Below are positions 1 to 64,000 of a stretch of 64,000 nucleotides of DNA, piece by piece; the stretch's first letter is position 1; the number at the start of each line of letters is the position of its first letter. Source of the DNA: Desulfatitalea sp. BRH_c12 (GTDB lineage Bacteria > Desulfobacterota > Desulfobacteria > Desulfobacterales > Desulfosarcinaceae); contig LADR01000049.1 of assembly GCA_000961655.1 (NCBI GenBank), positions 1 to 64,000 on the forward strand, given 5' to 3'. The notes beneath the pieces are model-generated. The model was not told the DNA's origin, ran no database searches, and saw only the letters and a list, made by a program, of their open reading frames with translations. The position numbers and the translations under genes are program-made.

Positions 1-271
1 TGGGCCCCGCCGGTCGACGGCCGGGCCGGTCGTCCGGCCGCACAGCCACCTTGGCCTGTTCGGCCGGTTTATCGATCCACACCTTGGCCATGATGCCCGC
101 CCCCACCACCAGCAATACCAACATGGCCAGGCCGCTGAAGATTTTCAGAAGCTGCAGGGTCGCATCCGGCTTCCTGGATGCGCGTTTCCTGCTTGGCTTG
201 GTGCTTGGCTTGGTGCTTGGCTTGGTGCCTGATTTGGTGCCTGATTTGGTGGAGGCGCGCTTTTTAGCCAT
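1..271 (-). CDS. Probable divergent polysaccharide deacetylase (YibQ/DUF610-like), N-terminal fragment
   Basis: The gene reads leftward and runs off the window. Its ATG overlaps the end of ctpA (ATG at 271-269; ctpA stop at 264-266). The visible 90 codons give a basic N-terminus with short repeats of the type KPST, then one hydrophobic segment at about residues 49-64 (around LVLLVVGAGIMA), then a Pro/Arg-rich linker. This is the layout of a single-pass membrane-anchored periplasmic protein. The catalytic domain is outside the window. The call rests on synteny: in many proteobacteria a divergent polysaccharide deacetylase follows envC and ctpA. From the visible part alone, only 'anchored envelope protein' is certain. 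Confidence 0.55.
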   Translation of the reverse strand, partial: MAKKRASTKSGTKSGTKPSTKPSTKPSRKRASRKPDATLQLLKIFSGLAMLVLLVVGAGIMAKVWIDKPAEQAKVAVRPDDRPGRRPAGP

Positions 272-1631
272 TACCGAGCTTCTTGAACATATCGTATCCC
301 ATCAGGATGTCCACCGCGCGTCTTACCTGGCTGTCCTTGAGCAATTGATCCGGAGTCAATGGGCTCAGGCGCGATTTAATCGTCTCGGCGGTATCGCTGT
401 CGGGCTGCTTGGTTTCGGGAGCCTTCTGTTTGGTAGCGGGTTCATTGGTGCCCGGTTCGGCATTCAGGTGATTGGCCAGATCTTTCTCCTTGAAGAAACT
501 GTTCTTGTCGAGCTCAGCCACTTCGTCGGGCAGGATTTGATGCGTCACGGCAATATCCGGCTCCACGCCTTTGGCCTGAATGGAACGACCGCTGGGGGTG
601 TAGTAACGGGCGATCGTCAGCTTCAAAGCATAGCCGTCCCTGAGATTCTCGATGGCCTGCACCGATCCCTTACCGAAAGACGTCGAACCGAGGATCAGGG
701 CCCGTTTGTCGTCCTGCAGGGCGCCGGCCACGATCTCCGAAGCGCTGGCACTGCCGCCATTGATCAGCACCACCATCGGGTAGGTACGCGGAGGGCCGTT
801 CTTGGTGGCCTTGTAAACCCTTGTGTGGTGGGGCAGACGGCCCTTGCTGGTCATGATCACGCCATCATCGATGAATAGGTCCGAGATGCGGATAGCCTGG
901 TCGAGAACGCCGCCCGGATTGTCCCTGAGATCCAAAACCAGACCGCGCAACGGCGGATCGGCCTTTTCCATTTTTTCGAGCGCGGCGACTACATCTTCAG
1001 TTGTATTTTCCCGGAAATGCGTCACCCAGACATACCCGTACCCGGGTTGCAGGATGGTCGACTTGACGCTGTGAATCGGAATGAGGTCACGCACCATTTT
1101 GAATTCGAGCGGTTTCGGCTCACCTTCTCTCAATATGGTGATCGTGACCTCGGTGCCTTTAGGCCCGCGCATGCGTTTGACCGCTTCGGTGAGATTGTCG
1201 GTGGGCGTGTTGTTCACCTTGATGATTTTATCCCCGGCCTTGATGCCGGCATTGTAAGCCGGGGTGCCCTCGATAGGCGAAATCACCGTCACCAGATTGT
1301 CGCGCATGGTGACGTGGATACCGATACCGGTAAACTCACCCTGGGTGTCTATCTGCAACTCCTTGAATGCCTCGGGCGTGAGCAGTGATGAATGCGGATC
1401 AAGACCGCTCACCATGCCCTGGATGGCATTTTCAATGAGTTTTTTGGATTCCACCTGATCAACGTAATCCTTTTCGACCATATCGAGCACGTCGGAAAAG
1501 ATTTTAAGACTTTGATAAGCTTCCTCTTTATCGGCCGAAAGATTTCGGTATGCACCGGGTACGAACAACGCGATAGCCAGAGCGACGATACCGACCATGA
1601 CCCAGCGGGAAGCATTTCGCGAATGAAACAT
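264..1631 (-). CDS. ctpA: Carboxy-terminal processing peptidase (S41 family)
   Basis: Serine protease of the C-terminal processing family, acting in the periplasm. The 455-residue product starts at ATG 1631 behind AGGAG; an upstream in-frame extension lacks such a site and overlaps envC. Residues 10-26 form a signal/anchor segment. A PDZ domain spans about 100-180. The S41 core follows, with the GSASASE serine loop (about 293-299) and the lysine of FGKGSVQ (about 321), so both halves of the Ser-Lys dyad are present. It lies 10 bp downstream of envC and overlaps the next gene, so it belongs to the ftsEX-envC transcript. Related CtpA proteases trim peptidoglycan hydrolases or their regulators. 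That role here is inferred from the neighbours. Confidence 0.93.
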   Translation of the reverse strand: MFHSRNASRWVMVGIVALAIALFVPGAYRNLSADKEEAYQSLKIFSDVLDMVEKDYVDQVESKKLIENAIQGMVSGLDPHSSLLTPEAFKELQIDTQGEFTGIGIHVTMRDNLVTVISPIEGTPAYNAGIKAGDKIIKVNNTPTDNLTEAVKRMRGPKGTEVTITILREGEPKPLEFKMVRDLIPIHSVKSTILQPGYGYVWVTHFRENTTEDVVAALEKMEKADPPLRGLVLDLRDNPGGVLDQAIRISDLFIDDGVIMTSKGRLPHHTRVYKATKNGPPRTYPMVVLINGGSASASEIVAGALQDDKRALILGSTSFGKGSVQAIENLRDGYALKLTIARYYTPSGRSIQAKGVEPDIAVTHQILPDEVAELDKNSFFKEKDLANHLNAEPGTNEPATKQKAPETKQPDSDTAETIKSRLSPLTPDQLLKDSQVRRAVDILMGYDMFKKLGNG

Positions 1632-1641
1632 GAAAAGACTC

Positions 1642-3057
1642 CTATCCTTTGCTAATCCATTTGAGCGGATCCACGGGTTCGCCGCGATGCCGCACTTCAA
1701 AATGCAACGCCGGCCCCAACAGGGATCCGGAGTCGCCGACAGTTGCAATCACTTCATCTTTTTCCACACGATCGCCCTTGACTTTGAAAACCTCTTCCAG
1801 ATGGGCATAGACCGTGTAAAAGTGATTGCCATGATCGATAATCATCATATTGCCATACCCTTTGAACCAGGTGGCATACACCGCCTGGCCACCGGCAACG
1901 GCGCGGATCGGTTCCCCCCGCTCGGCCTGAATGTTGATGCCGCTCTGAAAATTGACCAAATTGGTTTTTTCATCCCGGTAAGGCCCGAAAAAAGAAATGA
2001 TCTTGCCTTTGACCGGCAGCCCCGAAAAAACTGTGCCATTTTCGAGAGGCGGCTTCTTTTCAGACACCCTGGCGGCAGCGGTCTTGGGCTTTGGCGGAGG
2101 CGCGGATTCGATGGCGGCAATTGTCGCATCCAGTTGTCCGGCCGCTTGCCTGAGTGAATGCAGGGCTGCGTTTCCCATGCTTTTTTCACTGCGAAGCTTG
2201 GCCAGCATGGCCGTTCGCTTCGCCTGCTCGGAATGCAGCGCATCCATGCGCTGCTGCAGTGCAAGCTCGGAAGCGTGCTTTTCAGCTCTGCTCGTATTGA
2301 GTTGCGCGATCAACGCGGCTAATTCAGCCTGATCATCACGCATTTTTTCAAGTAGCGCTTCGTCCTGGTTCAAAATTCGCTCCAGGGCCGCTCTGCGATC
2401 GATAAAATCGTAGAATGAGTGGGCGGTGGCCAGCAGATGTACCCGCCCCACCCAGTTAAGTTTGTAAAGGGCAACCAGGCGTTGGGCCGTGTATGCCTCG
2501 CCATCCCGGATCTCTTCTTGGAGAAATGCTTGTCTGCGATCGATCTCCGCGGCCTTTTCCTGCAAGGCCGCCACTTCCGCCCTGGCTTGGCGGACCTGCC
2601 GACGGGCATGGTCGAGAGCCTTTTCGGCGGCATTGATGCCGTCGAGGACCGACTGCTCCTTGCGTGAAATCGCGGCGAGTTGATCCTGCCTTGTCTTAAC
2701 TTTTTCCTGAAGCTGGTCGGCTTCCCGGCGCAAGTCCTTCAAAGGTTTTAGCGCGGCGGTGACATCGACCGAATTTTCAGCCTTGCCAGGGTCAACACGC
2801 ACGAGATGCCTGCGATCCAGGATGTAACCGCTGCGTCCGTCATGCTCGATTTTTAGCCAGCCGGCACTGTGTTCCAGAACACGTACCTGGCTTTGAGATG
2901 GTAACCGGAACAACACATCATGGGCCAGATTCGGTCCTGAACGGACATTCAAATCAGAAACCAGCACAGTGGCCTTTTCGGCCGCATTTGACAGGCCGCT
3001 CGCCATGACCGAACCCAGCAGGATGCCGACAACCCCCACGATCCATCGATACTTCAT
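1642..3057 (-). CDS. envC: Murein hydrolase activator EnvC-like (SH3 + coiled coil + LytM)
   Basis: Periplasmic activator of cell-wall amidases, working with FtsEX at the septum. A start at ATG 3057 gives 471 residues with a signal peptide (MKYRWIVGVVGILLGSVMASG, cleavage near SNA|A). Next come a bacterial SH3 domain (around SDLNVRSGP, about 35-85), a long coiled coil (about 95-310) and a C-terminal M23/LytM domain (about 365-465). The metal-site residues are partly replaced: the usual HxGxD start reads QSGIN, and the final HLH reads ALH, while YAH is kept. This matches EnvC-type activators, which do not cleave murein themselves. An SH3 domain in front is not part of E. coli EnvC. An upstream in-frame start at 3123 would overlap ftsX and is less likely. 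Confidence 0.88.
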   Translation of the reverse strand: MKYRWIVGVVGILLGSVMASGLSNAAEKATVLVSDLNVRSGPNLAHDVLFRLPSQSQVRVLEHSAGWLKIEHDGRSGYILDRRHLVRVDPGKAENSVDVTAALKPLKDLRREADQLQEKVKTRQDQLAAISRKEQSVLDGINAAEKALDHARRQVRQARAEVAALQEKAAEIDRRQAFLQEEIRDGEAYTAQRLVALYKLNWVGRVHLLATAHSFYDFIDRRAALERILNQDEALLEKMRDDQAELAALIAQLNTSRAEKHASELALQQRMDALHSEQAKRTAMLAKLRSEKSMGNAALHSLRQAAGQLDATIAAIESAPPPKPKTAAARVSEKKPPLENGTVFSGLPVKGKIISFFGPYRDEKTNLVNFQSGINIQAERGEPIRAVAGGQAVYATWFKGYGNMMIIDHGNHFYTVYAHLEEVFKVKGDRVEKDEVIATVGDSGSLLGPALHFEVRHRGEPVDPLKWISKG

Positions 3058-3077
3058 ATCGTATTGAAAATCCACTG

Positions 3078-3956
3078 CTAACTTTTTAAAAACTGCTTCA
3101 GCGACACCCAACATCCCAACCATCCGATGACGGCGCCACCCCCTATGATGGCCGCGCAGATACCGGCCGAAAAGAACCGCACCGTGAGTAGTCCGCCGGC
3201 CATACCGGATTCGAAATTCCGGGTCAGAAAGAAATACCCAAGATACAGAAGCCCCAGTCCGACCAGCGTGCCCGCGCCCCCCTGGATCATGCCTTCCAGA
3301 TAGAATGGAATTTTGATGAAACGATCAGTGGCGCCGACCAGGCGCATTATTTCGATCTCTTCACGCCGCGAGTATAACACCAGCCGGATGGTATTGGCTA
3401 CGATGAATACCGTGGCCATAAAAAAGAGGCCTCCGATGGCATAGCCAGCCAGTGTGAACAGATCCACGACACTGCTGAAACGCTGTATCCACTGCCGGCC
3501 GTACTCGACCTCTGCCACTGCCGGCAAATTCTGAATGCGCTCAGCGAGAAATCGCAGATCTTCGCTGTTACGTGTCTGCGGCTGCAAGGTGAGTTCAAAG
3601 GCTTCGGGCAGCGGGTTTTCTTTTAGATTTTCAAGCAGCGCCGAGTGGTGCTGCATCTGCCCTTTTAAACGTTGCATGGCATCGTTCTTGGAGATATAGA
3701 CCGCATCGTGCACGCCAGCAATGCTTTGCAGACGCAACTGGGTATCCAGACGCACGGCCTCGCTCGTGTCCGCCTTCAGGTAAATCATCATGCGGATGCC
3801 CTTTTGCCAATGGCTGAACAGATCCCCGACGTTGACAAAGAAAAGCGCGAACGAAGAGGCGATCAGGATCGACAGGGCAATCGTGATGATGGAGATCATC
3901 GTCAAAAATTGGTTTTCGAGAATATCCTTGAATGCGCGTTGGTAAAACCGTTTCAT
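3078..3956 (-). CDS. ftsX: Cell division ABC transporter permease FtsX
   Basis: Inner-membrane partner of FtsE that passes ATP-driven conformational changes to EnvC. The 292-residue protein has a short cytoplasmic N-terminus, TM1 at about 20-42, a periplasmic loop of about 120 residues (the part that binds EnvC-type activators in the family) and three further TM segments in the C-terminal half, including a conserved stretch around RREEIEIMRLVGA. Its ATG overlaps the ftsE stop by 4 bp (ATGA), so the two are translationally coupled. The length is close to the usual 290-350. Confidence 0.94.
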   Translation of the reverse strand: MKRFYQRAFKDILENQFLTMISIITIALSILIASSFALFFVNVGDLFSHWQKGIRMMIYLKADTSEAVRLDTQLRLQSIAGVHDAVYISKNDAMQRLKGQMQHHSALLENLKENPLPEAFELTLQPQTRNSEDLRFLAERIQNLPAVAEVEYGRQWIQRFSSVVDLFTLAGYAIGGLFFMATVFIVANTIRLVLYSRREEIEIMRLVGATDRFIKIPFYLEGMIQGGAGTLVGLGLLYLGYFFLTRNFESGMAGGLLTVRFFSAGICAAIIGGGAVIGWLGCWVSLKQFLKS

Positions 3957-4654
3957 CTATTTCCACATCCATTCGGTTCGATGGACCCAACGCGGCCCTC
4001 ACGTAGATTGACGATCCGGGTACGGCTGCGTTCGAGCAGATCCTTATCGTGTGTGGCGATAATCACGGTGGCGCCGCGGGTGTGAAAGGTGTCCAGAAAA
4101 TCCATGATCACGCCTGCCGATTCTTCGTCCAGGCTGCCGGTGGGTTCGTCGGCCAAAATGATTTTGGGATCGCCGACAGCGGCCCGCGCGACGGCCACGC
4201 GCTGCTGCTCGCCACCGGAAAGGCTCTGGGGCAGGGCACCCATGCGATCTTCCATACCGACCGTACGCAGAACGCTGCGGACTTTTTTTGGGATCAAATT
4301 CGGTTTACGGCCCGCTGCTTCGAGCACCAGAGCCACATTTTCATACACGGTTTTCGTCGGAATCAGCTTGTAGTCCTGGAAAATGATCCCGAATTTGCGC
4401 CGCAGGTCAGGAATGCGATGGCGGTCGATTCGCGACAGGTTCACGCCATCGACAAGCACCTGGCCTTCTGAAACCGGCTCCCCCAGGTAGAGCAGCTTTA
4501 ACAAAGTGGTTTTACCCGCGCCGCTGCGCCCGGTGACAAAGACAAACTCGTTTTTGAAGATATCCAGGGTCAGATCCTTCAAAGCGGATTTGCCGCCGTA
4601 GCGCTTATGCACGTGAAACATTCGAATGATGGCGTCACTACTGGCTTCGTTCAT
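3953..4654 (-). CDS. ftsE: Cell division ATP-binding protein FtsE
   Basis: ABC ATPase of the FtsEX complex. It has Walker A ([11 protein letters not shown]), the ABC signature [14 protein letters not shown], Walker B with ILADEPTG, and the switch His in IIATHD. About 233 residues from ATG 4654. A GTG four codons upstream (4666) and a later ATG at 4621 are alternatives; none has a strong ribosome-binding site, and the usual family start (x-IRxxxVxKxY) fits 4654 best. First gene of the leftward ftsE-ftsX-envC-ctpA-yibQ group, divergent from pyrE. Confidence 0.94.
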
Positions 4655-5003
4655 CGATTTACCCACCCCGGAGGCACACTATCCAAGATCATCGAAACAC
4701 TTCTCGCTGAAACGATGCATCCCGCAAGAGACCACACACATGAAAATTGCTGAAAACCCGCAGGCCACGCCCCCCCTTCCCCCTGTCAAGACGCGTCAGC
4801 CAGCGCATGGCTTGGCTTTGCAATTGACCGGCGGGGTGATAACTGGTATGAACGCCGTTGAGCTCAAGGAGTGCCGTCCCCCGGTTTTCCTTGCTTTGCC
4901 TCCACTGAGACCCAAACTGCGGCTTCTTCCAATCAGTGGAGGCATTATTATCTCATAAGTGCTCTATAATCAAGCACTTCTTGAATCACTCCCAGGAGTC
5001 GCC
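4655..5003. other. ftsE/pyrE divergent intergenic region with a 12-bp inverted repeat
   Basis: About 350 bp between the divergent starts of ftsE and pyrE. A perfect 12-bp inverted repeat lies at 4897-4908 (TGCCTCCACTGA) and 4933-4944, with a 24-nt spacer, about 60 nt before the pyrE ATG. No U-tract follows directly, so it is not a simple terminator. A reading frame at 4626-4958 overlaps ftsE and resembles no family I know. Confidence 0.5.
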
Positions 5004-5564
5004 ATGAAACAGGAACTGCTCGACCTTCTTTGCCGCAAATCCTTCAAGTACACCTCCGAACCTACATTCAAACTTGTATCGGGTCGCATGAGCCACTATT
5101 ACGTGAACTGCAAACCCACGACGCTCAGTCCGCGCGGAATGTACCTGGTCGGCCAATTGATGTTCGAAGCCATTGCCGACCTGCATCCGGATGGGGTGGG
5201 CGGGCTTACGTTCGGCGCCGATCCGATCGCCATGGCCACGGCCTTCGCCTCTGAATTGAAGGGACAACCCGTCCAGGCCTTTTCGATTCGCAAGACACGC
5301 AAAGATCATGGAATTGCGCGCTGGATCGAAGGCGACCTGCCGGACGGCGCACGTGTCGTGGTCATCGACGATGTGGCCACCACCGGCGGATCGACTATAA
5401 AAGCCATAGAACGCGCCCGCGAAGAAGGTTTGCAGGTCGTGCGCGCAGTGGTGCTCGTGGACCGTCAGGAAGGCGGGCTCGACGCAATTCGTGAACACGT
5501 CCCCGATGTAAGGGCCCTCATCACCCGCGAAGAGCTGATGAAAAAAATAACCGACAGCAAGTAG
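5004..5564 (+). CDS. pyrE: Orotate phosphoribosyltransferase
   Basis: Transfers the phosphoribosyl group of PRPP to orotate in UMP synthesis. It is 186 residues from ATG 5004, with CAGGAG 6 nt upstream. The PRPP-binding motif [13 protein letters not shown] is intact (about 115-127), and the orotate loop [12 protein letters not shown] is seen near residue 28. An upstream in-frame start at 4959 would add 15 residues not typical of the family. The EamA transporter follows after about 30 bp and may be cotranscribed. Confidence 0.95.
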
Positions 5565-5592
5565 AAAGTGACTTTCCACCAGTCGAAACATT

Positions 5593-6480
5593 TTGAAAAC
5601 CAACCCTCCATCAGACAACCACCACGGATCCGGAATCGCCTTGCTTATGGCCCTGTTCTGCATCCTGGTCTGGGGCACGTCTTTCGCTGTCACACGCAGT
5701 GTCGTTCAACAAATCCCCCCAATGACCCTGGCCGCCCTGCGTTTTTTTCTGGCCGGTGCGTTCTTGTGGCTGTTGACTCGCAACGGCAGCGCTCGGCTGC
5801 ACCGCGAGGATCGCAAGTGGATCGCGGCTATGACCCTGTCGGGCATCACGTTTTACTTTGCCTTCGAGAATTTCGGCCTCAAACTGACGACCGCATCTCA
5901 CGCCTCGCTGATCATTGCCACGATCCCGTTGGGCACCGAACTGGTGGCGGCCTGGCGCATGCATTATTGGCCGCGTCCCGCCATCTGGATCGGCGCAGCG
6001 ACGGCAATCAGCGGCGTGGGCTTGATGATGACCGGCCGCGGCGGGGGTGGGGCATCGGTGTCGGGGGACCTGTTGATGTTCGGTGCCGTTGCATGCTGGA
6101 TTGTCTATACCTTTTTTGTACAGCGTGTGGGCGGACGTTATCCTTATTTGGTAGCCACACGCTGGATCATGCTGGCCGGTGCACTCTCCCTGTTGCCCGG
6201 CGCCTTGGTGGAAATGGTCGTGTACCCCCTGCCCCATCCCAACTTACTGGCTTGGGGGCAGGTTCTGTTCTTGGGCGTTGTGTGCTCGGCCATGGCATAC
6301 GCTTTTTGGAACCGCGCCGTGTCGGCCCTCGGCCCCACGGCCATCAATACGCTGATTTACTTCATCCCGCTGATCGGCGTGATCAGCGGCATCATTTTTC
6401 TGGGCGAACCGCTAACGCCAGCGCTCTTTTGGGGCGGGGGGCTGATCTTCTGCGGGGTCTTACTGGTTAGATGGCGCTGA
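5593..6480 (+). CDS. EamA/DMT-family transporter
   Basis: Inner-membrane permease with two EamA repeats, ten predicted hydrophobic helices and about 295 residues. The first helix carries the family-typical CILVWGTSFAVTRS. The far C-terminus (RWR) is short and basic. The start is uncertain: the frame opens with TTG 5593, about 30 bp after pyrE, and the first ATG is 5647; neither has a clear ribosome-binding site. The substrate cannot be read from the sequence; relatives export amino acids or metabolites. Confidence 0.85.
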   Translation: MKTNPPSDNHHGSGIALLMALFCILVWGTSFAVTRSVVQQIPPMTLAALRFFLAGAFLWLLTRNGSARLHREDRKWIAAMTLSGITFYFAFENFGLKLTTASHASLIIATIPLGTELVAAWRMHYWPRPAIWIGAATAISGVGLMMTGRGGGGASVSGDLLMFGAVACWIVYTFFVQRVGGRYPYLVATRWIMLAGALSLLPGALVEMVVYPLPHPNLLAWGQVLFLGVVCSAMAYAFWNRAVSALGPTAINTLIYFIPLIGVISGIIFLGEPLTPALFWGGGLIFCGVLLVRWR

Positions 6481-6489
6481 AAAGCGTTT

Positions 6490-6630
6490 TCTGGTTGTGC
6501 AGTTCGCTTAAGTGACTATTGGCGAAGGGTTAAGTGTAAAGTTTAAAGTGTAAAGGGAGGCATTCTGTCGATGGGATAGGCTCACCTCCCTATGTTGGAG
6601 GCTTTTACGTGCATACATTTTTTCTGCCGG
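6490..6630 (+). repeat. Dispersed intergenic repeat, copy A
   Basis: Begins with a version of the family end (TGCAGTTCGCTTAAGTGACT) and continues through an A/T-rich TTAAGTGTAAAG tract and GGGAGGCATTCTGTCGAT to a GTGCATAC end. It matches the copy at 16742-16871 (opposite orientation) and the one at 46980-47108 almost base for base across the core. No coding capacity. It sits between the EamA gene and the M15-like gene. Confidence 0.8.
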
Positions 6631-6713
6631 CTGAGTCGCTGGTATGGTTTGGTTAAAAAAATGCTGCGCGAAACCCAGAATTTCCGGCTCAGCGCAGAGG
6701 AAAGTCCATCATC

Positions 6714-7649
6714 ATGAAAAAGAGTGCAATGCCATTGTTGGTAGTGCTGTTGCTGGTTGCATCCGGTGTCAGCACAGATGCTGCGGCCGGAGACCTGCGG
6801 CGCTTTTCACACAGCGGGGATGGCCGCATCCACCTGGTCAGCGCCAAAAACGGAGCCGTTTTTTCAGGAACCTACCGCCATGGCCTAGAAAGCTACGATC
6901 CCGCGGCGCTTACCGAAATCCGGCGGGTTTTCGCGGCCCCACCGGATGATCCCTTGGCCGAAATTTCGCTGCGGCTCATAGAGTTCATCGATTTTTTGCA
7001 GGACCATTTCAAACCGGACGCCCGCATATCCATTGCGTCGGGCTGGCGCAGTCCGGAGTACAACACCAAACTGCGCGAGGCCGGCAGCCTGGCGGCCACC
7101 GCCAGTCTACACCAATACGGCATGGCGGCCGACATCAAAATCGCGGGGGTTTCTTCCCGGCGGGTCTGGGACTATGTGCGCCAGACAGGTTTCGGCGGCG
7201 CCGGATTTTATAATGGCACCCTGGTGCATGTGGATGTGGGGCCGGCACGCTCCTGGGATCAAACCTCCTCAGGCGTGGGTACCGATATATCGACCGAAAA
7301 CAAACTGATCCGGCTGGTGACCGATTTCGATGTCTACCGGCCCGGAGAGGCCATTGTCCTGCGTTTTACCCGAATGACCGCCTTTCCGATCGGTGTGAGG
7401 CCCGAGTTCGTGTTGGAAAAAACGACCGCATCCAACCCGGCCGAGCCCAACAGCTTCCGTCCGGTATTTGCCGTGGACACAGCCACCGCTTGCCCAAGAT
7501 TCAGCGACATTGCCCAGATGATGAACATCCGCTGGCAACTGCCGCCCGATCTGCCTTCAGGGTCTTATGTCATTCACGCCACCTCCTGTAACAACCCGTG
7601 GGAAGCCATGCCGGCCACGATCAGCACGGCGGCATTCGAGGTGCGTTAG
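6714..7649 (+). CDS. Exported D-Ala-D-Ala carboxypeptidase-like protein (DUF882/M15 fold)
   Basis: 311 residues with a signal peptide (MKKSAMPLLVVLLLVASGVS, cleavage near AAAG). The N-terminal half is a peptidase M15/DUF882 (YcbK-like) domain with the family motifs SGWRSPEYN, SLHQYGMAADI (zinc His and Asp) and HVDVG near residue 170. In E. coli, MepK (YcbK) of this family cuts 3-3 cross-links in peptidoglycan; the substrate here is not established. About 130 residues after the domain resemble no family I recognise. Its 3' end overlaps the convergent EamA gene by 29 bp. Confidence 0.8.
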   Translation: MKKSAMPLLVVLLLVASGVSTDAAAGDLRRFSHSGDGRIHLVSAKNGAVFSGTYRHGLESYDPAALTEIRRVFAAPPDDPLAEISLRLIEFIDFLQDHFKPDARISIASGWRSPEYNTKLREAGSLAATASLHQYGMAADIKIAGVSSRRVWDYVRQTGFGGAGFYNGTLVHVDVGPARSWDQTSSGVGTDISTENKLIRLVTDFDVYRPGEAIVLRFTRMTAFPIGVRPEFVLEKTTASNPAEPNSFRPVFAVDTATACPRFSDIAQMMNIRWQLPPDLPSGSYVIHATSCNNPWEAMPATISTAAFEVR

Positions 7650-8478
7650 CCCGCTTGCGCAGCCAGGGCTCCACGGCACGCAGGGTAATTGCGGCGATAA
7701 TGATACCACCTCCAAGCATGGCCAGCGGACCGGGTTGTTCTCCCAGCAGAAGCAGGACCCACACCGGGTTCAGAATCGGTTCGATCGTAGAAACGAGCAG
7801 TGATTCCAAGGCGGTGACATGGCGGATGGCCAGGGCAAACAATCCGTACGCCAGGCCCACCTGAAAAAGGCCCAGCAAAACCAGCCCGAGCCATCCTTGA
7901 GGGGTAGGATTGCCGGCGCTGACCATGAAGGGCAATGCGATGATCGCGGCAAACAGGTTGCCCAGAGTAACCGATTGGACCGGATCGGCATCTTTCTGCT
8001 TGCGCAGGAAAAGCGCCATCCAGGCAAAACCCAGGCCGGAAATCAGAGCGGCCACATTGCCCCAGAGCCCGTCTATGGTCAGATCGTCCAGGAAAAAGAG
8101 AACCATACCGGCTACAACGAGCACCAATGCGAGCCAGTCCACCCGGCGCGGCCGCTCACCCAAAAACCAGTACCCAAAAAAGGCCACATGCACGGGTGCC
8201 GTGTACTGCAACAAGATAGCGTTGGCCGCGGTGGTCAATTTGTTGGCCAAAACGAAACAGGTGACGCAGGTCGCATAGGCCACCGCCCCGCCGACCAGGT
8301 ATCGGTTAAGCCGCAAATGGCGCGGTCTAAACAGCATCAACAAAAAGACCCCGCCGATGGCGCTGCGCATGCCGGATATGGCCATCCCCGGCCACTCTAC
8401 CCACTTGATCAGAAAACCGCCGGTACTCCAAATCAAAGCGGTGGCCAGCAGCAGCAGGATAGCGCGCGATCGTTGCAT
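7621..8478 (-). CDS. EamA/DMT-family transporter
   Basis: 285-residue inner-membrane protein with about ten hydrophobic helices and two EamA repeats. It starts at ATG 8478 (MQRSRAILLLLATALIWSTG) and ends in a basic cytoplasmic tail. It is a second, divergent DMT protein within 3 kb and does not look like a recent duplicate of the one at 5593. The substrate is unknown. It converges on the M15-like gene with a 29-bp overlap of coding ends. Confidence 0.86.
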   Translation of the reverse strand: MQRSRAILLLLATALIWSTGGFLIKWVEWPGMAISGMRSAIGGVFLLMLFRPRHLRLNRYLVGGAVAYATCVTCFVLANKLTTAANAILLQYTAPVHVAFFGYWFLGERPRRVDWLALVLVVAGMVLFFLDDLTIDGLWGNVAALISGLGFAWMALFLRKQKDADPVQSVTLGNLFAAIIALPFMVSAGNPTPQGWLGLVLLGLFQVGLAYGLFALAIRHVTALESLLVSTIEPILNPVWVLLLLGEQPGPLAMLGGGIIIAAITLRAVEPWLRKRANAPRMPPC

Positions 8479-8551
8479 GTCGCTCCGAGAATCGGGCTGT
8501 TGTGTTGAGTGGTTTTTAGAATCGCTGACTTATGCTTTGTCGGGTTTCCGT

Positions 8552-9595
8552 CTACAGGTTCAGAAAAGCCGGTCGCCGGTTGTCGGCGAGAAGCCCTTCA
8601 TCGATGCGATCGAGCACCGTCTGCTTTTCTTCGGGAAACTGATATCCTTCGTAACCATTTGTAAATAAAAGGTTGCCGCTACGGTCAGTCCAGTAATTCC
8701 CCGCATGATCGAAGCACACTCTTGAAGTGACCTCCAAAGCCGTGATCATACATTTGAGTTCGCGCAATTGTTCTTGCGGCGTGAGCATCTGAAAGGCCCC
8801 ATTCTGCGCCTGCGCGCACAAAGGGGTATCGGCAATGGGATAGAACGGCCGGGAACGTATATAGTGCGGATTGATCGCATTGAGCACACGCGCCGTACCC
8901 AACGCATGCTGCTCCCAGTGTTCGCGCCCGCCCAAGCCGGGCATCCAATACTCGGACAACTGAAATCCGGCGGTCATGGCTTTGCGGCCGCCCGCGATAT
9001 GACCGTCGGCCGTCACGCCCTTTTTGACCTTTTTGAGCAGGTCGTCATCGCCACTTTCCAATCCCACATGCAGCCGATCAAGGCCGGCCTGACGGATGGC
9101 CACCAGCTCCTCCGGTTTTTTCTGGGACAAGGTTTTTGAACGGGCATAGGAGGTGACCCGTTCAAGGGAAGGAAATGTGCTGCGCAGGTGGCGTAATGCC
9201 GCCACCAGGTCGGCCGTCGGCAAGATTACGCTATTGGCATCCTGCACAAAAGCGGTTTTGCCGCCGGACAGCAGCCAGTGATAGACCATGGCGAAACCCG
9301 GGTGGTCGTTGAGTTCCGGGTAACGACCAATCAGGGCCAGAACGGACTCCCGGTTAAGGCCGTTACCGCCTCGCGTCAAATCGCTGCACAAAAGGGCGAT
9401 GGCATCGATATCGCTATTTATTTCAGTAACAGGACGTACCTGAAACTTTTCTTTTTTGTACATGGCGCAAAAATCACAGCGGTTCCAAGGGCAGTTGCGC
9501 GTAAACCGCACCAGCAGGGAGTAGCTGCCACCTTCGCTGGGTGGTCGGTAAATCCCTGTTTCGAACGCGTATCGTTGTGCATCTGGAGATAACAT
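8552..9595 (-). CDS. Radical SAM protein
   Basis: 347 residues from ATG 9595, which has AAAGGAG at the ideal distance. The iron-sulfur motif is CPWNRCDFC, a CX4CX2C spacing instead of the common CX3CX2C, followed by AMYKKEKF. This CxxNxCxFCxMYK form recurs in a family of uncharacterised radical SAM proteins. The barrel continues with GLDRLHVGLESGDDDLLKKV (SAM/glycine-rich region) at about 180-200. No B12-binding or SPASM domain is seen. The substrate is unknown. An in-frame extension to 9646 is read from a copy of the intergenic repeat and is rejected as a start. Confidence 0.85.
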   Translation of the reverse strand: MLSPDAQRYAFETGIYRPPSEGGSYSLLVRFTRNCPWNRCDFCAMYKKEKFQVRPVTEINSDIDAIALLCSDLTRGGNGLNRESVLALIGRYPELNDHPGFAMVYHWLLSGGKTAFVQDANSVILPTADLVAALRHLRSTFPSLERVTSYARSKTLSQKKPEELVAIRQAGLDRLHVGLESGDDDLLKKVKKGVTADGHIAGGRKAMTAGFQLSEYWMPGLGGREHWEQHALGTARVLNAINPHYIRSRPFYPIADTPLCAQAQNGAFQMLTPQEQLRELKCMITALEVTSRVCFDHAGNYWTDRSGNLLFTNGYEGYQFPEEKQTVLDRIDEGLLADNRRPAFLNL

Positions 9596-9624
9596 GCCTG
9601 ACTCCTTTAAAAATAATAGGCTTT

Positions 9625-9670
9625 TCTGGTTATCCACTTCGATCAAGTGAGATACGGGTGTGGGGTGACG
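9625..9670. repeat. Dispersed intergenic repeat, solo end (copy D)
   Basis: A single end of the repeat family (CTGGTTATCCACTTCG followed by ATCAAGTG), nearly identical to the left end at 12538-12560, lying directly upstream of the radical SAM gene. The remaining 200 bp to the diguanylate cyclase gene at 9869 shows nothing I can identify. Confidence 0.6.
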
Positions 9671-9868
9671 TAGGAAAACCCCGGTGAGCCGGGAGGTGAC
9701 ATCAATGCACAGGCCTATCGTGCTTTTTTCCTCAAATCAAACCCGCTAACAGCCGATAATGAAATAGTATCCTTCTATGATGAACTGTGCAAGGGAAACG
9801 GCGGTCCGTGTAAGATGAGCCCGCCCGGCAAATCACACGCATTCAACTCGAATTAGCGGATCGGCGCC

Positions 9869-12394
9869 ATGAACGACCTTTTGTCCATTTATCTGCTGCC
9901 ACCAGTCCTTTCGCTGGTCAGCGGGCTTTACCTGGCGTTCTTAGCACTTGCGCGCGGCACCATCAGAAGGGAAAATCGCTCCTTTGCCCTAGTCTGCATC
10001 TGGTGTTCATTGCTGGCGCCGGTATTCATTGCTTACCAGTTGATCGACGACCCCGACCGGATTCTTACGCTCGAACGGGTGGTCCACTTTTTTTATGTCT
10101 ACTTGCCGGTCTTCCTGGTGACTTTTTTTCATCACATTCTCGACATCCAGAACAAAAATGTTGTCCGGGCTGTGTGTGCACTCAGTTTCCTGATCAGCCT
10201 GACCACCCCCACCAGCTACTACATCCATGGATTCCATCGTTTCACCTGGGGCTATGTCGCCAAGGGTGGGCCCGCGTTTCAGCTTTTCAGCCTTTACGGT
10301 GCTGCGGTCTTCCTCTATTGCCTTTTTTGCTTTACCCGCCGCTTGAAGGTGGAAACAAACCCGTTTTTGCGTTTAAAATTTAAGTATGTGCTCATTTCTT
10401 TCGGCTTGCTCGGATTGCTGACCCTGATGAACATTCCAGCAATGCACGGCATCGATATCTATCCGGCCGGTAATTTTATTTTTCTGCCCATGGGCACCAT
10501 GGCGTACGGTGTACTCAGGTATCGCCTGTTGGAGGTGCGCAGCTTTCTGCACGTTGTTTCGACCCGCGCCCTGATAGGCTTGCTGGTCGTATTGCCCAAT
10601 GGGGTCGTGTTCGTTTATTATGCGAACAAGGTCGGCACGATCCCGCCTTTCGTGCATTTTTGCCTACTGGCCGTCTGGTTTGGTGCAAACTGCATCTACA
10701 TCCGGTGGATGCGCGAACTTTTTGGTCGTTATTTCCATAAAATGCGCCAGACACTTAAAGAAACCGAAGCACTCCTGAACAAACAATTGCTGGTGCTCAG
10801 ACATATCGACGATCTCTCCGGCCACCTGAGAGAAGTAATCCGCGCCATTTTGCCTTGCCCCTGGGCGCATGTCTATGTGTACGACGAGGCGGAGCGACAA
10901 CTCGACACCCCTGGGAAGCGACCTGTCGCGCTTCCCGACGACCTTGCCCGCCATCTGTTTGCGTACAAGGGCATCATAGAAGTGCAATCACTCGGCCTGT
11001 TGCCATACCGGGCCCATTGGGCCGCGCCGCTTGAGGACCTGCTGCGGGAAATGAACGCCGCCTGCGCAGTGCCCCTGGTGCATGACAGTGTCTTGGTCGG
11101 AATATTGGTCTTGCCTGAAAAAGAGAATCACAAGCCGCTCACGCCCGATGAGGCCACCTTCATTTTAAGCATCTCCACTGCCTTGGCGCCAGCGCTGGCC
11201 AATGCCATTATGTACCAGCGGGTCTCCACCTTGAAAGACATCCTGCAGGCCCGAACGGAGGCGCTTTCCAGGGAAATTGACGATCGCAGGCGTGCCGAGC
11301 ACAAATTGCAAACCGTTCAAATGGCATTGCAAGATGCCAATCTCGAAATGGAAAAAGCCATTTTGCAGGCCAATGAACTGACGGTTCGGGCCGAAATCAA
11401 CAACCATGTGCTGACTCGGGAAATCGAAGATCGCCAACGTATCGAGGCCGCATTGCGGCAAAGTGAAGAAACCTACCGTCTGATCGCCGAAAACGCCACG
11501 GATGTGATCTGGACGATCGACTTGCAAGGCCGCTTTACCTTTATCAGCCCGGCCATTATGCATCTGCTGGGCTACAGCCCGTCGGAGTTGACCGCCCAAA
11601 ACATTACCATGGTATTGACCGCAGAATCATTGGCGCATGCCACCCGGCTCATAGCCGTGGAAATGGAACGCCTCCGATCCTCCGAAGGCAAACATCGCAA
11701 AAGTCTCGCTACCCCGATAGAGCAAGTCCGCAAAGACGGCACCACCGTATGGACTGAGGTCAACACCCGCTTTATTTCAGATGTCGATCGGAAAATCATC
11801 GGTATCCTGGGGGTGACCCGTGATATCACAGAAAGAAAAAAGGCGGAGCAAGAGCTGATTTTCATGGCCCACCACGACGCACTCACCGGATTGCACAACC
11901 GCAAAGCCTTGGTCGAGTTCCTGGAAACTGAAATCCAGCATGCACACAGTACCCCAAACCGCATTGTGCTGTTGTTCTTTGATTTGAACAAGTTCAAGCT
12001 GGTCAATGACACCTATGGCCATGAAATCGGGGACAGGCTTCTATCCAAGATTGCGCAACGGCTGAAAAAGGCGGTTCGCGAATCCGATTTTGTGGCGCGC
12101 CTGGGAGGTGACGAATTCACCATCATTTTGAAAAATCCACCCGACCATCTTCCTGACAAGATCGTACGTCGTATTGCCACTGACCTGGCCGTGCCGTTTG
12201 ATTTTGGAACACAAAGGATCGATTTTGTCAGTGCCAGTATCGGAATGGCAACATTCCCCGATGACGGTACCACCGCTGGGGAATTGATGCGCAATGCCGA
12301 CAAAGCGATGTATGATGCCAAAAAGACTCTGAACGGCGAGCGCGCTGCCATTAACCTGATCGCTGCGTGTGCACATCGTGATGAACGCGCATAG
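9869..12394 (+). CDS. Membrane diguanylate cyclase with 7TM-type sensor, GAF-like and PAS domains
   Basis: 841 residues. Residues 1-225 hold about seven hydrophobic helices resembling the N-terminal 7TM region of sensor kinases. A linker leads to a GAF-like domain (about 295-445), a coiled coil (about 450-530), a PAS domain (about 530-655, starting YRLIAENATDVIWTID and ending with the PAC motif GVTRDITERKKAE) and a GGDEF domain (about 665-835). The active site is intact (LGGDEF), and an inhibitory RxxD site (RESD) lies five residues before it. It therefore should make c-di-GMP with product inhibition. There is no EAL domain. The gene stands alone; the signal is not known. Confidence 0.92.
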   Translation: MNDLLSIYLLPPVLSLVSGLYLAFLALARGTIRRENRSFALVCIWCSLLAPVFIAYQLIDDPDRILTLERVVHFFYVYLPVFLVTFFHHILDIQNKNVVRAVCALSFLISLTTPTSYYIHGFHRFTWGYVAKGGPAFQLFSLYGAAVFLYCLFCFTRRLKVETNPFLRLKFKYVLISFGLLGLLTLMNIPAMHGIDIYPAGNFIFLPMGTMAYGVLRYRLLEVRSFLHVVSTRALIGLLVVLPNGVVFVYYANKVGTIPPFVHFCLLAVWFGANCIYIRWMRELFGRYFHKMRQTLKETEALLNKQLLVLRHIDDLSGHLREVIRAILPCPWAHVYVYDEAERQLDTPGKRPVALPDDLARHLFAYKGIIEVQSLGLLPYRAHWAAPLEDLLREMNAACAVPLVHDSVLVGILVLPEKENHKPLTPDEATFILSISTALAPALANAIMYQRVSTLKDILQARTEALSREIDDRRRAEHKLQTVQMALQDANLEMEKAILQANELTVRAEINNHVLTREIEDRQRIEAALRQSEETYRLIAENATDVIWTIDLQGRFTFISPAIMHLLGYSPSELTAQNITMVLTAESLAHATRLIAVEMERLRSSEGKHRKSLATPIEQVRKDGTTVWTEVNTRFISDVDRKIIGILGVTRDITERKKAEQELIFMAHHDALTGLHNRKALVEFLETEIQHAHSTPNRIVLLFFDLNKFKLVNDTYGHEIGDRLLSKIAQRLKKAVRESDFVARLGGDEFTIILKNPPDHLPDKIVRRIATDLAVPFDFGTQRIDFVSASIGMATFPDDGTTAGELMRNADKAMYDAKKTLNGERAAINLIAACAHRDERA

Positions 12395-12745
12395 CTCCCA
12401 CCAAATCATTGCCTGGAAAGCCTTGAGCCCCAATGCGCAAAAGCGGCCCTTGTCCGGGTCGGGTCCTCCAAGCAGCGTGTGAACGACAGGTAGTGTTTTT
12501 ATCTGTGTCCTCAGCGCGTACTGTGGTAAAAAGCTTTTCTGGTTATCCACTTCGGTCAAGTGGGATATAGGCGATCACCTCCTCCGTGCCGATCCCGACT
12601 TCGCCAATTGTCACTGGAGCGAAATGGATAACCCAAAGAGAATTATTGGATTGGATTGACTGCCTGTGGGCAATTGACTTTTACCATTCAGCATGAGTGG
12701 GTATCGTTCGATCGACTGCCCACCGAGACGATGACGCGTGGCCCC
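12395..12745. other. Intergenic region before murB
   Basis: About 350 bp between the cyclase gene and murB. It holds one short element of the dispersed repeat family (12541-12633). I see no other gene or clear terminator in it. Confidence 0.5.
12541..12633. repeat. Dispersed repeat element with terminal inverted repeats (copy E)
   Basis: The left end (GGTTATCCACTTCGGTCAAG) and the reverse complement of the right end (GGTTATCCATTTCGCTCCAG) agree over about 30 positions with a few mismatches, enclosing only about 30 bp. It is the shortest complete copy in the window, with no internal reading frame. Confidence 0.7.
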
Positions 12746-13762
12746 ATGCATATTGAAACCAATGTAGATTTACAGCCCTTTAATACCTTCGGCTTACCGG
12801 CCAGAGCCCATACCTTGATCCGTATTCGTTCGGAAGCGGGCTTGGCCCAGGTGGTCCGTAACCCCGTTTACGCTGCCGCGCCGAAATTCGTTCTGGGCGG
12901 CGGCAGCAATGTCGTGTTCAGAGAATCGGTACCCCACGTTATCTTGAAGGTGGAAATCACCGGGCGGCGTTTGTTCCGGGAAAACCCGACGGAATGGATC
13001 GTTGAAGCGGGTGCAGGCGAAAATTGGCACGAGTTGGTCGCATGGACATTGGCCAACGGATGGCCCGGGCTGGAGAACCTGGCCCTGATTCCAGGCACAG
13101 TCGGGGCCGCACCGATCCAGAACATCGGCGCTTACGGGGTCGAATTCAATGACCGCTTTCTATCGCTGGACGCGGTGGACCTGACCTCCGGACAACCTGT
13201 ATCGCTTTCAGCAGAACAATGCTGCCTGAGTTATCGTGACAGTGTGTTCAAAAAGACCTTGGCTGGCCGTTGCCTGGTGACCCGCGTACGTCTGAAACTG
13301 CCCCGGCCCTGGCGTGCGGTGCTCGATTATCCGGACTTGCGGCGTCGCCAGACAGCCCTGGGCAGTGCTGCGCCCGATGCCGGAGAGGTTTTCGAGTGGG
13401 TTTGCGCATCGCGCCGCGCCAAGCTGCCCGATCCAGAGCAGATCGGCAATGCCGGCAGTTTTTTCAAAAACCCGGTAGTCGAGCGGGAACGCCACTGCAC
13501 CTTGCTCGCCCGCGAGCCGAACATGGTGAGTTATCCGTTGACGGACGGTAGGTTCAAGTTGTCGGCCGGCTGGATGATCGAGGCGTGCGGCTGGAAAGGC
13601 CGGCACTTAGGCCATGTAGGGGTTTACGACCGCCAGGCGCTGGTCTTGATCAATCTGGGAGGCGCGTCGCATGGCGAATTGATGACCCTTGCGGAGGCGG
13701 TGCAGGACAGTGTCTACGACCGGTTCGGTATCCGGCTGGAGATCGAGCCGGTGGTATTATGA
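12746..13762 (+). CDS. murB: UDP-N-acetylenolpyruvoylglucosamine reductase
   Basis: FAD-dependent reductase that makes UDP-MurNAc for peptidoglycan. About 338 residues from ATG 12746 (MHIETNVDLQPFNTFGL, matching the family N-terminus); ATGs at 12731 and 12656 would add atypical residues. FAD loop FVLGGGSNVV; active-site Arg in LSYRDSVFK; catalytic Ser in GNAGSFFKNP; C-terminal Glu in LEIEPVV. This is the E. coli-like (type I) form. It is separated from the murC-ddl cluster where the gene often lies, and flanked by a repeat element. Confidence 0.94.
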   Translation: MHIETNVDLQPFNTFGLPARAHTLIRIRSEAGLAQVVRNPVYAAAPKFVLGGGSNVVFRESVPHVILKVEITGRRLFRENPTEWIVEAGAGENWHELVAWTLANGWPGLENLALIPGTVGAAPIQNIGAYGVEFNDRFLSLDAVDLTSGQPVSLSAEQCCLSYRDSVFKKTLAGRCLVTRVRLKLPRPWRAVLDYPDLRRRQTALGSAAPDAGEVFEWVCASRRAKLPDPEQIGNAGSFFKNPVVERERHCTLLAREPNMVSYPLTDGRFKLSAGWMIEACGWKGRHLGHVGVYDRQALVLINLGGASHGELMTLAEAVQDSVYDRFGIRLEIEPVVL

Positions 13763-13773
13763 TGGCAGCCAGA

Positions 13774-14139
13774 TCACGGTGAATAGGTCGCGCAGGCATC
13801 TTCCGATTCCCAGGTTGTGACGCGGCTGATCTTGATACCAGTGCCTGCCAGGCGTTCCGATAGCGCATCGGCAATGTATACGGCAATGTTTTCAGACGAT
13901 GGATTGCCGCTGAACATCTCCAGATCATTAAGATATTTATGATCCAGCGTCCCGACGATCTCATTCACATGGGCCTTGAGTTCACCAAAATCGATCAATA
14001 CGCCCGCTGAGTTGAGTTTTTCACCGGCCACGCACACCTCGACCTTCCAGTTGTGGCCATGCAGATTTTCACATTTTTTTGCAACCAAACGCAATTGGTG
14101 GGCCGCTGCGAAATGGGTCAGTATCTTCAGTTCGAACAT
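13774..14139 (-). CDS. queD: 6-carboxy-5,6,7,8-tetrahydropterin synthase (QueD/PTPS family)
   Basis: Converts dihydroneopterin triphosphate to carboxytetrahydropterin in queuosine and other 7-deazapurine synthesis. 121 residues. Zinc histidines are in AAHQL and HGHN; the catalytic Cys precedes in KKCENLHGHNW (the QueD arrangement), and the substrate-binding Glu region is near the C-terminus (TTWESEDACATY). Convergent with murB (gap 11 bp). No other queuosine gene is nearby. Confidence 0.9.
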   Translation of the reverse strand: MFELKILTHFAAAHQLRLVAKKCENLHGHNWKVEVCVAGEKLNSAGVLIDFGELKAHVNEIVGTLDHKYLNDLEMFSGNPSSENIAVYIADALSERLAGTGIKISRVTTWESEDACATYSP

Positions 14140-14215
14140 GGGTACGTTATCTCCTAACCGGTGTCACCGGCGTCGTCATAGCAATGCTAATGGGTAGCGT
14201 GAAGGCCATCGCCGT

Positions 14216-15334
14216 TTAGTTGGCGGCTTTGGCGGCTGCACTTTTAAGTATGTTTTTCAGACGCTTGCCGAGCTTGTTGTCATCCAGCTGAGCAAATTCC
14301 CGAAGCAGCGCTTCTTGTTTTTTATTCACATTGGTCGGCGTTTTGATAGTCACCTGAACAATCATATCTCCGGGACGGCCGGTGCGCAGTGACGGAATGC
14401 CTTCGCCGCGAAAACGAAACACGTCACCATATTGCGTTCCCCTGGGGATCTCCAAGGTTTTCTCACCATTGAGCGTCGGCACGACGATTTGGTCGCCGAG
14501 GGTCGCCTGAATGAAAGAGATGGGGATCTGGCAGATCACATCATTTTCTTCCCGCCTGAAAAAATCATGCGGCTTGACGTGAATGAAGACATATAAATCG
14601 CCGGGCGGACCGCCCATGGCGCCAGCCTGGCCTTCATTGGACAGACGCAGACGCGAATTGTCGTCAACGCCAGCCGGAATCTTCACTGATACGGTTCTGT
14701 GAACCAAGGTCTGACCGCTGCCGTTGCACGCCGAGCATGGATTAGGAATAATCTGGCCGGCGCCCCGACACTGTGGGCAGGTCGTTCGGATCGTGAAAAA
14801 CCCCTGGCTGCGACCGACTTGACCGGCGCCCCGACAATGCGGACAGGTTTCGGCGTGGGTGCCCGGCTCCACCGCGCGCCCTTCGCAACGCGCGCAGGTT
14901 TCATGTTTGTCCAGATCAATCGTCGTTTCGACGCCGAATGCCGCCTCCATGAAACTGATGCTCAAATCGTAGCGCAGGTCGGCACCGCGCTGGGCACGGC
15001 TGCGCCCGCCTCTGCCGCGCGTGCTGAAGCCGAAAAAGTCTTCAAAAATATCGCCGAAACTCGAAAAAATATCCTCAAAACCACCGAAACCCGAAAAACC
15101 CGATCCTTCCAGGCCTTGGTGGCCGTATTGGTCATAAATCTGCCGTTTACGCGGATCACGCAGGACTTCATAAGCTTCGGCAGCTTCCTTGAAATTTTCT
15201 TCAGCCGCTTGATCCCCGGGGTTGCGATCGGGATGATATTGGAGGGCGAGTTTGCGATAAGCGGTTTTCAGGTCGGAGTCGGAGGCACTCTTGCCGACTC
15301 CCAATACTTCGTAATAATCTCTCTTGCCTTTCAT
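14216..15334 (-). CDS. dnaJ: Chaperone protein DnaJ
   Basis: Type I Hsp40 co-chaperone of DnaK, 372 residues. J domain 1-70 with HPD (YHPDRNPGD), Gly/Phe-rich region with [12 protein letters not shown], then four CxxCxGxG zinc repeats ([32 protein letters not shown]; about 145-210), and two C-terminal substrate-binding domains. The first zinc repeat has Ala where the last Gly is usual. No grpE or dnaK is next to it. The 200 bp upstream separates it from the divergent menG. Confidence 0.95.
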
Positions 15335-15533
15335 ATGGTCTTCCGATTGATCCTTGTTGAGGGTCCGCTTTCTGTGTTAAAAACAACGCTTCCCAATTGC
15401 CAGATGGGATCGCGACAATAGGCGCATCAAGTCCCCGGTGGCATATATTTTGGGTCCGGTGTCTCTGCATACTAGGACAACGGCCGTTACTCTTAATCAA
15501 TGCCGAAAATTAATGCAAGAGCATAGGTTGTCA

Positions 15534-16229
15534 ATGAAACCCCAGGAACTGCCCTTTGTGCGTGATATGTTTGACCGGATCGCACCCTACTACGATTTTT
15601 TGAACCGCTTGCTCAGTCTGCGCCAAGACGTGTATTGGCGCCGGGTGCTCGTGAACAACCTGTCCGTCCGTCCCGGAGGGGTCCTGCTGGACGTCGCCTG
15701 TGGGACAGGAGACGTGGCGCTGGAAATCGCCCGCCGCCGGGTTCCGCATACCACCAGCATCGGTGTGGATTTCGCGCCTCAAATGTTGCGCCGGGCGCTG
15801 CCCAAAACCAAAGGTACCCGTGTTCGCCTGGCGGCCGCCGACGCCTTTCACCTGCCGTTCCCCGCCGCAAGTTTCGATGCAATCACCATTGCATTCGGGA
15901 TCCGCAACATTCAGGACAAACCAACTGCCCTGCAGCAATTTTACCACCATCTCAAACCCGGAGGCACGTTGGCCATACTGGAACTGGTCACACCCGAAAA
16001 GTCCGCTATTCGGCGGGCTTATCTGTTTTATTTCAATCGGCTGCTGCCGTTGTTGGGCCGGTTCTTTTCCAAGCACCATTATGCCTATTCCTATTTACCG
16101 GCCTCCGTGGCACAATTTCCGCCCTCAGCGCAATTTTGTGCCGCCATGCGCGCGGCCGGCTTCAAAGGCGTGCGCTACCGCACGCTGACGATGGGCATTG
16201 CAGCATTGTTTGTGGGCCAGAAAGGGTAG
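15534..16229 (+). CDS. menG: Demethylmenaquinone methyltransferase (UbiE/MenG)
   Basis: SAM-dependent C-methylation, the last step of menaquinone synthesis; menaquinone is the electron donor for the Qmo complex encoded later in this window. 231 residues from ATG 15534. SAM motif I is LDVACGTGDVALEIA and the family signature is AFGIRNIQDKP. Two in-frame ATG/GTG starts upstream add 7-32 residues and lack a better ribosome-binding site. A small membrane protein follows after 68 bp. Confidence 0.92.
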   Translation: MKPQELPFVRDMFDRIAPYYDFLNRLLSLRQDVYWRRVLVNNLSVRPGGVLLDVACGTGDVALEIARRRVPHTTSIGVDFAPQMLRRALPKTKGTRVRLAAADAFHLPFPAASFDAITIAFGIRNIQDKPTALQQFYHHLKPGGTLAILELVTPEKSAIRRAYLFYFNRLLPLLGRFFSKHHYAYSYLPASVAQFPPSAQFCAAMRAAGFKGVRYRTLTMGIAALFVGQKG

Positions 16230-16297
16230 TCCTTTTTATCTGACACAGTCTTGGCACGACGTGGTTCAACCGCAAAGAAAACAGGAGCAAAACAACA

Positions 16298-16696
16298 ATG
16301 AGTGACCGCCAACTGAATTCAGGCCTTCTTATCATACGCCTGAGCATCGCCGTCGGCATGCTCTACCAGGCCTTGCCGCGACTGCTTCATGGCGCGCGCG
16401 CCTGGACCCTGGCCGGCAGGGAGTTTCGGATCCTGCACGGGGATCTTTCCGCTCAAATCGTGGGGCTGACGCTCCTGGTCGTTGAGGTGCTGGCCAGCAT
16501 CGGTCTGATCAGCGGTTACCTGTTCCGCCTGAGTGCCGCATTGCTGGCAGGCGTTTATGGACTTTATTTTTTCAATTACCTGAACGCCGGGTATCGCTCA
16601 TTGTATGTCTATGCCGGCATGATCGCCTGCATCTGCATCGGCCTGCTGCTGTCAGGCCCGGGTCGTTATGCGGTGTACGTCAAAATCAAATCGTGA
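16298..16696 (+). CDS. Small four-helix membrane protein, DoxX-like
   Basis: 132 residues with four hydrophobic helices (about 8-28, 52-74, 76-96, 101-121) and a charged cytoplasmic C-terminus. It starts at ATG 16298 behind CAGGAG. The helix pattern resembles DoxX/MauE-like small membrane proteins, but no diagnostic motif is visible, so the function is not assigned. It follows menG closely and could share its transcript. Confidence 0.75.
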   Translation: MSDRQLNSGLLIIRLSIAVGMLYQALPRLLHGARAWTLAGREFRILHGDLSAQIVGLTLLVVEVLASIGLISGYLFRLSAALLAGVYGLYFFNYLNAGYRSLYVYAGMIACICIGLLLSGPGRYAVYVKIKS

Positions 16697-16741
16697 CCGG
16701 TTTGCCGGCGTCGAAAAACAAAGCGAAGGTATTCCGACTTT

Positions 16742-16871
16742 TAAAAAGCATGCACGTCAAAGCGTCCAACATGGGAGGTGTGCATATCAAATCGACAGAA
16801 TGCCTCCCTTTACACTTTAAACTTTACACTTAACACTTTGCCAATAGTCACTGGAGCGAACTGCATAACCG
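16742..16871 (-). repeat. Dispersed intergenic repeat, copy B (inverted)
   Basis: Reverse-oriented copy of the element at 6490. Its end reads CACTGGAGCGAACTGCATAA on the plus strand and shares the TTAAGTGTAAAG and GGGAGGCATTCTGTCGAT core. It lies between the small membrane protein and psd, with its tail 65 bp from the psd start. A probable short T-rich tail extends to about 16738. Confidence 0.8.
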
Positions 16872-16935
16872 TATTTTAATAATATATGCTTTCGGCGGTC
16901 TAAGTAACCACTTGCGTGCGTGCGCGCGCTGAGCG

Positions 16936-17907
16936 ATGGCTACGCCAGCCCAAAAGGATGCCCTATCGATGATACTTGACGAGATCCTGCTCTACAACCG
17001 CCGGACCGGCCTGATAGAAAAAGAACAGGTCTACGGCCGCCAATGGATGGATATTTTTTATGGCAGGCCATGGGGGCGCCGAATCACGGACCACCTGTTG
17101 TGCAAGCACCCATTGTCGCGCTTGTACGGCTTGATGCAGAAAAGCAAATGGAGCCGGCGCAAAATCGCGCCGTTTGCCGCACAGTACGGCATCGATTTGT
17201 CTGAAGCGATCGTCCCGGCCGGCGGCTTCGACTCGTTCAACGATTTTTTCATCCGCAGGCTCAAACCCGCCGCACGCCCGCTGCCAAAAGATCCGAGCCT
17301 TTTGATATCCCCGGCCGACAGCCGATTGCAGGTTTTTGAGGTAGCCGACGACAGGCCTCTAACAGTGAAAGGTACTGTTCTGACCTTACCGCAACTGTTG
17401 GGGGTTCCGAACCTGGAGCCAGCGTTTCGCGGTGGCTTGTGCCTGATTTTTCGTCTGGCGCCCTGCGATTTTCACCGCTTCGGCTATATGGAAGGGGGTG
17501 TCCAGGGACCGGTGCATACCATCGGCGGTCCGCTGCACTCGGTCAGCCCGTTGTCCTTGCGCCACAGACCGGACATTCACAGCACCAACTTTCGGCAGTG
17601 GTGCTTTGTGCAAAGCCCGCGCCTGGGCACCATGATCCAGGTGGAAGTAGGCGCCATGATGGTAGGCAGCATCGTCCAGCGTCTGCCTGAGGGCGGCCCA
17701 TGCCAGCGCGGCCATGAGAAAGGCTACTTCCAATTTGGTGGATCGACGGTCATTGGCATTCTGGAGCACGACCACGCATGCATTGACCCGGATATCCTTG
17801 ACAATTCGCGCAAAGGCATCGAAACACTGGTGCGCTATGGTGAGCCGATAGGAACGATTCTCGAACAATGGAAACGGCTGCAACCTTCCGCCCCGATGCC
17901 GTTTTAG
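16936..17907 (+). CDS. psd: Phosphatidylserine decarboxylase (long, PSD-II type)
   Basis: Makes phosphatidylethanolamine at the inner membrane. About 323 residues, longer than the E. coli enzyme's core because of an N-terminal extension (YNRRTGLIEKEQVYG) typical of the eukaryote/clostridial PSD-II branch. The C-terminal FGGST carries the Gly-Ser pair at which the proenzyme cuts itself to form the pyruvoyl group; the conserved His regions LAPCDFHRFGY and LHSVSP are present. The start may instead be the ATG at 16969 (MILDEILLYNR). Convergent with the MBL gene (gap 2 bp). Confidence 0.92.
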   Translation: MATPAQKDALSMILDEILLYNRRTGLIEKEQVYGRQWMDIFYGRPWGRRITDHLLCKHPLSRLYGLMQKSKWSRRKIAPFAAQYGIDLSEAIVPAGGFDSFNDFFIRRLKPAARPLPKDPSLLISPADSRLQVFEVADDRPLTVKGTVLTLPQLLGVPNLEPAFRGGLCLIFRLAPCDFHRFGYMEGGVQGPVHTIGGPLHSVSPLSLRHRPDIHSTNFRQWCFVQSPRLGTMIQVEVGAMMVGSIVQRLPEGGPCQRGHEKGYFQFGGSTVIGILEHDHACIDPDILDNSRKGIETLVRYGEPIGTILEQWKRLQPSAPMPF

Positions 17908-17909
17908 AG

Positions 17910-18719
17910 TCAGTGCAGGGTCAGCAGACAACTGCAGCGGTCCTGGCAGGCCACATGAATCTGAAAGCCACAATCGCCCTCGCCCAACGCCTTGGCTACG
18001 GCCAATAAAGCTTTCTGCGGCGTGTTGTTGGTTTCGCTGAGATGGGCCAGGATGACGTGGCACAGGCCATCATGACGAATTTCAGCCAGTAGATCGCCCG
18101 ATTCCTCGTTGGACAAGTGGCCGTTACGGCTTTTGATGCGTTGTTTAAGCGGCCATGGATAGGGACCGTCAACCAGCATGGTCGGATCGTGATTGGCTTC
18201 CAGCACCAGCAAGGCGCAGGTTTTAAGGTGCTCCTTGACCATGCCTGTTGCGATGCCCAAATCAGTGGCAATGCCGATTCTGTGCCCGTTTTGAGAGATG
18301 GTGAACCCGGCGGGGTCTTCGGCGTCATGAGCGGTGGCGAATGGGTGGACGACCAGATCATTGATGCCAAACGGGCGACCGATCTCGAAATGACGGATTT
18401 CGTGCAGACGCCCCAGTTGCCCGGCGGCCGCGCGTTCGGTGCAGGCCGAGATATAGACCGGCAGCTTGTAACGGCGCGACAGTACGCCGACACCCCGCAC
18501 GTGATCACTGTGCTCGTGCGATACCACGATCGCATGCAAACACTCTATTGCCAAATCAGCGGCCTGCATGCGCCGTTCGATTTCGACACCTGAAAGCCCG
18601 GCATCCACAAGAAAAGCAGTGCGCCCGTCGCCGACCCAAATGGCATTGCCTTTGCTGCCGCTGGCCAAGACGCAAATGGAGAGCGTACATTCATTCAAAT
18701 TCGGAGCAGCGGATTCCAT
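17910..18719 (-). CDS. MBL-fold metallo-hydrolase (YycJ/WalJ-like)
   Basis: Metallo-beta-lactamase-fold hydrolase, 269 residues from ATG 18719. Motifs: N-terminal LASGSKGNAIWV, the metal signature SHEHSDHVRG, a later His in FATAHDAEDPAGF, and a C-terminal LAHLSETNN. These are the YycJ family features; members are proposed exonucleases or DNA-repair-linked enzymes, with function still open. It lies 8 bp after dut and is the last gene of the rpsO-pnp-M16-dut group. Confidence 0.85.
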   Translation of the reverse strand: MESAAPNLNECTLSICVLASGSKGNAIWVGDGRTAFLVDAGLSGVEIERRMQAADLAIECLHAIVVSHEHSDHVRGVGVLSRRYKLPVYISACTERAAAGQLGRLHEIRHFEIGRPFGINDLVVHPFATAHDAEDPAGFTISQNGHRIGIATDLGIATGMVKEHLKTCALLVLEANHDPTMLVDGPYPWPLKQRIKSRNGHLSNEESGDLLAEIRHDGLCHVILAHLSETNNTPQKALLAVAKALGEGDCGFQIHVACQDRCSCLLTLH

Positions 18720-18727
18720 TTGAACGC

Positions 18728-19186
18728 TCAAACCCCCGTGCTGCCGAATCCGCCCGAACTTCGTTCGGTCTCGTTCAATTCCGTGACCACCCGCACACGC
18801 GCCTGGCAAACCTGCTGAACGACCATTTGAGCGATGCGTTCGCCGCGCCGGATCGTATAGACCTGATCGCTCAGATTGATCAAGCCCACTTTGACTTCCC
18901 CCCGGTAATCGCTATCGATAGTTCCCGGTGCGTTGACCACGGTGACGCCATGCCGAATGGCCAATCCACTGCGCGGGCGGACCTGGGCTTCGTAACCATT
19001 GGGCAGTGCCATGGCAAAACCGGTGGGCACCAATGCGATTCGCCCGGACGCCAGAACCAGATCTTCTTCAATCGCCGCGCAAAGATCCATACCGGCCGCA
19101 TGGGCGGACATATAACGGGGCAAGGCAATATCCTGATCGCGGTCGGGATAGAGGCGTTTGATGCGGACCAGAGGGGTGTCGGACAT
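18728..19186 (-). CDS. dut: Deoxyuridine 5'-triphosphate nucleotidohydrolase
   Basis: Trimeric dUTPase, 152 residues from ATG 19186 behind AAAGGTCG. All five motifs are present: [26 protein letters not shown] (catalytic Asp), RGERIAQMV and the P-loop-like C-terminal [10 protein letters not shown]. An in-frame extension to 19246 is not supported by a ribosome-binding site. It follows the M16 protease, as in many delta-proteobacterial rpsO-pnp clusters. Confidence 0.96.
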
Positions 19187-19295
19187 AGCAAGCGACCTTT
19201 TCGAAATGGCGATAACAGCGGGAAAACAGGCGGCGTCAGCGATCAACTGTCGAGCCTATAGGCCGGTGAGCGGATGGGGAAAGTTGCGTTAGTCC

Positions 19296-20543
19296 TTAAA
19301 ACTTTACACGTAACGCTTTCTTATCCACCGTACCCAGAATGGTCAACGAACTTTGCTCCATCTTGAAAACCACTGCGGCCAAAGTTTGGATGTCATCGAC
19401 CGTTACCCCGTCGATCTTCTTAACCACCTCATCCAGTGGCACGTAGCGTCCAAAATGCAGTTCATTCTGGGCCAGGCGCACCATCTGATTGTCCACGCTT
19501 TCGGCGGCCAGAAAAAGGTTGCCCTTGGTATACTCTTTGGCATCCTGAAGCTCTCCGCCCGATACGGGCGTATGGCAAAACCGTTGAACGGCTTGCACGA
19601 TCAGATCGATTGTCTGGGCGACGTTTTCGGAGCTGACGCCGGCATAAACGCCGGAAAGTCCCGAGTCCACATGAGACATCATAAAAGAATAGACGGAATA
19701 CGCCAGACCTCGACGTTCACGGATTTCTTGAAACAGCCGCGAGCTCATGTTGCCGCCCAGAATGGTGTTCATCAGCGAAAAGGCGAAGCGCCGGGGGTCG
19801 CTCGCTGATATTCCGCCGGTGGTCAGGCACACGTGGACCTGTTCAAGTTTGCGGCGGTGAACCCGGTTTTTGGGAATAACGGACGGCAGGGTTCTATCCG
19901 GCAGCGGCTGGTCGTTTTTGATGGTGGCAAACAAAGGGCCGATCATGTCGACGAAGCGCTCATGGTCGACATTGCCGGCGGCGGTAATGACGATCCGATC
20001 CGGATGATAAAATCGGGTAAAAAACGCCTTGATCGTATCGGCGGAAAAGCCCAGGATGTTGTCGGGCGTGCCCAAAATCGAGCGTCCCAGCGGGTGATCG
20101 CCCCAGAAATTTTTGCCCGCCAGAATATGAATCAACTCTTCAGGTGTATCTTCGACCATACCGATCTCCTGCAGAATGACCGGCCTCTCGCGCTCCAGCT
20201 CTTCGGGATCGAAGATGGAATTAAGAAAGATATCCGAAAGAATCTCCACCATCGTGTCCAGGTGGCTATCCATCACCTTGGCATGATAGCAAGTGTTCTC
20301 CATCGAGGTGAAGGCGTTGGTGTGGCCGCCAATCGCATCGAATTCCTTGGCGATCTGATAGGCCGAGCGGCGGGTCGTCCCCTTAAAAATCATGTGCTCG
20401 ATAAAATGGGATAACCCGCTCTGCTCTTTGGATTCGTCCCGGGCGCCCACGTCAACCCAGACTCCCATGGAGACGGAGCGGACGTGGGGCATTTTCTCAG
20501 AGACGATTCTAATCCCGTTCGGGAGGATTGTTTTCTTGGGCAC
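19296..20543 (-). CDS. Zinc-dependent processing peptidase, M16 family
   Basis: 415-residue M16 peptidase of the pitrilysin/mitochondrial-processing-peptidase type. The inverted zinc motif [11 protein letters not shown] (HxxEH) is at about 46-56, with the downstream Glu region [14 protein letters not shown] near 80-90. The second half is the inactive M16 domain. The probable start is GTG 20543 with AGAGGAAG upstream, and it overlaps the end of pnp by 35 bp, so it is translationally linked to pnp. The substrate is unknown; the conserved linkage to pnp is seen in many proteobacteria. Confidence 0.92.
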
Positions 20544-22629
20544 CTTGGTTCGCTTCCTCTTCCAGAGCGGCCTTGAGACTCAGACGAACCCGGCCGTCCT
20601 GGGAGACTTCCAGAACCTTGACCCGGACAATGTCGCCTTCCTTGACCACATCGGTCACTTTGGCCACGCGCCGATTGGCCAACTGGGAAATGTGCACCAG
20701 GCCGTCGGTACCGGGTGCCAACTGGACGAATGCGCCGAAGTCAGTGGTCTTGACCACCTTGCCTTCGTAGATGGCGCCTTCCTCGGGCTCCATGGTAATG
20801 GCCTGGATCTGCTCCATGGCCGCTCTTCCTTCGGTTTCATTGGTGGCGGCGATCTTGACCAGTCCGCTGTCTTCGATCTCGATGCGGGTGTTGGTTTCAG
20901 ACTGGATGGCGCGAATGACTTTACCCCCCGGGCCGATGATATCACGGATCTTGTCGGGATGGATTTTGATAATGATGATTTTCGGCGCGTAGACCGAGAT
21001 ATCCACCCGCGGCTCGGCAAGCGCTTCGAGCATCTTGTCGAGAATGTGAAGTCTGCCGCGACGCGCCTGCTCCAACGCCTGCTGCATGATCTCCTTGGGA
21101 AGTTCGTGGATCTTGATATCCATCTGCAGAGCGGTTACGCCGTCGCGCGTACCGGTGACCTTGAAATCCATGTCTCCGGTATGGTCTTCATCGCCCAGGA
21201 TGTCCGATAGGATCACCACCTGGTCGCCCTCCTTGACCAACCCCATGGCGATACCGGAAACCGGGGCCTTGATCGGCACGCCGCCATCCATCATGGCCAA
21301 AGTGCCGGCACAGACGGTCCCCATGGAAGAAGAGCCGTTGGATTCCAGAACTTCGGATACGATCCGGATCGTGTAATCGAATTTTTCACGATCGGGCAGA
21401 ACGCTTTCCAACGCACGGGTGGACAGCCCGCCATGGCCGATATCGCGGCGGCTGGGCCCCAGGCGTTTGACTTCGCCCACCGAATAGGGCGGAAAATTAT
21501 AATGCAGCATGAACGGCCGCATTTCTTCGCCGCTAAGGGTCTCCACGCGCTGTTCATCCTGACCCGAACCAAGGGTCAGCACACCAAGCACCTGGGTTTC
21601 ACCCCGGGTAAACAAAGCGCTGCCGTGCGGTCTGGGCAGCAGGGCGACCTCGCAGGTGATCGGACGGATTTCATCGAACTTGCGTCCGTCGATGCGCCGG
21701 CCTTCCTTCAGAATCATCTGGCGGGAGGCTTTCTTTTGAATGTCACCCAAAATTTCGTTCACCTCGGCGCGGCGATCGGCATACCCTTCGCCCAAGGAAG
21801 CCAGAATCTCCGCTTTCAGCGCGCGCATGGCGCTGGCGCGTTCCACTTTTTGCGGGATGACAAGTGTCTGCCGCATGCGATCCCTGGCCAGGCCTTCCAA
21901 TTGCGCAACCAACGCCTCGTCCTTGGACGGCGGCGTGAAAGCTCTTTTGGGCTTACCCAGGGCTTCACGCAACTTTTCCTGAATATCGATCAGCGGCTGC
22001 ATGGCGGTATGACCAAAGAAGATCGCCTCGAGCATATCGGCTTCGGACACCACCTGGGAACCGCCCTCGACCATCACCACGCCGGTTTTGGAACCAGCGA
22101 CGATCAGGTTGATATCAGAGGCCTGAATTTGCTCCAGGGTCGGATTGGCGATCAACTGGCCTTCGACCCGGCCGACACGCACACAGGCAATGGGACCTGC
22201 AAAATGGATGTCGGATATGGTCAGCGCCGCCGAGGCGCCGACGACTGCAAGCACGTCCGGATCATTCTCTTGATCCATGGACAGAACGGTCGCGATCACC
22301 TGGGTTTCATAGCGCCACTGCTTGGGAAACAAGGGTCGCATCGGACGATCGATCAAGCGGGCCGTCAGCGTCTCTTTTTCGCTGGGCCGGCCGATTTCGC
22401 GGCGAAAATAGTTGCCGGGGATACGCCCGGCCGCATATATTTTTTCCTGGTATTCAACCGTCAAAGGCACAAAATCGTTCGACCGTTCATCATGGGCCGC
22501 CACGGCTGTGACCAGCACGATCGTATCGCCATACTGTACTTGGACAGCGCCACTGGCCTGCTTGGCCATTTTGCCCGAGCGAATAGACAGGGTCTTACCC
22601 CCGACCTGGGCACTTAGATTAATTTCCAT
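20509..22629 (-). CDS. pnp: Polyribonucleotide nucleotidyltransferase (PNPase)
   Basis: Phosphorolytic 3'-5' exoribonuclease, 706 residues. Two RNase PH domains are separated by a helical region (catalytic region near [16 protein letters not shown]), then a KH domain (around [12 protein letters not shown], about 565-575) and an S1 domain ([19 protein letters not shown], about 625-690). The start is ATG 22629 ([16 protein letters not shown]). It follows rpsO as in E. coli. The upstream spacer holds a nested hairpin that may be a processing or autoregulation site. Confidence 0.97.
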
Positions 22630-22736
22630 ATTCTCTCCTCATTTTATGCGGCCCTGTATGAAACAACAATAGGGATCAGCTGCTCATTCCGGCCATTCTT
22701 TATACAACCGGCCGTTGGTTTACCCATGCAGCAAAG

Positions 22737-22779
22737 ACCGAACCTCAAAGCACCCGTTTGGGTACAATGAAGATTCGGT
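22737..22779 (-). promoter_or_regulatory. Nested hairpin in the rpsO-pnp spacer
   Basis: On the minus-strand transcript an outer stem ACCGAA/TTCGGT (22774-22779 with 22737-22742) encloses an inner ACCCAAACGGGT hairpin (22752-22763). It is 75 nt after the rpsO stop and more than 100 nt before the pnp start. In E. coli a hairpin at this place is cut by RNase III and used for PNPase autoregulation; equivalence here is inferred from position only. Confidence 0.4.
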
Positions 22780-22813
22780 CGCAGGCCGCAGGCATCGTCC
22801 GCGGACCGGAGGG

Positions 22814-23083
22814 TTATCTGCGGAGGCCCAAAGTGTCGATAATCGTACGATACCGCTGGACATCGTTATTCCGTACATAGTTGAGCAGCCGGCGGCGCCG
22901 GCCAACCAACATCAATAGCCCACGACGCGAATGATGATCCTTTTTATGAATCTTCAGATGCTCGGTGAGGTACTGAATGCGATGGGACAGCAGGCCGATC
23001 TGCACTTCCGGGCTTCCCGTGTCGCTGTCGTGCAGTTTATATTGATCGATCAGTCCCTTTTTGTCTTGCGTCGATAAAACCAC
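22814..23083 (-). CDS. rpsO: 30S ribosomal protein S15
   Basis: 89 residues, the normal length, with the conserved [16 protein letters not shown] and [18 protein letters not shown] segments that bind 16S rRNA. The start is ATG 23083 with AAAGGAGGAAAG upstream. It sits between truB and pnp in the standard order. Confidence 0.98.
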
Positions 23084-23127
23084 AGTCTTTCCTCCTTTTA
23101 TTCAACAATGCTCGCATATGCTATGAA

Positions 23128-24027
23128 TTAGTTAAAAACACAACAATAATTGTACTTGGCGCCCTCATCGGCCGCTTGCAAAACCGCCCGCAAACGCCCT
23201 TGCTCATCCACTACCTTGAAATAGCCGCCACCCACCGGCTCGTTTGCGTCGATGTCCCGCTGTATCCACTCGGCCGGCAAGGGCTTACCATGCATCAGGT
23301 GCTGCACCATGGCACCGTCGGCTCTGATCAGCGGCATATCGGGCAGGGCGTCCGCCATTGGCACCACCTCGGAGCGTACGTCTTCCGGCGCCGTCCGCTT
23401 GAGTGCCTCTAAGGATATGGCCGCGTCCAAAGTGAACCCACCGCAGCCCGTCCGCCGCAACTCGGCCAGATGGCCGCCGCATCCGAGGGCCTCGCCGATA
23501 TCGGCGCACAAGGCACGTACATAGGTGCCCGCGGAGCAACACACTTCAAAGCGTATATCCGGCAGCGCAGTCTCCACAATACGCAAGGCCAGAGTCACCT
23601 GACGCGCCGGCTTCTGCACAGGCGTCCCCCGCCGTGCCAGCTTGTAAAGCGGGGTGCCCTCGTGTTTGAGAGCGGCATACACCGGCGGACGCTGCATCTG
23701 ACATCCTTCGAACCGCCTGAAAACGGACATCAGACACTCTTCGGAAAAATCCGAAACCGCATGGCGGGCGATCACCTGCCCGGTGCCATCCTGCGTATCG
23801 GTGGCGATACCCAGGCGCAGCAACGCCGTATACCGTTTAGTGCCGTGCAGAAAAAAACGGGCAATGCGCGTCGCCTGATTGAGGCAGCACAGCAGCACAC
23901 CGGTGGCGAAGGGGTCCAGCGTGCCGGTGTGCCCCACCTTGGCGACACCCACGGCTTTTTTGACTTCGGCTACGGCTCTGGCCGATGTAATACCGGCCGG
24001 TTTATCTAAAACAATGATCCCGTTCAG
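23128..24027 (-). CDS. truB: tRNA pseudouridine-55 synthase, probable CTG start
   Basis: Forms pseudouridine 55 in the tRNA T-loop. The catalytic Asp motif GHTGTLDPFATG is present, followed by the KRYTA region and a C-terminal domain. The first conventional start (GTG 23952) would remove the conserved N-terminal NGIIVLDKPAGITS. That motif is encoded upstream in the same frame (24024-23953), and the frame there contains no ATG, GTG or TTG. The only plausible start is CTG at 24027-24025. It forms a CTGA overlap with the nrnA stop (TGA) and has a GGATGGGG ribosome-binding site upstream. With it the protein is 299 residues, normal for TruB. Confidence 0.9.
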   Translation of the reverse strand: MNGIIVLDKPAGITSARAVAEVKKAVGVAKVGHTGTLDPFATGVLLCCLNQATRIARFFLHGTKRYTALLRLGIATDTQDGTGQVIARHAVSDFSEECLMSVFRRFEGCQMQRPPVYAALKHEGTPLYKLARRGTPVQKPARQVTLALRIVETALPDIRFEVCCSAGTYVRALCADIGEALGCGGHLAELRRTGCGGFTLDAAISLEALKRTAPEDVRSEVVPMADALPDMPLIRADGAMVQHLMHGKPLPAEWIQRDIDANEPVGGGYFKVVDEQGRLRAVLQAADEGAKYNYCCVFN

Positions 24028-25016
24028 TTTGTTACCCCATCCGGAATGGTGTCGGCCAGTTTCATGATCCGGCTCTTCAGTTCGGCCAACGTCGATTCGG
24101 CGCTGAATCCGGAGGCACTGATGTGCCCGCCGCCGCCATAACGAGCGGCAATGCTGGCCACATCCACCGAGCCATCGGAACGCAGGCTCACATGAAACGG
24201 CCGGTGTCCTTTTTGAACACCGGCATTGCCACCCAACTCATGGATCAGGGCTGCCACTTTGACATCTTCGATACGGCGCGCGTAATTGATGATGCCATCG
24301 ATATCTTCGGAATGCGTGCGCGTCTCGCGCAACATGCGCTGGGTCAGGGTCATCACCGATAACCGGCCATTGGGTGAAATCTCCAGCGAATCCAAGGCCA
24401 AATTGAGCAGCTTGATGCGCCCTAGCGAATAGGTACCGTACACATTCTGGGCCACTTCATAAGGATTGGCCCCCTTGGCAATCATCTCCTCGCAAATGGC
24501 AAATGCCGACCGATTGGTGTTGGAAAAACGAAAAGAGCCTGTATCGGTCAGGATACCGGTATAAATCGCAGTGGCCATGGCACAATCGATCGCCACGGGC
24601 AACGCCTTGATCAGCCGGTAAATGATTTCGGCCGTTGCACACGCATCAATATCGATCACCTGGTGATGTCCGAAACGTGTGTTGGTGACGTGGTGATCGA
24701 TATTGACCAGCACGGGTATTCGATTGACGATCTCGACACCGGCACCGATTCGGTCAATATCACCGCAGTCCAGCAGCACGGCTACGTCAAATTGCTGCTC
24801 CGGCGCGACCGCTTGACGAATGGCGCTGACGGAAGGTAAAAAACGGTAAACGGCCGGGATGGGGCTCTCATTGAACAGATGAACATCCTTTCCCATGGCC
24901 GTAAGGGCCAGACCGAGAGCCAGCAGCGAACCAATGGCATCCCCGTCGGGGTAGGTATGCGAGGCCAACAGGAACCGCTGGTTCCGGCCAAAAAGGTCAA
25001 CGATCGTCTGCGTCAT
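24024..25016 (-). CDS. nrnA: DHH-family nanoRNase/pAp phosphatase
   Basis: Bifunctional oligoribonuclease and 3'-phosphoadenosine 5'-phosphate phosphatase of the NrnA type, 330 residues. DHH domain motifs: ASHTYPDGDAIGS, DCGDIDRIG, DHHVTN. DHHA1 domain: GGGGHISASGF near the C-terminus. pAp is a by-product of sulfur metabolism; oligoribonuclease activity completes RNA turnover alongside PNPase. It overlaps rbfA at its start (20 bp) and truB at its stop. Confidence 0.92.
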   Translation of the reverse strand: MTQTIVDLFGRNQRFLLASHTYPDGDAIGSLLALGLALTAMGKDVHLFNESPIPAVYRFLPSVSAIRQAVAPEQQFDVAVLLDCGDIDRIGAGVEIVNRIPVLVNIDHHVTNTRFGHHQVIDIDACATAEIIYRLIKALPVAIDCAMATAIYTGILTDTGSFRFSNTNRSAFAICEEMIAKGANPYEVAQNVYGTYSLGRIKLLNLALDSLEISPNGRLSVMTLTQRMLRETRTHSEDIDGIINYARRIEDVKVAALIHELGGNAGVQKGHRPFHVSLRSDGSVDVASIAARYGGGGHISASGFSAESTLAELKSRIMKLADTIPDGVTN

Positions 25017-25359
25017 CTTTTTTCACCGCTTTTAGCAGCTTTTCAATGCGGGCCCCGTAATCGATCGACTCATCATAGTAAAATTGAAGGTCCGGCATAT
25101 ACCGCAAAGTCAGGCGCTGGGCAAGCTCCCGCTTAATAAAACCGCGCCCCCGCTCAAAGCCGTCCAAGGCACCCTGCACGGCCTCTTTTCCGCCTGAGGT
25201 CGAAAAATAGATCTTGGCCAGACGCAGGTCGCGGCTCACCACCACATCGGTAATCGTCGTGATGGTCAGGCGCGGATCGCTGATATGTTTTTGCAGCAAC
25301 TCGGCCAGCACCTGTTTGATCAAGCCGCCGACGCGGTCACTGCGTGAAAAAGGTTTCAT
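24997..25359 (-). CDS. rbfA: Ribosome-binding factor A
   Basis: 30S maturation factor, 120 residues, with the KH-like fold core: KPFSRSDRVGGLIKQVLAEL at the N-terminus, then the DPRLTITTITDVVVSRDLR strand and the AQRLTLRYMPDLQFYYDES helix-strand. The end overlaps nrnA by 20 bp. The gene is separated from DUF503 by 138 bp, an unusually wide gap for this cluster, in which I see no gene. Confidence 0.95.
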   Translation of the reverse strand: MKPFSRSDRVGGLIKQVLAELLQKHISDPRLTITTITDVVVSRDLRLAKIYFSTSGGKEAVQGALDGFERGRGFIKRELAQRLTLRYMPDLQFYYDESIDYGARIEKLLKAVKKDDADDR

Positions 25360-25497
25360 TTCGTTACGTCATTGATCTGTTTGATTCGTTCATACGTGAT
25401 AATCGATGCCACTGGTTTTTGATTCACTGTTACGACGATACCTGCATGTTGCAGGTTAAACCGAATCACGAATCGACGATTCAGCCTTTTCACCCAT

Positions 25498-25812
25498 TCA
25501 CATATGAACGATTTCCGTTTCCGTATCGATCATCTGCGCCAGGCCCAAATCTTCTGCAAAATTGACCAGCTTGTCCATTTTGGTGTTGATCAGCCGATGA
25601 TCGGAGCCGGCCAGGGCAAATCCAATCTCGGCGCGCTGGTGCACGTCCTGCGCACCCACTTCGGCCACCGAAGCATTAAAGTGATTGCGGATTTGCCCGA
25701 CGATGGCCTTGACCACGCTGCGCTTGGCCTTAAGCGAGCGGCTGTCGTGCAGATAAAAAATAAGCACGCCATATCCGATCACCATGTGGGCTTCGGATGA
25801 TCGCTTTGTCAT
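25498..25812 (-). CDS. DUF503 (YlxP-like) protein
   Basis: Small ferredoxin-fold protein of the YlxP/DUF503 family, 104 residues from ATG 25812, whose A is the last base of the infB stop (TGATG). The family core is SLKAKRSVVKAIVGQIRNHF, then VAEVGAQDVHQRAEIGFA. YlxP is found next to infB and rbfA in many bacteria and is thought to act in ribosome or translation functions, without a proven activity. Translational coupling to infB fits that. Confidence 0.88.
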   Translation of the reverse strand: MTKRSSEAHMVIGYGVLIFYLHDSRSLKAKRSVVKAIVGQIRNHFNASVAEVGAQDVHQRAEIGFALAGSDHRLINTKMDKLVNFAEDLGLAQMIDTETEIVHM

Positions 25813-28607
25813 CAATCCATTTCCGGGCGAATCTCTTCCATATAGTAAGACTCGATGATATCACCGATTTTGATGTCGTTGTAGTTCTCCAGGCCGATTC
25901 CGCACTCGTACCCGCTCTGCACTTCCTTGGCATCGTCTTTAAACCGCCGCAGCGATGAATTTTTGCCTTCATACACAACAATGCCGTCGCGGATCAGGCG
26001 TGTCAGTTTTCCACGCTCGATTTTGCCATCGGTCACATAACAGCCCGCAATGGCACCCACTTTGGGCACATGAAACACTTCGCGAACTTCAGCGCGGCCC
26101 AGCGAGCGCTCTATGAAAGTCGACTTCATCATACCCACAATGGCATCCTTGATCTCCTTGATGACATTGTAGATGATGTTGTGGTAGCGGATATCGACCT
26201 TTTCTTCATAGGCCATTTCCTGAACCTTTGAGTTGGGGCGCACATTGAAGCCGATAATGATGGCTTCGGAGACGGCCGCCAGGGAAATATCCGATTCGGT
26301 GATCGTACCGGTGGCCGAATGAATGATGTTGATCGAAACCTCCGGATTGGAGAGCTTGAGCAGCGAGTCGCGAATGGCTTCCATCGAGCCGTCCACGTCA
26401 GCCTTGATAATCAGGTTCAGCTCCTTGACTTCACCTTCCTGCATGCGTTCGAACAGTTTATCCAGGCTCATACGACTGTTTTTGGCCAACTCTTTAGCCC
26501 GCAACTTCTGCGTGCGGTGCAAGCTGACCTGGCGGGCATCTTTTTCATCTTTCAGAGCCACCATTTCGTCACCCGCCATGGGCACGCCCGACAGACCGAT
26601 AATTTCGACCGGGTGCGAGGGTCCGGCCTGATCCATTTTGAGCCCTAAATCATTGAGCAGCGCGCGTACTTTGCCATAGTGTACACCACATACCACCGCA
26701 TCGCCGGCCCTCAGCGTACCTTCCTTGACCAGTACCGTGGCTACCGGACCGCGCCCTGAATCGAGTTTGGCTTCGACCACGTGGCCTGTGGCCAGTTTGT
26801 CCGGGTTGGCTTTCAATTCCAGCAACTCGGCCTGCAACAGGATCATCTCCAGCAGGTTGTCGATACCGATCTGCTGTTTGGCCGACACTTTGACAAAAAT
26901 GGTGTCGCCGCCCCACTCTTCCGGTGCAACACCAACCTCTGACAACTGCCGCTGCACACGATCCAAGTCAGCATCGGGCTTGTCGATTTTATTGACCGCC
27001 ACTAAAATGGGCACCTTGGCGGCCTTGGCATGGTTAATGGCTTCAACCGTCTGGGGCATGACACCATCGTCGGCCGCCACAACCAGAATAACCAAGTCGG
27101 TGATATGGGCCCCGCGGGAACGCATCGCCGAAAATGCCTCGTGGCCTGGGGTGTCCAGGAAAGCGATATCACCTTTCTCCGTGGAAACCAGATAAGCGCC
27201 GATATGCTGGGTGATGCCGCCGGCTTCACCCGCGGTCACGCGCGATTTCCGAATCACATCCAGCAGCGAGGTTTTGCCGTGGTCGACGTGGCCCATGATG
27301 GTGACAACCGGTGGTCTGTGCGACAGTTTTTCCGGATCGTCTTGAGCGCTTTGCAGGATCGTTTCCTCTTCGAATGCAGCCCGTTCGACTTCATAGCCGA
27401 ATTCACCCGCCACCAGCACGGCTGTGTCATAATCGATGGTTTGATTGACGGTGACCATCACGCCCATGAGCATCAGCTTGGCAATCATGTCTCCGGCTTT
27501 GATACCCATGCGCTTGGCCAGATCGGACAGCACAATGGTATCGTCGATGCGCACGCGACGCTTGATGGCCTTGGCCGTGGTGATCTGGGTTTTATTCTGA
27601 ATCGGCACCGTTTTGGCGCCCTTGCCCCCTTTGCGTCCCTTACGGGGCTTGACACGATCGTAAAGATCGGCGCCTTCCACGACTTCCTTTTTGCGGAAAG
27701 ATATCTTTTTCTTCAAAAACTTTTTATCCGGCTGGACTTCTTCCTCTGCCTCGCCCTTTTTCTTGCCTTTTTTCTTGGGGCGTTCTCCCTTACCGGCATC
27801 GGCGTCCGCTTTTGCAGCTGGAACCGGCGCAACTGGGGCGGGCACTTCGGGTTCGGCCACTGGCGCCGGCGTCACCGGTGCCGGTGCCGGCACTGGCGGA
27901 CGATCGGGCAGTTTAATGATCTTGGCCGCAGACTCTTTTTTCTTTTTCTTGACCTTGGATATGATTTTGGCTTTACCCGATTCTTCGTCGGCCGAGGGGG
28001 CCGTTTCTTCTACCGGTTGGGCTGCCTGTTGGGTCGTAATGGTGTCCGCCACCTTATCCTCTTCGGGCTCGACGGCCGTTTCTTGATCAGGGATAACTTC
28101 AGCCTCTTTCTCCTCCGGAACCGCTGACACCGGCGCCTCGGGTGCTGAATCCTCTGAAGCGGCCGCTTCGACCGTTTCCGGCTCAGGGGCTTCGGGAGAC
28201 GCCGCCTCCCGCGCTACTTCCGGTTCGGGGGCTTGCTCCGGTTCAGGCGCTTGCTCCGGCTCAGCTTCCGCCGCCACCGGCTTGGTTTCGACCGGCTTGG
28301 TTTCGACCGGCTCTGCAGCCACCGGCGCCTCTTCCTTGGTCTCCGCAGCCGGCTGTTCCTCTTCATCGGATACGTCGGCCACTTTGCGCCGCCGCCGGAT
28401 CACGGTCGGCTGAACGCGTTTTTCTTCCAGTTCAGGTGCGGGGCCCCCTTGGATGTACTGACGGATGATGGCTTCATGGCTGTCATCCAGGGTACTCATG
28501 TGGGAGTTAAGACCCAGATCGAGCGAGCTGATCTTTTCAAGCAGCGCCTTGTTGGTCATGTTGAGCTCACGAGCCAGCTCATATACTCTTTTCTTGGGTT
28601 GTATCAT
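25812..28607 (-). CDS. infB: Translation initiation factor IF-2
   Basis: 931 residues. The N-terminal IF2_N helix ([22 protein letters not shown]) is followed by about 270 residues of low-complexity Glu/Pro/Ala linker with short tandem units ([27 protein letters not shown]), a lysine-rich tract, and a second IF2_N motif (about 350-400). The G domain has [20 protein letters not shown] and NKIDKPDAD. Domains II, III and IV, the last binding fMet-tRNA, end with [11 protein letters not shown]. Part of the nusA-infB operon. Confidence 0.97.
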
Positions 28608-28668
28608 CCATCCCCCTTAACATAATTTGCATTGCCCGTATTCCGGCATCATCGCTATTTTCAATAGG

Positions 28669-30081
28669 CTAATTCTGGGACGGCTCTTCAGACGCGTCGG
28701 TATCCGGCGGTGTCTCTTGCGTCTCTTGGGTCCCTTCAGGTACTTCAGCCTGGACAGTGGACGGAGGGGCTTCCACTGTATCATCTTCGGGTGTATCTAC
28801 TTTTTCGGGCGCGATTCGGGATCGTCCTGCGGATAGCACCCGCGCCTCTTTGAGGGCGTTGTGGGCATTGTCGATCAACTGCTTGGCCTTTTCTTCACCA
28901 ATGCCCCGGATTTGGACAAGATCGGCCACCTCGGCCCCGGCCAGCTCTTCGGCTGAATAGTACCCTTTTTCGAACAACGCATCCGCCATGCCGATCCCTA
29001 CACCCGAAACCTGCACAAGCGAGTCATACCCGCTCTTCATGGTTTGATTGTACTGGCTTTCGCTGTTGACATCCAAGTGCCAACCGGTCAACTTGGAGGC
29101 CAGCCGGACATTCTGCCCGCGTTTGCCAATGGCAACGGACAAAAACTCGTCGGGCACGATCACCTCCATGGCACGGTTTTCTTCATCGATGATGACCCGC
29201 GAAATCTCGGCCGGCGCAAGCGCATTGCAGACAAACTTGGCAGCATCTACGTGCCAGGGAATAATATCGATCTTCTCGCCACGCAGCTCCTGAACGACGT
29301 TCTGCACGCGACTGCCCTTCATGCCCACGCAGGCGCCCACTGGATCGATGTCAGAATCCTGGGAAGAAACGGCAATTTTAGCACGGCTGCCAGGCTCACG
29401 GGCGGCCCCCTTGATATCGACAATGCCCTCGGCAATCTCGGGCACTTCGGTTTTGAAGAGCATGACCAAAAAATCCGGATGTGTGCGCGTCAAAACCACC
29501 TGGGGACCGCGCGTTTCATAAAGGACATCCAGAATCAGGGCGCGGATGCGATCACCGCGCCGGTAACTTTCGCGTGGGACTTGCTCGCGCACCGGCAATG
29601 CCGCTTCGGTGGCGCCCAGATTGACGACGATATCCCCCCGGTCGAACCGCTGAACGATGCCGTTGATGATTTCTCCCTTGCGATCGATAAAATTGGTATA
29701 GACGGCGTCCCGCTCGGCGTCCTTGAGCTTTTGAATAATGACCTGCTTGGCCGACTGCGCCGCGATGCGGCCGAAGGTGGAAGCATCCATTTTGGTTCCC
29801 AAGCTATCCCCGACTTCGCATTCCGGATCGAGTTTGCGCCCCTCCGCGATACTGATTTGCAACTCGGGCTCTTCCACTTTTTCGACGACTTCTTTAAACT
29901 GGAACACTTCAATTTCACCGGACGCATCGTTAAAGCTTGCCTCGATCTCGATCTTGGGACCGAATTTTTTGCGGGCCGCCGAACGCAGCGCTTCCTCAAG
30001 GGCCTGGATCAATATCTGACGATCGATCCCTTTATCGCGGCTTACTTGTTCCACAACGCGTTTAATGTCTGCTATAAGCAT
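28669..30081 (-). CDS. nusA: Transcription termination/antitermination factor NusA
   Basis: 470 residues: N-terminal RNA polymerase-binding domain, S1 domain (about 135-200), KH1/KH2 (GACVGMKGSRVQNVV; AIGKRGQNVRLASKLTG), one helix-hairpin-helix region (LVQIRGIGEEKAKQLIDNAH) and an acidic, Glu/Pro/Thr-rich tail of about 50 residues. The second C-terminal HhH domain of E. coli NusA is absent. The ATG overlaps the rimP end by 10 bp. Confidence 0.97.
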   Translation of the reverse strand: MLIADIKRVVEQVSRDKGIDRQILIQALEEALRSAARKKFGPKIEIEASFNDASGEIEVFQFKEVVEKVEEPELQISIAEGRKLDPECEVGDSLGTKMDASTFGRIAAQSAKQVIIQKLKDAERDAVYTNFIDRKGEIINGIVQRFDRGDIVVNLGATEAALPVREQVPRESYRRGDRIRALILDVLYETRGPQVVLTRTHPDFLVMLFKTEVPEIAEGIVDIKGAAREPGSRAKIAVSSQDSDIDPVGACVGMKGSRVQNVVQELRGEKIDIIPWHVDAAKFVCNALAPAEISRVIIDEENRAMEVIVPDEFLSVAIGKRGQNVRLASKLTGWHLDVNSESQYNQTMKSGYDSLVQVSGVGIGMADALFEKGYYSAEELAGAEVADLVQIRGIGEEKAKQLIDNAHNALKEARVLSAGRSRIAPEKVDTPEDDTVEAPPSTVQAEVPEGTQETQETPPDTDASEEPSQN

Positions 30082-30590
30082 GGGTTTTCTCCATTGTGAT
30101 TGATAAGGTGCGCCTTTACGATATCGGCAAACGCGATGCGAATGGTCTGGTTATCCACCAGGAGCAGGATGGACAGTTCGCTGACACCTTCCAATGTACC
30201 GGTAAAATTCTTGCGCCCATCGATGGGCTGAGCGATACGAATTTTAGCGCGGCAGCCCCGGAAACGCTCGAAATCGGCAAGTTTACCCAACGGGCGCTGC
30301 ACGCCGGGCGAAGAAACCTCCATCCGATAAGGATGGTCCGCCTCAAGGCCCACATCCAGGATATCGCCAAGTTGGCGGCTGATTGCAACGCAGTCGTCCA
30401 GGCTGACCCCGCCGGGCTTGTCGATGTAGATGCGCAAGGTTCTACCCGCCGGTTCGCGCTGATACTCCACGTGCACCAACTCCATACCTTCACCGATGCA
30501 CAGGGGTTCAGCCAGCGCCCATACCCGTCCTACCATCGGATTATTCGCTATTCCCAGCACTTGGGATATATTGTGACTTTCTAAAACCAT
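30072..30590 (-). CDS. rimP: Ribosome maturation factor RimP
   Basis: Needed for 30S assembly. 172 residues from ATG 30590, with AGGAAC upstream. Conserved features: GMELVHVEYQRE, LRIYIDKPGGVSLDDCVAIS, YRMEVSSPGVQRPLG, and a C-terminal SH3-like half. First gene of the rimP-nusA-infB operon; directly upstream lies the terminator of the tRNA-Gly gene. Confidence 0.95.
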   Translation of the reverse strand: MVLESHNISQVLGIANNPMVGRVWALAEPLCIGEGMELVHVEYQREPAGRTLRIYIDKPGGVSLDDCVAISRQLGDILDVGLEADHPYRMEVSSPGVQRPLGKLADFERFRGCRAKIRIAQPIDGRKNFTGTLEGVSELSILLLVDNQTIRIAFADIVKAHLINHNGENPCL

Positions 30591-30608
30591 TTCGATTAGG
30601 TTCCTGAT

Positions 30609-30639
30609 GAAAAAAACAAAAACGGGCTTAAAGCCCGTT
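30609..30639 (-). terminator. Rho-independent terminator of tRNA-Gly
   Basis: Read on the minus strand: AACGGGC-TTTAA-GCCCGTT followed by TTTGTTTTTTT. The stem is 30621-30639 and the U-tract 30610-30620. It lies about 145 nt after the tRNA 3' end and just before rimP, so it isolates the tRNA transcript, or attenuates read-through into rimP-nusA-infB. Confidence 0.85.
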
Positions 30640-30784
30640 CCCCTGCAAAGTAGATCGTTAATCCGACCTGGATTCGTGTATCCGCTATTTGGAACCCATC
30701 ATCTGAAGCAAACGCTCACAAAAACACCTGCTCGTTTTCTACTTTGCCAAGTTCGGTTCGATGAAAAAACCGGACTTAAATTGG

Positions 30785-30860
30785 TGGAGCGGGCAACGAG
30801 ATTCGAACTCGCGACACCAAGCTTGGGAAGCTTGTACTCTACCAACTGAGCTATGCCCGC
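30785..30860 (-). tRNA. tRNA-Gly (anticodon CCC)
   Basis: 76-nt cloverleaf on the minus strand with encoded 3' CCA (30785-30787). The acceptor stem is GCGGGCA/TGCCCGC, the D-arm has AGCTCAGTTGGTAGAG, and the anticodon stem CAAGC/GCTTG encloses the loop TTCCCAA, giving anticodon CCC (reads GGG). The T-arm has GTTCGAATC. Single tRNA with its own promoter and terminator. Confidence 0.96.
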
Positions 30861-30873
30861 TTACCAGAAGCTT

Positions 30874-30902
30874 TATATAAGACAACCAAATTTTTATGTC
30901 AA
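30874..30902 (-). promoter_or_regulatory. Sigma70-type promoter of tRNA-Gly
   Basis: Minus-strand TTGACA (30902-30897), a 17-nt spacer and TATATA (30879-30874), placing the start about 7 nt before the tRNA 5' end at 30860. This is the best -35/-10 pair seen in the window. Confidence 0.8.
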
Positions 30903-30988
30903 CTGATTTCACGGGCATGCACCGGCCCTCAGAGATTCGGGCAAGTGAATAGGGTTGGACCGCACGCGGCCCTCCGGCAGAGCGCTAT

Positions 30989-31348
30989 TTACTCCAGCAA
31001 AGACCTGATTGTCTTCAGTTCATCTATGACCTCTTTGATCACATCCGTTTTGGACCGCGGGGCGTTGTCCGATGGCGGCTCGCCGGCAGTGGCTTTGAGA
31101 TATTGCCGGGCGCCTTTGATGGTGAACTTACGATGGTAGAGAAGATGCTTGATGCTCAAGATCAGTTCCACATCGCTTTTGCGATAGAGCCGCTGGCCGG
31201 CATCGGTGCGTTTTGGCCTGATACGCGGGAATTCGTTTTCCCAGAAGCGCAGAACGCTCGACGGCAGTCGGGCGATGCGACTGACTTCTCCGATGCGGAA
31301 GAAAAGCTTGTCCGGAATTTCGGGCGGATGTTCGGACGACGCGGTCAT
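30989..31348 (-). CDS. MerR-family transcriptional regulator
   Basis: 119 residues with an N-terminal winged helix-turn-helix (FRIGEVSRIARLPSSVLRFWENEF, about 16-40; then RLYRKSDVELIL) and a short C-terminal helix for dimerisation. No metal-binding cysteines, so it is not a metal sensor of the classical type. MerR genes of this kind often follow pheST in delta-proteobacteria. The target is unknown. Confidence 0.88.
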   Translation of the reverse strand: MTASSEHPPEIPDKLFFRIGEVSRIARLPSSVLRFWENEFPRIRPKRTDAGQRLYRKSDVELILSIKHLLYHRKFTIKGARQYLKATAGEPPSDNAPRSKTDVIKEVIDELKTIRSLLE

Positions 31349-31473
31349 TGGCGTTCCTTTCGCACTCCGCGTGGGAATCCATCCACAAACGGTCTCTTGC
31401 CAGGCCGACTTTCAGCCTCCAATGTCCCGGAATCACCGCTACGGATTATCCACCCTGTAAACCTGAATGCCTG

Positions 31474-33888
31474 TCATGTTGGCAGACCGGCCTTGAATGC
31501 AACGACCAGACGGTCGGATATCCGTTTGTGCAACTCGTTGACATCCGTGTCCGACAGCGTCGTTTCGGGTGAGCGATAGACAATCCGCAAAGAAACGCTT
31601 TTACGACCCTCGGGAATGGGATGGCCGACAAACACATCGAACAGGCGCACCTCCTCCACAAGCGGTTCGCGCATTTCCCGTACATAGGCCAAGAGCACGG
31701 CGGCTTCCATGTCCTGATCGACGATCAATGTCGCGTCTCGAGCCACATCCGGGTACTTTGGCAACGGTCGGGACTGAAAGGTTTCAGGGATATGCGCTGT
31801 AAGCCGTGTCAGATCCAGGTCGAAAACAAAAGCCTTCTGGCGCAGTTCATAGGCGTCCAGCACCAGGGGATGGACTTCACCGATCACGCCCAGAAACTCG
31901 TCATTGATCAGTATCCGGGCGCTGGCGCCGGGTTTGGTAAACGTGCAGTGCTCATCGGCAAGTGCCGTGAACTGGACCGGGGAAACGTGCAACCCGTCCA
32001 AAAGGGCTTCAGCAGCCCCTTTCAAATCGTAAAAGTCACATGGCTCGGGTTTGGTGTGCCATTCGACCTCGCTGCGGTCACCCGTCCACAAACCGGACAC
32101 CATTTCGATCTCCTCCGGTTGCACCTCACTGCCCTGACCGATAAAGATGCGACCGGTTTCAAACAGCTTCAGGTTGCGTGACTGGCGGGAAAGGTTGCGC
32201 TTCATGGTATCGAGCAACCCCGGAATGAGACTGGTGCGCATCACGGCTTGATCTTCGGTCAAGGGATTGATCACGGCCACCTGGCGGCAGCGCGCGTCAT
32301 CCTCCGTAAAGCGCAGATGGCGGCACGAATCGGCATGCACGAAGCTGTAGGTGATAATTTCGGCGAAGCCCCTGCCGGCCATCAAATCACGCACCTGTTG
32401 GCGCTGGGTCCACAATTTGGGGGCGGGCCGCGCAGCCGGCGGAACAGCCGGGAAAGTGACCGGAATTTGATCGTATCCGGCGCGCCGGGCAACCTCTTCC
32501 ATGAGGTCTTCGGGGCGGCTGACATCCACGCGGAAGCTGGGCACGGCCACCGTTAGAGTATCTTGATCCTGGGACATCACTTCGAATTCGATGGCGGCCA
32601 ACAAGCGGGCCATCTCCTCCCGTTCGATGCATGTGCCCAGCAGGCGGTTGGCCGCCGCGACGCTCATGTGAACGATCGGTGCCTGAGGTATTTCATGGGC
32701 GGCATCGATGACACCATCCAGCAACTGCCCATTGCCCAGTTCGGCCATCAGTTGGGCGGCGCGGTTCAAGGCGTACAGCGTCCCCTCGGGGTCCACGCCC
32801 CGTTCGAAGCGGTGCGAGGCATCCGTCTTGATTCCTAGTTTCTTGGCAGTCCGACGAATGCTGGCCGGATTGAAATAGGCGCTCTCCAGCAAAACGCGCG
32901 TGGTGCCGGCACCAATTTCGGAGTTCATACCGCCCATCACGCCGCCAACCGCGACCGGTTTCCGGCCATCGCAAATCATCAGCATCTGGCGGTCCAGCAC
33001 GCGCTCCTTACCGTCCAGAGTGGTAAAACGCTCGCCATCCCCGGCGGTACGGACCACGATCCGCTGTTCGGCCAACTGGTCGAAATCAAAGGCATGCAGG
33101 GGTTGGCCAGTCTCTAACATGACAAAATTGGTGATGTCGACGATGTTGTTGATCGAACGCAATCCCACCGCTTTCAGGCGATCCTTCAACCAGAACGGTG
33201 AGGGGCCTATGGTGATGCTATCCAACAAACGGGCGGCATATCGCGGACAGTGCGCCGGTGCTTCAATCGTCACGGAGGTCATCTCCGCAATTTTTCCATC
33301 GGTCGCCGGCAGTTGCACGACAGCGCGCCTGAGTCCGCCATCCTGAAAACCCGCCACTTCGCGGGCAATACCGAGCATGCTCAAGCAATCGGAGCGATTG
33401 GGCGTCAGCCCGATTTCCATGAGGGTGTCGGAAAGCCCCAGCGCTTTGTTCAAGGGCTCTCCGGGGACGAGATCCGCCGACAGCACCATCAGACCCGCAC
33501 CATCGGGCCCCAAGTGCAGTTCGGATTGACTGCACAGCATGCCTTCCGAGATCTGCCCCCGCAAAACATTTTTGGTGACGACCGTGCCCTCAGGCAATAG
33601 CGTTCCGCCTAGTGCCAGCGGTGCCAGCATGCCCACGGCGGCATTGGGCGCACCACAGACGACTTGATAGGTGTTCGAGCCCGCTTCCACCTGGCATACT
33701 TTGAGTTTATCCGCATTGGGATGCGCCGCCACTTCGCTGATCCGGCCAACGACCACCGTATCGAGGTACGCATAACGCTCCTCGATCGATTCGACTTCCA
33801 GCCCCACCATGGTCAACAGGTGAGCCAGCCGATCGACAGGCATATCGATGGTCACATAATCCTGAAGCCAGCTTAAACTAATCTTCAT
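31474..33888 (-). CDS. pheT: Phenylalanine-tRNA ligase beta subunit
   Basis: 804 residues, normal for the bacterial beta subunit. N-terminal tRNA-binding (OB) domain with HPNADKLKVCQVE, B3/B4 editing domain (about 210-390), B5 domain, a catalytic-like core, and the C-terminal ferredoxin-fold anticodon-binding domain (PLPKYPDVARDATLIVD to the end). It starts 32 bp after pheS. Confidence 0.97.
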   Translation of the reverse strand: MKISLSWLQDYVTIDMPVDRLAHLLTMVGLEVESIEERYAYLDTVVVGRISEVAAHPNADKLKVCQVEAGSNTYQVVCGAPNAAVGMLAPLALGGTLLPEGTVVTKNVLRGQISEGMLCSQSELHLGPDGAGLMVLSADLVPGEPLNKALGLSDTLMEIGLTPNRSDCLSMLGIAREVAGFQDGGLRRAVVQLPATDGKIAEMTSVTIEAPAHCPRYAARLLDSITIGPSPFWLKDRLKAVGLRSINNIVDITNFVMLETGQPLHAFDFDQLAEQRIVVRTAGDGERFTTLDGKERVLDRQMLMICDGRKPVAVGGVMGGMNSEIGAGTTRVLLESAYFNPASIRRTAKKLGIKTDASHRFERGVDPEGTLYALNRAAQLMAELGNGQLLDGVIDAAHEIPQAPIVHMSVAAANRLLGTCIEREEMARLLAAIEFEVMSQDQDTLTVAVPSFRVDVSRPEDLMEEVARRAGYDQIPVTFPAVPPAARPAPKLWTQRQQVRDLMAGRGFAEIITYSFVHADSCRHLRFTEDDARCRQVAVINPLTEDQAVMRTSLIPGLLDTMKRNLSRQSRNLKLFETGRIFIGQGSEVQPEEIEMVSGLWTGDRSEVEWHTKPEPCDFYDLKGAAEALLDGLHVSPVQFTALADEHCTFTKPGASARILINDEFLGVIGEVHPLVLDAYELRQKAFVFDLDLTRLTAHIPETFQSRPLPKYPDVARDATLIVDQDMEAAVLLAYVREMREPLVEEVRLFDVFVGHPIPEGRKSVSLRIVYRSPETTLSDTDVNELHKRISDRLVVAFKAGLPT

Positions 33889-33920
33889 TATTTATTCCAG
33901 AAAACGGTAGAAAGAAGAAA

Positions 33921-34928
33921 TCAGAACTGATTCAAGTAACGGATATCGTTTTCAAAATTCTTGCGAATATCGTCGATACCGTATTTGAGCATGGCGATGC
34001 GCTCCACCCCCATGCCGAAGGCGAATCCGCTCACCTGAGAGGCATCGTAGCCCACATTCTCGAGAACAGCTGGATGCACCATGCCCGATCCCAGAATTTC
34101 CAGCCAGCCGGATTGCTTGCACACCCGGCATCCCTTGCCGCGGCAGATGACACAGAGGATATCCACTTCGGCGCTGGGTTCGGTGAAAGGGAAAAAGCTG
34201 GGCCGAAATCGCAAGCGCGTCAGAGGGTCGAACATCTGATGGACAAAGGCGGTCAACGTTCCTTTCAAATCCCCGAAAGAAATATTTTTATCGACCAGCA
34301 ACCCCTCTACCTGATGGAACATGGGGGTATGGGTGATATCCGAATCGCATCGATAGACTTTCCCGGGAGCGATGATGCGCACCGGCGGCGTGCGTTTTTC
34401 CATCACCCGCGGCTGGGTGGGCGACGTATGGGTGCGAAGAACGATATCCTCGGACACATAGAAAGTATCTTGCATGTCGCGGGCCGGATGGTTTTTGGGG
34501 ATGTTCAGGGCTTCGAAGTTGTAGTAATCGCTCTCCACCTCAGGACCCTCGACCACCTCGAACCCCATACGCGTCAGAATGTCGCAAATGCGGTGGGTGA
34601 TTTGGGTCAGCGGGTGCAGCGATCCTGATCCGAATTTCCGACCGGGCAAAGACACGTCGATGCGCTCCACGCGGGAGGCTGCGGCGGCTTCCAAGCGGTC
34701 CAACGCCTCCTGGCAGGCGGCTTCTATGCGCTGCTTGACCTGGTTTGCGTGTCGGCCTGCGGCCGGCCGCTCTTGTGCCGGCAATTGGGCCACGCCGCGC
34801 AACAATTGTGTCATCAGGCCCTTACGGCCTAAATATTTTGTATTGGCCTCATGAACGGCCTCGGGCGTCAGTGCTGCTTCTATCTCCCGCAGCGCCGCCG
34901 CGCCGACCTGATCGATGCTCTGCTCCAC
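33921..34928 (-). CDS. pheS: Phenylalanine-tRNA ligase alpha subunit
   Basis: 335 residues. N-terminal coiled coil (about 1-85), then the class II core: motif 2 region ([12 protein letters not shown]), [11 protein letters not shown], the active-site stretch around [17 protein letters not shown], and motif 3 [14 protein letters not shown]. Normal length. The Ala/Gly determinant of Phe selectivity lies in motif 3 (FAFGMG). Confidence 0.97.
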
Positions 34929-34962
34929 GGTTGTCTCTTTTTCGCTTATTGTACAAATGACC

Positions 34963-34988
34963 TGCGGCCGTCAGCATAGACGGCCGCA
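34963..34988 (-). promoter_or_regulatory. Hairpin in the pheS leader
   Basis: Perfect 10-bp stem (TGCGGCCGTC with GACGGCCGCA, 6-nt loop) about 35 nt upstream of the pheS ATG in the rplT-pheS spacer. No U-tract follows on the minus strand, so it is not a plain terminator. It could be a remnant of an attenuator or a translational element; no Phe-rich leader peptide was found. Confidence 0.4.
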
Positions 34989-35119
34989 TCGCGACTGGCG
35001 ATGCCGAGTGGGATCGTTACCTGTGGGCAAACCTGGCGTCTAAGTTCGGATCGGACGGCAGATTGTCAGCCGACCATTTACTCTGATCCATCTATGTGCT
35101 CACGCCCGGTACTCGGCGA

Positions 35120-35470
35120 CTATATCTGTTGCGAGGCCAACGCGGCGATCTTTGAAAAGCCGGCGGGATCGGACAGGGCAAGTTCCGCCAGAACCTTACG
35201 GTCCAGAGTGACACTCGCCTTTTTCAAACCATTGACCAGCTTGCTGTAAGAAAGGTCGTTCATGCGTGCACCCGCATTGATGCGCACAATCCACAACCGT
35301 CTGAAATCTCGCTTACGCTGGCGCCGATCACGATAGGCATAATTGAGTGCTTTATCGACGGAATCGGCGGCTGTGCGAAACAGCTTGCCGCGACCCGCAC
35401 GAAAGCCCTTGGCCAGTTTGAGCACCTTGTTGCGTCGCCGCCGGGCCTTGAATCCTCTTTTAATACGCAT
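35120..35470 (-). CDS. rplT: 50S ribosomal protein L20
   Basis: 116 residues, standard length and sequence (N-terminal basic [20 protein letters not shown], then [14 protein letters not shown]). L20 is the feedback regulator of the infC-rpmI-rplT operon in E. coli; conserved gene order suggests the same possibility here. Confidence 0.98.
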
Positions 35471-35481
35471 GTTAAATCTCC

Positions 35482-35679
35482 TTATCCGTTGGGCAGCAGC
35501 CGGCGGACCTCTTTCATGTCGCAGGTTTTGATAACCTGGGATTGTCTCAGCCCACGTTTGCGCTTGGGGCTCTTCGATGTCAAAATATGGCTGGCATGTG
35601 ATTTGGAAAATGAATATTTTCCACTGCCGGTTTTGCGAAACCGTTTGGCAGCCGAACGATTGGTTTTAATTTTGGGCAT
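35482..35679 (-). CDS. rpmI: 50S ribosomal protein L35
   Basis: 65 residues from ATG 35679 with AGGAGAAAC before it. Family core [20 protein letters not shown] and [16 protein letters not shown] longer in-frame opening up to 35748 is not the start. About 200 nt separate it from infC, enough room for an L20-responsive leader. Confidence 0.97.
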
Positions 35680-35877
35680 GATCCGTTTCTCCTGTGTCTG
35701 TTTGTTCCCGCGTCGTTGGACCGGACCCCAGCAGCCTGCTTCCGGCACTCGCCGTGCCGAGCACCAAAAATAGAAGGCGCGAGTACCTCAGAATAGAAGG
35801 CCCACGCCAACGGGTCTTTGCAACCGGTCATCATCAGGTGCGGGGCACCTGCGACTTATTCAAATGCGTGCCTGGAA

Positions 35878-36414
35878 TTACTTCGGTGCCAGAATCATGA
35901 TCATGGTGCGCCCCTCGAACTTGGGGTATTGCTCCACGACTGCAAGCGTCTCCAATTCTTTGGCCACTTGTTCGAGCAGTGATCTGCCCTTGTCCGAGAG
36001 GGTGATTTCCCGCCCCCTGAACATCACTGTCACCTTGACCTTATCCTTACGCTCCAAGAACTTCCGGATATGACCCAGCTTGGTTTGCAAATCGTGCTCG
36101 CCGGTTTTGGGTCGCACCTTGATCTCTTTGATCTGAAAGGTGGTCTGCTTTTTTTTGGCTTCATGCTGCTTCTTGGTCTGTTCGTACTTGAACCGGCCAT
36201 AATCCATTATTTTGCAAACAGGTGGCTTGGCGGTGGGCGAAACCTCCACCAGATCAAGACCGACCGCGGAAGCAGCGGTAAGGGCATCCCGGATCGGCAA
36301 AATTCCGAGTTGGTTGCCGTCCTGATCAATGACACGAACTTCCCTGGCACGAATGCCTTGGTTCAATCGTGTGCGTTGCGCCTGATCCTCTTTTTCAGAT
36401 TTAAATTGAGCTAT
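35878..36414 (-). CDS. infC: Translation initiation factor IF-3, probable ATA start
   Basis: 178 residues. N-terminal domain (LNQGIRAREVRVIDQDGNQLG), Lys-rich linker (FKYEQTKKQHEAKKKQ) and C-terminal domain with FQIKEIKVRPKTGEHD and VMFRGREI. The preferred start is ATA at 36414-36412, with a near-perfect GAGGAGGTG 5 nt upstream, followed by AQFKSEKED. The nearest ATG (36435) lies before that ribosome-binding site and has none of its own. infC is known for rare AUU/AUC/AUA starts that IF3 itself discriminates against, giving autoregulation. Confidence 0.93.
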   Translation of the reverse strand: MAQFKSEKEDQAQRTRLNQGIRAREVRVIDQDGNQLGILPIRDALTAASAVGLDLVEVSPTAKPPVCKIMDYGRFKYEQTKKQHEAKKKQTTFQIKEIKVRPKTGEHDLQTKLGHIRKFLERKDKVKVTVMFRGREITLSDKGRSLLEQVAKELETLAVVEQYPKFEGRTMIMILAPK

Positions 36415-36706
36415 GCCAACACCTCCTCGACACATGGTTGGGCTTTTCGGCCATCCGACACATACAACAAAATGGCCCGTTGATATCAGCCGGTTTTTGC
36501 AGGCCTCTCTTTAAAATTTTATTTCAATATATAAACAGTCGCTGAATTGCAAGCAAAAAAGCGACTGTGGCGGTACTTCCCGGCGAATTGTCCGGCCGCT
36601 GTCCGGAGCCACGGGGCCCTGTGATGCGATCGGGCATTTTTACATGGACCCGCCGGCAATGCAAGTCAAAAACAGTGACAGCAGTGACAGGGAATTTGAC
36701 CGGTGA
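36415..36706 (-). promoter_or_regulatory. infC upstream region with promoter and flanking inverted repeat
   Basis: A minus-strand promoter candidate: TTGCTT (36556-36551), 17-nt spacer, TATATA (36533-36528). An 8-bp inverted repeat CAGTCGCT (36536-36543) / AGCGACTG (36560-36567) brackets the -35 box and could be an operator or a chance hairpin. The rest, up to the end of the deaminase gene, shows nothing else. Confidence 0.5.
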
Positions 36707-37219
36707 TCACGATTCACACATCTGGCTGAGCGTATAGGTCGACAGCAGGCTGTCGCGCCAGTAGGTGGTATCCGGGCGATTGAAAAATGACTGGAACAAA
36801 ATCAGGCTTTCCTTGCGGCCCACATCCGGCACAATGCGCAACCCATTGCGGCGATAGAGATCCGGCAGCACGGAGCGATCGCAGCCCACGCCGCCGCCCA
36901 TGGCGTCTTCATAGGCATAGACCAGCGTTCCGATGCCGCTGATCAAAATGGCGCCAAAACACATCAGGCACGGCTCTAACGTGGCATATAAAGTCATGCG
37001 GCTGCGATCCATGTCCGGGGGCAGCGTTTCCACGCGCCGCAACGCGAGAATTTCGGCATGATCCAGTTCACTGGGAACCGATTGCCGCGTGTGAATCCTT
37101 TCTCCGTGGGCGACCACCCTGCCTTCATAGGTAACCACGCAGCCCACGGGGAATTCGTCCTTGTTCAGGGCCTGACGCGCCAAGGCCAGGGCCTGTTGCA
37201 TAAAATAGTCGTGCGTCAT
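36707..37219 (-). CDS. Nucleoside deaminase, TadA/CDA-like
   Basis: 170-residue zinc deaminase with HAE (DHAEILALRR; zinc His and catalytic Glu, about 53-55) and PCxxC (LEPCLMCFGA, about 83-86). These are the motifs of the tRNA adenosine deaminase (TadA)/guanine deaminase group. The 55-residue C-terminal part (GGGVGCDRSVLPDLYRRNG onward) differs from E. coli TadA, so the substrate (tRNA A34, a free base or nucleoside) is left open. Confidence 0.82.
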   Translation of the reverse strand: MTHDYFMQQALALARQALNKDEFPVGCVVTYEGRVVAHGERIHTRQSVPSELDHAEILALRRVETLPPDMDRSRMTLYATLEPCLMCFGAILISGIGTLVYAYEDAMGGGVGCDRSVLPDLYRRNGLRIVPDVGRKESLILFQSFFNRPDTTYWRDSLLSTYTLSQMCES

Positions 37220-37295
37220 GGTATCAACCCCATCACAGGAAAAGCTCGGGTAAACAGGTCTCCCTCTTTAACTTTCATCTTTTCACTTTCTGCTT

Positions 37296-37859
37296 TCAAC
37301 CATCTATTTCTTTTACACATATCGTGCTATCGCAAGGACATCGATCATCGACTTCGTAGGCCATGACGATACGCGCCTCCATTTTGGCGCGTTCGGGTGA
37401 AACGGTTGCCCAGACATGGTTCTTCAACCTTTTTTCCAACTGCTCTTTGGAGGGGATCTCGGCCAAGCCGGCACCCGTCACTTTTCCGGTCAAGCCGTCC
37501 AGGATATCGGCCTGCTCGCCATTGGTGACCACAACCACCGGGATCTGGTCGGCGGCAGCCAGGCGCGCCAGGGCCAGCGCCGGGCGGTGGCGTGTCACCA
37601 GGGAACCGGGGCCATAGTGAATCAGCATCGCCGCCCGTCCGCTCAAGGCAATCGTGAAAGCGACCGGCACACATGCGGTGCGCGCGTCGGCCTGAACGTC
37701 CACGATCAGCCCGGACCGGATTTCCGATCGGTCATACCTTTTTTCCAGTATGAGCATGCGCGCTATTTTTTGCAGGTAGCGCTCGTCATGCGTGTCATCT
37801 CTGGTTTGACCGGTGAGATAATCGGTCAGTTCCCCCATTATCAGATGATGATCATTCAT
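37296..37859 (-). CDS. Orphan HsdR N-terminal-like protein
   Basis: About 187 residues from ATG 37859 (weak ribosome-binding site). It resembles the stand-alone 'type I restriction enzyme R protein N-terminal' family (HSDR_N_2). In that fold the nuclease motif would lie near VPVAFTIALSGRAAMLIHYG, but the usual Asp...Glu-x-Lys is not visible, so it may be inactive. The C-terminus has a cluster of three cysteines (RCPCDSTIC). No hsdM or hsdS is nearby. Transcribed away from dgt. Confidence 0.6.
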   Translation of the reverse strand: MNDHHLIMGELTDYLTGQTRDDTHDERYLQKIARMLILEKRYDRSEIRSGLIVDVQADARTACVPVAFTIALSGRAAMLIHYGPGSLVTRHRPALALARLAAADQIPVVVVTNGEQADILDGLTGKVTGAGLAEIPSKEQLEKRLKNHVWATVSPERAKMEARIVMAYEVDDRCPCDSTICVKEIDG

Positions 37860-38181
37860 GGTTTTCCGATGCCATAGTGTTGTGGACCCGATGAACGCCA
37901 TGCCCTGGCAGGGCAAACGAAGTTGCGTTCCGCTTTCTCCCGACCTTTGCTGCGCCCGCGCCTCCCGATGGGCCACGATCCATAATGCGGTCGCCGGCCC
38001 TTTTGGAGAATCAAGTTGCCTGACCCGCTGGAATGGGATACCGTTGCTCAGTTTACCCGAGGGCAGCGTACACTATCAGCCGGTTTTGTTGCTTGAATAC
38101 ATGTACCATGGTCAACGGGTGTTTGTTAAGGGTGAAGGAACATTCAAACGAAATCGATGCGGGGGTGGCCTGCCGGAAGTC
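37860..38181. other. Intergenic region upstream of dgt
   Basis: 322 bp between two divergent genes. The dgt frame stays open through it, but the encoded extension lacks any recognisable domain or ribosome-binding site. A short palindrome (TGCCCTGGCAGGGCA) is at about 37901-37915. I see no other feature. Confidence 0.4.
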
Positions 38182-39231
38182 ATGACATTACGTGAACAAT
38201 TCGAAAAACGCGAAGCCAACTTCATGTCGCCCTATGGTTGCCTGAGCGCCCAATCCCGGGGCCGCGTGAAACCCGAACCTGAATGCTCCATCCGCACCGC
38301 CTTTCAGGTGGATAAGGACCGGATCCTGTTCAGCAATGCCTTTCGGCGCCTCAAGCACAAAACCCAGGTTTTTCTCAATCCGTCGGGCGACGAATACCGC
38401 ACGCGCCTGACCCATACCCTGGAGGTGGCCCAAATCGCCCGAACGATCGGCCGCGCTATGTTTCTGAACGAGGATCTGGCCGAAGCCATCGCCTTGGGTC
38501 ACGATTTGGGACATACGCCCTTCGGCCATGGCGGCGAACTGGTGCTCAAGGAAATATTCTCGGATACCTTTTCGCACCCGAACCAGGGCGTGCGGGTCGT
38601 CCAGTTGCTCGAAAACGGCGGCCTGGGGCTGAATCTCACCTTTGAGGTCCGGGATGGTATTGCCAAGCATTCCAAGGGGTACGGCAAGATCATTCCCGAC
38701 GATCCGCGGGAATTGCCCAGCACCATGGAAGGCAGGGTGGTGCGTGTTGCCGATATCATGGCCTATCTGAATCACGATCTGGATGATGCTATCCGCAGCG
38801 GTGTCATTTGCGAAGCGGACATTCCCGACGAATGCGTGCGGGTACTGGGGACTTCCCCCGATGAACGCATTACGACCATGATGGCCGATTTAATCGCCCA
38901 AACCAGTCCGCGAGAGGGCCAGTTGGTTCTCAATATGAGCGACACGGTGTTCGGGGCGATGAGCGAACTGCGCCAGTTTCTTTATGACCACGTGTACCGT
39001 TCGCCCATGGTGCACAACGAATTCATCAAAGCGAAAAAAATCATGTCCGAGCTTTACGCGCACCTGCTGACCAATGAAACCTTGTTGGCGGTGGAATTGC
39101 AGAAAATGCGCCTGCCGGACAATAACCACAGCTCAAAAGAGCGCATGGTATGCGATTTATTGGCATGCATGACCGATCGGTACGCCCTCTCGCTGTATGA
39201 ACGGACCTTTTTTCCTGCCCAGATGGGCTGA
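38182..39231 (+). CDS. dgt: Deoxyguanosinetriphosphate triphosphohydrolase-like protein
   Basis: HD-domain dNTP triphosphohydrolase, 349 residues from ATG 38182 with GGAAG upstream. The N-terminus reads MTLREQFEKREANFMSPYG, typical of the type 2 (Dgt-like) subfamily. Metal ligands: RTRLTHTLEV (His), ALGHDLGHTPFGHGGE (HD pair) and later GHDLG/DIMAYLNHDLDD. Expected to trim dNTP pools; relatives need a dNTP activator. Followed within 20 bp by the YkgJ gene. Confidence 0.92.
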   Translation: MTLREQFEKREANFMSPYGCLSAQSRGRVKPEPECSIRTAFQVDKDRILFSNAFRRLKHKTQVFLNPSGDEYRTRLTHTLEVAQIARTIGRAMFLNEDLAEAIALGHDLGHTPFGHGGELVLKEIFSDTFSHPNQGVRVVQLLENGGLGLNLTFEVRDGIAKHSKGYGKIIPDDPRELPSTMEGRVVRVADIMAYLNHDLDDAIRSGVICEADIPDECVRVLGTSPDERITTMMADLIAQTSPREGQLVLNMSDTVFGAMSELRQFLYDHVYRSPMVHNEFIKAKKIMSELYAHLLTNETLLAVELQKMRLPDNNHSSKERMVCDLLACMTDRYALSLYERTFFPAQMG

Positions 39232-39246
39232 CACGTGATTGGCACC

Positions 39247-39867
39247 ATGACGAACTTCCAACACACTCTGAATAAGGTAGACGACGTTTTCAAACGCATG
39301 GATCAGTCGTATCGGCAGACGGCCGCCGAGCTCGGTTTTGTGTGTGCAGGATGTGAAGAGAACTGTTGCCGGACGCTTTTTCATCATCATACACTGATAG
39401 AATATCTCTACCTGCGCGAGGGCCTCTCCACGCTGCCGACCGAGCTTCACCGACTAGCTGTCCAGCGCGCCGCCGAGGTTCTTGAGCGGACGGATACCGC
39501 GCAGGACCGCGCGGTGAAACGCATGTGCCCTTTGAACATCGACGGCCGCTGTATCGTGTATGCGCATCGCCCGATGATTTGTCGCCTGCACGGCATACCG
39601 CATTCCTTGCGGCGGCCCGACGGCCTGCGGCAAGTCGGACCGGGTTGCGCCGATTTCGATCGCCAATACGCGGGAACGGATCCCATTCGCCTGGACCGAA
39701 CGCCCCTGTACGCCGCATTGGCCGAACTGGAAAGAGAGCTGCGCCAAAACTTGCGGTTCACACGGAAACTCAAAATGACGATCGCCCAGATGATCACTGA
39801 GACCATTTGCATAGCGCCGGCAGCGCCGTCTTCAGGAAAAAACGATGAAATACATCAGCACCCTTAA
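39247..39867 (+). CDS. YkgJ-family cysteine-cluster protein
   Basis: About 206 residues. A cysteine-rich metal-site pattern of the CxxCxxxCC kind (FVCAGCEENCC, about 32-42) with later CPLNIDGRCIVYAHRPMICRLHG, the conserved 'YxxRPxxCRxxG' signature, and a further Cys in GPGCADF. Such proteins are thought to bind zinc or an Fe-S cluster; the function is unknown. Start ATG 39247 (a GTG at 39235 is possible). Overlaps the next YkgJ gene by 23 bp. Confidence 0.85.
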   Translation: MTNFQHTLNKVDDVFKRMDQSYRQTAAELGFVCAGCEENCCRTLFHHHTLIEYLYLREGLSTLPTELHRLAVQRAAEVLERTDTAQDRAVKRMCPLNIDGRCIVYAHRPMICRLHGIPHSLRRPDGLRQVGPGCADFDRQYAGTDPIRLDRTPLYAALAELERELRQNLRFTRKLKMTIAQMITETICIAPAAPSSGKNDEIHQHP

Positions 39868-40630
39868 ACTTGACCAGATCCCGGGGCGCCCACTGGCGGC
39901 CAGCGACACATTCGACTTCCGCTGCCATGCGGGTTTAGCGTGCTTTACCCAATGCTGCCGCAATCTGAATTTGTTTCTATACCCGTATGACGTGCTGCGC
40001 CTGAAACAAAACCTGGGCATCGAATCCGATCGCTTCATCGACCAGCATGTGGATGTCGTCCTGCGCGACGGCCATCATTTTCCCGAAGTGCTCCTGAAAA
40101 TGGCCGAAAACGACCAGCGCACCTGCCCTTTCCTGGAAAGCGAAGGATGCCGCGTTTACCCCGACCGGCCCCATACCTGCCGCACCTTTCCCGTAGAGCA
40201 AGGGGTGCTGTTCGACGCGGCGACCGGAGGGAGCACAGCGGTCTCTTTTTTCCGCCCGCCCGATTTCTGTCTGGGGCAACATGAAAGTCAGCAATGGACA
40301 GTGGCGGCCTGGAATCGAGATCAGGAAGCTCAACGCCATCACACGATCAATTTGCGCTGGGCGGAAGTCCGCCGCCTTTTCGAGAACGACCCGTGGGGCG
40401 CTGAGGGGCCGCAGGGCGCCAAAGCCCGCATGGCTTTCATGGCCGCCTACAACCTGGATCGCTTCAGGGAATTTATCTTCGACAGCAGCTTTCTGAAACG
40501 CTACCATGTCCAGTCCGCGCTGGTCAAAAAGATGAAAAAGGGTGACGAAGCATTGCTGACCTTCGGCTTCGAGTGGATTCGCCATTTCATCTGGGGCATC
40601 TCCTCTGCCCAGATTCGGCCCCGACGCTGA
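39845..40630 (+). CDS. YkgJ-family cysteine-cluster protein, second copy
   Basis: 261 residues. Cysteine cluster RCHAGLACFTQCCRNLNLFL (about 26-40), followed by CPFLESEGCRVYPDRPHTCRTFP and a C-terminal DFCLGQ. Longer than the preceding YkgJ protein by an extra C-terminal helical half containing NLDRFREFIFDSSF. It overlaps the upstream YkgJ gene by 23 bp, so the two are coupled. It is closer to the YkgJ protein at 55753 (shared LNxxLxPYDVLxL segment) than to its neighbour. Confidence 0.87.
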   Translation: MKYISTLKLDQIPGRPLAASDTFDFRCHAGLACFTQCCRNLNLFLYPYDVLRLKQNLGIESDRFIDQHVDVVLRDGHHFPEVLLKMAENDQRTCPFLESEGCRVYPDRPHTCRTFPVEQGVLFDAATGGSTAVSFFRPPDFCLGQHESQQWTVAAWNRDQEAQRHHTINLRWAEVRRLFENDPWGAEGPQGAKARMAFMAAYNLDRFREFIFDSSFLKRYHVQSALVKKMKKGDEALLTFGFEWIRHFIWGISSAQIRPRR

Positions 40631-40697
40631 GAGCAACTGCGTTGCCCAACCTGTTCTTGAGGTTTATACTGGATTAGTAAAAAGGGACTTTGATTGC

Positions 40698-41513
40698 CTA
40701 CAGGATACCTTCGGGCATGGGAGCGATCTTCTCACCTCCCAACACATAACCGCCATCGAGGCGCACCACGCTGCCGGTCATAAACGGGGCGTCTTCTATG
40801 ATGAAGCGCACCATTTTAGTCACATCCTCTTTGCGCCCCGTACGGCCGAGCAGGGTATGCGCCGTAACAGCGGCTTTCTGTTCATCGCTGAGCAGGCTCC
40901 AACCACGGGTGCCCTCCGCATGGCGCGTTTCGAAGATACCCAGCATGATTTCATTCACCCGCACCTCGGGCGCGCCCAGCCGTGCCCAGGTTTCGGTCAA
41001 AAGGCTGATGCCCCTGTTAGCGGCGGCGTATCCTTCGTTGAAAAGATAACTGGCCGGTCCGCTGCGCCCGACAATGCCTGCAATCGAGGAAAAAGTGATC
41101 ACCACGCCATCGCCGCTCGATTTCAGGTGGGGCAAGGCGGCCGCAAACACCCACTGCTTGGCGCGCAGGGTCGTGGCCAGTTCCAGATCCCATTGATCAG
41201 GCACATACGGGCCATGGACGACAGGCCAGCCACCACGTTCGATGTTGTTGATCAAAATATCCAAACGGCCGAAGCGTGCGATCACCGTTTCGATCAACGC
41301 CGCAATGGCGCCGTTATCCAGAAGATTCACACCGACGATCAGATGCGCGTGTCCCGCCAGCGCAGCATCTTTTTCCAGAGCCGGTAAGCTTTCGGGCCAA
41401 TCATAATGGGTATACACGACCTTGGCCCCGGCTGCGGCCAGACTCAAACCGACGGCCTTGCCGATGCCCTTGACGCTTCCCAGGACCAGGGCGACTTTTC
41501 CTGTGATTTCCAT
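40698..41513 (-). CDS. Short-chain dehydrogenase/reductase family protein, atypical active site
   Basis: 271 residues from ATG 41513, which has AAGGAGAAG upstream. Rossmann fold with cofactor loop GSVKGIGKA, DILINNIER (NNAG-like) and a catalytic Ser in TFSSIAG. The usual YxxxK reads YLFNE, with Glu replacing the catalytic Lys (about 155-159), so oxidoreductase activity is doubtful unless the real Lys lies elsewhere. The C-terminal GGYVLGGEKI is family-like. Its frame opens over the end of the flavoprotein gene. Confidence 0.8.
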   Translation of the reverse strand: MEITGKVALVLGSVKGIGKAVGLSLAAAGAKVVYTHYDWPESLPALEKDAALAGHAHLIVGVNLLDNGAIAALIETVIARFGRLDILINNIERGGWPVVHGPYVPDQWDLELATTLRAKQWVFAAALPHLKSSGDGVVITFSSIAGIVGRSGPASYLFNEGYAAANRGISLLTETWARLGAPEVRVNEIMLGIFETRHAEGTRGWSLLSDEQKAAVTAHTLLGRTGRKEDVTKMVRFIIEDAPFMTGSVVRLDGGYVLGGEKIAPMPEGIL

Positions 41514-41602
41514 GATCTTCTCCTTCTGAAGACGCCCTGCGAGCGCGGCATCACTGTTCATGGTTCCTGTCTGTATAGACACAGAGGGTCCCGTCAGCCC
41601 CT

Positions 41603-42196
41603 TTACTGCCATCCGGACAGATGGCGCTCAGCCTTGGCCCAGAATTGATCGACGCGAGCCGGCGTCAGACATTCGCTTTTGTACAGTGACAACATTCTGA
41701 ACCGGCATTTCGGCGCGCACGTTCCAACAATGGCTGTTTTTAGAATTCTCTTCAGCGGCTGTCGCATGACGATACGATCAACCCACCATGGGGCGCCTAA
41801 TGACGTGAGGACCAGCATCTCGCGAAGATGATGCAATCTGGGGCGGATCGGCCCATAGCCGGTTGAATGGTCGTAGGCCACCCCGGGTGCCCAGACGCGA
41901 TCGAACCAGCCCTTGAGAATGGCGGGGAAACCGAACCACCAGGTGGGGAATACCAAAACAATCGCCTCGGCGGAATGGAGTCGTTCGACCTGAGAGGCTA
42001 CCGATTGCACCCAAAAAGGCTCTTGGTAGTAACTTGCCCTTTCAGCAGGAAGCATTGCAGCGTCGAACCCCTCCGCATACAAGTCCTCTAAGACGACATC
42101 ATGCCTGGCCAGATGAAGCCTATCGACAACACGCGCCGACATGGAGGCACATAGACTTTCTGACAGCGGGTGGGCCTTTACCACTAAGCAGCGCAT
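41603..42196 (-). CDS. NAD(P)H:quinone oxidoreductase-like flavodoxin-fold protein
   Basis: 197 residues. Flavodoxin-2 fold with FMN/FAD loop VVKAHPLSESLCASM and the core motif LVFPTWWFGFPAILKGWFDR (about 79-98), then GYDHSTGYG-like YDHSTGYGP, as in the KefF/MdaB/NQO1 group. It probably reduces quinones by two electrons, with unknown physiological substrate. Located 90 bp before the SDR gene and same-stranded. Confidence 0.88.
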   Translation of the reverse strand: MRCLVVKAHPLSESLCASMSARVVDRLHLARHDVVLEDLYAEGFDAAMLPAERASYYQEPFWVQSVASQVERLHSAEAIVLVFPTWWFGFPAILKGWFDRVWAPGVAYDHSTGYGPIRPRLHHLREMLVLTSLGAPWWVDRIVMRQPLKRILKTAIVGTCAPKCRFRMLSLYKSECLTPARVDQFWAKAERHLSGWQ

Positions 42197-42373
42197 AAGA
42201 GACTGGGTCCTTTGGCCCTCAACATTTCAGCCACGATCTACTTTGCCAAGTGTTCTTCATCCGATGCTTGCGCTTTTTCATTCTTGCACGCGTTGCCGAT
42301 GATATCCTGTTCAGGTGTTTTTTGAAAGTGCAAGGATGAACGGTTACCCAATGCATGGAATGGATCGGCTGGT

Positions 42374-42868
42374 TTACGAGGCCCCTTGCGCAGCAGACCG
42401 AATCCGGCGGCCTTTCCAGCCATACAGCAGGCCCGACAGGCCGAAAATGATCGAAAAACCAGTAATGATATTTGCTGCTCGGCTGCGCGCGGCTCGCAGC
42501 GGTACATTCGGCGCGGCCAAAGCGTCCGCCGCATCACCGCCCTCGGCCACTGTAAGGTCCAGGCGCAACCGATGACCCATGCCATCGGTGACCACGGCCT
42601 GCCAGCGGCCGGTGCTGTCGGGCCTGAACATCATGACGCCGTTACGATCGGTGCGGCCGGTTTGAAATGCGATCTGAGCATTGGGCGGCGTGATCTCCAC
42701 GGCCGCGTAACACATAGGTTCGCCGTCATCGTACACGGCCGTGACCAGATAGCCCTGGGCCGGTGCGATGGAACCCTCCACGCCGTGACAACCGCCCGGC
42801 GGTGATCGCAGCAAAAGGATCCCCAGAATCACTGTTGCAATGATGGACGCTCTGCCAGTAGTTTTCAT
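42374..42868 (-). CDS. Small periplasmic anchored protein, NikL-like
   Basis: 164 residues from ATG 42868, 1 bp after the permease stop, behind GAGGAG. Signal peptide (residues 1-25), then an Ig-like/carboxypeptidase-regulatory domain (GYLVTAVYDDGEPMCYAAVE ... TDRNGVMMFRPDSTGRW), and a C-terminal membrane helix (about 127-148, NIITGFSIIFGLSGLLYG). This layout resembles NikL, an auxiliary component of ECF-type nickel transporters, often found with the DUF4198 protein NikK. That is an inference from layout and from the DUF4198 neighbour; no ECF module lies in the window. Confidence 0.6.
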   Translation of the reverse strand: MKTTGRASIIATVILGILLLRSPPGGCHGVEGSIAPAQGYLVTAVYDDGEPMCYAAVEITPPNAQIAFQTGRTDRNGVMMFRPDSTGRWQAVVTDGMGHRLRLDLTVAEGGDAADALAAPNVPLRAARSRAANIITGFSIIFGLSGLLYGWKGRRIRSAAQGAS

Positions 42869-42869
42869 T

Positions 42870-44279
42870 TCAGTGCTCCTCGCGGGCTGTTTCATTCACG
42901 ATGACCTTCGCCATTGGCGACCGATGGCTGAAGAAAAAATAGACGACCAGGCCGACGGCAATGGTAGCCAGGCCACACAGGGCGGCCACGGGCCGGCTTT
43001 GAATCGACAAGAAGATGATGGCCCCGTTGCCCAGGATGAACACCAGCGGGGTAATGGGATACCCGAAGGTTTTATATATTTCCTGCGTTCGATCGGCTTT
43101 CCGGCGGATCCGCATCAAGCCGATAACGGTCAGCATGGCGCACAACGACAGGGTGAAACCGATATAAATCAGCAGGGTATCAAAAGAGGCCGTAAGCACA
43201 ATCCCTATAGCCAAGGCCGCTTGCAGGAAAATGGACGCTGCCGGCGTCTTGCGATCCATGTTCAATCGGCCGAAAATCCCGAAGAAGAGGCCGTCTAGTG
43301 ACATGGCATAGTAGATGCGCGGTCCGGTCATGATCATGGCGCTGAGCACGGAGAGAAGCCCCATTGCCACAGCGCCGCTGAACAGTTTGCTGATATCGGC
43401 GCCGAACAGGGCGATGGCCGATTTGTCGCCCACCTCGAGCACCCCCTGCATCTGCTCGGCTGGTAGGGCGTAAATGTAGACGACGTTCAGCAGCACATAC
43501 AAGCAAATCACCGCAAACGTGCCCAATGTCAAGGCCAGGGGAATATTGCGGCGCGGATCGATGATTTCACCCCCCAAGTAGGCGGCCGCGTTCCAACCGC
43601 TGTAGGCAAAGGAGACAAAAATCAAGGCCACCGCGAACTTCTCGGCCGTAAGCGGCACGGATGCAGGCGTTGAAAAGTTGGCCGCCGACCCGGTGCCAAA
43701 AAGAAATCCGGCCAGAATAAAAACCAGAACCAGGGCAATCTTGAAAACGGTGAGACCGTTTTGAACATTACTGCCCACATGCAAACTGTAGTAATGGAGC
43801 ATTGAAAAAAGGACTATGGCCGCGATGGCCGTCAGGGTCAGTGGCGATACGGCCAAAAGGCGAACGCCCCATAATGCCAGTACCAGCGGCTCGCCCACCG
43901 GAATGGACAAGGCCTGGAAGGCGTACGTGGCAAAAGCGGTGGCTGCGGCGGCGATGGGTGCCGAAAAACCGACAAACAGGGAGATCCAGCCGGATAAAAA
44001 GCCGATGGGTTTGCCGAAACTCTCTTTCAAAAAGACATATTCGCCGCCCGCCCGGGGATAGCGCGCCCCCAGTTCGCCATAACAGAGGGCGCCGCACAAA
44101 GCGAAGAAGCCGCCGCACAGCCAGCAGAGCAACAGCATCCGCGGCGAACCCAATTCCGCCAGGATGAAGCCGGAGGTGGTGAAAATGCCGGTGCCCACCA
44201 TATTGGCGATCACCAGGGTCGTAGCGGAAAAAAGCCCCATCTCCCTGCGCAAGCCGTTCCCGTTAAGCCTGTTCTTCAT
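42870..44279 (-). CDS. APC-superfamily amino-acid permease
   Basis: 469 residues with about 12 transmembrane helices. The N-terminus has the LAT/APC motif VIANMVGTGIFTTSGF and an early EYVFLKESFGKPIGFLSGWI segment like other APC proteins (yhdG/LAT-like). Substrate not determinable. It is 118 bp downstream of DUF4198 and abuts the NikL-like gene. If the group handles nickel, a ligand such as histidine could be carried, but nothing in the sequence shows that. Confidence 0.88.
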   Translation of the reverse strand: MKNRLNGNGLRREMGLFSATTLVIANMVGTGIFTTSGFILAELGSPRMLLLCWLCGGFFALCGALCYGELGARYPRAGGEYVFLKESFGKPIGFLSGWISLFVGFSAPIAAAATAFATYAFQALSIPVGEPLVLALWGVRLLAVSPLTLTAIAAIVLFSMLHYYSLHVGSNVQNGLTVFKIALVLVFILAGFLFGTGSAANFSTPASVPLTAEKFAVALIFVSFAYSGWNAAAYLGGEIIDPRRNIPLALTLGTFAVICLYVLLNVVYIYALPAEQMQGVLEVGDKSAIALFGADISKLFSGAVAMGLLSVLSAMIMTGPRIYYAMSLDGLFFGIFGRLNMDRKTPAASIFLQAALAIGIVLTASFDTLLIYIGFTLSLCAMLTVIGLMRIRRKADRTQEIYKTFGYPITPLVFILGNGAIIFLSIQSRPVAALCGLATIAVGLVVYFFFSHRSPMAKVIVNETAREEH

Positions 44280-44397
44280 GGTTGCATTCCATTCAATTCA
44301 AGAAGCAAACTGCCTTGTGGGCCCATGACGCTTCCGTTTTTTAGGACTACGGGCGGCGGCCACCCGTCTTCGGTTTGGAAAAGTGACCCGGCCCTTG

Positions 44398-45207
44398 CTA
44401 CCGGACCTCGAACGCAAAGGTCACGTTGACCATGGACGCGTCGCACATGTTTTTGTCCGGATAGGCGCTCTTGCTGGAAAGCACGATCAGCCAGTGCCCG
44501 GCTCGGTCCGGGACAATCACGGCGCGGCCCTGATCGTCGGTCACGGTTTCCACGGGGTAATGTCCGCCTGAATACCCCTTGCCCGTCGCTGCCTGTTGGC
44601 CCTGTTTTTGCTCTTCGAATCCGGCATAGACAGCTTTGACCTGCGCGCCGGCCAGCGGCTTACCCTGGTACATGACGATTAGTGGGAAGTTCCCGCCGAC
44701 CTTCACCTGCAGGGGATCGCTGTCCGGCATCAGCTCAAGGGTTTGACCGCTGTCCGCGCCGAAGTTTTTCGGGTCGCCACCGGCGATGAGAACGGTTTTG
44801 GCCGCGATCTCGAAATGGGTGCATGTGACAGAGTTGGCGATCTCCTGCTTATGGCCCCATTTACGGCCTTCCGGTGTCATGCTGAAAAAACCTGACTTGA
44901 TCCGGGCGGTAATGATGTAGGCGCCGGCTTTGTCTACTTTGATACGATAGCTGTCCACGGTTGTCCGTTCAAGATCGACGGTGCGGCCATCAGGATCCAG
45001 GGCCTGAATCGCTTCGACCTGGTCCGCTTTGACCGCCTGGTCCGAACGCCCAGCCGGGTACTTGTGGCCCCAGCCGATGCCGACCTCTACGGTGGTTCCC
45101 ACTTGCGGGTAGTAATTCATGGGATTGAGCCAGAGCATATGCGCGCTGGCCGGCCCCGCGCAAAGCGCAGGCAGAAGAAATAGTGCTAAAAAGAAGACTC
45201 TTTTCAT
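44398..45207 (-). CDS. DUF4198 periplasmic protein (NikK-like)
   Basis: 269 residues. Signal peptide MKRVFFLALFLLPALCAGP, with the likely cut ASA|HMLW, which would leave an N-terminal His on the mature protein, as in other DUF4198/NikK members and some copper proteins. The body is beta-rich with two Ig-like halves. DUF4198 proteins accompany nickel/cobalt uptake systems. It sits between the TP-methylase lipoprotein and the permease, all same-stranded. Confidence 0.85.
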   Translation of the reverse strand: MKRVFFLALFLLPALCAGPASAHMLWLNPMNYYPQVGTTVEVGIGWGHKYPAGRSDQAVKADQVEAIQALDPDGRTVDLERTTVDSYRIKVDKAGAYIITARIKSGFFSMTPEGRKWGHKQEIANSVTCTHFEIAAKTVLIAGGDPKNFGADSGQTLELMPDSDPLQVKVGGNFPLIVMYQGKPLAGAQVKAVYAGFEEQKQGQQAATGKGYSGGHYPVETVTDDQGRAVIVPDRAGHWLIVLSSKSAYPDKNMCDASMVNVTFAFEVR

Positions 45208-45254
45208 CGTTGCTTCCTTTGTGTGTGAGAAATCGGTTGATTGTTCTTTGGATG

Positions 45255-46931
45255 TCAGTGGGCGACTTTTCCGCCATCCGCCAAAAAGTCGCCCACGTAT
45301 AACAGGTATTCGAAGGGCTGCTTTTCCGGACCGAGCTGATGCAAAATGCCGCCCAGAGTGCCCTGCAACACCTTTTCCTTAGCGGCATAGCCGGCGCTGG
45401 AAACGATGGCAACGGGCGTATCGGCCGGATAGTGTTTGGACAATTGATCGATAAAATGTTTGAACTCCTTGCGCATGGTGAAGATCACCATGGTGCTCTG
45501 GTGCACGGCCATCTCTTCTACCGACCAGCCCGAGGCCAGCAGAACCGAATGACTGTTGCGACCTTCGGTGACCCCGGCGCGCAAGGCCGCGTTGGCCGCG
45601 TTGAAACAGCTCAGGCCGGGCACCACTTCGATCGCAAGATCGCGCAGGGCGGTCAGCGACCAGGCGCAGGGGCCATAAATAAGCGGATCGCCGCTGTCGA
45701 GCATGGCCACGGTTTGGCCTTCGGCCACAGCCTGCCGCACCAGGAATTCGAACTCGGCCTGTTTTTGATGATAGGCTTCGCAGCTCATGCGCTCATTGGC
45801 CCGCTCGGCCGGCGTCACCTGCGCGCAGGCCTTACCGTAAAAGGGAAAGAGCCGACCGTAGCCATCTAGCACCTTTTTACCCGCCAGCAGCGCTGCGTAG
45901 CGGTGCTGAAGTTTTCCGGAGGCAAAGATGAGATCGGCCTTTTTGATGACTTCGGTCGCCCGCAGAGTAGCCAGATCCGCATCGCCGGGCCCCATGCCCA
46001 CCAGGTAGAATCTGCCCCGCCCGGACGGTGACGCGGCGCGCGCCGGTGGGGCCTGAGCGTTGGCCAGGGCTTTGCCGACATAAACCAGAGACAAAGTGAT
46101 ATCCTTATCGCCCAATCGGCTGCCGATATCCCCTACGGTACCCATCACCACCTGCTGGCGCCCGAACTGACCGGCTTGAATGACGATGGCCACGTGCGTG
46201 TCAGGCGGGTAGGCGCGGCCCAGTCGCGCGATCAGCTCCGGCATGTCGCGCGGCATGAAAATAACCATGGTGGCGCGTTCATGGACGGCCAACTGCGCGA
46301 TGGTATCCATGCGGCCCGCGCGCTGGAAGGGAGCGGTGATGATCACTTCTCCAAGACCGGCCTGCAGGGCGGCGTTGGCCGCGTTGAGGGCACTCAGCCC
46401 TGGCACCACGGCGGGATCGAGATCGCCAAGCGCCTTGATGCTCCACATGTCCGGTCCGTAGATGGTTGGATCGCCGCTGCTCAGCAAGACAACATGCTTG
46501 CCGGCCTGCACGGCCTGCCGGACGATAGCGACAAATTCGTCCTGCTGCTGGTGGAATTGTTCACAGCTCCTGTTGTGCCAGGTGCGCTGCTTCTCGGGCA
46601 GTTGCGCGCAATCTGTGCCGTAATAACGGAACAGGACACCATAGCCATCCAGCACCTGTTTGCCTTGGAAGGTGACGTAATCCGCCAATTTTTCTTTGAT
46701 GTCCGACTTGCAAAAGACCAGATCGGCCCGGCGGATCGCCTCCAGGGCGCGCGCAGTGAGCAGGTCGGCGTCGCCCGGGCCGATGCCCACCAAGGTATAA
46801 CTGCCTTGGTGCGTTGCGCTGTCGGTCGCGGGGCGCGTCGCGCTGGCGGCGCATCCCATCACAAGCACCCATAAACAGATCACTGCCAGTGATCCGAAGC
46901 AGACTCTTTTTACTGTCCATGTCCCATGCAT
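45255..46931 (-). CDS. Predicted lipoprotein with two tetrapyrrole-methylase domains
   Basis: 558 residues from ATG 46931 (GGAGAAAA upstream). The N-terminus is a lipoprotein signal: a basic start, a hydrophobic run of about 16, then lipobox LVMGC near residue 28. Two homologous tetrapyrrole (corrin/porphyrin) methylase domains follow, about 45-290 and 305-550. Each has VGxGPGDADL, a SGDPxIYGP loop and a VPGLSxxNAANAAL stretch. Both carry a conserved CX14C pair (around CAQLPEKQRTWH and CAQVTPAERANE) that could be disulfide-bonded. Such enzymes are normally cytoplasmic because SAM is. Here the export signal suggests a periplasmic, perhaps tetrapyrrole-binding, role. It lies between the TonB receptor and DUF4198. 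Confidence 0.85.
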   Translation of the reverse strand: MHGTWTVKRVCFGSLAVICLWVLVMGCAASATRPATDSATHQGSYTLVGIGPGDADLLTARALEAIRRADLVFCKSDIKEKLADYVTFQGKQVLDGYGVLFRYYGTDCAQLPEKQRTWHNRSCEQFHQQQDEFVAIVRQAVQAGKHVVLLSSGDPTIYGPDMWSIKALGDLDPAVVPGLSALNAANAALQAGLGEVIITAPFQRAGRMDTIAQLAVHERATMVIFMPRDMPELIARLGRAYPPDTHVAIVIQAGQFGRQQVVMGTVGDIGSRLGDKDITLSLVYVGKALANAQAPPARAASPSGRGRFYLVGMGPGDADLATLRATEVIKKADLIFASGKLQHRYAALLAGKKVLDGYGRLFPFYGKACAQVTPAERANERMSCEAYHQKQAEFEFLVRQAVAEGQTVAMLDSGDPLIYGPCAWSLTALRDLAIEVVPGLSCFNAANAALRAGVTEGRNSHSVLLASGWSVEEMAVHQSTMVIFTMRKEFKHFIDQLSKHYPADTPVAIVSSAGYAAKEKVLQGTLGGILHQLGPEKQPFEYLLYVGDFLADGGKVAH

Positions 46932-47209
46932 GCGTTTTTTCTCCATGATGATACGTCGCGCGGTTGGATTTAAGACCATTTTGGTTATGCACTCCGCTCC
47001 AGTGATTATGGGCGAAGTGTTAAGTGTAAAGTATAAAGGGAGGCATTCTGTCGATTTGATATGCTCATCTCCCCATGTTGCACGCTTTGACGTGCATGCT
47101 TTTTAAAAGGTTCTAAAAATGACAACGCAACCTTCTTATGACACCCCTTACCTGTGTCTTACTGGAGCGAACTGCATAAACAGAAAGACCATTTATATTC
47201 GTAGAAAAA
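46932..47209. other. Receptor/lipoprotein intergenic region with repeat element
   Basis: Between the TonB receptor stop and the TP-methylase start. It is almost filled by dispersed repeat copy C (46980-47181), which lies in the spacer of two genes that otherwise look cotranscribed. Confidence 0.5.
46980..47181 (+). repeat. Dispersed repeat element with terminal inverted repeats (copy C, longest)
   Basis: Left end GGTTATGCACTCCGCTCCAG (46984 on). The right end 47161-47179 reads ACTGGAGCGAACTGCATAA, the inverted partner. The core shares TTAAGTGTAAAG and GGGAGGCATTCTGTCGAT with copies A and B. The last 70 bp, before the right end, are not shared with A or B. No reading frame of note; MITE-like in form. 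Confidence 0.75.
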
Positions 47210-49324
47210 CTACATCTTCACGCTGAACGAGGCTCCGAAGGTGCGGTCAGTTGCCGGAAAGCCCGAGGTGTCGTAGTATTCTTCATCCAGCAGATTTTTC
47301 ACATACACGCTCAGCACCCCCTCATCGAACCAGCCGATTTGCTTGAAGAGCGTTTGCTGGACGCCCAAGCTGAAAAGGTGGTAGGCATCGTTGTGGATTT
47401 TACGGAAATCCCACACATCCGGGGCCACCTCTTCGGAGATCTCCGTGGTTTCCTGGCTCTGATAAGCGTAATCGAGCAGAAGGGTGGTGCGGTCGAACAC
47501 CGCATAGCGCAAACCCGCGCCGACGCGGTGTTCGGCCCGCTGATCCAATTCGGTTTCACCTGCCGGCTCCTCGCCTTGATTTTCAAAGGTCTGCCAGGCA
47601 TAGGTCAGATAAAACGACAACGCGTCAGCCAAATGCCCGCCCAATGCCACATCCACTCCGTGGCGATAGACTTCCTCCAGGTTGATCTTGTAATCGCTGA
47701 AGCGCAGGCTGCCTGCACCAGCGCCAGAATAGTTGGCGTAGCTGCTGTTGGAAGCAATATAGTCCTTGATGCGGTAGAAAGCGTAATTGGCCTTGAAGGC
47801 GATGTCGCCCCAAAGGCGGCGGTTGAACACGAGGTCGTAGCCGATACCGTTCTCGGGCGCGAGCCATGCGCCGGCCGGGCGGCCCTGCGGGTTGTAATCG
47901 CCATGTGCGTCAGGGGCGCGCCAGATCTTGCTGATGCCCGCCGAAAGCGATGTATCGCGCAGCCAGGGGGCCAAGCCGTCCATCTTGTATGTGGCGAAAG
48001 ATTTAGGGATCAATTCGTCCCAATGGCGATCGATCCATTGCCCTCTGCCTGGGATAGAATTCGCACCTGAATTGCTGACGCGGATCTCGACATCTTCATG
48101 ACGCAATCCCACCTTCAAATCCAGCGCCGGCACGATGGTCCACTGGTGTTGCAGGTAAGTGCCCTGCTTGTCGACCCGCTTTGTTTTGGCGTCGTCGATG
48201 CCGTCGTCGTATAATTGCGCGATATCGAATCCCACGGTGGTCAGATGATTGACCGACCAGCGGATGGCATCCTGAATTTTACCGCCCTGCTGCCACCATT
48301 CGGTGTCCGAGTGCGATTTCACCATGTCGCCGGGATTGACGTAATACGCCCGGTCGCGGCTCTCTTCGCCGTAATACGCGCCGATGTGCAAACGCCCGAT
48401 GGGCAGGGTTTGTTCGTAGTTGAGCCGGTACGCGCTGGCGATGCCGTCCCAGGTGGGCGCCGCAAATGGATCGAACGGGCCGCCCTCCGTCCGCGGATAG
48501 TCGTCATCATAATCACCGTCCGTTTGGCCGGGATTGTTAACGGCTGCCTGACGGTCCACATCTGAATAGACAGCGCTCAGCGCGATAAACCCGTCCAATG
48601 GCAACACGTACCCGATGCGGCCGTAGACATTGTCGATATCGATGGCATTGTTGCGCAGATAGCCATCTGTGGCGTATTTCTGGTACGCCAGATCGTAGGT
48701 GACCGCATTCACGGCGCCTCGAAGGGTCATCTGGTGGGTCTGCGTCTCGTAGGTGCCGTAGCTGGTGGTCAATTGCATCTCCGGCTTGAGACGCTCGCGT
48801 CGGCGCGGCGATTGGGAAACAAGGTTGAGCACGCCGCCGATGCTTTTGCTATCGTACAAGGCCGAATGGGGGCCTGGCAGAATTTCGATCCGGTCGATCA
48901 GAAAGGCCGGTAGCAAAGCATAATCCACGATGTTGCTGGATTTGCGGCCGCCGGTTTTCTGGGTGGTCAGGCTGTCGAGCGCCGTCACGAATCGTTGGCT
49001 ATCAAAACCGCGCAGATGAATACTGTCGACGCCTGGGTCCAGGTTGGTCTCCCCGCGAAAATCGATCGACGCCTGGGTCCTGAGAACATCCAACACGCTG
49101 TCGGGCACGCCGATGGTGGTGAAGGTATCGACGTCAATCACCGTTTCGCTGGGGCTGATCGTCTGGCCGGGAGCGCCCCCCTTTTCGTGCACCACCACAT
49201 CTTCCAGCCGCTCGATCTGCGCCGGTTCATCATCGGCCCATACCGGGGTCCAGCCCCAAACAACTACGGCCGCAACTGCGACAACCCATGGAAAAACATT
49301 GCCATACCGTTTGAACGCGTGCAT
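47210..49324 (-). CDS. TonB-dependent outer-membrane receptor
   Basis: 704 residues from ATG 49324 with AGGAGG. Signal peptide about 1-31, TonB-box-like segment LEDVVVHEKG, then the plug (PDSVLDVLRTQASIDFRGE, RGFDSQRFV, RIEILPGPHSALYDSKSIGG) and a beta-barrel of about 550 residues. The C-terminus ends ...FGASFSVKM, with Met where Phe or Trp is usual. The ligand is not shown by sequence. Its position between a TonB energy module with CooT and a tetrapyrrole-methylase lipoprotein suggests a nickel/cobalt or metal-tetrapyrrole substrate (inference). Confidence 0.93.
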   Translation of the reverse strand: MHAFKRYGNVFPWVVAVAAVVVWGWTPVWADDEPAQIERLEDVVVHEKGGAPGQTISPSETVIDVDTFTTIGVPDSVLDVLRTQASIDFRGETNLDPGVDSIHLRGFDSQRFVTALDSLTTQKTGGRKSSNIVDYALLPAFLIDRIEILPGPHSALYDSKSIGGVLNLVSQSPRRRERLKPEMQLTTSYGTYETQTHQMTLRGAVNAVTYDLAYQKYATDGYLRNNAIDIDNVYGRIGYVLPLDGFIALSAVYSDVDRQAAVNNPGQTDGDYDDDYPRTEGGPFDPFAAPTWDGIASAYRLNYEQTLPIGRLHIGAYYGEESRDRAYYVNPGDMVKSHSDTEWWQQGGKIQDAIRWSVNHLTTVGFDIAQLYDDGIDDAKTKRVDKQGTYLQHQWTIVPALDLKVGLRHEDVEIRVSNSGANSIPGRGQWIDRHWDELIPKSFATYKMDGLAPWLRDTSLSAGISKIWRAPDAHGDYNPQGRPAGAWLAPENGIGYDLVFNRRLWGDIAFKANYAFYRIKDYIASNSSYANYSGAGAGSLRFSDYKINLEEVYRHGVDVALGGHLADALSFYLTYAWQTFENQGEEPAGETELDQRAEHRVGAGLRYAVFDRTTLLLDYAYQSQETTEISEEVAPDVWDFRKIHNDAYHLFSLGVQQTLFKQIGWFDEGVLSVYVKNLLDEEYYDTSGFPATDRTFGASFSVKM

Positions 49325-49458
49325 CCCTTTCGTCCTCCTGTTCCGCTGCAATTCGATGCAGATATGAATCCAGCCGCGGTCATCGGCACAATTGACGTCA
49401 GGGAGGCTTCGGTGTTAAAGAAAAGGCGAAGCTCCCTTTGACCGGGGGGATTCACTCC

Positions 49459-49505
49459 AAAGGCCGTCGCTGCATCCTTGCCGGGAACGCGACGGCCTTT
49501 TTTAA
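49459..49505. terminator. Intrinsic terminator-like hairpin after cooT
   Basis: Perfect 12-bp stem AAAGGCCGTCGC (49459-49470) / GCGACGGCCTTT (49489-49500), 18-nt loop. T6 follows on the plus strand and T3 on the minus strand, where the cooT gene ends at 49506. It probably ends the TonB-module transcript, so the receptor would have a separate start. Confidence 0.75.
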
Positions 49506-49694
49506 CTACTGGGTAAAAACGATCCTGTGATCGACCAGGTTCATGCCTTTCAGGCGGCCCTGGATCAATTTCTGCTCGCCGAAAATCGTGACCAGCCGGA
49601 ACCCGCCTTCGTCCAGGGGTTCGACAATATCCACCGATTCGAGCACCAGGGCTTCAACGCCGTCTTTTTCGATGTACACATTGGCTTCACACAT
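49506..49694 (-). CDS. cooT: CooT-family nickel-binding protein
   Basis: 62 residues from ATG 49694, with AAGGAGGTG upstream. The conserved N-terminal MCEANVYI (Cys2 is the nickel ligand in Rhodospirillum CooT) and ESVDIVEP, IFGEQKLIQGRLK, LVDHRIVF match the family. CooT helps load nickel into carbon monoxide dehydrogenase; here no cooS is nearby, so a general nickel role is inferred. It overlaps DUF3842 by 8 bp. A longer frame to 49772 is not the start. Confidence 0.88.
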   Translation of the reverse strand: MCEANVYIEKDGVEALVLESVDIVEPLDEGGFRLVTIFGEQKLIQGRLKGMNLVDHRIVFTQ

Positions 49695-50139
49695 GCTTGA
49701 ACACCTCCTTGATTTCCTTCGCCACCAGACGTTGGACAAAGTGGGGCAAGGGCTCATTGACAATGCCGACAATATGAATGCGCTCTTGAGAGAGCGGCAG
49801 TAGTATTTTGACGGCCGGACTGGACGTGATCGCTTCCGCCATTCGAGGTGTCACTTCACCGAGCATGGCGTTGGCCCATGTAATGGCGACGGTGCCGATA
49901 ATGCAATCCGTCCGTTCGACCATGAAACAGATGGCGTTTTCGCCCGAGGCGCCTTTGTTGGCGCCGGCCCTGAGCATCTGGGCCGTGGCAATGGCATTGG
50001 TGCCCAGGGCGATCAGTTCCAGGGTCTCCCCATAGGCCGCTCTGAGATATTTGATCAAGGTTGCGCCGATGCCGCCGCCTTGGCCGTCGATGATGCAGAT
50101 TTGTTTGCCCACTGGCAATTTGCCTTTCTCTTCGTTCAA
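49687..50139 (-). CDS. DUF3842 family protein
   Basis: 150 residues if it starts at TTG 50139, which overlaps the TPR-gene stop (TTGA); a GTG at 50112 (VGKQICIIDGQGGGIG) is the more usual family N-terminus. A Gly-rich IDGQGGGIGATLIKYL loop and a Rossmann-like pattern with ALGTNAIATAQML are present. DUF3842 genes commonly accompany CooT-like genes; the function is unknown. The overlap with cooT indicates coupling. Confidence 0.85.
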   Translation of the reverse strand: MNEEKGKLPVGKQICIIDGQGGGIGATLIKYLRAAYGETLELIALGTNAIATAQMLRAGANKGASGENAICFMVERTDCIIGTVAITWANAMLGEVTPRMAEAITSSPAVKILLPLSQERIHIVGIVNEPLPHFVQRLVAKEIKEVFKHV

Positions 50140-51473
50140 TTAACCGCCTGCAGCTGCCGCACGGCCGTCAAAGCCGCCTTGCGCTGGGGACTAAAGCCGG
50201 CGGCGCGTTCAAACGCCTGTCGGCTTGCGGCGATATCGTTGGCCTGCCAGGCGGCATAGCCCGCCATCAGCCAAGCCCGTCCTGAACGCGCATCGTCGCC
50301 ACGGGCGGCTTGCCGATAGGCCGCCATGGCTTCAGCATAGCGTTTCATTTCATAGAGCACGTCGGCCCTGAGCATCAGCAGCTCAGCATCCGTTTTGGCG
50401 TGAACACTTTGCTCCAGCTGCTTCAGTGCGGACTCGGGGTCACCAATCCGACGGTAGGCCGTCACGAGCTTTTTAAGCAGGTGGCCATCCTGATTTTCTT
50501 TCAACAGGGCCGCATAAATCTGCGCCGCCTGGCCGGGAATGCCCGCCTGCAGGCTCAGATCGGCCCACAATTTTTTTTCGTCGGCTGACAACGGTGTCAG
50601 ATAGCCGTAAATGGTCAACGCAGCCAAAGCTTTTTCATAATTGCCGGCCGCGGTCTGGATTTGGCCGAGCACCTTCCACCATAGGGTTTCCTCCGGCGCC
50701 GCGCGGGCCAGTGCCAAGGCATAGTGGCCGGCCTCGGCGTACAGGCGCAGCTGCATGTACTGGTAGAGCAGGATCTCCTGCCAGCGAATGCGATTTGCGC
50801 CGGTGTGCAGTCTGATGAGCGCCTTGATGTGAGGCAAGGCACGCCGGCTCTGGCCGTCGGCCAGTAACGCGTGAACCCAATGTTCGCGCCAAACCGGCTG
50901 GATCTGGGACGCATGCGCCTGCCCCAACTGCTCGAAAGCGGCGATCGCCTGGGCATACTTTTGGGCCATGAGATAGGCGGCCGCGCTGTAATATAGGTGT
51001 TCCGGCTGCTTGTTTTCGGAACGCCGGTACGCTTCGGCGAAATGTTGCGCTGCTTGGACGGGTTGACCGCCTTCATAGCAGGCTTTGGCCAGATTGAGCC
51101 AGGCTGGAACCATCTCCGGCCGGCAGACCGTGACCAATGCGAAAGCTTTTTGGGCTTGCGGGTAGCGCTCTTGCAGCAGGTAGCAATTGCCCAGGGCAAA
51201 GTAAATCATGGGGTGGTGATGCGCATCGCTGCCCGACGCCCCGCCGGCAGGCTCCGGACCGCCGCGGGACTGGAACGCGCGCAGCTGCGCGATGGCGCGA
51301 TCATACTGCTTCTGATCAAGCAAACGGCTGACATCGTTGAGCACGATACGCACCGATGCAGGCACTTCGCTGGCGGCGGTTTCCGCCAGCGCCTGCGTCA
51401 GATTCAGAAATACGGTCGTCGTGAGTATGATCAGCGTCAGAACGGCCATGGCCCTAAAAGCATGTACCCTCAT
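50136..51473 (-). CDS. Periplasmic TPR protein of the TonB module
   Basis: 445 residues from ATG 51473 (GAGGATGCC upstream). Signal peptide about 1-31 (AVLTLIILTTTVFLNLTQALA), then tetratricopeptide-like repeats throughout (for example YYSAAAYLMAQKYAQAIAAF, AGYAAWQANDIAASRQAFER). A TPR gene in this place closes the Vibrio TonB2 operon (DUF3450-TtpC-ExbB-ExbD-TonB-TPR). It may scaffold the complex in the periplasm. Confidence 0.85.
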   Translation of the reverse strand: MRVHAFRAMAVLTLIILTTTVFLNLTQALAETAASEVPASVRIVLNDVSRLLDQKQYDRAIAQLRAFQSRGGPEPAGGASGSDAHHHPMIYFALGNCYLLQERYPQAQKAFALVTVCRPEMVPAWLNLAKACYEGGQPVQAAQHFAEAYRRSENKQPEHLYYSAAAYLMAQKYAQAIAAFEQLGQAHASQIQPVWREHWVHALLADGQSRRALPHIKALIRLHTGANRIRWQEILLYQYMQLRLYAEAGHYALALARAAPEETLWWKVLGQIQTAAGNYEKALAALTIYGYLTPLSADEKKLWADLSLQAGIPGQAAQIYAALLKENQDGHLLKKLVTAYRRIGDPESALKQLEQSVHAKTDAELLMLRADVLYEMKRYAEAMAAYRQAARGDDARSGRAWLMAGYAAWQANDIAASRQAFERAAGFSPQRKAALTAVRQLQAVN

Positions 51474-51480
51474 GGCATCC

Positions 51481-52176
51481 TCAATCCAATTCAAAATGGA
51501 TGGTGGTTTCGGCCCACACTTTGACGGGGCGGCCTTGCACTGTACCCGGCTGAAAACGCCAACCGGACACACAACGGATCACACTGTCGTCGAAAATGCC
51601 CGGGGACTGGGCTTCGCTGATAGTGATCTTTTCCACCGTGCCGTGCTCATTGACGATGAAACGGACAGTGACCCAGCCTTCGGTGCCTTTGCGCTTGGCG
51701 GGCAAAGGATAAACCGGCGCCATGCGGACCAGGGAGATCAAGGACTGGTCCAGGTCCGCCACGCCGAACAGATCAGGTATGCCGGCACTTGCGCCCAGCT
51801 GGGTGTCGATGGGCGGCAGGGCCAGCGTCGCCGGTCCGCCTGGCAGGCGCGGATTGATCTCAAAAGGCCAGACCGGCTGTCGGAGCGCCTTTTCGGTCAT
51901 AATCGGCTCCGGGCGGCGACTTTGTTCAACCGGCGGCGGTTGCACGGGGGGTCGCGCCACCGGGGTTTCCGGTCGTTTGAGGCGGATCACCTGGATCTGC
52001 GGGACCAGGGTGTCGTGCATCGGCTTAGAAGGCGTCGTGTCCAGCAAGTGCGGCATCGCCATGAACATCGCCAGGTTCAGACACACCGCGCCTATCAGGG
52101 CCCCCAACCAAGCCCGGCGATTGCACCGGGCAAGAACCACCCGATAGCTCTCGAATTGCACCGTAGAGGGGATCAC
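51481..52176 (-). CDS. tonB: Energy transducer TonB
   Basis: 231 residues, starting at GTG 52176, which overlaps the exbD stop (GTGA). One membrane helix (about 25-45, LGALIGAVCLNLAMFMAM), a short Pro-rich spacer (RPPVQPPPVEQSRRPEP), and the C-terminal TonB domain (APVYPLPAKRKGTEGWVTVR ... GWRFQPGTVQGRPV). The short spacer is typical of TonB2-type proteins. Confidence 0.94.
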   Translation of the reverse strand: MIPSTVQFESYRVVLARCNRRAWLGALIGAVCLNLAMFMAMPHLLDTTPSKPMHDTLVPQIQVIRLKRPETPVARPPVQPPPVEQSRRPEPIMTEKALRQPVWPFEINPRLPGGPATLALPPIDTQLGASAGIPDLFGVADLDQSLISLVRMAPVYPLPAKRKGTEGWVTVRFIVNEHGTVEKITISEAQSPGIFDDSVIRCVSGWRFQPGTVQGRPVKVWAETTIHFELD

Positions 52177-52598
52177 GGTCCCAGGCCTTCCGGCAAACTG
52201 GCTGCCAGGGAAACATTTTGCGCGCCGGCCATGCGGCAGCCGTCCATGACTTGGATGGCGGTCCCTGTACTGCTGGCGCGATCGGCCACCACCACCACCG
52301 CCGCTTCCGGATTTTCGGCCAGGGCCCGTTCCACATTGGCGCGAACGGCACGCACATCGATTTCACGGTGCTCCATGAAGATGCGGTTGCCAGGGTCGAT
52401 GCCGATCAGGATTGTGGCCGTGGATTGGCCGGTGACCGTGGCAGCGGTGGGCCGACTCACTTCGATGCCGGTCTCTTTGACAAAGCTGGTGGTTACCAGG
52501 AAAAAGATCAGCAGGATGAACACCATATCGATAAGCGGCGCCATGTTCAGCTCGCTGGACCTGCGATTGTTTCTTCTGGTAGCGGTGATGTTCAGCAT
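52173..52598 (-). CDS. exbD: Biopolymer transport protein ExbD
   Basis: 141 residues. One N-terminal membrane helix with the essential Asp in APLIDMVFILLIFFLVTTSF (about 20-39) and a periplasmic domain to the end. Stator partner of ExbB. ATG 52598, 28 bp after exbB. Confidence 0.95.
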   Translation of the reverse strand: MLNITATRRNNRRSSELNMAPLIDMVFILLIFFLVTTSFVKETGIEVSRPTAATVTGQSTATILIGIDPGNRIFMEHREIDVRAVRANVERALAENPEAAVVVVADRASSTGTAIQVMDGCRMAGAQNVSLAASLPEGLGP

Positions 52599-52626
52599 AA
52601 AACTCCTAAGTCGGATACGCCGGAGA

Positions 52627-53229
52627 CTATAGAACCTTTCGCAGGTAATACCCGATCTGGACCAGCTCCTGGGTCAGCGTCCGGGCGCGGCGATCGAGAA
52701 AACCTTTCATGTAAAGACCGGGGATCGCCACCAGCAGGCCAGACTGCGTCGTGATCAGGGCCTCCGAAATGCCGCCGGCCATCGCCTTGGCGTTGCCGGT
52801 GCCGAAGACCGCGAGCACGTCAAAGGTGGCGATCATCCCGGTGACCGTGCCTAACAATCCCAGCAATGGGGCCACAGCGGCCAGCACACCGATCATTGCC
52901 AGGGTTTTTTGTAACCGGCGGCTGATCCACTGAACGCTTTCTTCTAGAATAAAATGATCCAGGGCGCGGTCGCCGCTGCGCCGTTGAAGGAACTCGGCCA
53001 CCAGCCAAGCGACAACCCCCCTGTCTGTGCCCGGATCGGGCATGCGCAGCGCGCGGATGAACGCAAAGCCGGTGCGGGCATCCATGGCGTTGTGATGCAG
53101 ACGCCTGAAAAACACGGCCCTTTCGATAATCAGCACCCACATCAGGACACTGGCCAGGAGCAGCGGCAGCATTACGACCCCGCCGTTGCGCAGATAAGCT
53201 TCCAGTCGGTAAAAGGTCGTTTGTATCAT
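52627..53229 (-). CDS. exbB: ExbB/TolQ-family proton channel subunit (short form)
   Basis: 200 residues, three membrane helices (about 18-36, 105-130, 145-170). The MotA/TolQ/ExbB core includes LGLLGTVTGMIATFDVLAVF and GISEALITTQSGLLVAIPG. It overlaps the long TtpC-like gene's stop by 4 bp. This is the functional ExbB of the TonB2-type pair. Confidence 0.94.
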   Translation of the reverse strand: MIQTTFYRLEAYLRNGGVVMLPLLLASVLMWVLIIERAVFFRRLHHNAMDARTGFAFIRALRMPDPGTDRGVVAWLVAEFLQRRSGDRALDHFILEESVQWISRRLQKTLAMIGVLAAVAPLLGLLGTVTGMIATFDVLAVFGTGNAKAMAGGISEALITTQSGLLVAIPGLYMKGFLDRRARTLTQELVQIGYYLRKVL

Positions 53230-54689
53230 CCTTGCGAGGCCTGCCTGTGCCTGTGTACGATGTTAATCAATGTCAGGGCCTTTTCCTCCATCTGACCGAT
53301 ATGGTTGTCCACCGATCGGTTGAGCAGGGTGTGCGCCAGCATCAGGGGAATGGCCACGCACAGCCCCAGCATGGTCGTTACCAGCGCCTCGGAGATACCA
53401 CCGGACATCATGCGCGGATCGCCGGTGCCGTGCTGGGTAATGACATGGAAGGTGTTGATCATGCCGGTCACCGTACCCAAAAGTCCCAGCAGGGGCGCGA
53501 TGGCCGCCAACATGCCCAGTGTCGATAAAAAGCGTTCCATGTCGGGCACCTCCTTTAAAATCGCTTCCTGCAGCACATTCTCCATCTCTTCACGCTGCAG
53601 GGTGCGGCAACCCAGTCCGGCGGCCACCACCCGGGCGACGGGTTTGCCCACCTGTTGCCGGCAAACGGCCAGGCACTCCTCCCACTTGCGCTCGGCGGCC
53701 GTTGTTGCGATGCGGTGCATCAGGCTGTCGCCGTCCAGGGGTTTGCGGTAAAGAAAGAACACCCGTTCGACAATAATGGCCACACCTATGGCCAGCAGAG
53801 CCAAGATCGGCCAGACAATCGGACCGCCTTTGGGGATCTGCTGCCAAAGGCTCACGGCATGCGTCAGCTGGTTCAAAGCGCCGCCGCGCGACACATCCAT
53901 GGGCACGGCCTCGCTGTCGCCGTCCATGTAAGCGGCAATTTGTTTGCGCATGCGCGCCGGCGGCAGGCGCGACAAGGCATACAGCTGATGACCGGCGGGT
54001 GAACAGGTCAGATAGCCCACCTCTCCTTCAATTCGGTAAGCGGCTGTAAAATTGCCCAAAGCCAGAATTTCGGCTTCGATTTGGCGCCCGGAACGATCGG
54101 TAATTGGTCCGTGGGTCAATGAAACGTGACCGCTGGCGATCGTTGCTGCGATCAGGGCCGTCGCCATTTTACGGATATCGGCCATGCCCGGAAACTGAGA
54201 TTGTTCTGCAATCGCACGCAGGCGCTCGGTCTCGACCGCCATCAGGGCCGTTTGCAGGTTCTGGTCGATCAACGCCCCCAGATCCTTGGCGGTGACCCGG
54301 ATGACGCCCACCAATTCACGGATCATGCCGTCACTGGCCGCCAGGCGCTCCGACACGGCCGTTTCCGTTTTTTCCAGATGGTGCAAGTCGCCGGATAAAG
54401 CGGCCACCTGTTGTTTCAAGTCCGTGTTTTGTAACTCCTGGGTACGCAGCGCTTTTTCCAAGGCCGAACGATCCCGGGCGATAAGCGCCCGACTGGCATT
54501 CGCCGCCTGTTCGGCCGTGCGTTGCTCGGCGGCGGCCTTTTCCATCATGGCCTGTCTGGCTTGCCTGGCCTGAACCGATCCTTCGCGCATGTCATCGGCG
54601 TATGCGACCGTGGCAACCAGGACTAACCCAAAGGCCATCGCTATGCCCCGCTTGAAAACAGCCGCCTGACACGGCATGGTCCTTTTCAT
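53226..54689 (-). CDS. TtpC-like long MotA/TolQ/ExbB protein
   Basis: 487 residues from ATG 54689, forming an ATGA overlap with the DUF3450 stop. Signal peptide (1-34, ending VAYADD), periplasmic coiled coil (about 35-135), a soluble domain to about 290, then a C-terminal ExbB-like core with LGLLGTVTGMINTFHVITQH and GISEALVTTMLGLCVAIPL. It matches the layout of Vibrio TtpC, the extra TonB2-associated protein, and its place between DUF3450 and ExbB is the same. Confidence 0.9.
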   Translation of the reverse strand: MKRTMPCQAAVFKRGIAMAFGLVLVATVAYADDMREGSVQARQARQAMMEKAAAEQRTAEQAANASRALIARDRSALEKALRTQELQNTDLKQQVAALSGDLHHLEKTETAVSERLAASDGMIRELVGVIRVTAKDLGALIDQNLQTALMAVETERLRAIAEQSQFPGMADIRKMATALIAATIASGHVSLTHGPITDRSGRQIEAEILALGNFTAAYRIEGEVGYLTCSPAGHQLYALSRLPPARMRKQIAAYMDGDSEAVPMDVSRGGALNQLTHAVSLWQQIPKGGPIVWPILALLAIGVAIIVERVFFLYRKPLDGDSLMHRIATTAAERKWEECLAVCRQQVGKPVARVVAAGLGCRTLQREEMENVLQEAILKEVPDMERFLSTLGMLAAIAPLLGLLGTVTGMINTFHVITQHGTGDPRMMSGGISEALVTTMLGLCVAIPLMLAHTLLNRSVDNHIGQMEEKALTLINIVHRHRQASQG

Positions 54690-55480
54690 CGCCCCGCCAT
54701 CCTTCCCAGCGGCAAGGTCAACAGTTCCACCGGCTTGCGCTTGGCGCCGATTTCGATCGCTGTTTGTATGGCTTGGTTGAAGGTGCGCGGCAACGACTGC
54801 CAATCGGCCGCGGCCATGTTGTAAACGCCACAGTTTTTTTGATCGAGCGTCTGGTAAAACAAACTCATGCGCCCCAACCGAAAAATATTGGTCAGCATGG
54901 CATTTTCACCAACAGTGATGGTCGCCTGGTAGACCTCGGTGGTATTGCCATATTCCGCTTCGATCATCAGGGCTTCCATCATTTTGCGAAATTTTTCGCT
55001 CACCGCCACCTCCGGATCCGCCGCCAGATCGGTTAACCGGTCGACGCGCGCTCGCCGTTCGTTAATCAGAAAAGGAAGGCTGTCATCGACACTGGCACGC
55101 AGTTGCACGATCATTTCATCGATGAAAGGGCCTATCAGGCTGCCGATCTGATCGATATCGGCCATTTGCGTTTCCTTCGCCGTGATACGTTCACGTGCTG
55201 CCGCAACCTGCGTCCGCAGTTGCTCCTGGCGGATTTGCAGGTGCTTGTTTTCCAATTCCAGCGCTTCGAGGCGCGCCAACATCTTATCGCGCGCCGCGCG
55301 CCAGCGCTCCTCTTCGCGCTGTGTGTCCTGCCGCGTCGCTATGGCCTTTTCAACCGGTCTTTCCACGCGCGAAACGATCTCGTCGCCCGAAACGATCTCG
55401 TTGGCAATTCCGTTCGCCGGCAGCATGAACAGGTGCATCCACACCAACGGGACGATGATTCGAATCGACGTGAGAGGCAA
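54686..55480 (-). CDS. DUF3450 protein, first gene of the TonB module
   Basis: 264 residues with the start placed at TTG 55480, which has AAGGAG 7 nt upstream and gives a clean signal peptide (MPLTSIRIIVPLVWMHLFML, cut near GIA|NEI). ATGs at 55438 and 55426 are alternatives. After it come a coiled coil (about 35-100) and a conserved C-terminal helical domain. DUF3450 proteins start TonB2-type operons in Vibrio and deltaproteobacteria; the function is unknown. A terminator-like hairpin sits 34 nt before the start. Confidence 0.85.
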   Translation of the reverse strand: MPLTSIRIIVPLVWMHLFMLPANGIANEIVSGDEIVSRVERPVEKAIATRQDTQREEERWRAARDKMLARLEALELENKHLQIRQEQLRTQVAAARERITAKETQMADIDQIGSLIGPFIDEMIVQLRASVDDSLPFLINERRARVDRLTDLAADPEVAVSEKFRKMMEALMIEAEYGNTTEVYQATITVGENAMLTNIFRLGRMSLFYQTLDQKNCGVYNMAAADWQSLPRTFNQAIQTAIEIGAKRKPVELLTLPLGRMAGR

Positions 55481-55513
55481 AACGATACTCCTTCCTTTTC
55501 TTTTTCCAAAAAC

Positions 55514-55569
55514 AAAAAAAGCCGCGAAAATCAGCGTTGGGAATTCATTCCCAAACCGACCTTCGCGGC
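55514..55569 (-). terminator. Terminator/attenuator hairpin in the DUF3450 leader
   Basis: On the minus strand, outer stem GCCGCGAA/TTCGCGGC (55562-55569 with 55521-55528) and inner stem TTGGGAA/TTCCCAA (55548-55554 with 55538-55544), followed by T7 (55520-55514). The start codon and AAGGAG lie only 34 nt further on, leaving little room for another promoter. This suggests a regulated attenuator; it could also be the end of the YkgJ transcript. Confidence 0.75.
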
Positions 55570-55667
55570 CTTGTATTCGTTCAAATATGTTCGGGCTGCG
55601 GTTTCTCACCTCGCCCGGTGGTTTTCAAACAAGCGCCTTCATGGCGCGCTTTTACTTTTAATGGGTC

Positions 55668-55697
55668 CCATTACGCAGAAGCCGGCCCGCGTGTCAA
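55668..55697 (-). promoter_or_regulatory. Candidate promoter of the TonB-module leader
   Basis: Minus-strand TTGACA (55697-55692), spacer of 18 and TAATGG (55673-55668). The -35 is perfect, the -10 weak. It would give a leader of about 180 nt ending in the attenuator-like hairpin. The leader also holds hairpins AAGCGC/GCGCTT and CGGGC/GCCCG. Confidence 0.4.
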
Positions 55698-55752
55698 GCG
55701 AATTTTCTCCTGCCGACCCGCAACCATTCGCCCCAAACCCGCAAGTAACGGG

Positions 55753-56493
55753 CTAACGACCCGACGAAGGGGTGCCGAACAGCGCATGGCTGAGCCATTC
55801 CTGACCCCAGGACAGCCAGGCGGCATCGTCGTTGCCTTGCGGGATCGCTGCCAACGAAGGCGCGGACATACCGACCAGACGGTTGGCGCCGGCCTCTGCC
55901 TTCAAACGGTCCAGGTCGTACAAGGCCATGATCGCCCATTGCTGGTGTTCTTGATCGAGCGGTCCTGGACGCAACCGGTTTTTCAGCGCAATCAGCGCCA
56001 GTAAGCGATCGTTGGCCGCCAAGCCCGGTTCAGCGCCCTGCCCGGCGATCCACTCGCCGACGGTCTGCGTCCGGTTTTGCTCAAAACCATGGCAATGGGG
56101 TTCTTTCAACAGGGCATAATGCACGGTCAGGTGGCCGTCGGCGCGCGAACGGTGCAGTGCGCGCATCACCGGATAAAGGCGGCAAGAGGTGGGACGGGCG
56201 GCATACACGCTGCATCCGTCATCGCTCACAAAAGGACATCGCTGGCCGTTGGACGACGAAAAAACCAGAGACACCACCGGCAAACCGCTGGCTGGCCCCG
56301 CGAAGACATACGCATGGCGCTGCAGGAACGCCTCCCACCCCAACTGAAGATAGGTTCGCAGTTGCAGGACATCATACGGTGTCAGGGCTTGGTTCAATTC
56401 CCGGCAACAATGATTGAAACAGGCGATCCGGGGATGGCAGTCGAATTGAAAACGATCCTCCGGGGACAGGGCGATCAGTTCCGGCTCTTGCAT
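55753..56493 (-). CDS. YkgJ-family cysteine-cluster protein, third copy
   Basis: 246 residues from ATG 56493, with GGAGAG upstream. Cysteine cluster FDCHPRIACFNHCCRELN (about 16-33), then CPFVSDDGCSVYAARPTSCRLYP and a C-terminal half with helices and an HCH-type EPHCHGF. Close in form to the protein at 39845 (both carry LNxxLxPYDVLxL). Upstream of and same-stranded with the TonB module. Confidence 0.87.
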   Translation of the reverse strand: MQEPELIALSPEDRFQFDCHPRIACFNHCCRELNQALTPYDVLQLRTYLQLGWEAFLQRHAYVFAGPASGLPVVSLVFSSSNGQRCPFVSDDGCSVYAARPTSCRLYPVMRALHRSRADGHLTVHYALLKEPHCHGFEQNRTQTVGEWIAGQGAEPGLAANDRLLALIALKNRLRPGPLDQEHQQWAIMALYDLDRLKAEAGANRLVGMSAPSLAAIPQGNDDAAWLSWGQEWLSHALFGTPSSGR

Positions 56494-57455
56494 GCGGCGC
56501 TCTCCATCTGACGCGATTCCTTTAGATACTTGGGCATCTGGGTGACTAACGGACCTGTTCACCGGCGATTAAACACGAATCATGTTCATAGACGATTCGC
56601 GATCGTTCCGCAAGCGTTCGCGTTCGCATAGACAGGGTAAACGCATCTGCGTATGATCCTCATTTCAGAAATGGAACATCGTTCTTCCTCAGGGGCGAAC
56701 CTTGTGTTGGCCCGGTGCGTAAATGCCGGTTAATCCATGGCACCTTGATGCCCACGATGCCCGCTGTAGGGGCGACCGCCGGTCCCCCTACAGGTGGAAT
56801 ACCCTACGATAGCACGGCAGCGAGGGTTCTCGTGGGCCGCAGAAAGGTACGGCTTTTTGATTTTTGGCACTGGGCATCGTTTTGTTTATTGGCGAACCTT
56901 GTGTTCGCCCGGTGCATGCGATGCCATTGGTCGTTACAGGTTCCAAGCGGTGACGAACCCGGGCGAACGCAGAGGGTCCCTACAGGTAAAAAGGGGTTCT
57001 CGCGAGCACGGAGGGGACCCAAAACAGGCCGACGCGCCAGGGCGGCAGCGGTCCCGCCGGCCAATGGATTTCATCGGCTGGTAACGATCTACATCTTGTG
57101 CTGTCGGATCGGGCACCCGGCTATATATGGAATCCTGTATTCAGCGGGCCGATTACATACACTTTTAGGGTCTTGGATACTGAAAATTATTGACAAGGAG
57201 GAAGCGGAATGTTATTCATTTCACCTTGGTTTATTTATAAATATTTGAATTGCTTATATAAAGTTCCCCACTGGATTTCCCGGCAGTTCCGAAGTCAAGG
57301 TGCCGATGATGATAAAGTTTGAAAGTTCCATTTACACAAGTCCGCGAAGATATCGTCGGACGATCAAACTGAAGGGGGGTGCGACAAAAAAGGTAATGGC
57401 CGATTTACAGGCGTGTATTGGTTGAATTGAATAACCAAATCTAGGAGGATAGTAA
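56494..57455. other. Long intergenic region upstream of aprB with repeat sequences
   Basis: About 960 bp without a convincing gene. 56690-57010 holds repeated GC-rich segments (see repeat entry). A frame at 56715-57248 runs through those repeats and has no recognisable domain. A weak promoter candidate is TTGACA (57190-57195), 17 nt, TATTCA (57213-57218). A small inverted repeat TTGGTT (57418-57423) / AACCAA (57433-57438) precedes the TAGGAGGA of aprB. Confidence 0.5.
56690..57010. repeat. Degenerate GC-rich intergenic repeats
   Basis: Two related units, both containing GGCGAACCTTGTGTT and CCCGGTGC: at 56693-56730 and 56891-56925. Each is followed by a CCTACAGGT-type segment (56788 and 56978 region) and a GGGTTCTCG motif (about 56823 and 56995). 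It looks like decayed copies of a palindromic intergenic repeat family. Confidence 0.55.
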
Positions 57456-57893
57456 ATGCCAAGTTATGTAATTCAGGAAAAATGTGACGGTTGCAAGGGT
57501 GGCGATAAGACCGCTTGCATGTACATTTGCCCCAACGACCTGATGGTTCTCGACCCCAACGCGATGAAGGCTTACAATCAAGAGCCGGATCAGTGCTGGG
57601 AATGCTTTTCCTGCGTGAAAATTTGCCCCACCCAGGCCATCGAAGTGCGCGGCTATGCCGATTTCGTGCCCCTGGGAAGCTCGATCATGCCCATGATGGG
57701 AACCGAAGACGTCATGTGGACCTGCAAATTCCGCAACGGAACCATCAAACGCTTCAAGTTCCCCATCCGCACAACTCCCGAAGGTGCCGCCAATGCCTAC
57801 GAATCCCTGAAGGGCAAAGATCTCGAGAGCGAACTGCTGTCCACTGAAGAAGCCGACGGCCGCCAGCTCCCCCGCCCCCAGGCCACAGTGTAA
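57456..57893 (+). CDS. aprB: Adenylylsulfate reductase beta subunit
   Basis: Iron-sulfur subunit of APS reductase, passing electrons to the FAD of AprA in dissimilatory sulfate reduction, in the cytoplasm. 145 residues. Two [4Fe-4S] motifs: CDGCKGGDKTACMYICPN and CWECFSCVKICPTQAIEVRG. The conserved C-terminal tail embraces AprA. ATG 57456 with TAGGAGGA. AprA follows after 61 bp. Confidence 0.98.
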   Translation: MPSYVIQEKCDGCKGGDKTACMYICPNDLMVLDPNAMKAYNQEPDQCWECFSCVKICPTQAIEVRGYADFVPLGSSIMPMMGTEDVMWTCKFRNGTIKRFKFPIRTTPEGAANAYESLKGKDLESELLSTEEADGRQLPRPQATV

Positions 57894-57954
57894 GGCAGCC
57901 ATTTGACTCTTTTGAACCTTATCAATCGATATCATTTTTTTTAGGAGGAACATT

Positions 57955-59931
57955 ATGGCAATTCCGAACAAACCTTTGGGTGAACTCAAGGCCGTACGGG
58001 ATCCTGCAGTAGAAGAGCGCGAAGTCGACATCCTCATCGTGGGCGGCGGCATGGCTGCCTGCGGGACTGCTTTTGAAGTCAAAAAATGGTTGCAGCCGGG
58101 CCAGACCGTCCTGCTGTGCGACAAAGCCGCCATGGAGCGTTCCGGCGCTGTGGCTCAAGGCTTGTCCGCCATCAACACCTACGTTGGCGAAAACTCACCC
58201 GACGATTACGTCCGCATGGTGCGTAACGACCTGATGGGCCTGGTGCGTGAAGACTTGATTTTCGACCTGGGCTGCCATGTCGATGATTCGGTTCATTTGT
58301 TCGAAGAATGGGGTTTGCCGATCTGGAAAAAATCCGAAGAGGGCAAAAACCTCGACGGCAAAAAAGGCCAGAAAATGGGCACCCTGAAATCTGGTGCCAA
58401 ACCGGTCCGCACTGGTAAATGGCAGATCATGATCAACGGCGAATCCTACAAACGCGTCGTTGCCGAAGCCGCCAAGAAAGCCCTTGGAGATGAGAACATC
58501 ATCGAGCGCTGCTTCATCGTCGAGCTGCTTCTGGACGCCAATCGCCCCAACCAGATCGCCGGCGCTGTCGGTTTCTCGGTGCGCGAAAACAAAGTATTCA
58601 TCATCAAATGTAAAACCATGATGGTCGCCTGCGGCGGCGCGGTGAACATCTATCAACCGCGTTCGGTCGGCGAAGGCAAAGGCCGCGCCTGGTACCCGGT
58701 ATGGAACGCTGGTTCCACCTACACCATGTGCATGAAGGTCGGTGCCGAACTCTCCATGATGGAAAACCGCTTCACGCCGGCTCGTTTCAAAGATGGTTAC
58801 GGCCCGGTCGGCGCCTGGTTCCTTCTGTTCAAGGCCAAAACCCTGAACGGTCTGGGCGAAAACTTTGCCGCCAGCGATGCTGCCAAGGCGGAATTGGCCA
58901 ACTACGCGCCTTACGGCACGGCTGCGATCACCCCGACCTGCCTGCGCAACCACCTGATGCTGTTCGAGATGAAAGCGGGTCGCGGCCCGATCATCATGGA
59001 TACCGTCACCGCTTTGGCTGAGCTTGGCAAGACCATGGACAAAAAAGAGCTCAAGCATCTGGAGTCAGAAGCTTGGGAAGACTTCCTGGACATGACCTGC
59101 GGCCAGGCCAACCTGTGGTGTGCTCAGAACTGCGAGCCGGAAAAGAAAAACTCCGAAGTTATGCCGACCGAACCGTACCTGTTGGGTTCGCACTCCGGCT
59201 GCTGCGGTCTGTGGACCTCCGGCCCGGATTTTGACTGGGTTCCCGACGCTTACAAGATCAAAGCCGACAACGGCAAGATCTACAACCGCATGACCACCGT
59301 CAACGGCCTGTTCACCTCCGGCGACGGCGTGGGCTGCTCCGGTCACAAGTTCTCCTCCGGTTCGCATGCCGAAGGTCGTATGGCCGCCAAACAAATGGTC
59401 CGTTACGCCAAGGATCACGCGGATTTCAAACCGACCCTGAAGCAGACCAAAGAAGAGCTGGTCGACATGGTTTACAAACCTGTCCGTACCTATCTGGACA
59501 ACGTTGCCTATACGACCGCCTCCGATATCAACCCCAACTACATCAAGCCGAACGGCATGATGTACCGGTTGATGAAGGCCACCCACGAGTACGGTGCCGG
59601 TACAGCGACCTTCTATCAGACCAGCAGCAAGATGCTGGAAGTGGTCATGGATCTGCTTGCGACCATGCGCGAAGATTGCACCAAAATGGCCGCCGGCGAC
59701 CTGCACGAACTGATGCGCGCTTGGGAAATCGAACACCGTATTTGGACGGTGGAGGCTCACCTGCGTCACATCCAGTACCGCAAAGAAACCCGCTACCCGG
59801 GCTTCTACTATCAGGCCGATTACCCCGGCCAGGATGATGCCAACTGGTTCTGCTTCGTCAACTCCAAGTTTGACCCGGCGAAGAAAGAATGGGATGTTTT
59901 CAAAAAAGATTACATCAAGATCATCCCCTAA
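57955..59931 (+). CDS. aprA: Adenylylsulfate reductase alpha subunit
   Basis: Reduces APS to sulfite and AMP. 658 residues, standard size. N-terminal FAD-binding VDILIVGGGMAACGTAFEVK, active-site stretch MMENRFTPARFKDGYGPVGA (about 265-284), and the family SGCCGLWTSGPDFDW. Its codon use, visible as many CGC/CTG/AAC codons, suggests high expression. ATG 57955 with TTAGGAGGA. A strong terminator follows. Confidence 0.99.
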   Translation: MAIPNKPLGELKAVRDPAVEEREVDILIVGGGMAACGTAFEVKKWLQPGQTVLLCDKAAMERSGAVAQGLSAINTYVGENSPDDYVRMVRNDLMGLVREDLIFDLGCHVDDSVHLFEEWGLPIWKKSEEGKNLDGKKGQKMGTLKSGAKPVRTGKWQIMINGESYKRVVAEAAKKALGDENIIERCFIVELLLDANRPNQIAGAVGFSVRENKVFIIKCKTMMVACGGAVNIYQPRSVGEGKGRAWYPVWNAGSTYTMCMKVGAELSMMENRFTPARFKDGYGPVGAWFLLFKAKTLNGLGENFAASDAAKAELANYAPYGTAAITPTCLRNHLMLFEMKAGRGPIIMDTVTALAELGKTMDKKELKHLESEAWEDFLDMTCGQANLWCAQNCEPEKKNSEVMPTEPYLLGSHSGCCGLWTSGPDFDWVPDAYKIKADNGKIYNRMTTVNGLFTSGDGVGCSGHKFSSGSHAEGRMAAKQMVRYAKDHADFKPTLKQTKEELVDMVYKPVRTYLDNVAYTTASDINPNYIKPNGMMYRLMKATHEYGAGTATFYQTSSKMLEVVMDLLATMREDCTKMAAGDLHELMRAWEIEHRIWTVEAHLRHIQYRKETRYPGFYYQADYPGQDDANWFCFVNSKFDPAKKEWDVFKKDYIKIIP

Positions 59932-59970
59932 TGGATGGGTGTCAGTTGTACACTGAGTGACACAGATATA

Positions 59971-60003
59971 CCTCCAGGCGTCTTTGTGCGCCTGGAGGTT
60001 TTT
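59971..60003 (+). terminator. Intrinsic terminator after aprA
   Basis: CCTCCAGGCG (59971-59980), 8-nt loop, CGCCTGGAGG (59989-59998), then TTTTT. Perfect 10-bp stem and good U-tract, 40 nt after the aprA stop. Confidence 0.92.
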
Positions 60004-60163
60004 ATTAACGGCTCCCACAGGCAATTGCAAGGGAGCCCGACCGCCTGGCGGGTGGTTTCTGCCTCAGCCCGTTAAAACACCCTGCCGCAGCAGGTTCAGG
60101 CGATTGCCCTAATGCCGGCCTTTCCGCGCTCAGCGAAAAATCCGGTAAACAGCGCTGAAGCGC

Positions 60164-60209
60164 GCAGCTGAATCCTGGAGCAAGTCGGTCGGCTCCAGGA
60201 TTCAGCTGC
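60164..60209. repeat. 18-bp perfect inverted repeat between aprA and qmoA
   Basis: GCAGCTGAATCCTGGAGC (60164-60181), 10-nt loop, and its exact complement at 60192-60209. A long perfect hairpin with no U-tract. Confidence 0.85.
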
Positions 60210-60355
60210 ACGATTCAGGATCCAAGGGTATCGCCTGCAAGCCGAACCTGCGGCCGGAACAACGTTGTATAATGTCTTGAAGCGGCTTCCGATCTGAACT
60301 TCAAATGAGACGACAGGAACTGCTTCTACCAAATCAGAACGCACGGAGGGATAGC

Positions 60356-61633
60356 ATGACAAGTGAAAATAAAGCCCCTGCGAGTGGAAGCATAGTGGTG
60401 GTGGGCGGCGGTATCAGCGGCCTGACCACGGCCATTGAAGCTGCCGAAGTGGGGTACGAAGTCTACCTGTTGGAGAAAAACCCCTACTTGGGTGGCCGCG
60501 TGGCTCAGTTGAACCAATATTTCCCCAAGCTGTGTCCGCCGACCTGCGGGCTGGAAATCAACTTCCGCCGCATTAAAGACAACCCGCGCATTAAAGTATT
60601 CACCCAGGCGCAGGTCGAAAAAGTGGAGGGCACGCCGGGCAGTTACAATGTGGCCGTACGGCTCAATCCCCGCTATGTGAACGAGCGCTGCACCTGCTGC
60701 GGCGAATGCGCCAAAGCGTGCGGCACTGAAATCAGCAATGAGTTCAACTTCGGTATGGACACCCACAAGGGTGCGCACCTGCCGTTCGAAATGGCCTTTC
60801 CGCCTCGCTTCGTTCTTTCGCAGCAGATCATTGGAACCGATGATGCCCAGAAAGCCAAAGCAGCTTGCAAGTACGACGCTATCGATCTTGAGATGCAGCC
60901 CAAGACGATGAACCTGCAGGCCGGCGCGATTGTCTGGGCCACCGGATGGGAACCTTATGATGCGGGCCGCATCGACAATTTGGGCTTCGGCCAATATGAC
61001 AACATCATCACCAACATGATGATGGAACGTCTGGCCTCCCCCAATGGACCGACCCAGGGCAAGATTGTTCGCCCCTCGGACCAGAAGGCGCCGCAAAATA
61101 TTGGCTTCGTGCAGTGCGCCGGCTCGCGCGATGAGAACCACCTGCCGTACTGTTCCTACATCTGCTGCATGGCTTCCCTCAAGCAGGCCACCTATTTGCG
61201 TGAACGCTATCCGGATGCCAACATCTATATTTTCTACATCGATCTGCGCACCCCCGGCCAGCGCTATGAAACGTTCTACAAGAAAATAAAAGAAGACAAG
61301 AAGGTCTTTTTTATTAAAGGCAAGGTCGCCGAAGTGATCGAAGACCCGGCCACCAAGAACATCACCGTTGTGGCCGAAAATGCGGTAACCGGCGAGAAAA
61401 TCAAACAAACCGTGGATCTGGTGGTCCTTGCCACCGGCATGCAGCCCACGGCCGCCAATACAAAGCTGCCAGCGGATCTTAAGTACAACCCCGACGGATT
61501 CATTCTCAATGATTATGAAAAAGGCGGCATGTTTGCTGCTGGATGTGCCCACAAGCCCGCCGACGTGGTGTCATCCAATCAGAATGCGACCGGCATGGCC
61601 CTGAAGGCCATCCAAACCTTGGCAAGGAAGTAG
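60356..61633 (+). CDS. qmoA: Quinone-interacting membrane-bound oxidoreductase subunit A
   Basis: Flavoprotein subunit of the Qmo complex, which passes electrons from menaquinol toward APS reductase. 425 residues from ATG 60356 (GGAGGG). HdrA-like: FAD loop VVVGGGISGLTTAIEAAEVG, a single [4Fe-4S] motif CTCCGECAKAC near residue 118, and the HdrA signature FVQCAGSRDENHLPYCSYIC. The frame opens at 60305, but only 60356 has a ribosome-binding site. QmoB follows by 10 bp. Confidence 0.97.
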   Translation: MTSENKAPASGSIVVVGGGISGLTTAIEAAEVGYEVYLLEKNPYLGGRVAQLNQYFPKLCPPTCGLEINFRRIKDNPRIKVFTQAQVEKVEGTPGSYNVAVRLNPRYVNERCTCCGECAKACGTEISNEFNFGMDTHKGAHLPFEMAFPPRFVLSQQIIGTDDAQKAKAACKYDAIDLEMQPKTMNLQAGAIVWATGWEPYDAGRIDNLGFGQYDNIITNMMMERLASPNGPTQGKIVRPSDQKAPQNIGFVQCAGSRDENHLPYCSYICCMASLKQATYLRERYPDANIYIFYIDLRTPGQRYETFYKKIKEDKKVFFIKGKVAEVIEDPATKNITVVAENAVTGEKIKQTVDLVVLATGMQPTAANTKLPADLKYNPDGFILNDYEKGGMFAAGCAHKPADVVSSNQNATGMALKAIQTLARK

Positions 61634-61643
61634 GAGGTCATCC

Positions 61644-63980
61644 ATGGATAAAAAATATGGTGTATATATATGTGAAGGGTGTGGGATCAGCGAATCCCTC
61701 GACATGGCAGCGCTCAAGGCCGTGCCTGAAGACGAAGGCCTCACGACCAAGACGCATCCCATCCTGTGCAGCGCCGACGGAGTCGCCTTTCTGAAGAAAG
61801 AGATCGAAGGCGGCGTCAATACGCTGGTGCTGTGCGCCTGCTCGCGGCGGGTCAACTATGACACCTTCCGCTTCGACGGCTGTATCGTGGATCGGGTCAA
61901 CCTGCGCGAAGGCGTGGTCTGGTCCCATCCGCGCGACACGTTCGCCCAGCTGACCGAAGAGCAAAAAGCCGACGGCGACTACTTCGACCGTGTGCAGATG
62001 ATGGGCGAAGACTATATCCGCATGGGCATGGCCCGCGTTGAAAAAGTCAAGCTGCCCGAACCGTACAAAGTCGACAATCTCTCCAGAAAAATTCTGGTCA
62101 TCGGTGGCGGCATCACCGGCCTGAGCGCCGCCTTGGATGCAGCCAAAGCCGGCTATGCCGTAACCGTAGTCGAAAAAGAAGACCGTCTGGGCGGCGCCGC
62201 GCTGAACTGGCGCAGTCAACTGCCCACGGCCGATCCTTACGATCGATTGATACCGCCGGTCATCGAAGCCAAAATCCAGGCTGTTAAGGCCGAACCCAAC
62301 ATCACCGTCAAAACCGGCACGGTCGTAGCACGTTTGGCAGGTCAGCCGGGCGAGTTCACCGTCTCATTCAAAAAGCCGGGTGAAAAGATCGAATTCGACG
62401 TGCCGTACCCCCTGCCTCCTGAAATGCGGGTGGATGAGAGCGGCAAGGAGCTGGACGCCGAAAACCTGCACAAAAAGTTCCTGGAGTACAACGAAGGCCG
62501 CAAAGACATCCTGACGCTCGACCCTAATGGCGAGTTGTTCGGTGCCGTGGTATTGGCGGCCGGTTGGCGGCCGGATACCATCGAAGGCGACAAATACGCC
62601 CATCTGGGGGTGGGCCAGAGCCCCGATGTGGTGACCAATGCGCAGTTCGAAGCGATTGCCAAAAAGGGCAAAGTCGTGCGCCCCTCCGACGGCAAACCGG
62701 CCAAATCCGTCGTTTTCGTGCAAAGCCCCGACAAAGATGAAGATGACAGCGACTTTGACTATGCCGGCGCGGTCACCAGCCTGGTTTCCCTTAAGCAGGC
62801 CAAATACGTGCGTGACGACTACGAAGATGGCAAAGCGTTCATCTTCTATCAGCACATGCGTACACCGGGATTGAACGAGAGCTTCTACAAAAGCATGCAA
62901 CAGGACCCGGGCATCTTCCTGACCAAAGGCAATGTGCTCAAAGTATCCAAAAACGGCGGCGGCTTCATCGTCGAAGCCAGCGATACCCTGCTGGGCAAAC
63001 AGCTCAAGGTCAAAGCCGACATGGTCGTTCTGGCCGCCGGCATGGTTCCGGTCACCAAGGACGATGCTATCGTCAACATGGCCTATCGCCAGGGACCGGC
63101 TTTCCGTGACATCGGCCTGTTCAATGGGTACTGCGATTCGAACTTCATCTGCTTTCCCTACGAAACGCAGCGCACCGGCATCTATTCCGCCGGCGCCGTG
63201 CGCCGCAGCATGACCACCGAGGAGTCGATGGAAGATGCGACCGGCGCGGCCTTGAAAGCCATCCAGTGCATCGAGTCAACCAACCGCGGCGTGGCCGTTC
63301 ACCCACGTTCCGGTGACATGACCTTCCCGGACTTCTTCTTCCAGCGCTGCACCCAGTGTAAACGCTGCACGGAAGAGTGTCCTTTCGGTGCCTTGGACGA
63401 CGATGCCAAAGGCACGCCCAAGCCCAATCCGACACGCTGCCGGCGTTGCGGCACCTGCATGGGTGCCTGCCCCGAACGCATCATCGGATTTGCAGACTAC
63501 AACGTCGACAGCATCGGCTCGATGGTCAAATCGATCAAGGTGCCCTCCGAAGACGACTATTCCGAGCCACCGATCCGCATTCTCGGTCTGGTCTGCGAAA
63601 ACGATGCCCTGCCGGCCCTTGACATTGCCGCGCTCAACAGGCTCTCTTACTCGGCCGACGTGCGTCTGATTCCAGTGCGCTGTTTGGGATCGGTCAACGT
63701 GATCTGGATTAAAGATGCCCTGTCGCAAGGCATGGACGGCGTTTTTCTGCTCGGTTGCAAGCATGGTGATGATTACCAGTGTCACTTTGTCAAAGGCAGC
63801 GAATTGGCCGGCATTCGTATGAAGAAAATCGGCGATGCCCTGGCCAGTTTGGCATTGGAAGTCGAGCGCGTGGCGCAGTTCGAAATCGCCATCGACGAGT
63901 ACGACAAAGTACCCAAGATCATCAATGATTTCGTTGAATCGGTCGAAGCTTTGGGTCCCAACCCGTTCAAGGGCTTCTAA
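61644..63980 (+). CDS. qmoB: Quinone-interacting membrane-bound oxidoreductase subunit B
   Basis: 778 residues: an N-terminal HdrA-like part, a FAD-binding domain with KILVIGGGITGLSAALDAAK (about 149-170), two [4Fe-4S] motifs CTQCKRCTEECPFGAL and CRRCGTCMGACPERII (about 572-615), and a C-terminal MvhD-like domain (from about 650, CLGSVNVIWIKDALSQGMDG, LLGCKHGDDYQC) that in Hdr/Mvh systems carries electron transfer. ATG 61644 with GTAGGAGGT. qmoC would follow beyond the window. Confidence 0.97.
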   Translation: MDKKYGVYICEGCGISESLDMAALKAVPEDEGLTTKTHPILCSADGVAFLKKEIEGGVNTLVLCACSRRVNYDTFRFDGCIVDRVNLREGVVWSHPRDTFAQLTEEQKADGDYFDRVQMMGEDYIRMGMARVEKVKLPEPYKVDNLSRKILVIGGGITGLSAALDAAKAGYAVTVVEKEDRLGGAALNWRSQLPTADPYDRLIPPVIEAKIQAVKAEPNITVKTGTVVARLAGQPGEFTVSFKKPGEKIEFDVPYPLPPEMRVDESGKELDAENLHKKFLEYNEGRKDILTLDPNGELFGAVVLAAGWRPDTIEGDKYAHLGVGQSPDVVTNAQFEAIAKKGKVVRPSDGKPAKSVVFVQSPDKDEDDSDFDYAGAVTSLVSLKQAKYVRDDYEDGKAFIFYQHMRTPGLNESFYKSMQQDPGIFLTKGNVLKVSKNGGGFIVEASDTLLGKQLKVKADMVVLAAGMVPVTKDDAIVNMAYRQGPAFRDIGLFNGYCDSNFICFPYETQRTGIYSAGAVRRSMTTEESMEDATGAALKAIQCIESTNRGVAVHPRSGDMTFPDFFFQRCTQCKRCTEECPFGALDDDAKGTPKPNPTRCRRCGTCMGACPERIIGFADYNVDSIGSMVKSIKVPSEDDYSEPPIRILGLVCENDALPALDIAALNRLSYSADVRLIPVRCLGSVNVIWIKDALSQGMDGVFLLGCKHGDDYQCHFVKGSELAGIRMKKIGDALASLALEVERVAQFEIAIDEYDKVPKIINDFVESVEALGPNPFKGF

Positions 63981-64000
63981 TGATCCGACCCGTGATATTG

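Follow-up and report, generated by a model that had tools for sequence, protein, structure and literature searches.

The TP_methylase fold is shared by precorrin-4 C11-methyltransferase (CbiF/CobM) and by SUMT, NirE and the C-terminal domain of CysG, and the available part of PMC4731766 describes it as accommodating a tetrapyrrole next to an adenosyl group. NikK and NikL were proposed as periplasmic parts of a nickel transporter in the accessible text of PMC545781, and orphan NikK/NikL genes with uninformative neighbours appear in that of PMC2667541. The sections of PMC11247825 at hand report that relatives of known nickel receptors are absent from cable bacteria, in which a TonB-dependent transporter lies directly upstream of a Nik/Opp/Dpp operon. 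According to the available portion of PMC7689651, an outer-membrane receptor specific for cobalt had yet to be confirmed when that article was written. A TonB receptor is presented as a new selenoprotein in the available parts of the deep-Sep study (PMC12013277) and of a 2026 review (PMC13188914), in which neither the term 'methylase' nor the term 'DUF4198' occurs. None of the open-access titles and abstract openings listed describes an exported tetrapyrrole methylase or a link of one to TonB, DUF4198 or sulfate reducers. Extracytoplasmic tetrapyrrole-metal chemistry has a precedent in related bacteria in CbiK of Desulfovibrio, which is periplasmic and is a chelatase rather than a TP_methylase.

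The gene analysed here lies in a 64,000-nucleotide stretch of DNA from Desulfatitalea sp. BRH_c12 (the window) and encodes a putative exported protein with two TP_methylase (TP) domains, D1 and D2 (Table 1). Its open reading frame runs on the minus strand from 46931 to 45255; the strand was absent from the original prediction. PF00590 matches the whole protein in two stretches (6e-80; 268.6 bits against a gathering cut-off of 27.8), each of which exceeds the cut-off by itself. The GPGD and SGDP loops are intact in both domains and the CX14C pair is common to them, as had been read from the sequence earlier. Residues 1-27 (MHGTWTVKRVCFGSLAVICLWVLVMGC; 46931-46851) comprise a charged start and a hydrophobic stretch followed by LVMGC, which fits the PROSITE lipobox pattern and places a lipobox ahead of the two domains. 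As judged from this signal with its lipobox, the product fits a bacterial lipoprotein. Cys27 is followed directly by Ala, which under the +2 rule would direct the protein to the outer membrane. The sequence GGAG lies 9 nucleotides 5' of the ATG at 46931; a second in-frame ATG is found 15 nucleotides upstream of it and the longest open reading frame starts at 46979, and use of either of these starts would only lengthen the N-terminus.

Table 1 Features of the TP gene and its cluster in the window
Feature	Position	Strand	Evidence
Exported two-domain TP_methylase lipoprotein (predicted), 558 aa	45255..46931	minus	ORF + PF00590 search
Signal peptide with lipobox LVMGC, lipid-attachment Cys27 (predicted)	46851..46931	minus	pattern match
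TP_methylase domain D1	46125..46796	minus	PF00590, 146 bits
D1 GPGD loop	46758-46787	minus	
D1 SGDPTIYGPDMW loop	46443-46481	minus	
D1 CX14C pair, C108/C123	46563-46610	minus	
TP_methylase domain D2	45351..46013	minus	PF00590, 128 bits
D2 GPGD loop	45969-45998	minus	
D2 SGDPLIYGPCAW loop	45660-45698	minus	
D2 CX14C pair, C369/C384	45780-45827	minus	
TonB-dependent receptor, 713 aa	47210..49351	minus	NF049945 (FCYXU type) 733 bits, cut-off 825
Receptor loop RAPDAHGDYNPQGRP, aligns with Cys/Sec site of related receptors	47876..47920	minus	alignment
DUF4198 protein, signal-like N-terminal stretch, NikK-like	44398..45207	minus	PF10670, 2e-36
APC permease, LAT/BasC type	42870..44279	minus	
NikL-like small protein, hydrophobic N- and C-terminal stretches	42374..42895	minus	NF058648 41 bits, cut-off 100
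DUF3842 protein	49687..50139	minus	
TPR protein of TonB cluster	50136..51572	minus	
TonB	51481..52176	minus	
ExbD	52173..52598	minus	
ExbB	52627..53229	minus	
Large ExbB-type protein, MotA_ExbB domain C-terminal	53226..54803	minus	
DUF3450 protein, start of TonB-energising cluster	54686..55609	minus	

The hydrophobic N-terminus is a property of the family rather than of this gene. Of 81 exported TP genes, 76 have a hydrophobic N-terminal segment behind Lys or Arg; under the same rule a single one of the 25 canonical TPs was picked out, on a stretch resembling untranslated upstream reading. Of the five failures, three are fragments, one (L098) lies at the edge of its contig and one (L112) seems truly to lack the segment. 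All 17 two-domain genes keep the segment, and its letters vary; a lipobox occurs in 11 of these genes and in 12 of the 81 family genes, most members having none. TP domains are also fused to other exported domains. L127 encodes a signal-like N-terminus, DUF4198 and TP in one protein, and in L118, L121 and L122 an Oxidored_molyb-like domain is joined to TP behind a signal-like N-terminus (28.5, 32.9 and 22.2 bits, respectively, the first two above and the third just below the Pfam cut-off of 24). The retained signal and these fusions bear out the original prediction of export, which on these comparisons is very likely. Neither a translation start located beyond the lipobox nor a cytoplasmic N-terminus finds support in the two-domain genes, and the sequence around the start together with the conserved hydrophobic N-terminus rules out a misplaced start. 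In p-distance comparisons of the window gene with six other two-domain genes (synonymous, 0.58-0.67; non-synonymous, 0.18-0.26), both domains are under purifying selection, which was stronger on D2 in each comparison; by these distances, D2 is the slower-evolving copy. This selection and the family-wide hydrophobic N-terminus rule out a pseudogene or a chance signal. A phage or plasmid origin was rejected: all matches (202 plasmid and 11 phage records) are below 60% identity, no single place covers 80% of the query and those listed by name are canonical TP enzymes.

Searches with the window protein matched 9 of 30 genomes of its family and 39 of 389 of its order (E<=1e-30), and 47 of 389 of its class and 33 of 395 of its phylum (E<=1e-25); these are counts of similarity matches, whatever their N-terminus, the window's own genome is included at all four ranks, and the handles listed for order and class coincide. 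The exported family appears to be patchy across the phylum and occurs as fused as well as one- and two-domain proteins. Named relatives come from Desulfatitalea sp. UBA4791, at 73% identity, and from delta proteobacterium NaphS2, at 54%; two Veillonella matches of 26-27% identity were excluded as canonical-like. In the loci of eight genomes, a profile of exported members (built with the window protein included) gave at least 288 bits for full-length exported proteins and 134 and 230 bits for exported fragments, compared with at most 117 bits for canonical TP enzymes. A tree of the exported (95) and canonical (25) domains pairs D1 with D2 of the two-domain form as sister groups (97/97); SUMT, CbiF, CbiL and RsmI each form one clade that contains zero exported domains. 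The exported set needs two changes on this tree, with CbiL (branch 3.8) among it and one long row weakly placed; because the long-branch CbiL falls among the exported set, the tree fits a single origin of that set as well as more than one.

Like CbiF/CobM, the window protein has the TP_methylase fold and a GDPxxYG loop. The best PDB sequence match is 4e16 (1e-16), and 3nei, 4e16 and 1cbf are the top Foldseek matches of a three-sequence AlphaFold model, which at a mean pLDDT of 60 was used only for naming the fold; a single-sequence model (mean pLDDT 41) was set aside. It differs from CbiF in being exported and two-domain, in an insert whose Cys pair is absent from the CbiF rows, in the GPxxW of the exported family where CbiF has GAxxEQ, and in its TIGR01465 score of 191 bits (cut-off 260). 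With SUMT, NirE and the CysG C-terminal domain it shares the fold and the residues at SAM-contact positions; it scores 154 bits against TIGR01469 (cut-off 185), and the substrate residues R111, E114 and E115 of SUMT/NirE are replaced in most of the 95 exported domains. Among the best 25 of 32 matches, no NCBIfam equivalog cut-off for cobalamin or siroheme TP enzymes was reached except that of TIGR02467 (CbiE), for which the 100 bits (cut-off 92.9) are a whole-protein score summed over two domains; the single-domain relatives L105 and L108 reach 49.7 and 57.2 bits. The NCBIfam scores, the tree and the replaced substrate residues rule out a canonical cobalamin enzyme with a stray signal. In one genome (G493, listed as 100% complete on one contig), PF00590 has three matches, which by sequence reading and the tree are one SUMT-type protein of 518 aa, one protein of RsmI type and the exported one. 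In this genome, the exported protein appears to occur without recognisable cobalamin TP enzymes alongside.

The SAM contacts of NirE, taken from the available part of PMC4731766, were placed on the alignment through one SUMT row; several positions are approximate. The conserved GDPxxYG and the PG loop of SAM-binding TP enzymes are present. Asp105 is found in 89 of 95 exported domains and the neighbouring Gly104 in all 95, as is the Gly of the PG loop; the Gly215 equivalent (94/95) and Gly110 (86/95) are likewise retained, and the Thr133 column holds Ser in 70 of 95. Conservation is weaker at P27 (61/95) and at the Asp of GPGD (68/95), and Met occupies the M186 column in 28 domains and the next column in 63. 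The R111 column of NirE is Pro in 78 of 95 domains (Arg in 6) and the E114 column is Trp in 82 (Glu in 1), which results in an exported-family signature of GDPxxYGPxxW. The CX14C pair is present in 17 of 17 D2 and 12 of 17 D1 domains. One single-domain group has a Cys pair in 7 of its 26 domains and three other groups have none among 31, with four odd domains left out of this count. The original prediction that the domain pair may bind or modify tetrapyrroles in the periplasm beside a TonB receptor is upheld for export and the receptor link; its tetrapyrrole part is less well backed, given the replaced SUMT/NirE substrate residues and the gene content of G493.

All genes of the window cluster run in one direction, in the order DUF3450, two ExbB, ExbD, TonB, TPR, DUF3842, TonB-dependent receptor, TP+TP, DUF4198 (the family to which NikK belongs), APC permease and NikL-like gene. 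As lower bounds from gene maps of a greedy ORF caller, with clusters split at gaps of more than 600 bases and loci chosen non-randomly from similarity-search matches, 63 TP clusters in 59 loci include a TonB receptor in 50, DUF4198 in 37, an APC permease in 36, a NikL-like gene in 20, ExbB/D/TonB in 13 (an undercount), a Spermine_synth-type membrane protein in 8, and CbiM and FmdE in 3 each. After L004 was dropped as a copy of L070, 62 loci were counted; they are represented by 59 because an antisense ORF in the caller masked the TP genes of L071, L078 and L085. The window itself was scored without ExbB/D/TonB because the caller put an antisense ORF over TonB and ExbD, and the APC, NikL-like and CbiM genes of L080 lie outside its TP run. 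This recurrence of receptor genes agrees with the proposed TonB link, and export combined with operon membership is strongly supported by the sequence comparisons. The PDB relatives of the permease are amino-acid transporters. That the LAT-type permease is a simple stand-in for CbiMQO is unsupported in TP clusters, as both occur together in all three CbiM clusters, but the idea may hold more widely: several receptor loci without TP genes carry ABC genes instead. FmdE, PBP_like_2 and Oxidored_molyb in some loci hint at other cargo.

Sixteen of 60 aligned receptors contain one or two in-frame TGA codons at one loop, within the motifs PCPU (6), PUIUD (4) or a Cys with Sec near it (6), which are those of the selenocysteine TonB receptors NF049944-NF049947. 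In these 16 receptors the TGA probably encodes selenocysteine; a seventeenth candidate (L107) looks degenerate and was left out. The receptors of L089 and L095 have Cys at the Sec place. A search for tRNA-Sec in 32 genomes gave 29 above the Rfam cut-off (72 bits in the window's own genome), the strong matches alone being counted, as the loose threshold also picks up other tRNAs. Two genomes with TGA receptors gave a weak best match (G338, 71% complete; 1.8e-5) and a match that runs off a contig end (G044). The window receptor differs in that it has HGDYN, that is His, Asp and Tyr, at this loop and neither Cys nor Sec. Many two-domain loci share HGDYN or something very near it (e.g., L069, L070, L077, L079, L080 and L081), and it also occurs in the single-domain loci L088, L094, L097 and L101; L005, L082 and L086 have another receptor type. 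All four NF049944-NF049947 models match the window receptor below their cut-offs, and with the motif absent it does not qualify as the selenocysteine type NF049945.

The receptor family was detected in 43 of 321 order genomes (E<=1e-80), 14 of the 321 being above cut-off. A family TP gene is also present in 29 of the 43 (hypergeometric 1e-18, a value that ignores relatedness and sets 47 TP genomes from the 389-genome search against 43 receptor genomes from the 321-genome search), and 18 of the 47 TP genomes are not among the receptor genomes. Gene maps around 16 further receptor regions contained no exported TP. Some family receptors adjoin NikA-like, nickel/peptide-type or BtuC/FecCD-type ABC genes, with NikA, permease and BtuC matches that are below NCBIfam cut-offs. 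In L176 the genes comprise a NikA-like binding protein that scores 155 bits (cut-off 393), a permease of the nickel/peptide type and a class I methyltransferase, and L177-L179 have similar gene sets; L169 encodes a BtuC-type permease that scores 216 bits (cut-off 334), Peripla_BP_2, FmdE and a TrmO-like gene. The arrangement in L176-L179 is much like that of the cable-bacteria transporter and its Nik/Opp/Dpp operon in the available sections of PMC11247825.

CbiM was mapped in seven TP loci, and all six that were tested exceed the NF004905 cut-off ('cobalt transporter CbiM'); a single CbiQ was tested and exceeds that of TIGR02454. In the window cluster, we recognised neither CbiMQO, NikABCDE or BtuCDF nor NikMQO beside the NikK/NikL-like genes, and saw no CbiK. 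A CbiK homologue (143 bits, cut-off 400) is present in L173, a receptor locus without an exported TP gene, and a CbiK-type ORF lies near the TP locus L069. NikR control finds no support: about 1 Mb gave 5 weak box matches, compared with 16, 16 and 33 in three mononucleotide shuffles, and none within 500 bases ahead of a called gene, and the window gave a single 3-mismatch match, at chance level. An Rfam search of window positions 36-62 kb returned zero matches. No riboswitch was found upstream of TP genes in 16 loci, in which the one cobalamin riboswitch (L076) lies ~3.7 kb downstream of the nearest TP gene.

Taken as a whole, the gene context points to cobalt or nickel uptake, which was absent from the original proposals. 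We put at about even chances a model in which the window protein is a periplasm-facing, probably outer-membrane, lipoprotein of TonB-dependent uptake of a cobalt or nickel chelate. The TonB/ExbB/ExbD cluster would energise the receptor, which would carry the metal chelate across the outer membrane. The two TP_methylase domains would then receive the chelate, using the cleft in which canonical members hold tetrapyrrole and SAM. The NikK-like DUF4198 and NikL-like proteins would relay the metal, with CbiMQO as recipient where that transporter exists, and the LAT-type permease would move the organic ligand or its amino-acid part. We infer the cell localisation, the identity of the metal, the binding of the chelate, the direction of transport and the choice between binding alone and methylation. 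The NikK-like and NikL-like proteins and the cobalt-type CbiM near several TP genes recall NikKMLQO and CbiMNQO; the genes studied here differ from these in that a TonB receptor, an exported TP and a LAT-type permease accompany them, and CbiM is missing from most of the clusters. The presence of CbiM in only 3 of 63 clusters counts against uptake, as do the NikL-like and receptor matches of the window that remain below NCBIfam cut-offs, the window cluster in which we recognised no metal transporter, the negative NikR-box and riboswitch results in the sequences searched, the hints of other cargo, and the weaker conservation at P27, at the Asp of GPGD and in the M186 column.

Use of the fold for binding or as a chaperone is somewhat likelier than methylation, which would be a further step beyond holding a chelate because SAM would be needed in the periplasm, where we know of no SAM pool. 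It is nevertheless tempting to speculate that the protein is a working exported methyltransferase, SAM reaching the periplasm perhaps through the LAT-type permease for methylation of a tetrapyrrole or other metallophore. Conservation is high at the positions where NirE contacts SAM, and the permease, common among the clusters and present in each that has CbiM, does not behave as a simple replacement for a metal transporter. Some related receptor loci that lack an exported TP carry cytoplasmic methyltransferase-like genes (the class I type of L176 with BLAST homologues in L177-L179, and the TrmO-like gene of L169), and L105 encodes an IU_nuc_hydro-FmdE fusion with a signal-like N-terminus (9201-10697) beside its exported TP genes, with cluster relatives in L089 and L126. 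The Pro and Trp that replace R111 and E114 and the amino-acid transport by the permease's PDB relatives weigh against such an enzyme, which we consider rather unlikely; its ligand, its catalysis and periplasmic SAM are things that we infer. A fuller scheme is distinctly improbable: SAM-dependent methylation of tetrapyrroles would take place outside the cytoplasm, the twin methylase would finish or unlock a cobalt or nickel metallophore that cycles through the TonB receptor, SAM and SAH would pass through the LAT-type permease, and the receptor would be tuned by selenocysteine/cysteine or His/Asp/Tyr ligands, all of these jointly.

A cobamide or other adenosyl-tetrapyrrole, scavenged beside the TonB receptor, might instead be the ligand, with its adenosyl group in the SAM pocket and its corrin in the cleft. 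Such a binder suits a fold that seats a tetrapyrrole beside an adenosyl group, as the available text of PMC4731766 has it. The best solved relatives of the window receptor are BtuB (4e-8, plug region only), and a BtuC-type permease accompanies the receptor of L169. Scavenging of cobamides is improbable, however, given a window cluster in which BtuCDF was not recognised, TP genes with no cobalamin riboswitch upstream in the 16 loci searched and an exported protein that in G493 is accompanied by SUMT-type and RsmI-type relatives only. Were the fold merely inherited, the Cys pair could be the active part of an envelope redox or structural protein; a pair is present in most domains of the two-domain form but sparse or absent in the other groups, which retain the SAM-loop residues, and such a role seems very improbable. 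On the preferred reading, that of chelate uptake, a textbook cytoplasmic cofactor-enzyme fold with conserved SAM-loop residues has been placed in the envelope across many members of the phylum. It may link the orphan NikK/NikL-like genes of sulfate reducers with selenocysteine TonB receptors of unassigned cargo. It may also bear on the acquisition of cobalt and nickel by metal-hungry anaerobes in sulfidic settings, where both metals precipitate as sulfides.

Several further features were observed in these loci. Two related proteins, of which the first matches Pfam CxxCxxCC, flank the window cluster at 39845-40630 and 55753-56562. The L118 fusion gene adjoins a cytochrome c assembly-type gene, and the signal-less family TP gene of L112 (3790-4497), with no receptor in its cluster, adjoins a gene that by eye is MarR regulator-like. 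L182 and L183 have in-frame-TGA TonB receptors near acyl-CoA-dehydratase-activase-type genes, L182 also with a double-cubane reductase gene. L073 (2415-5648) encodes a large MFS/Spermine_synth/TPR membrane protein that, with its cluster relatives, recurs close to TP genes (8 of 63 clusters). Five Acido-Lenti-1 sRNA matches are found in L076 from 6294 to 17610, among TP and receptor genes.
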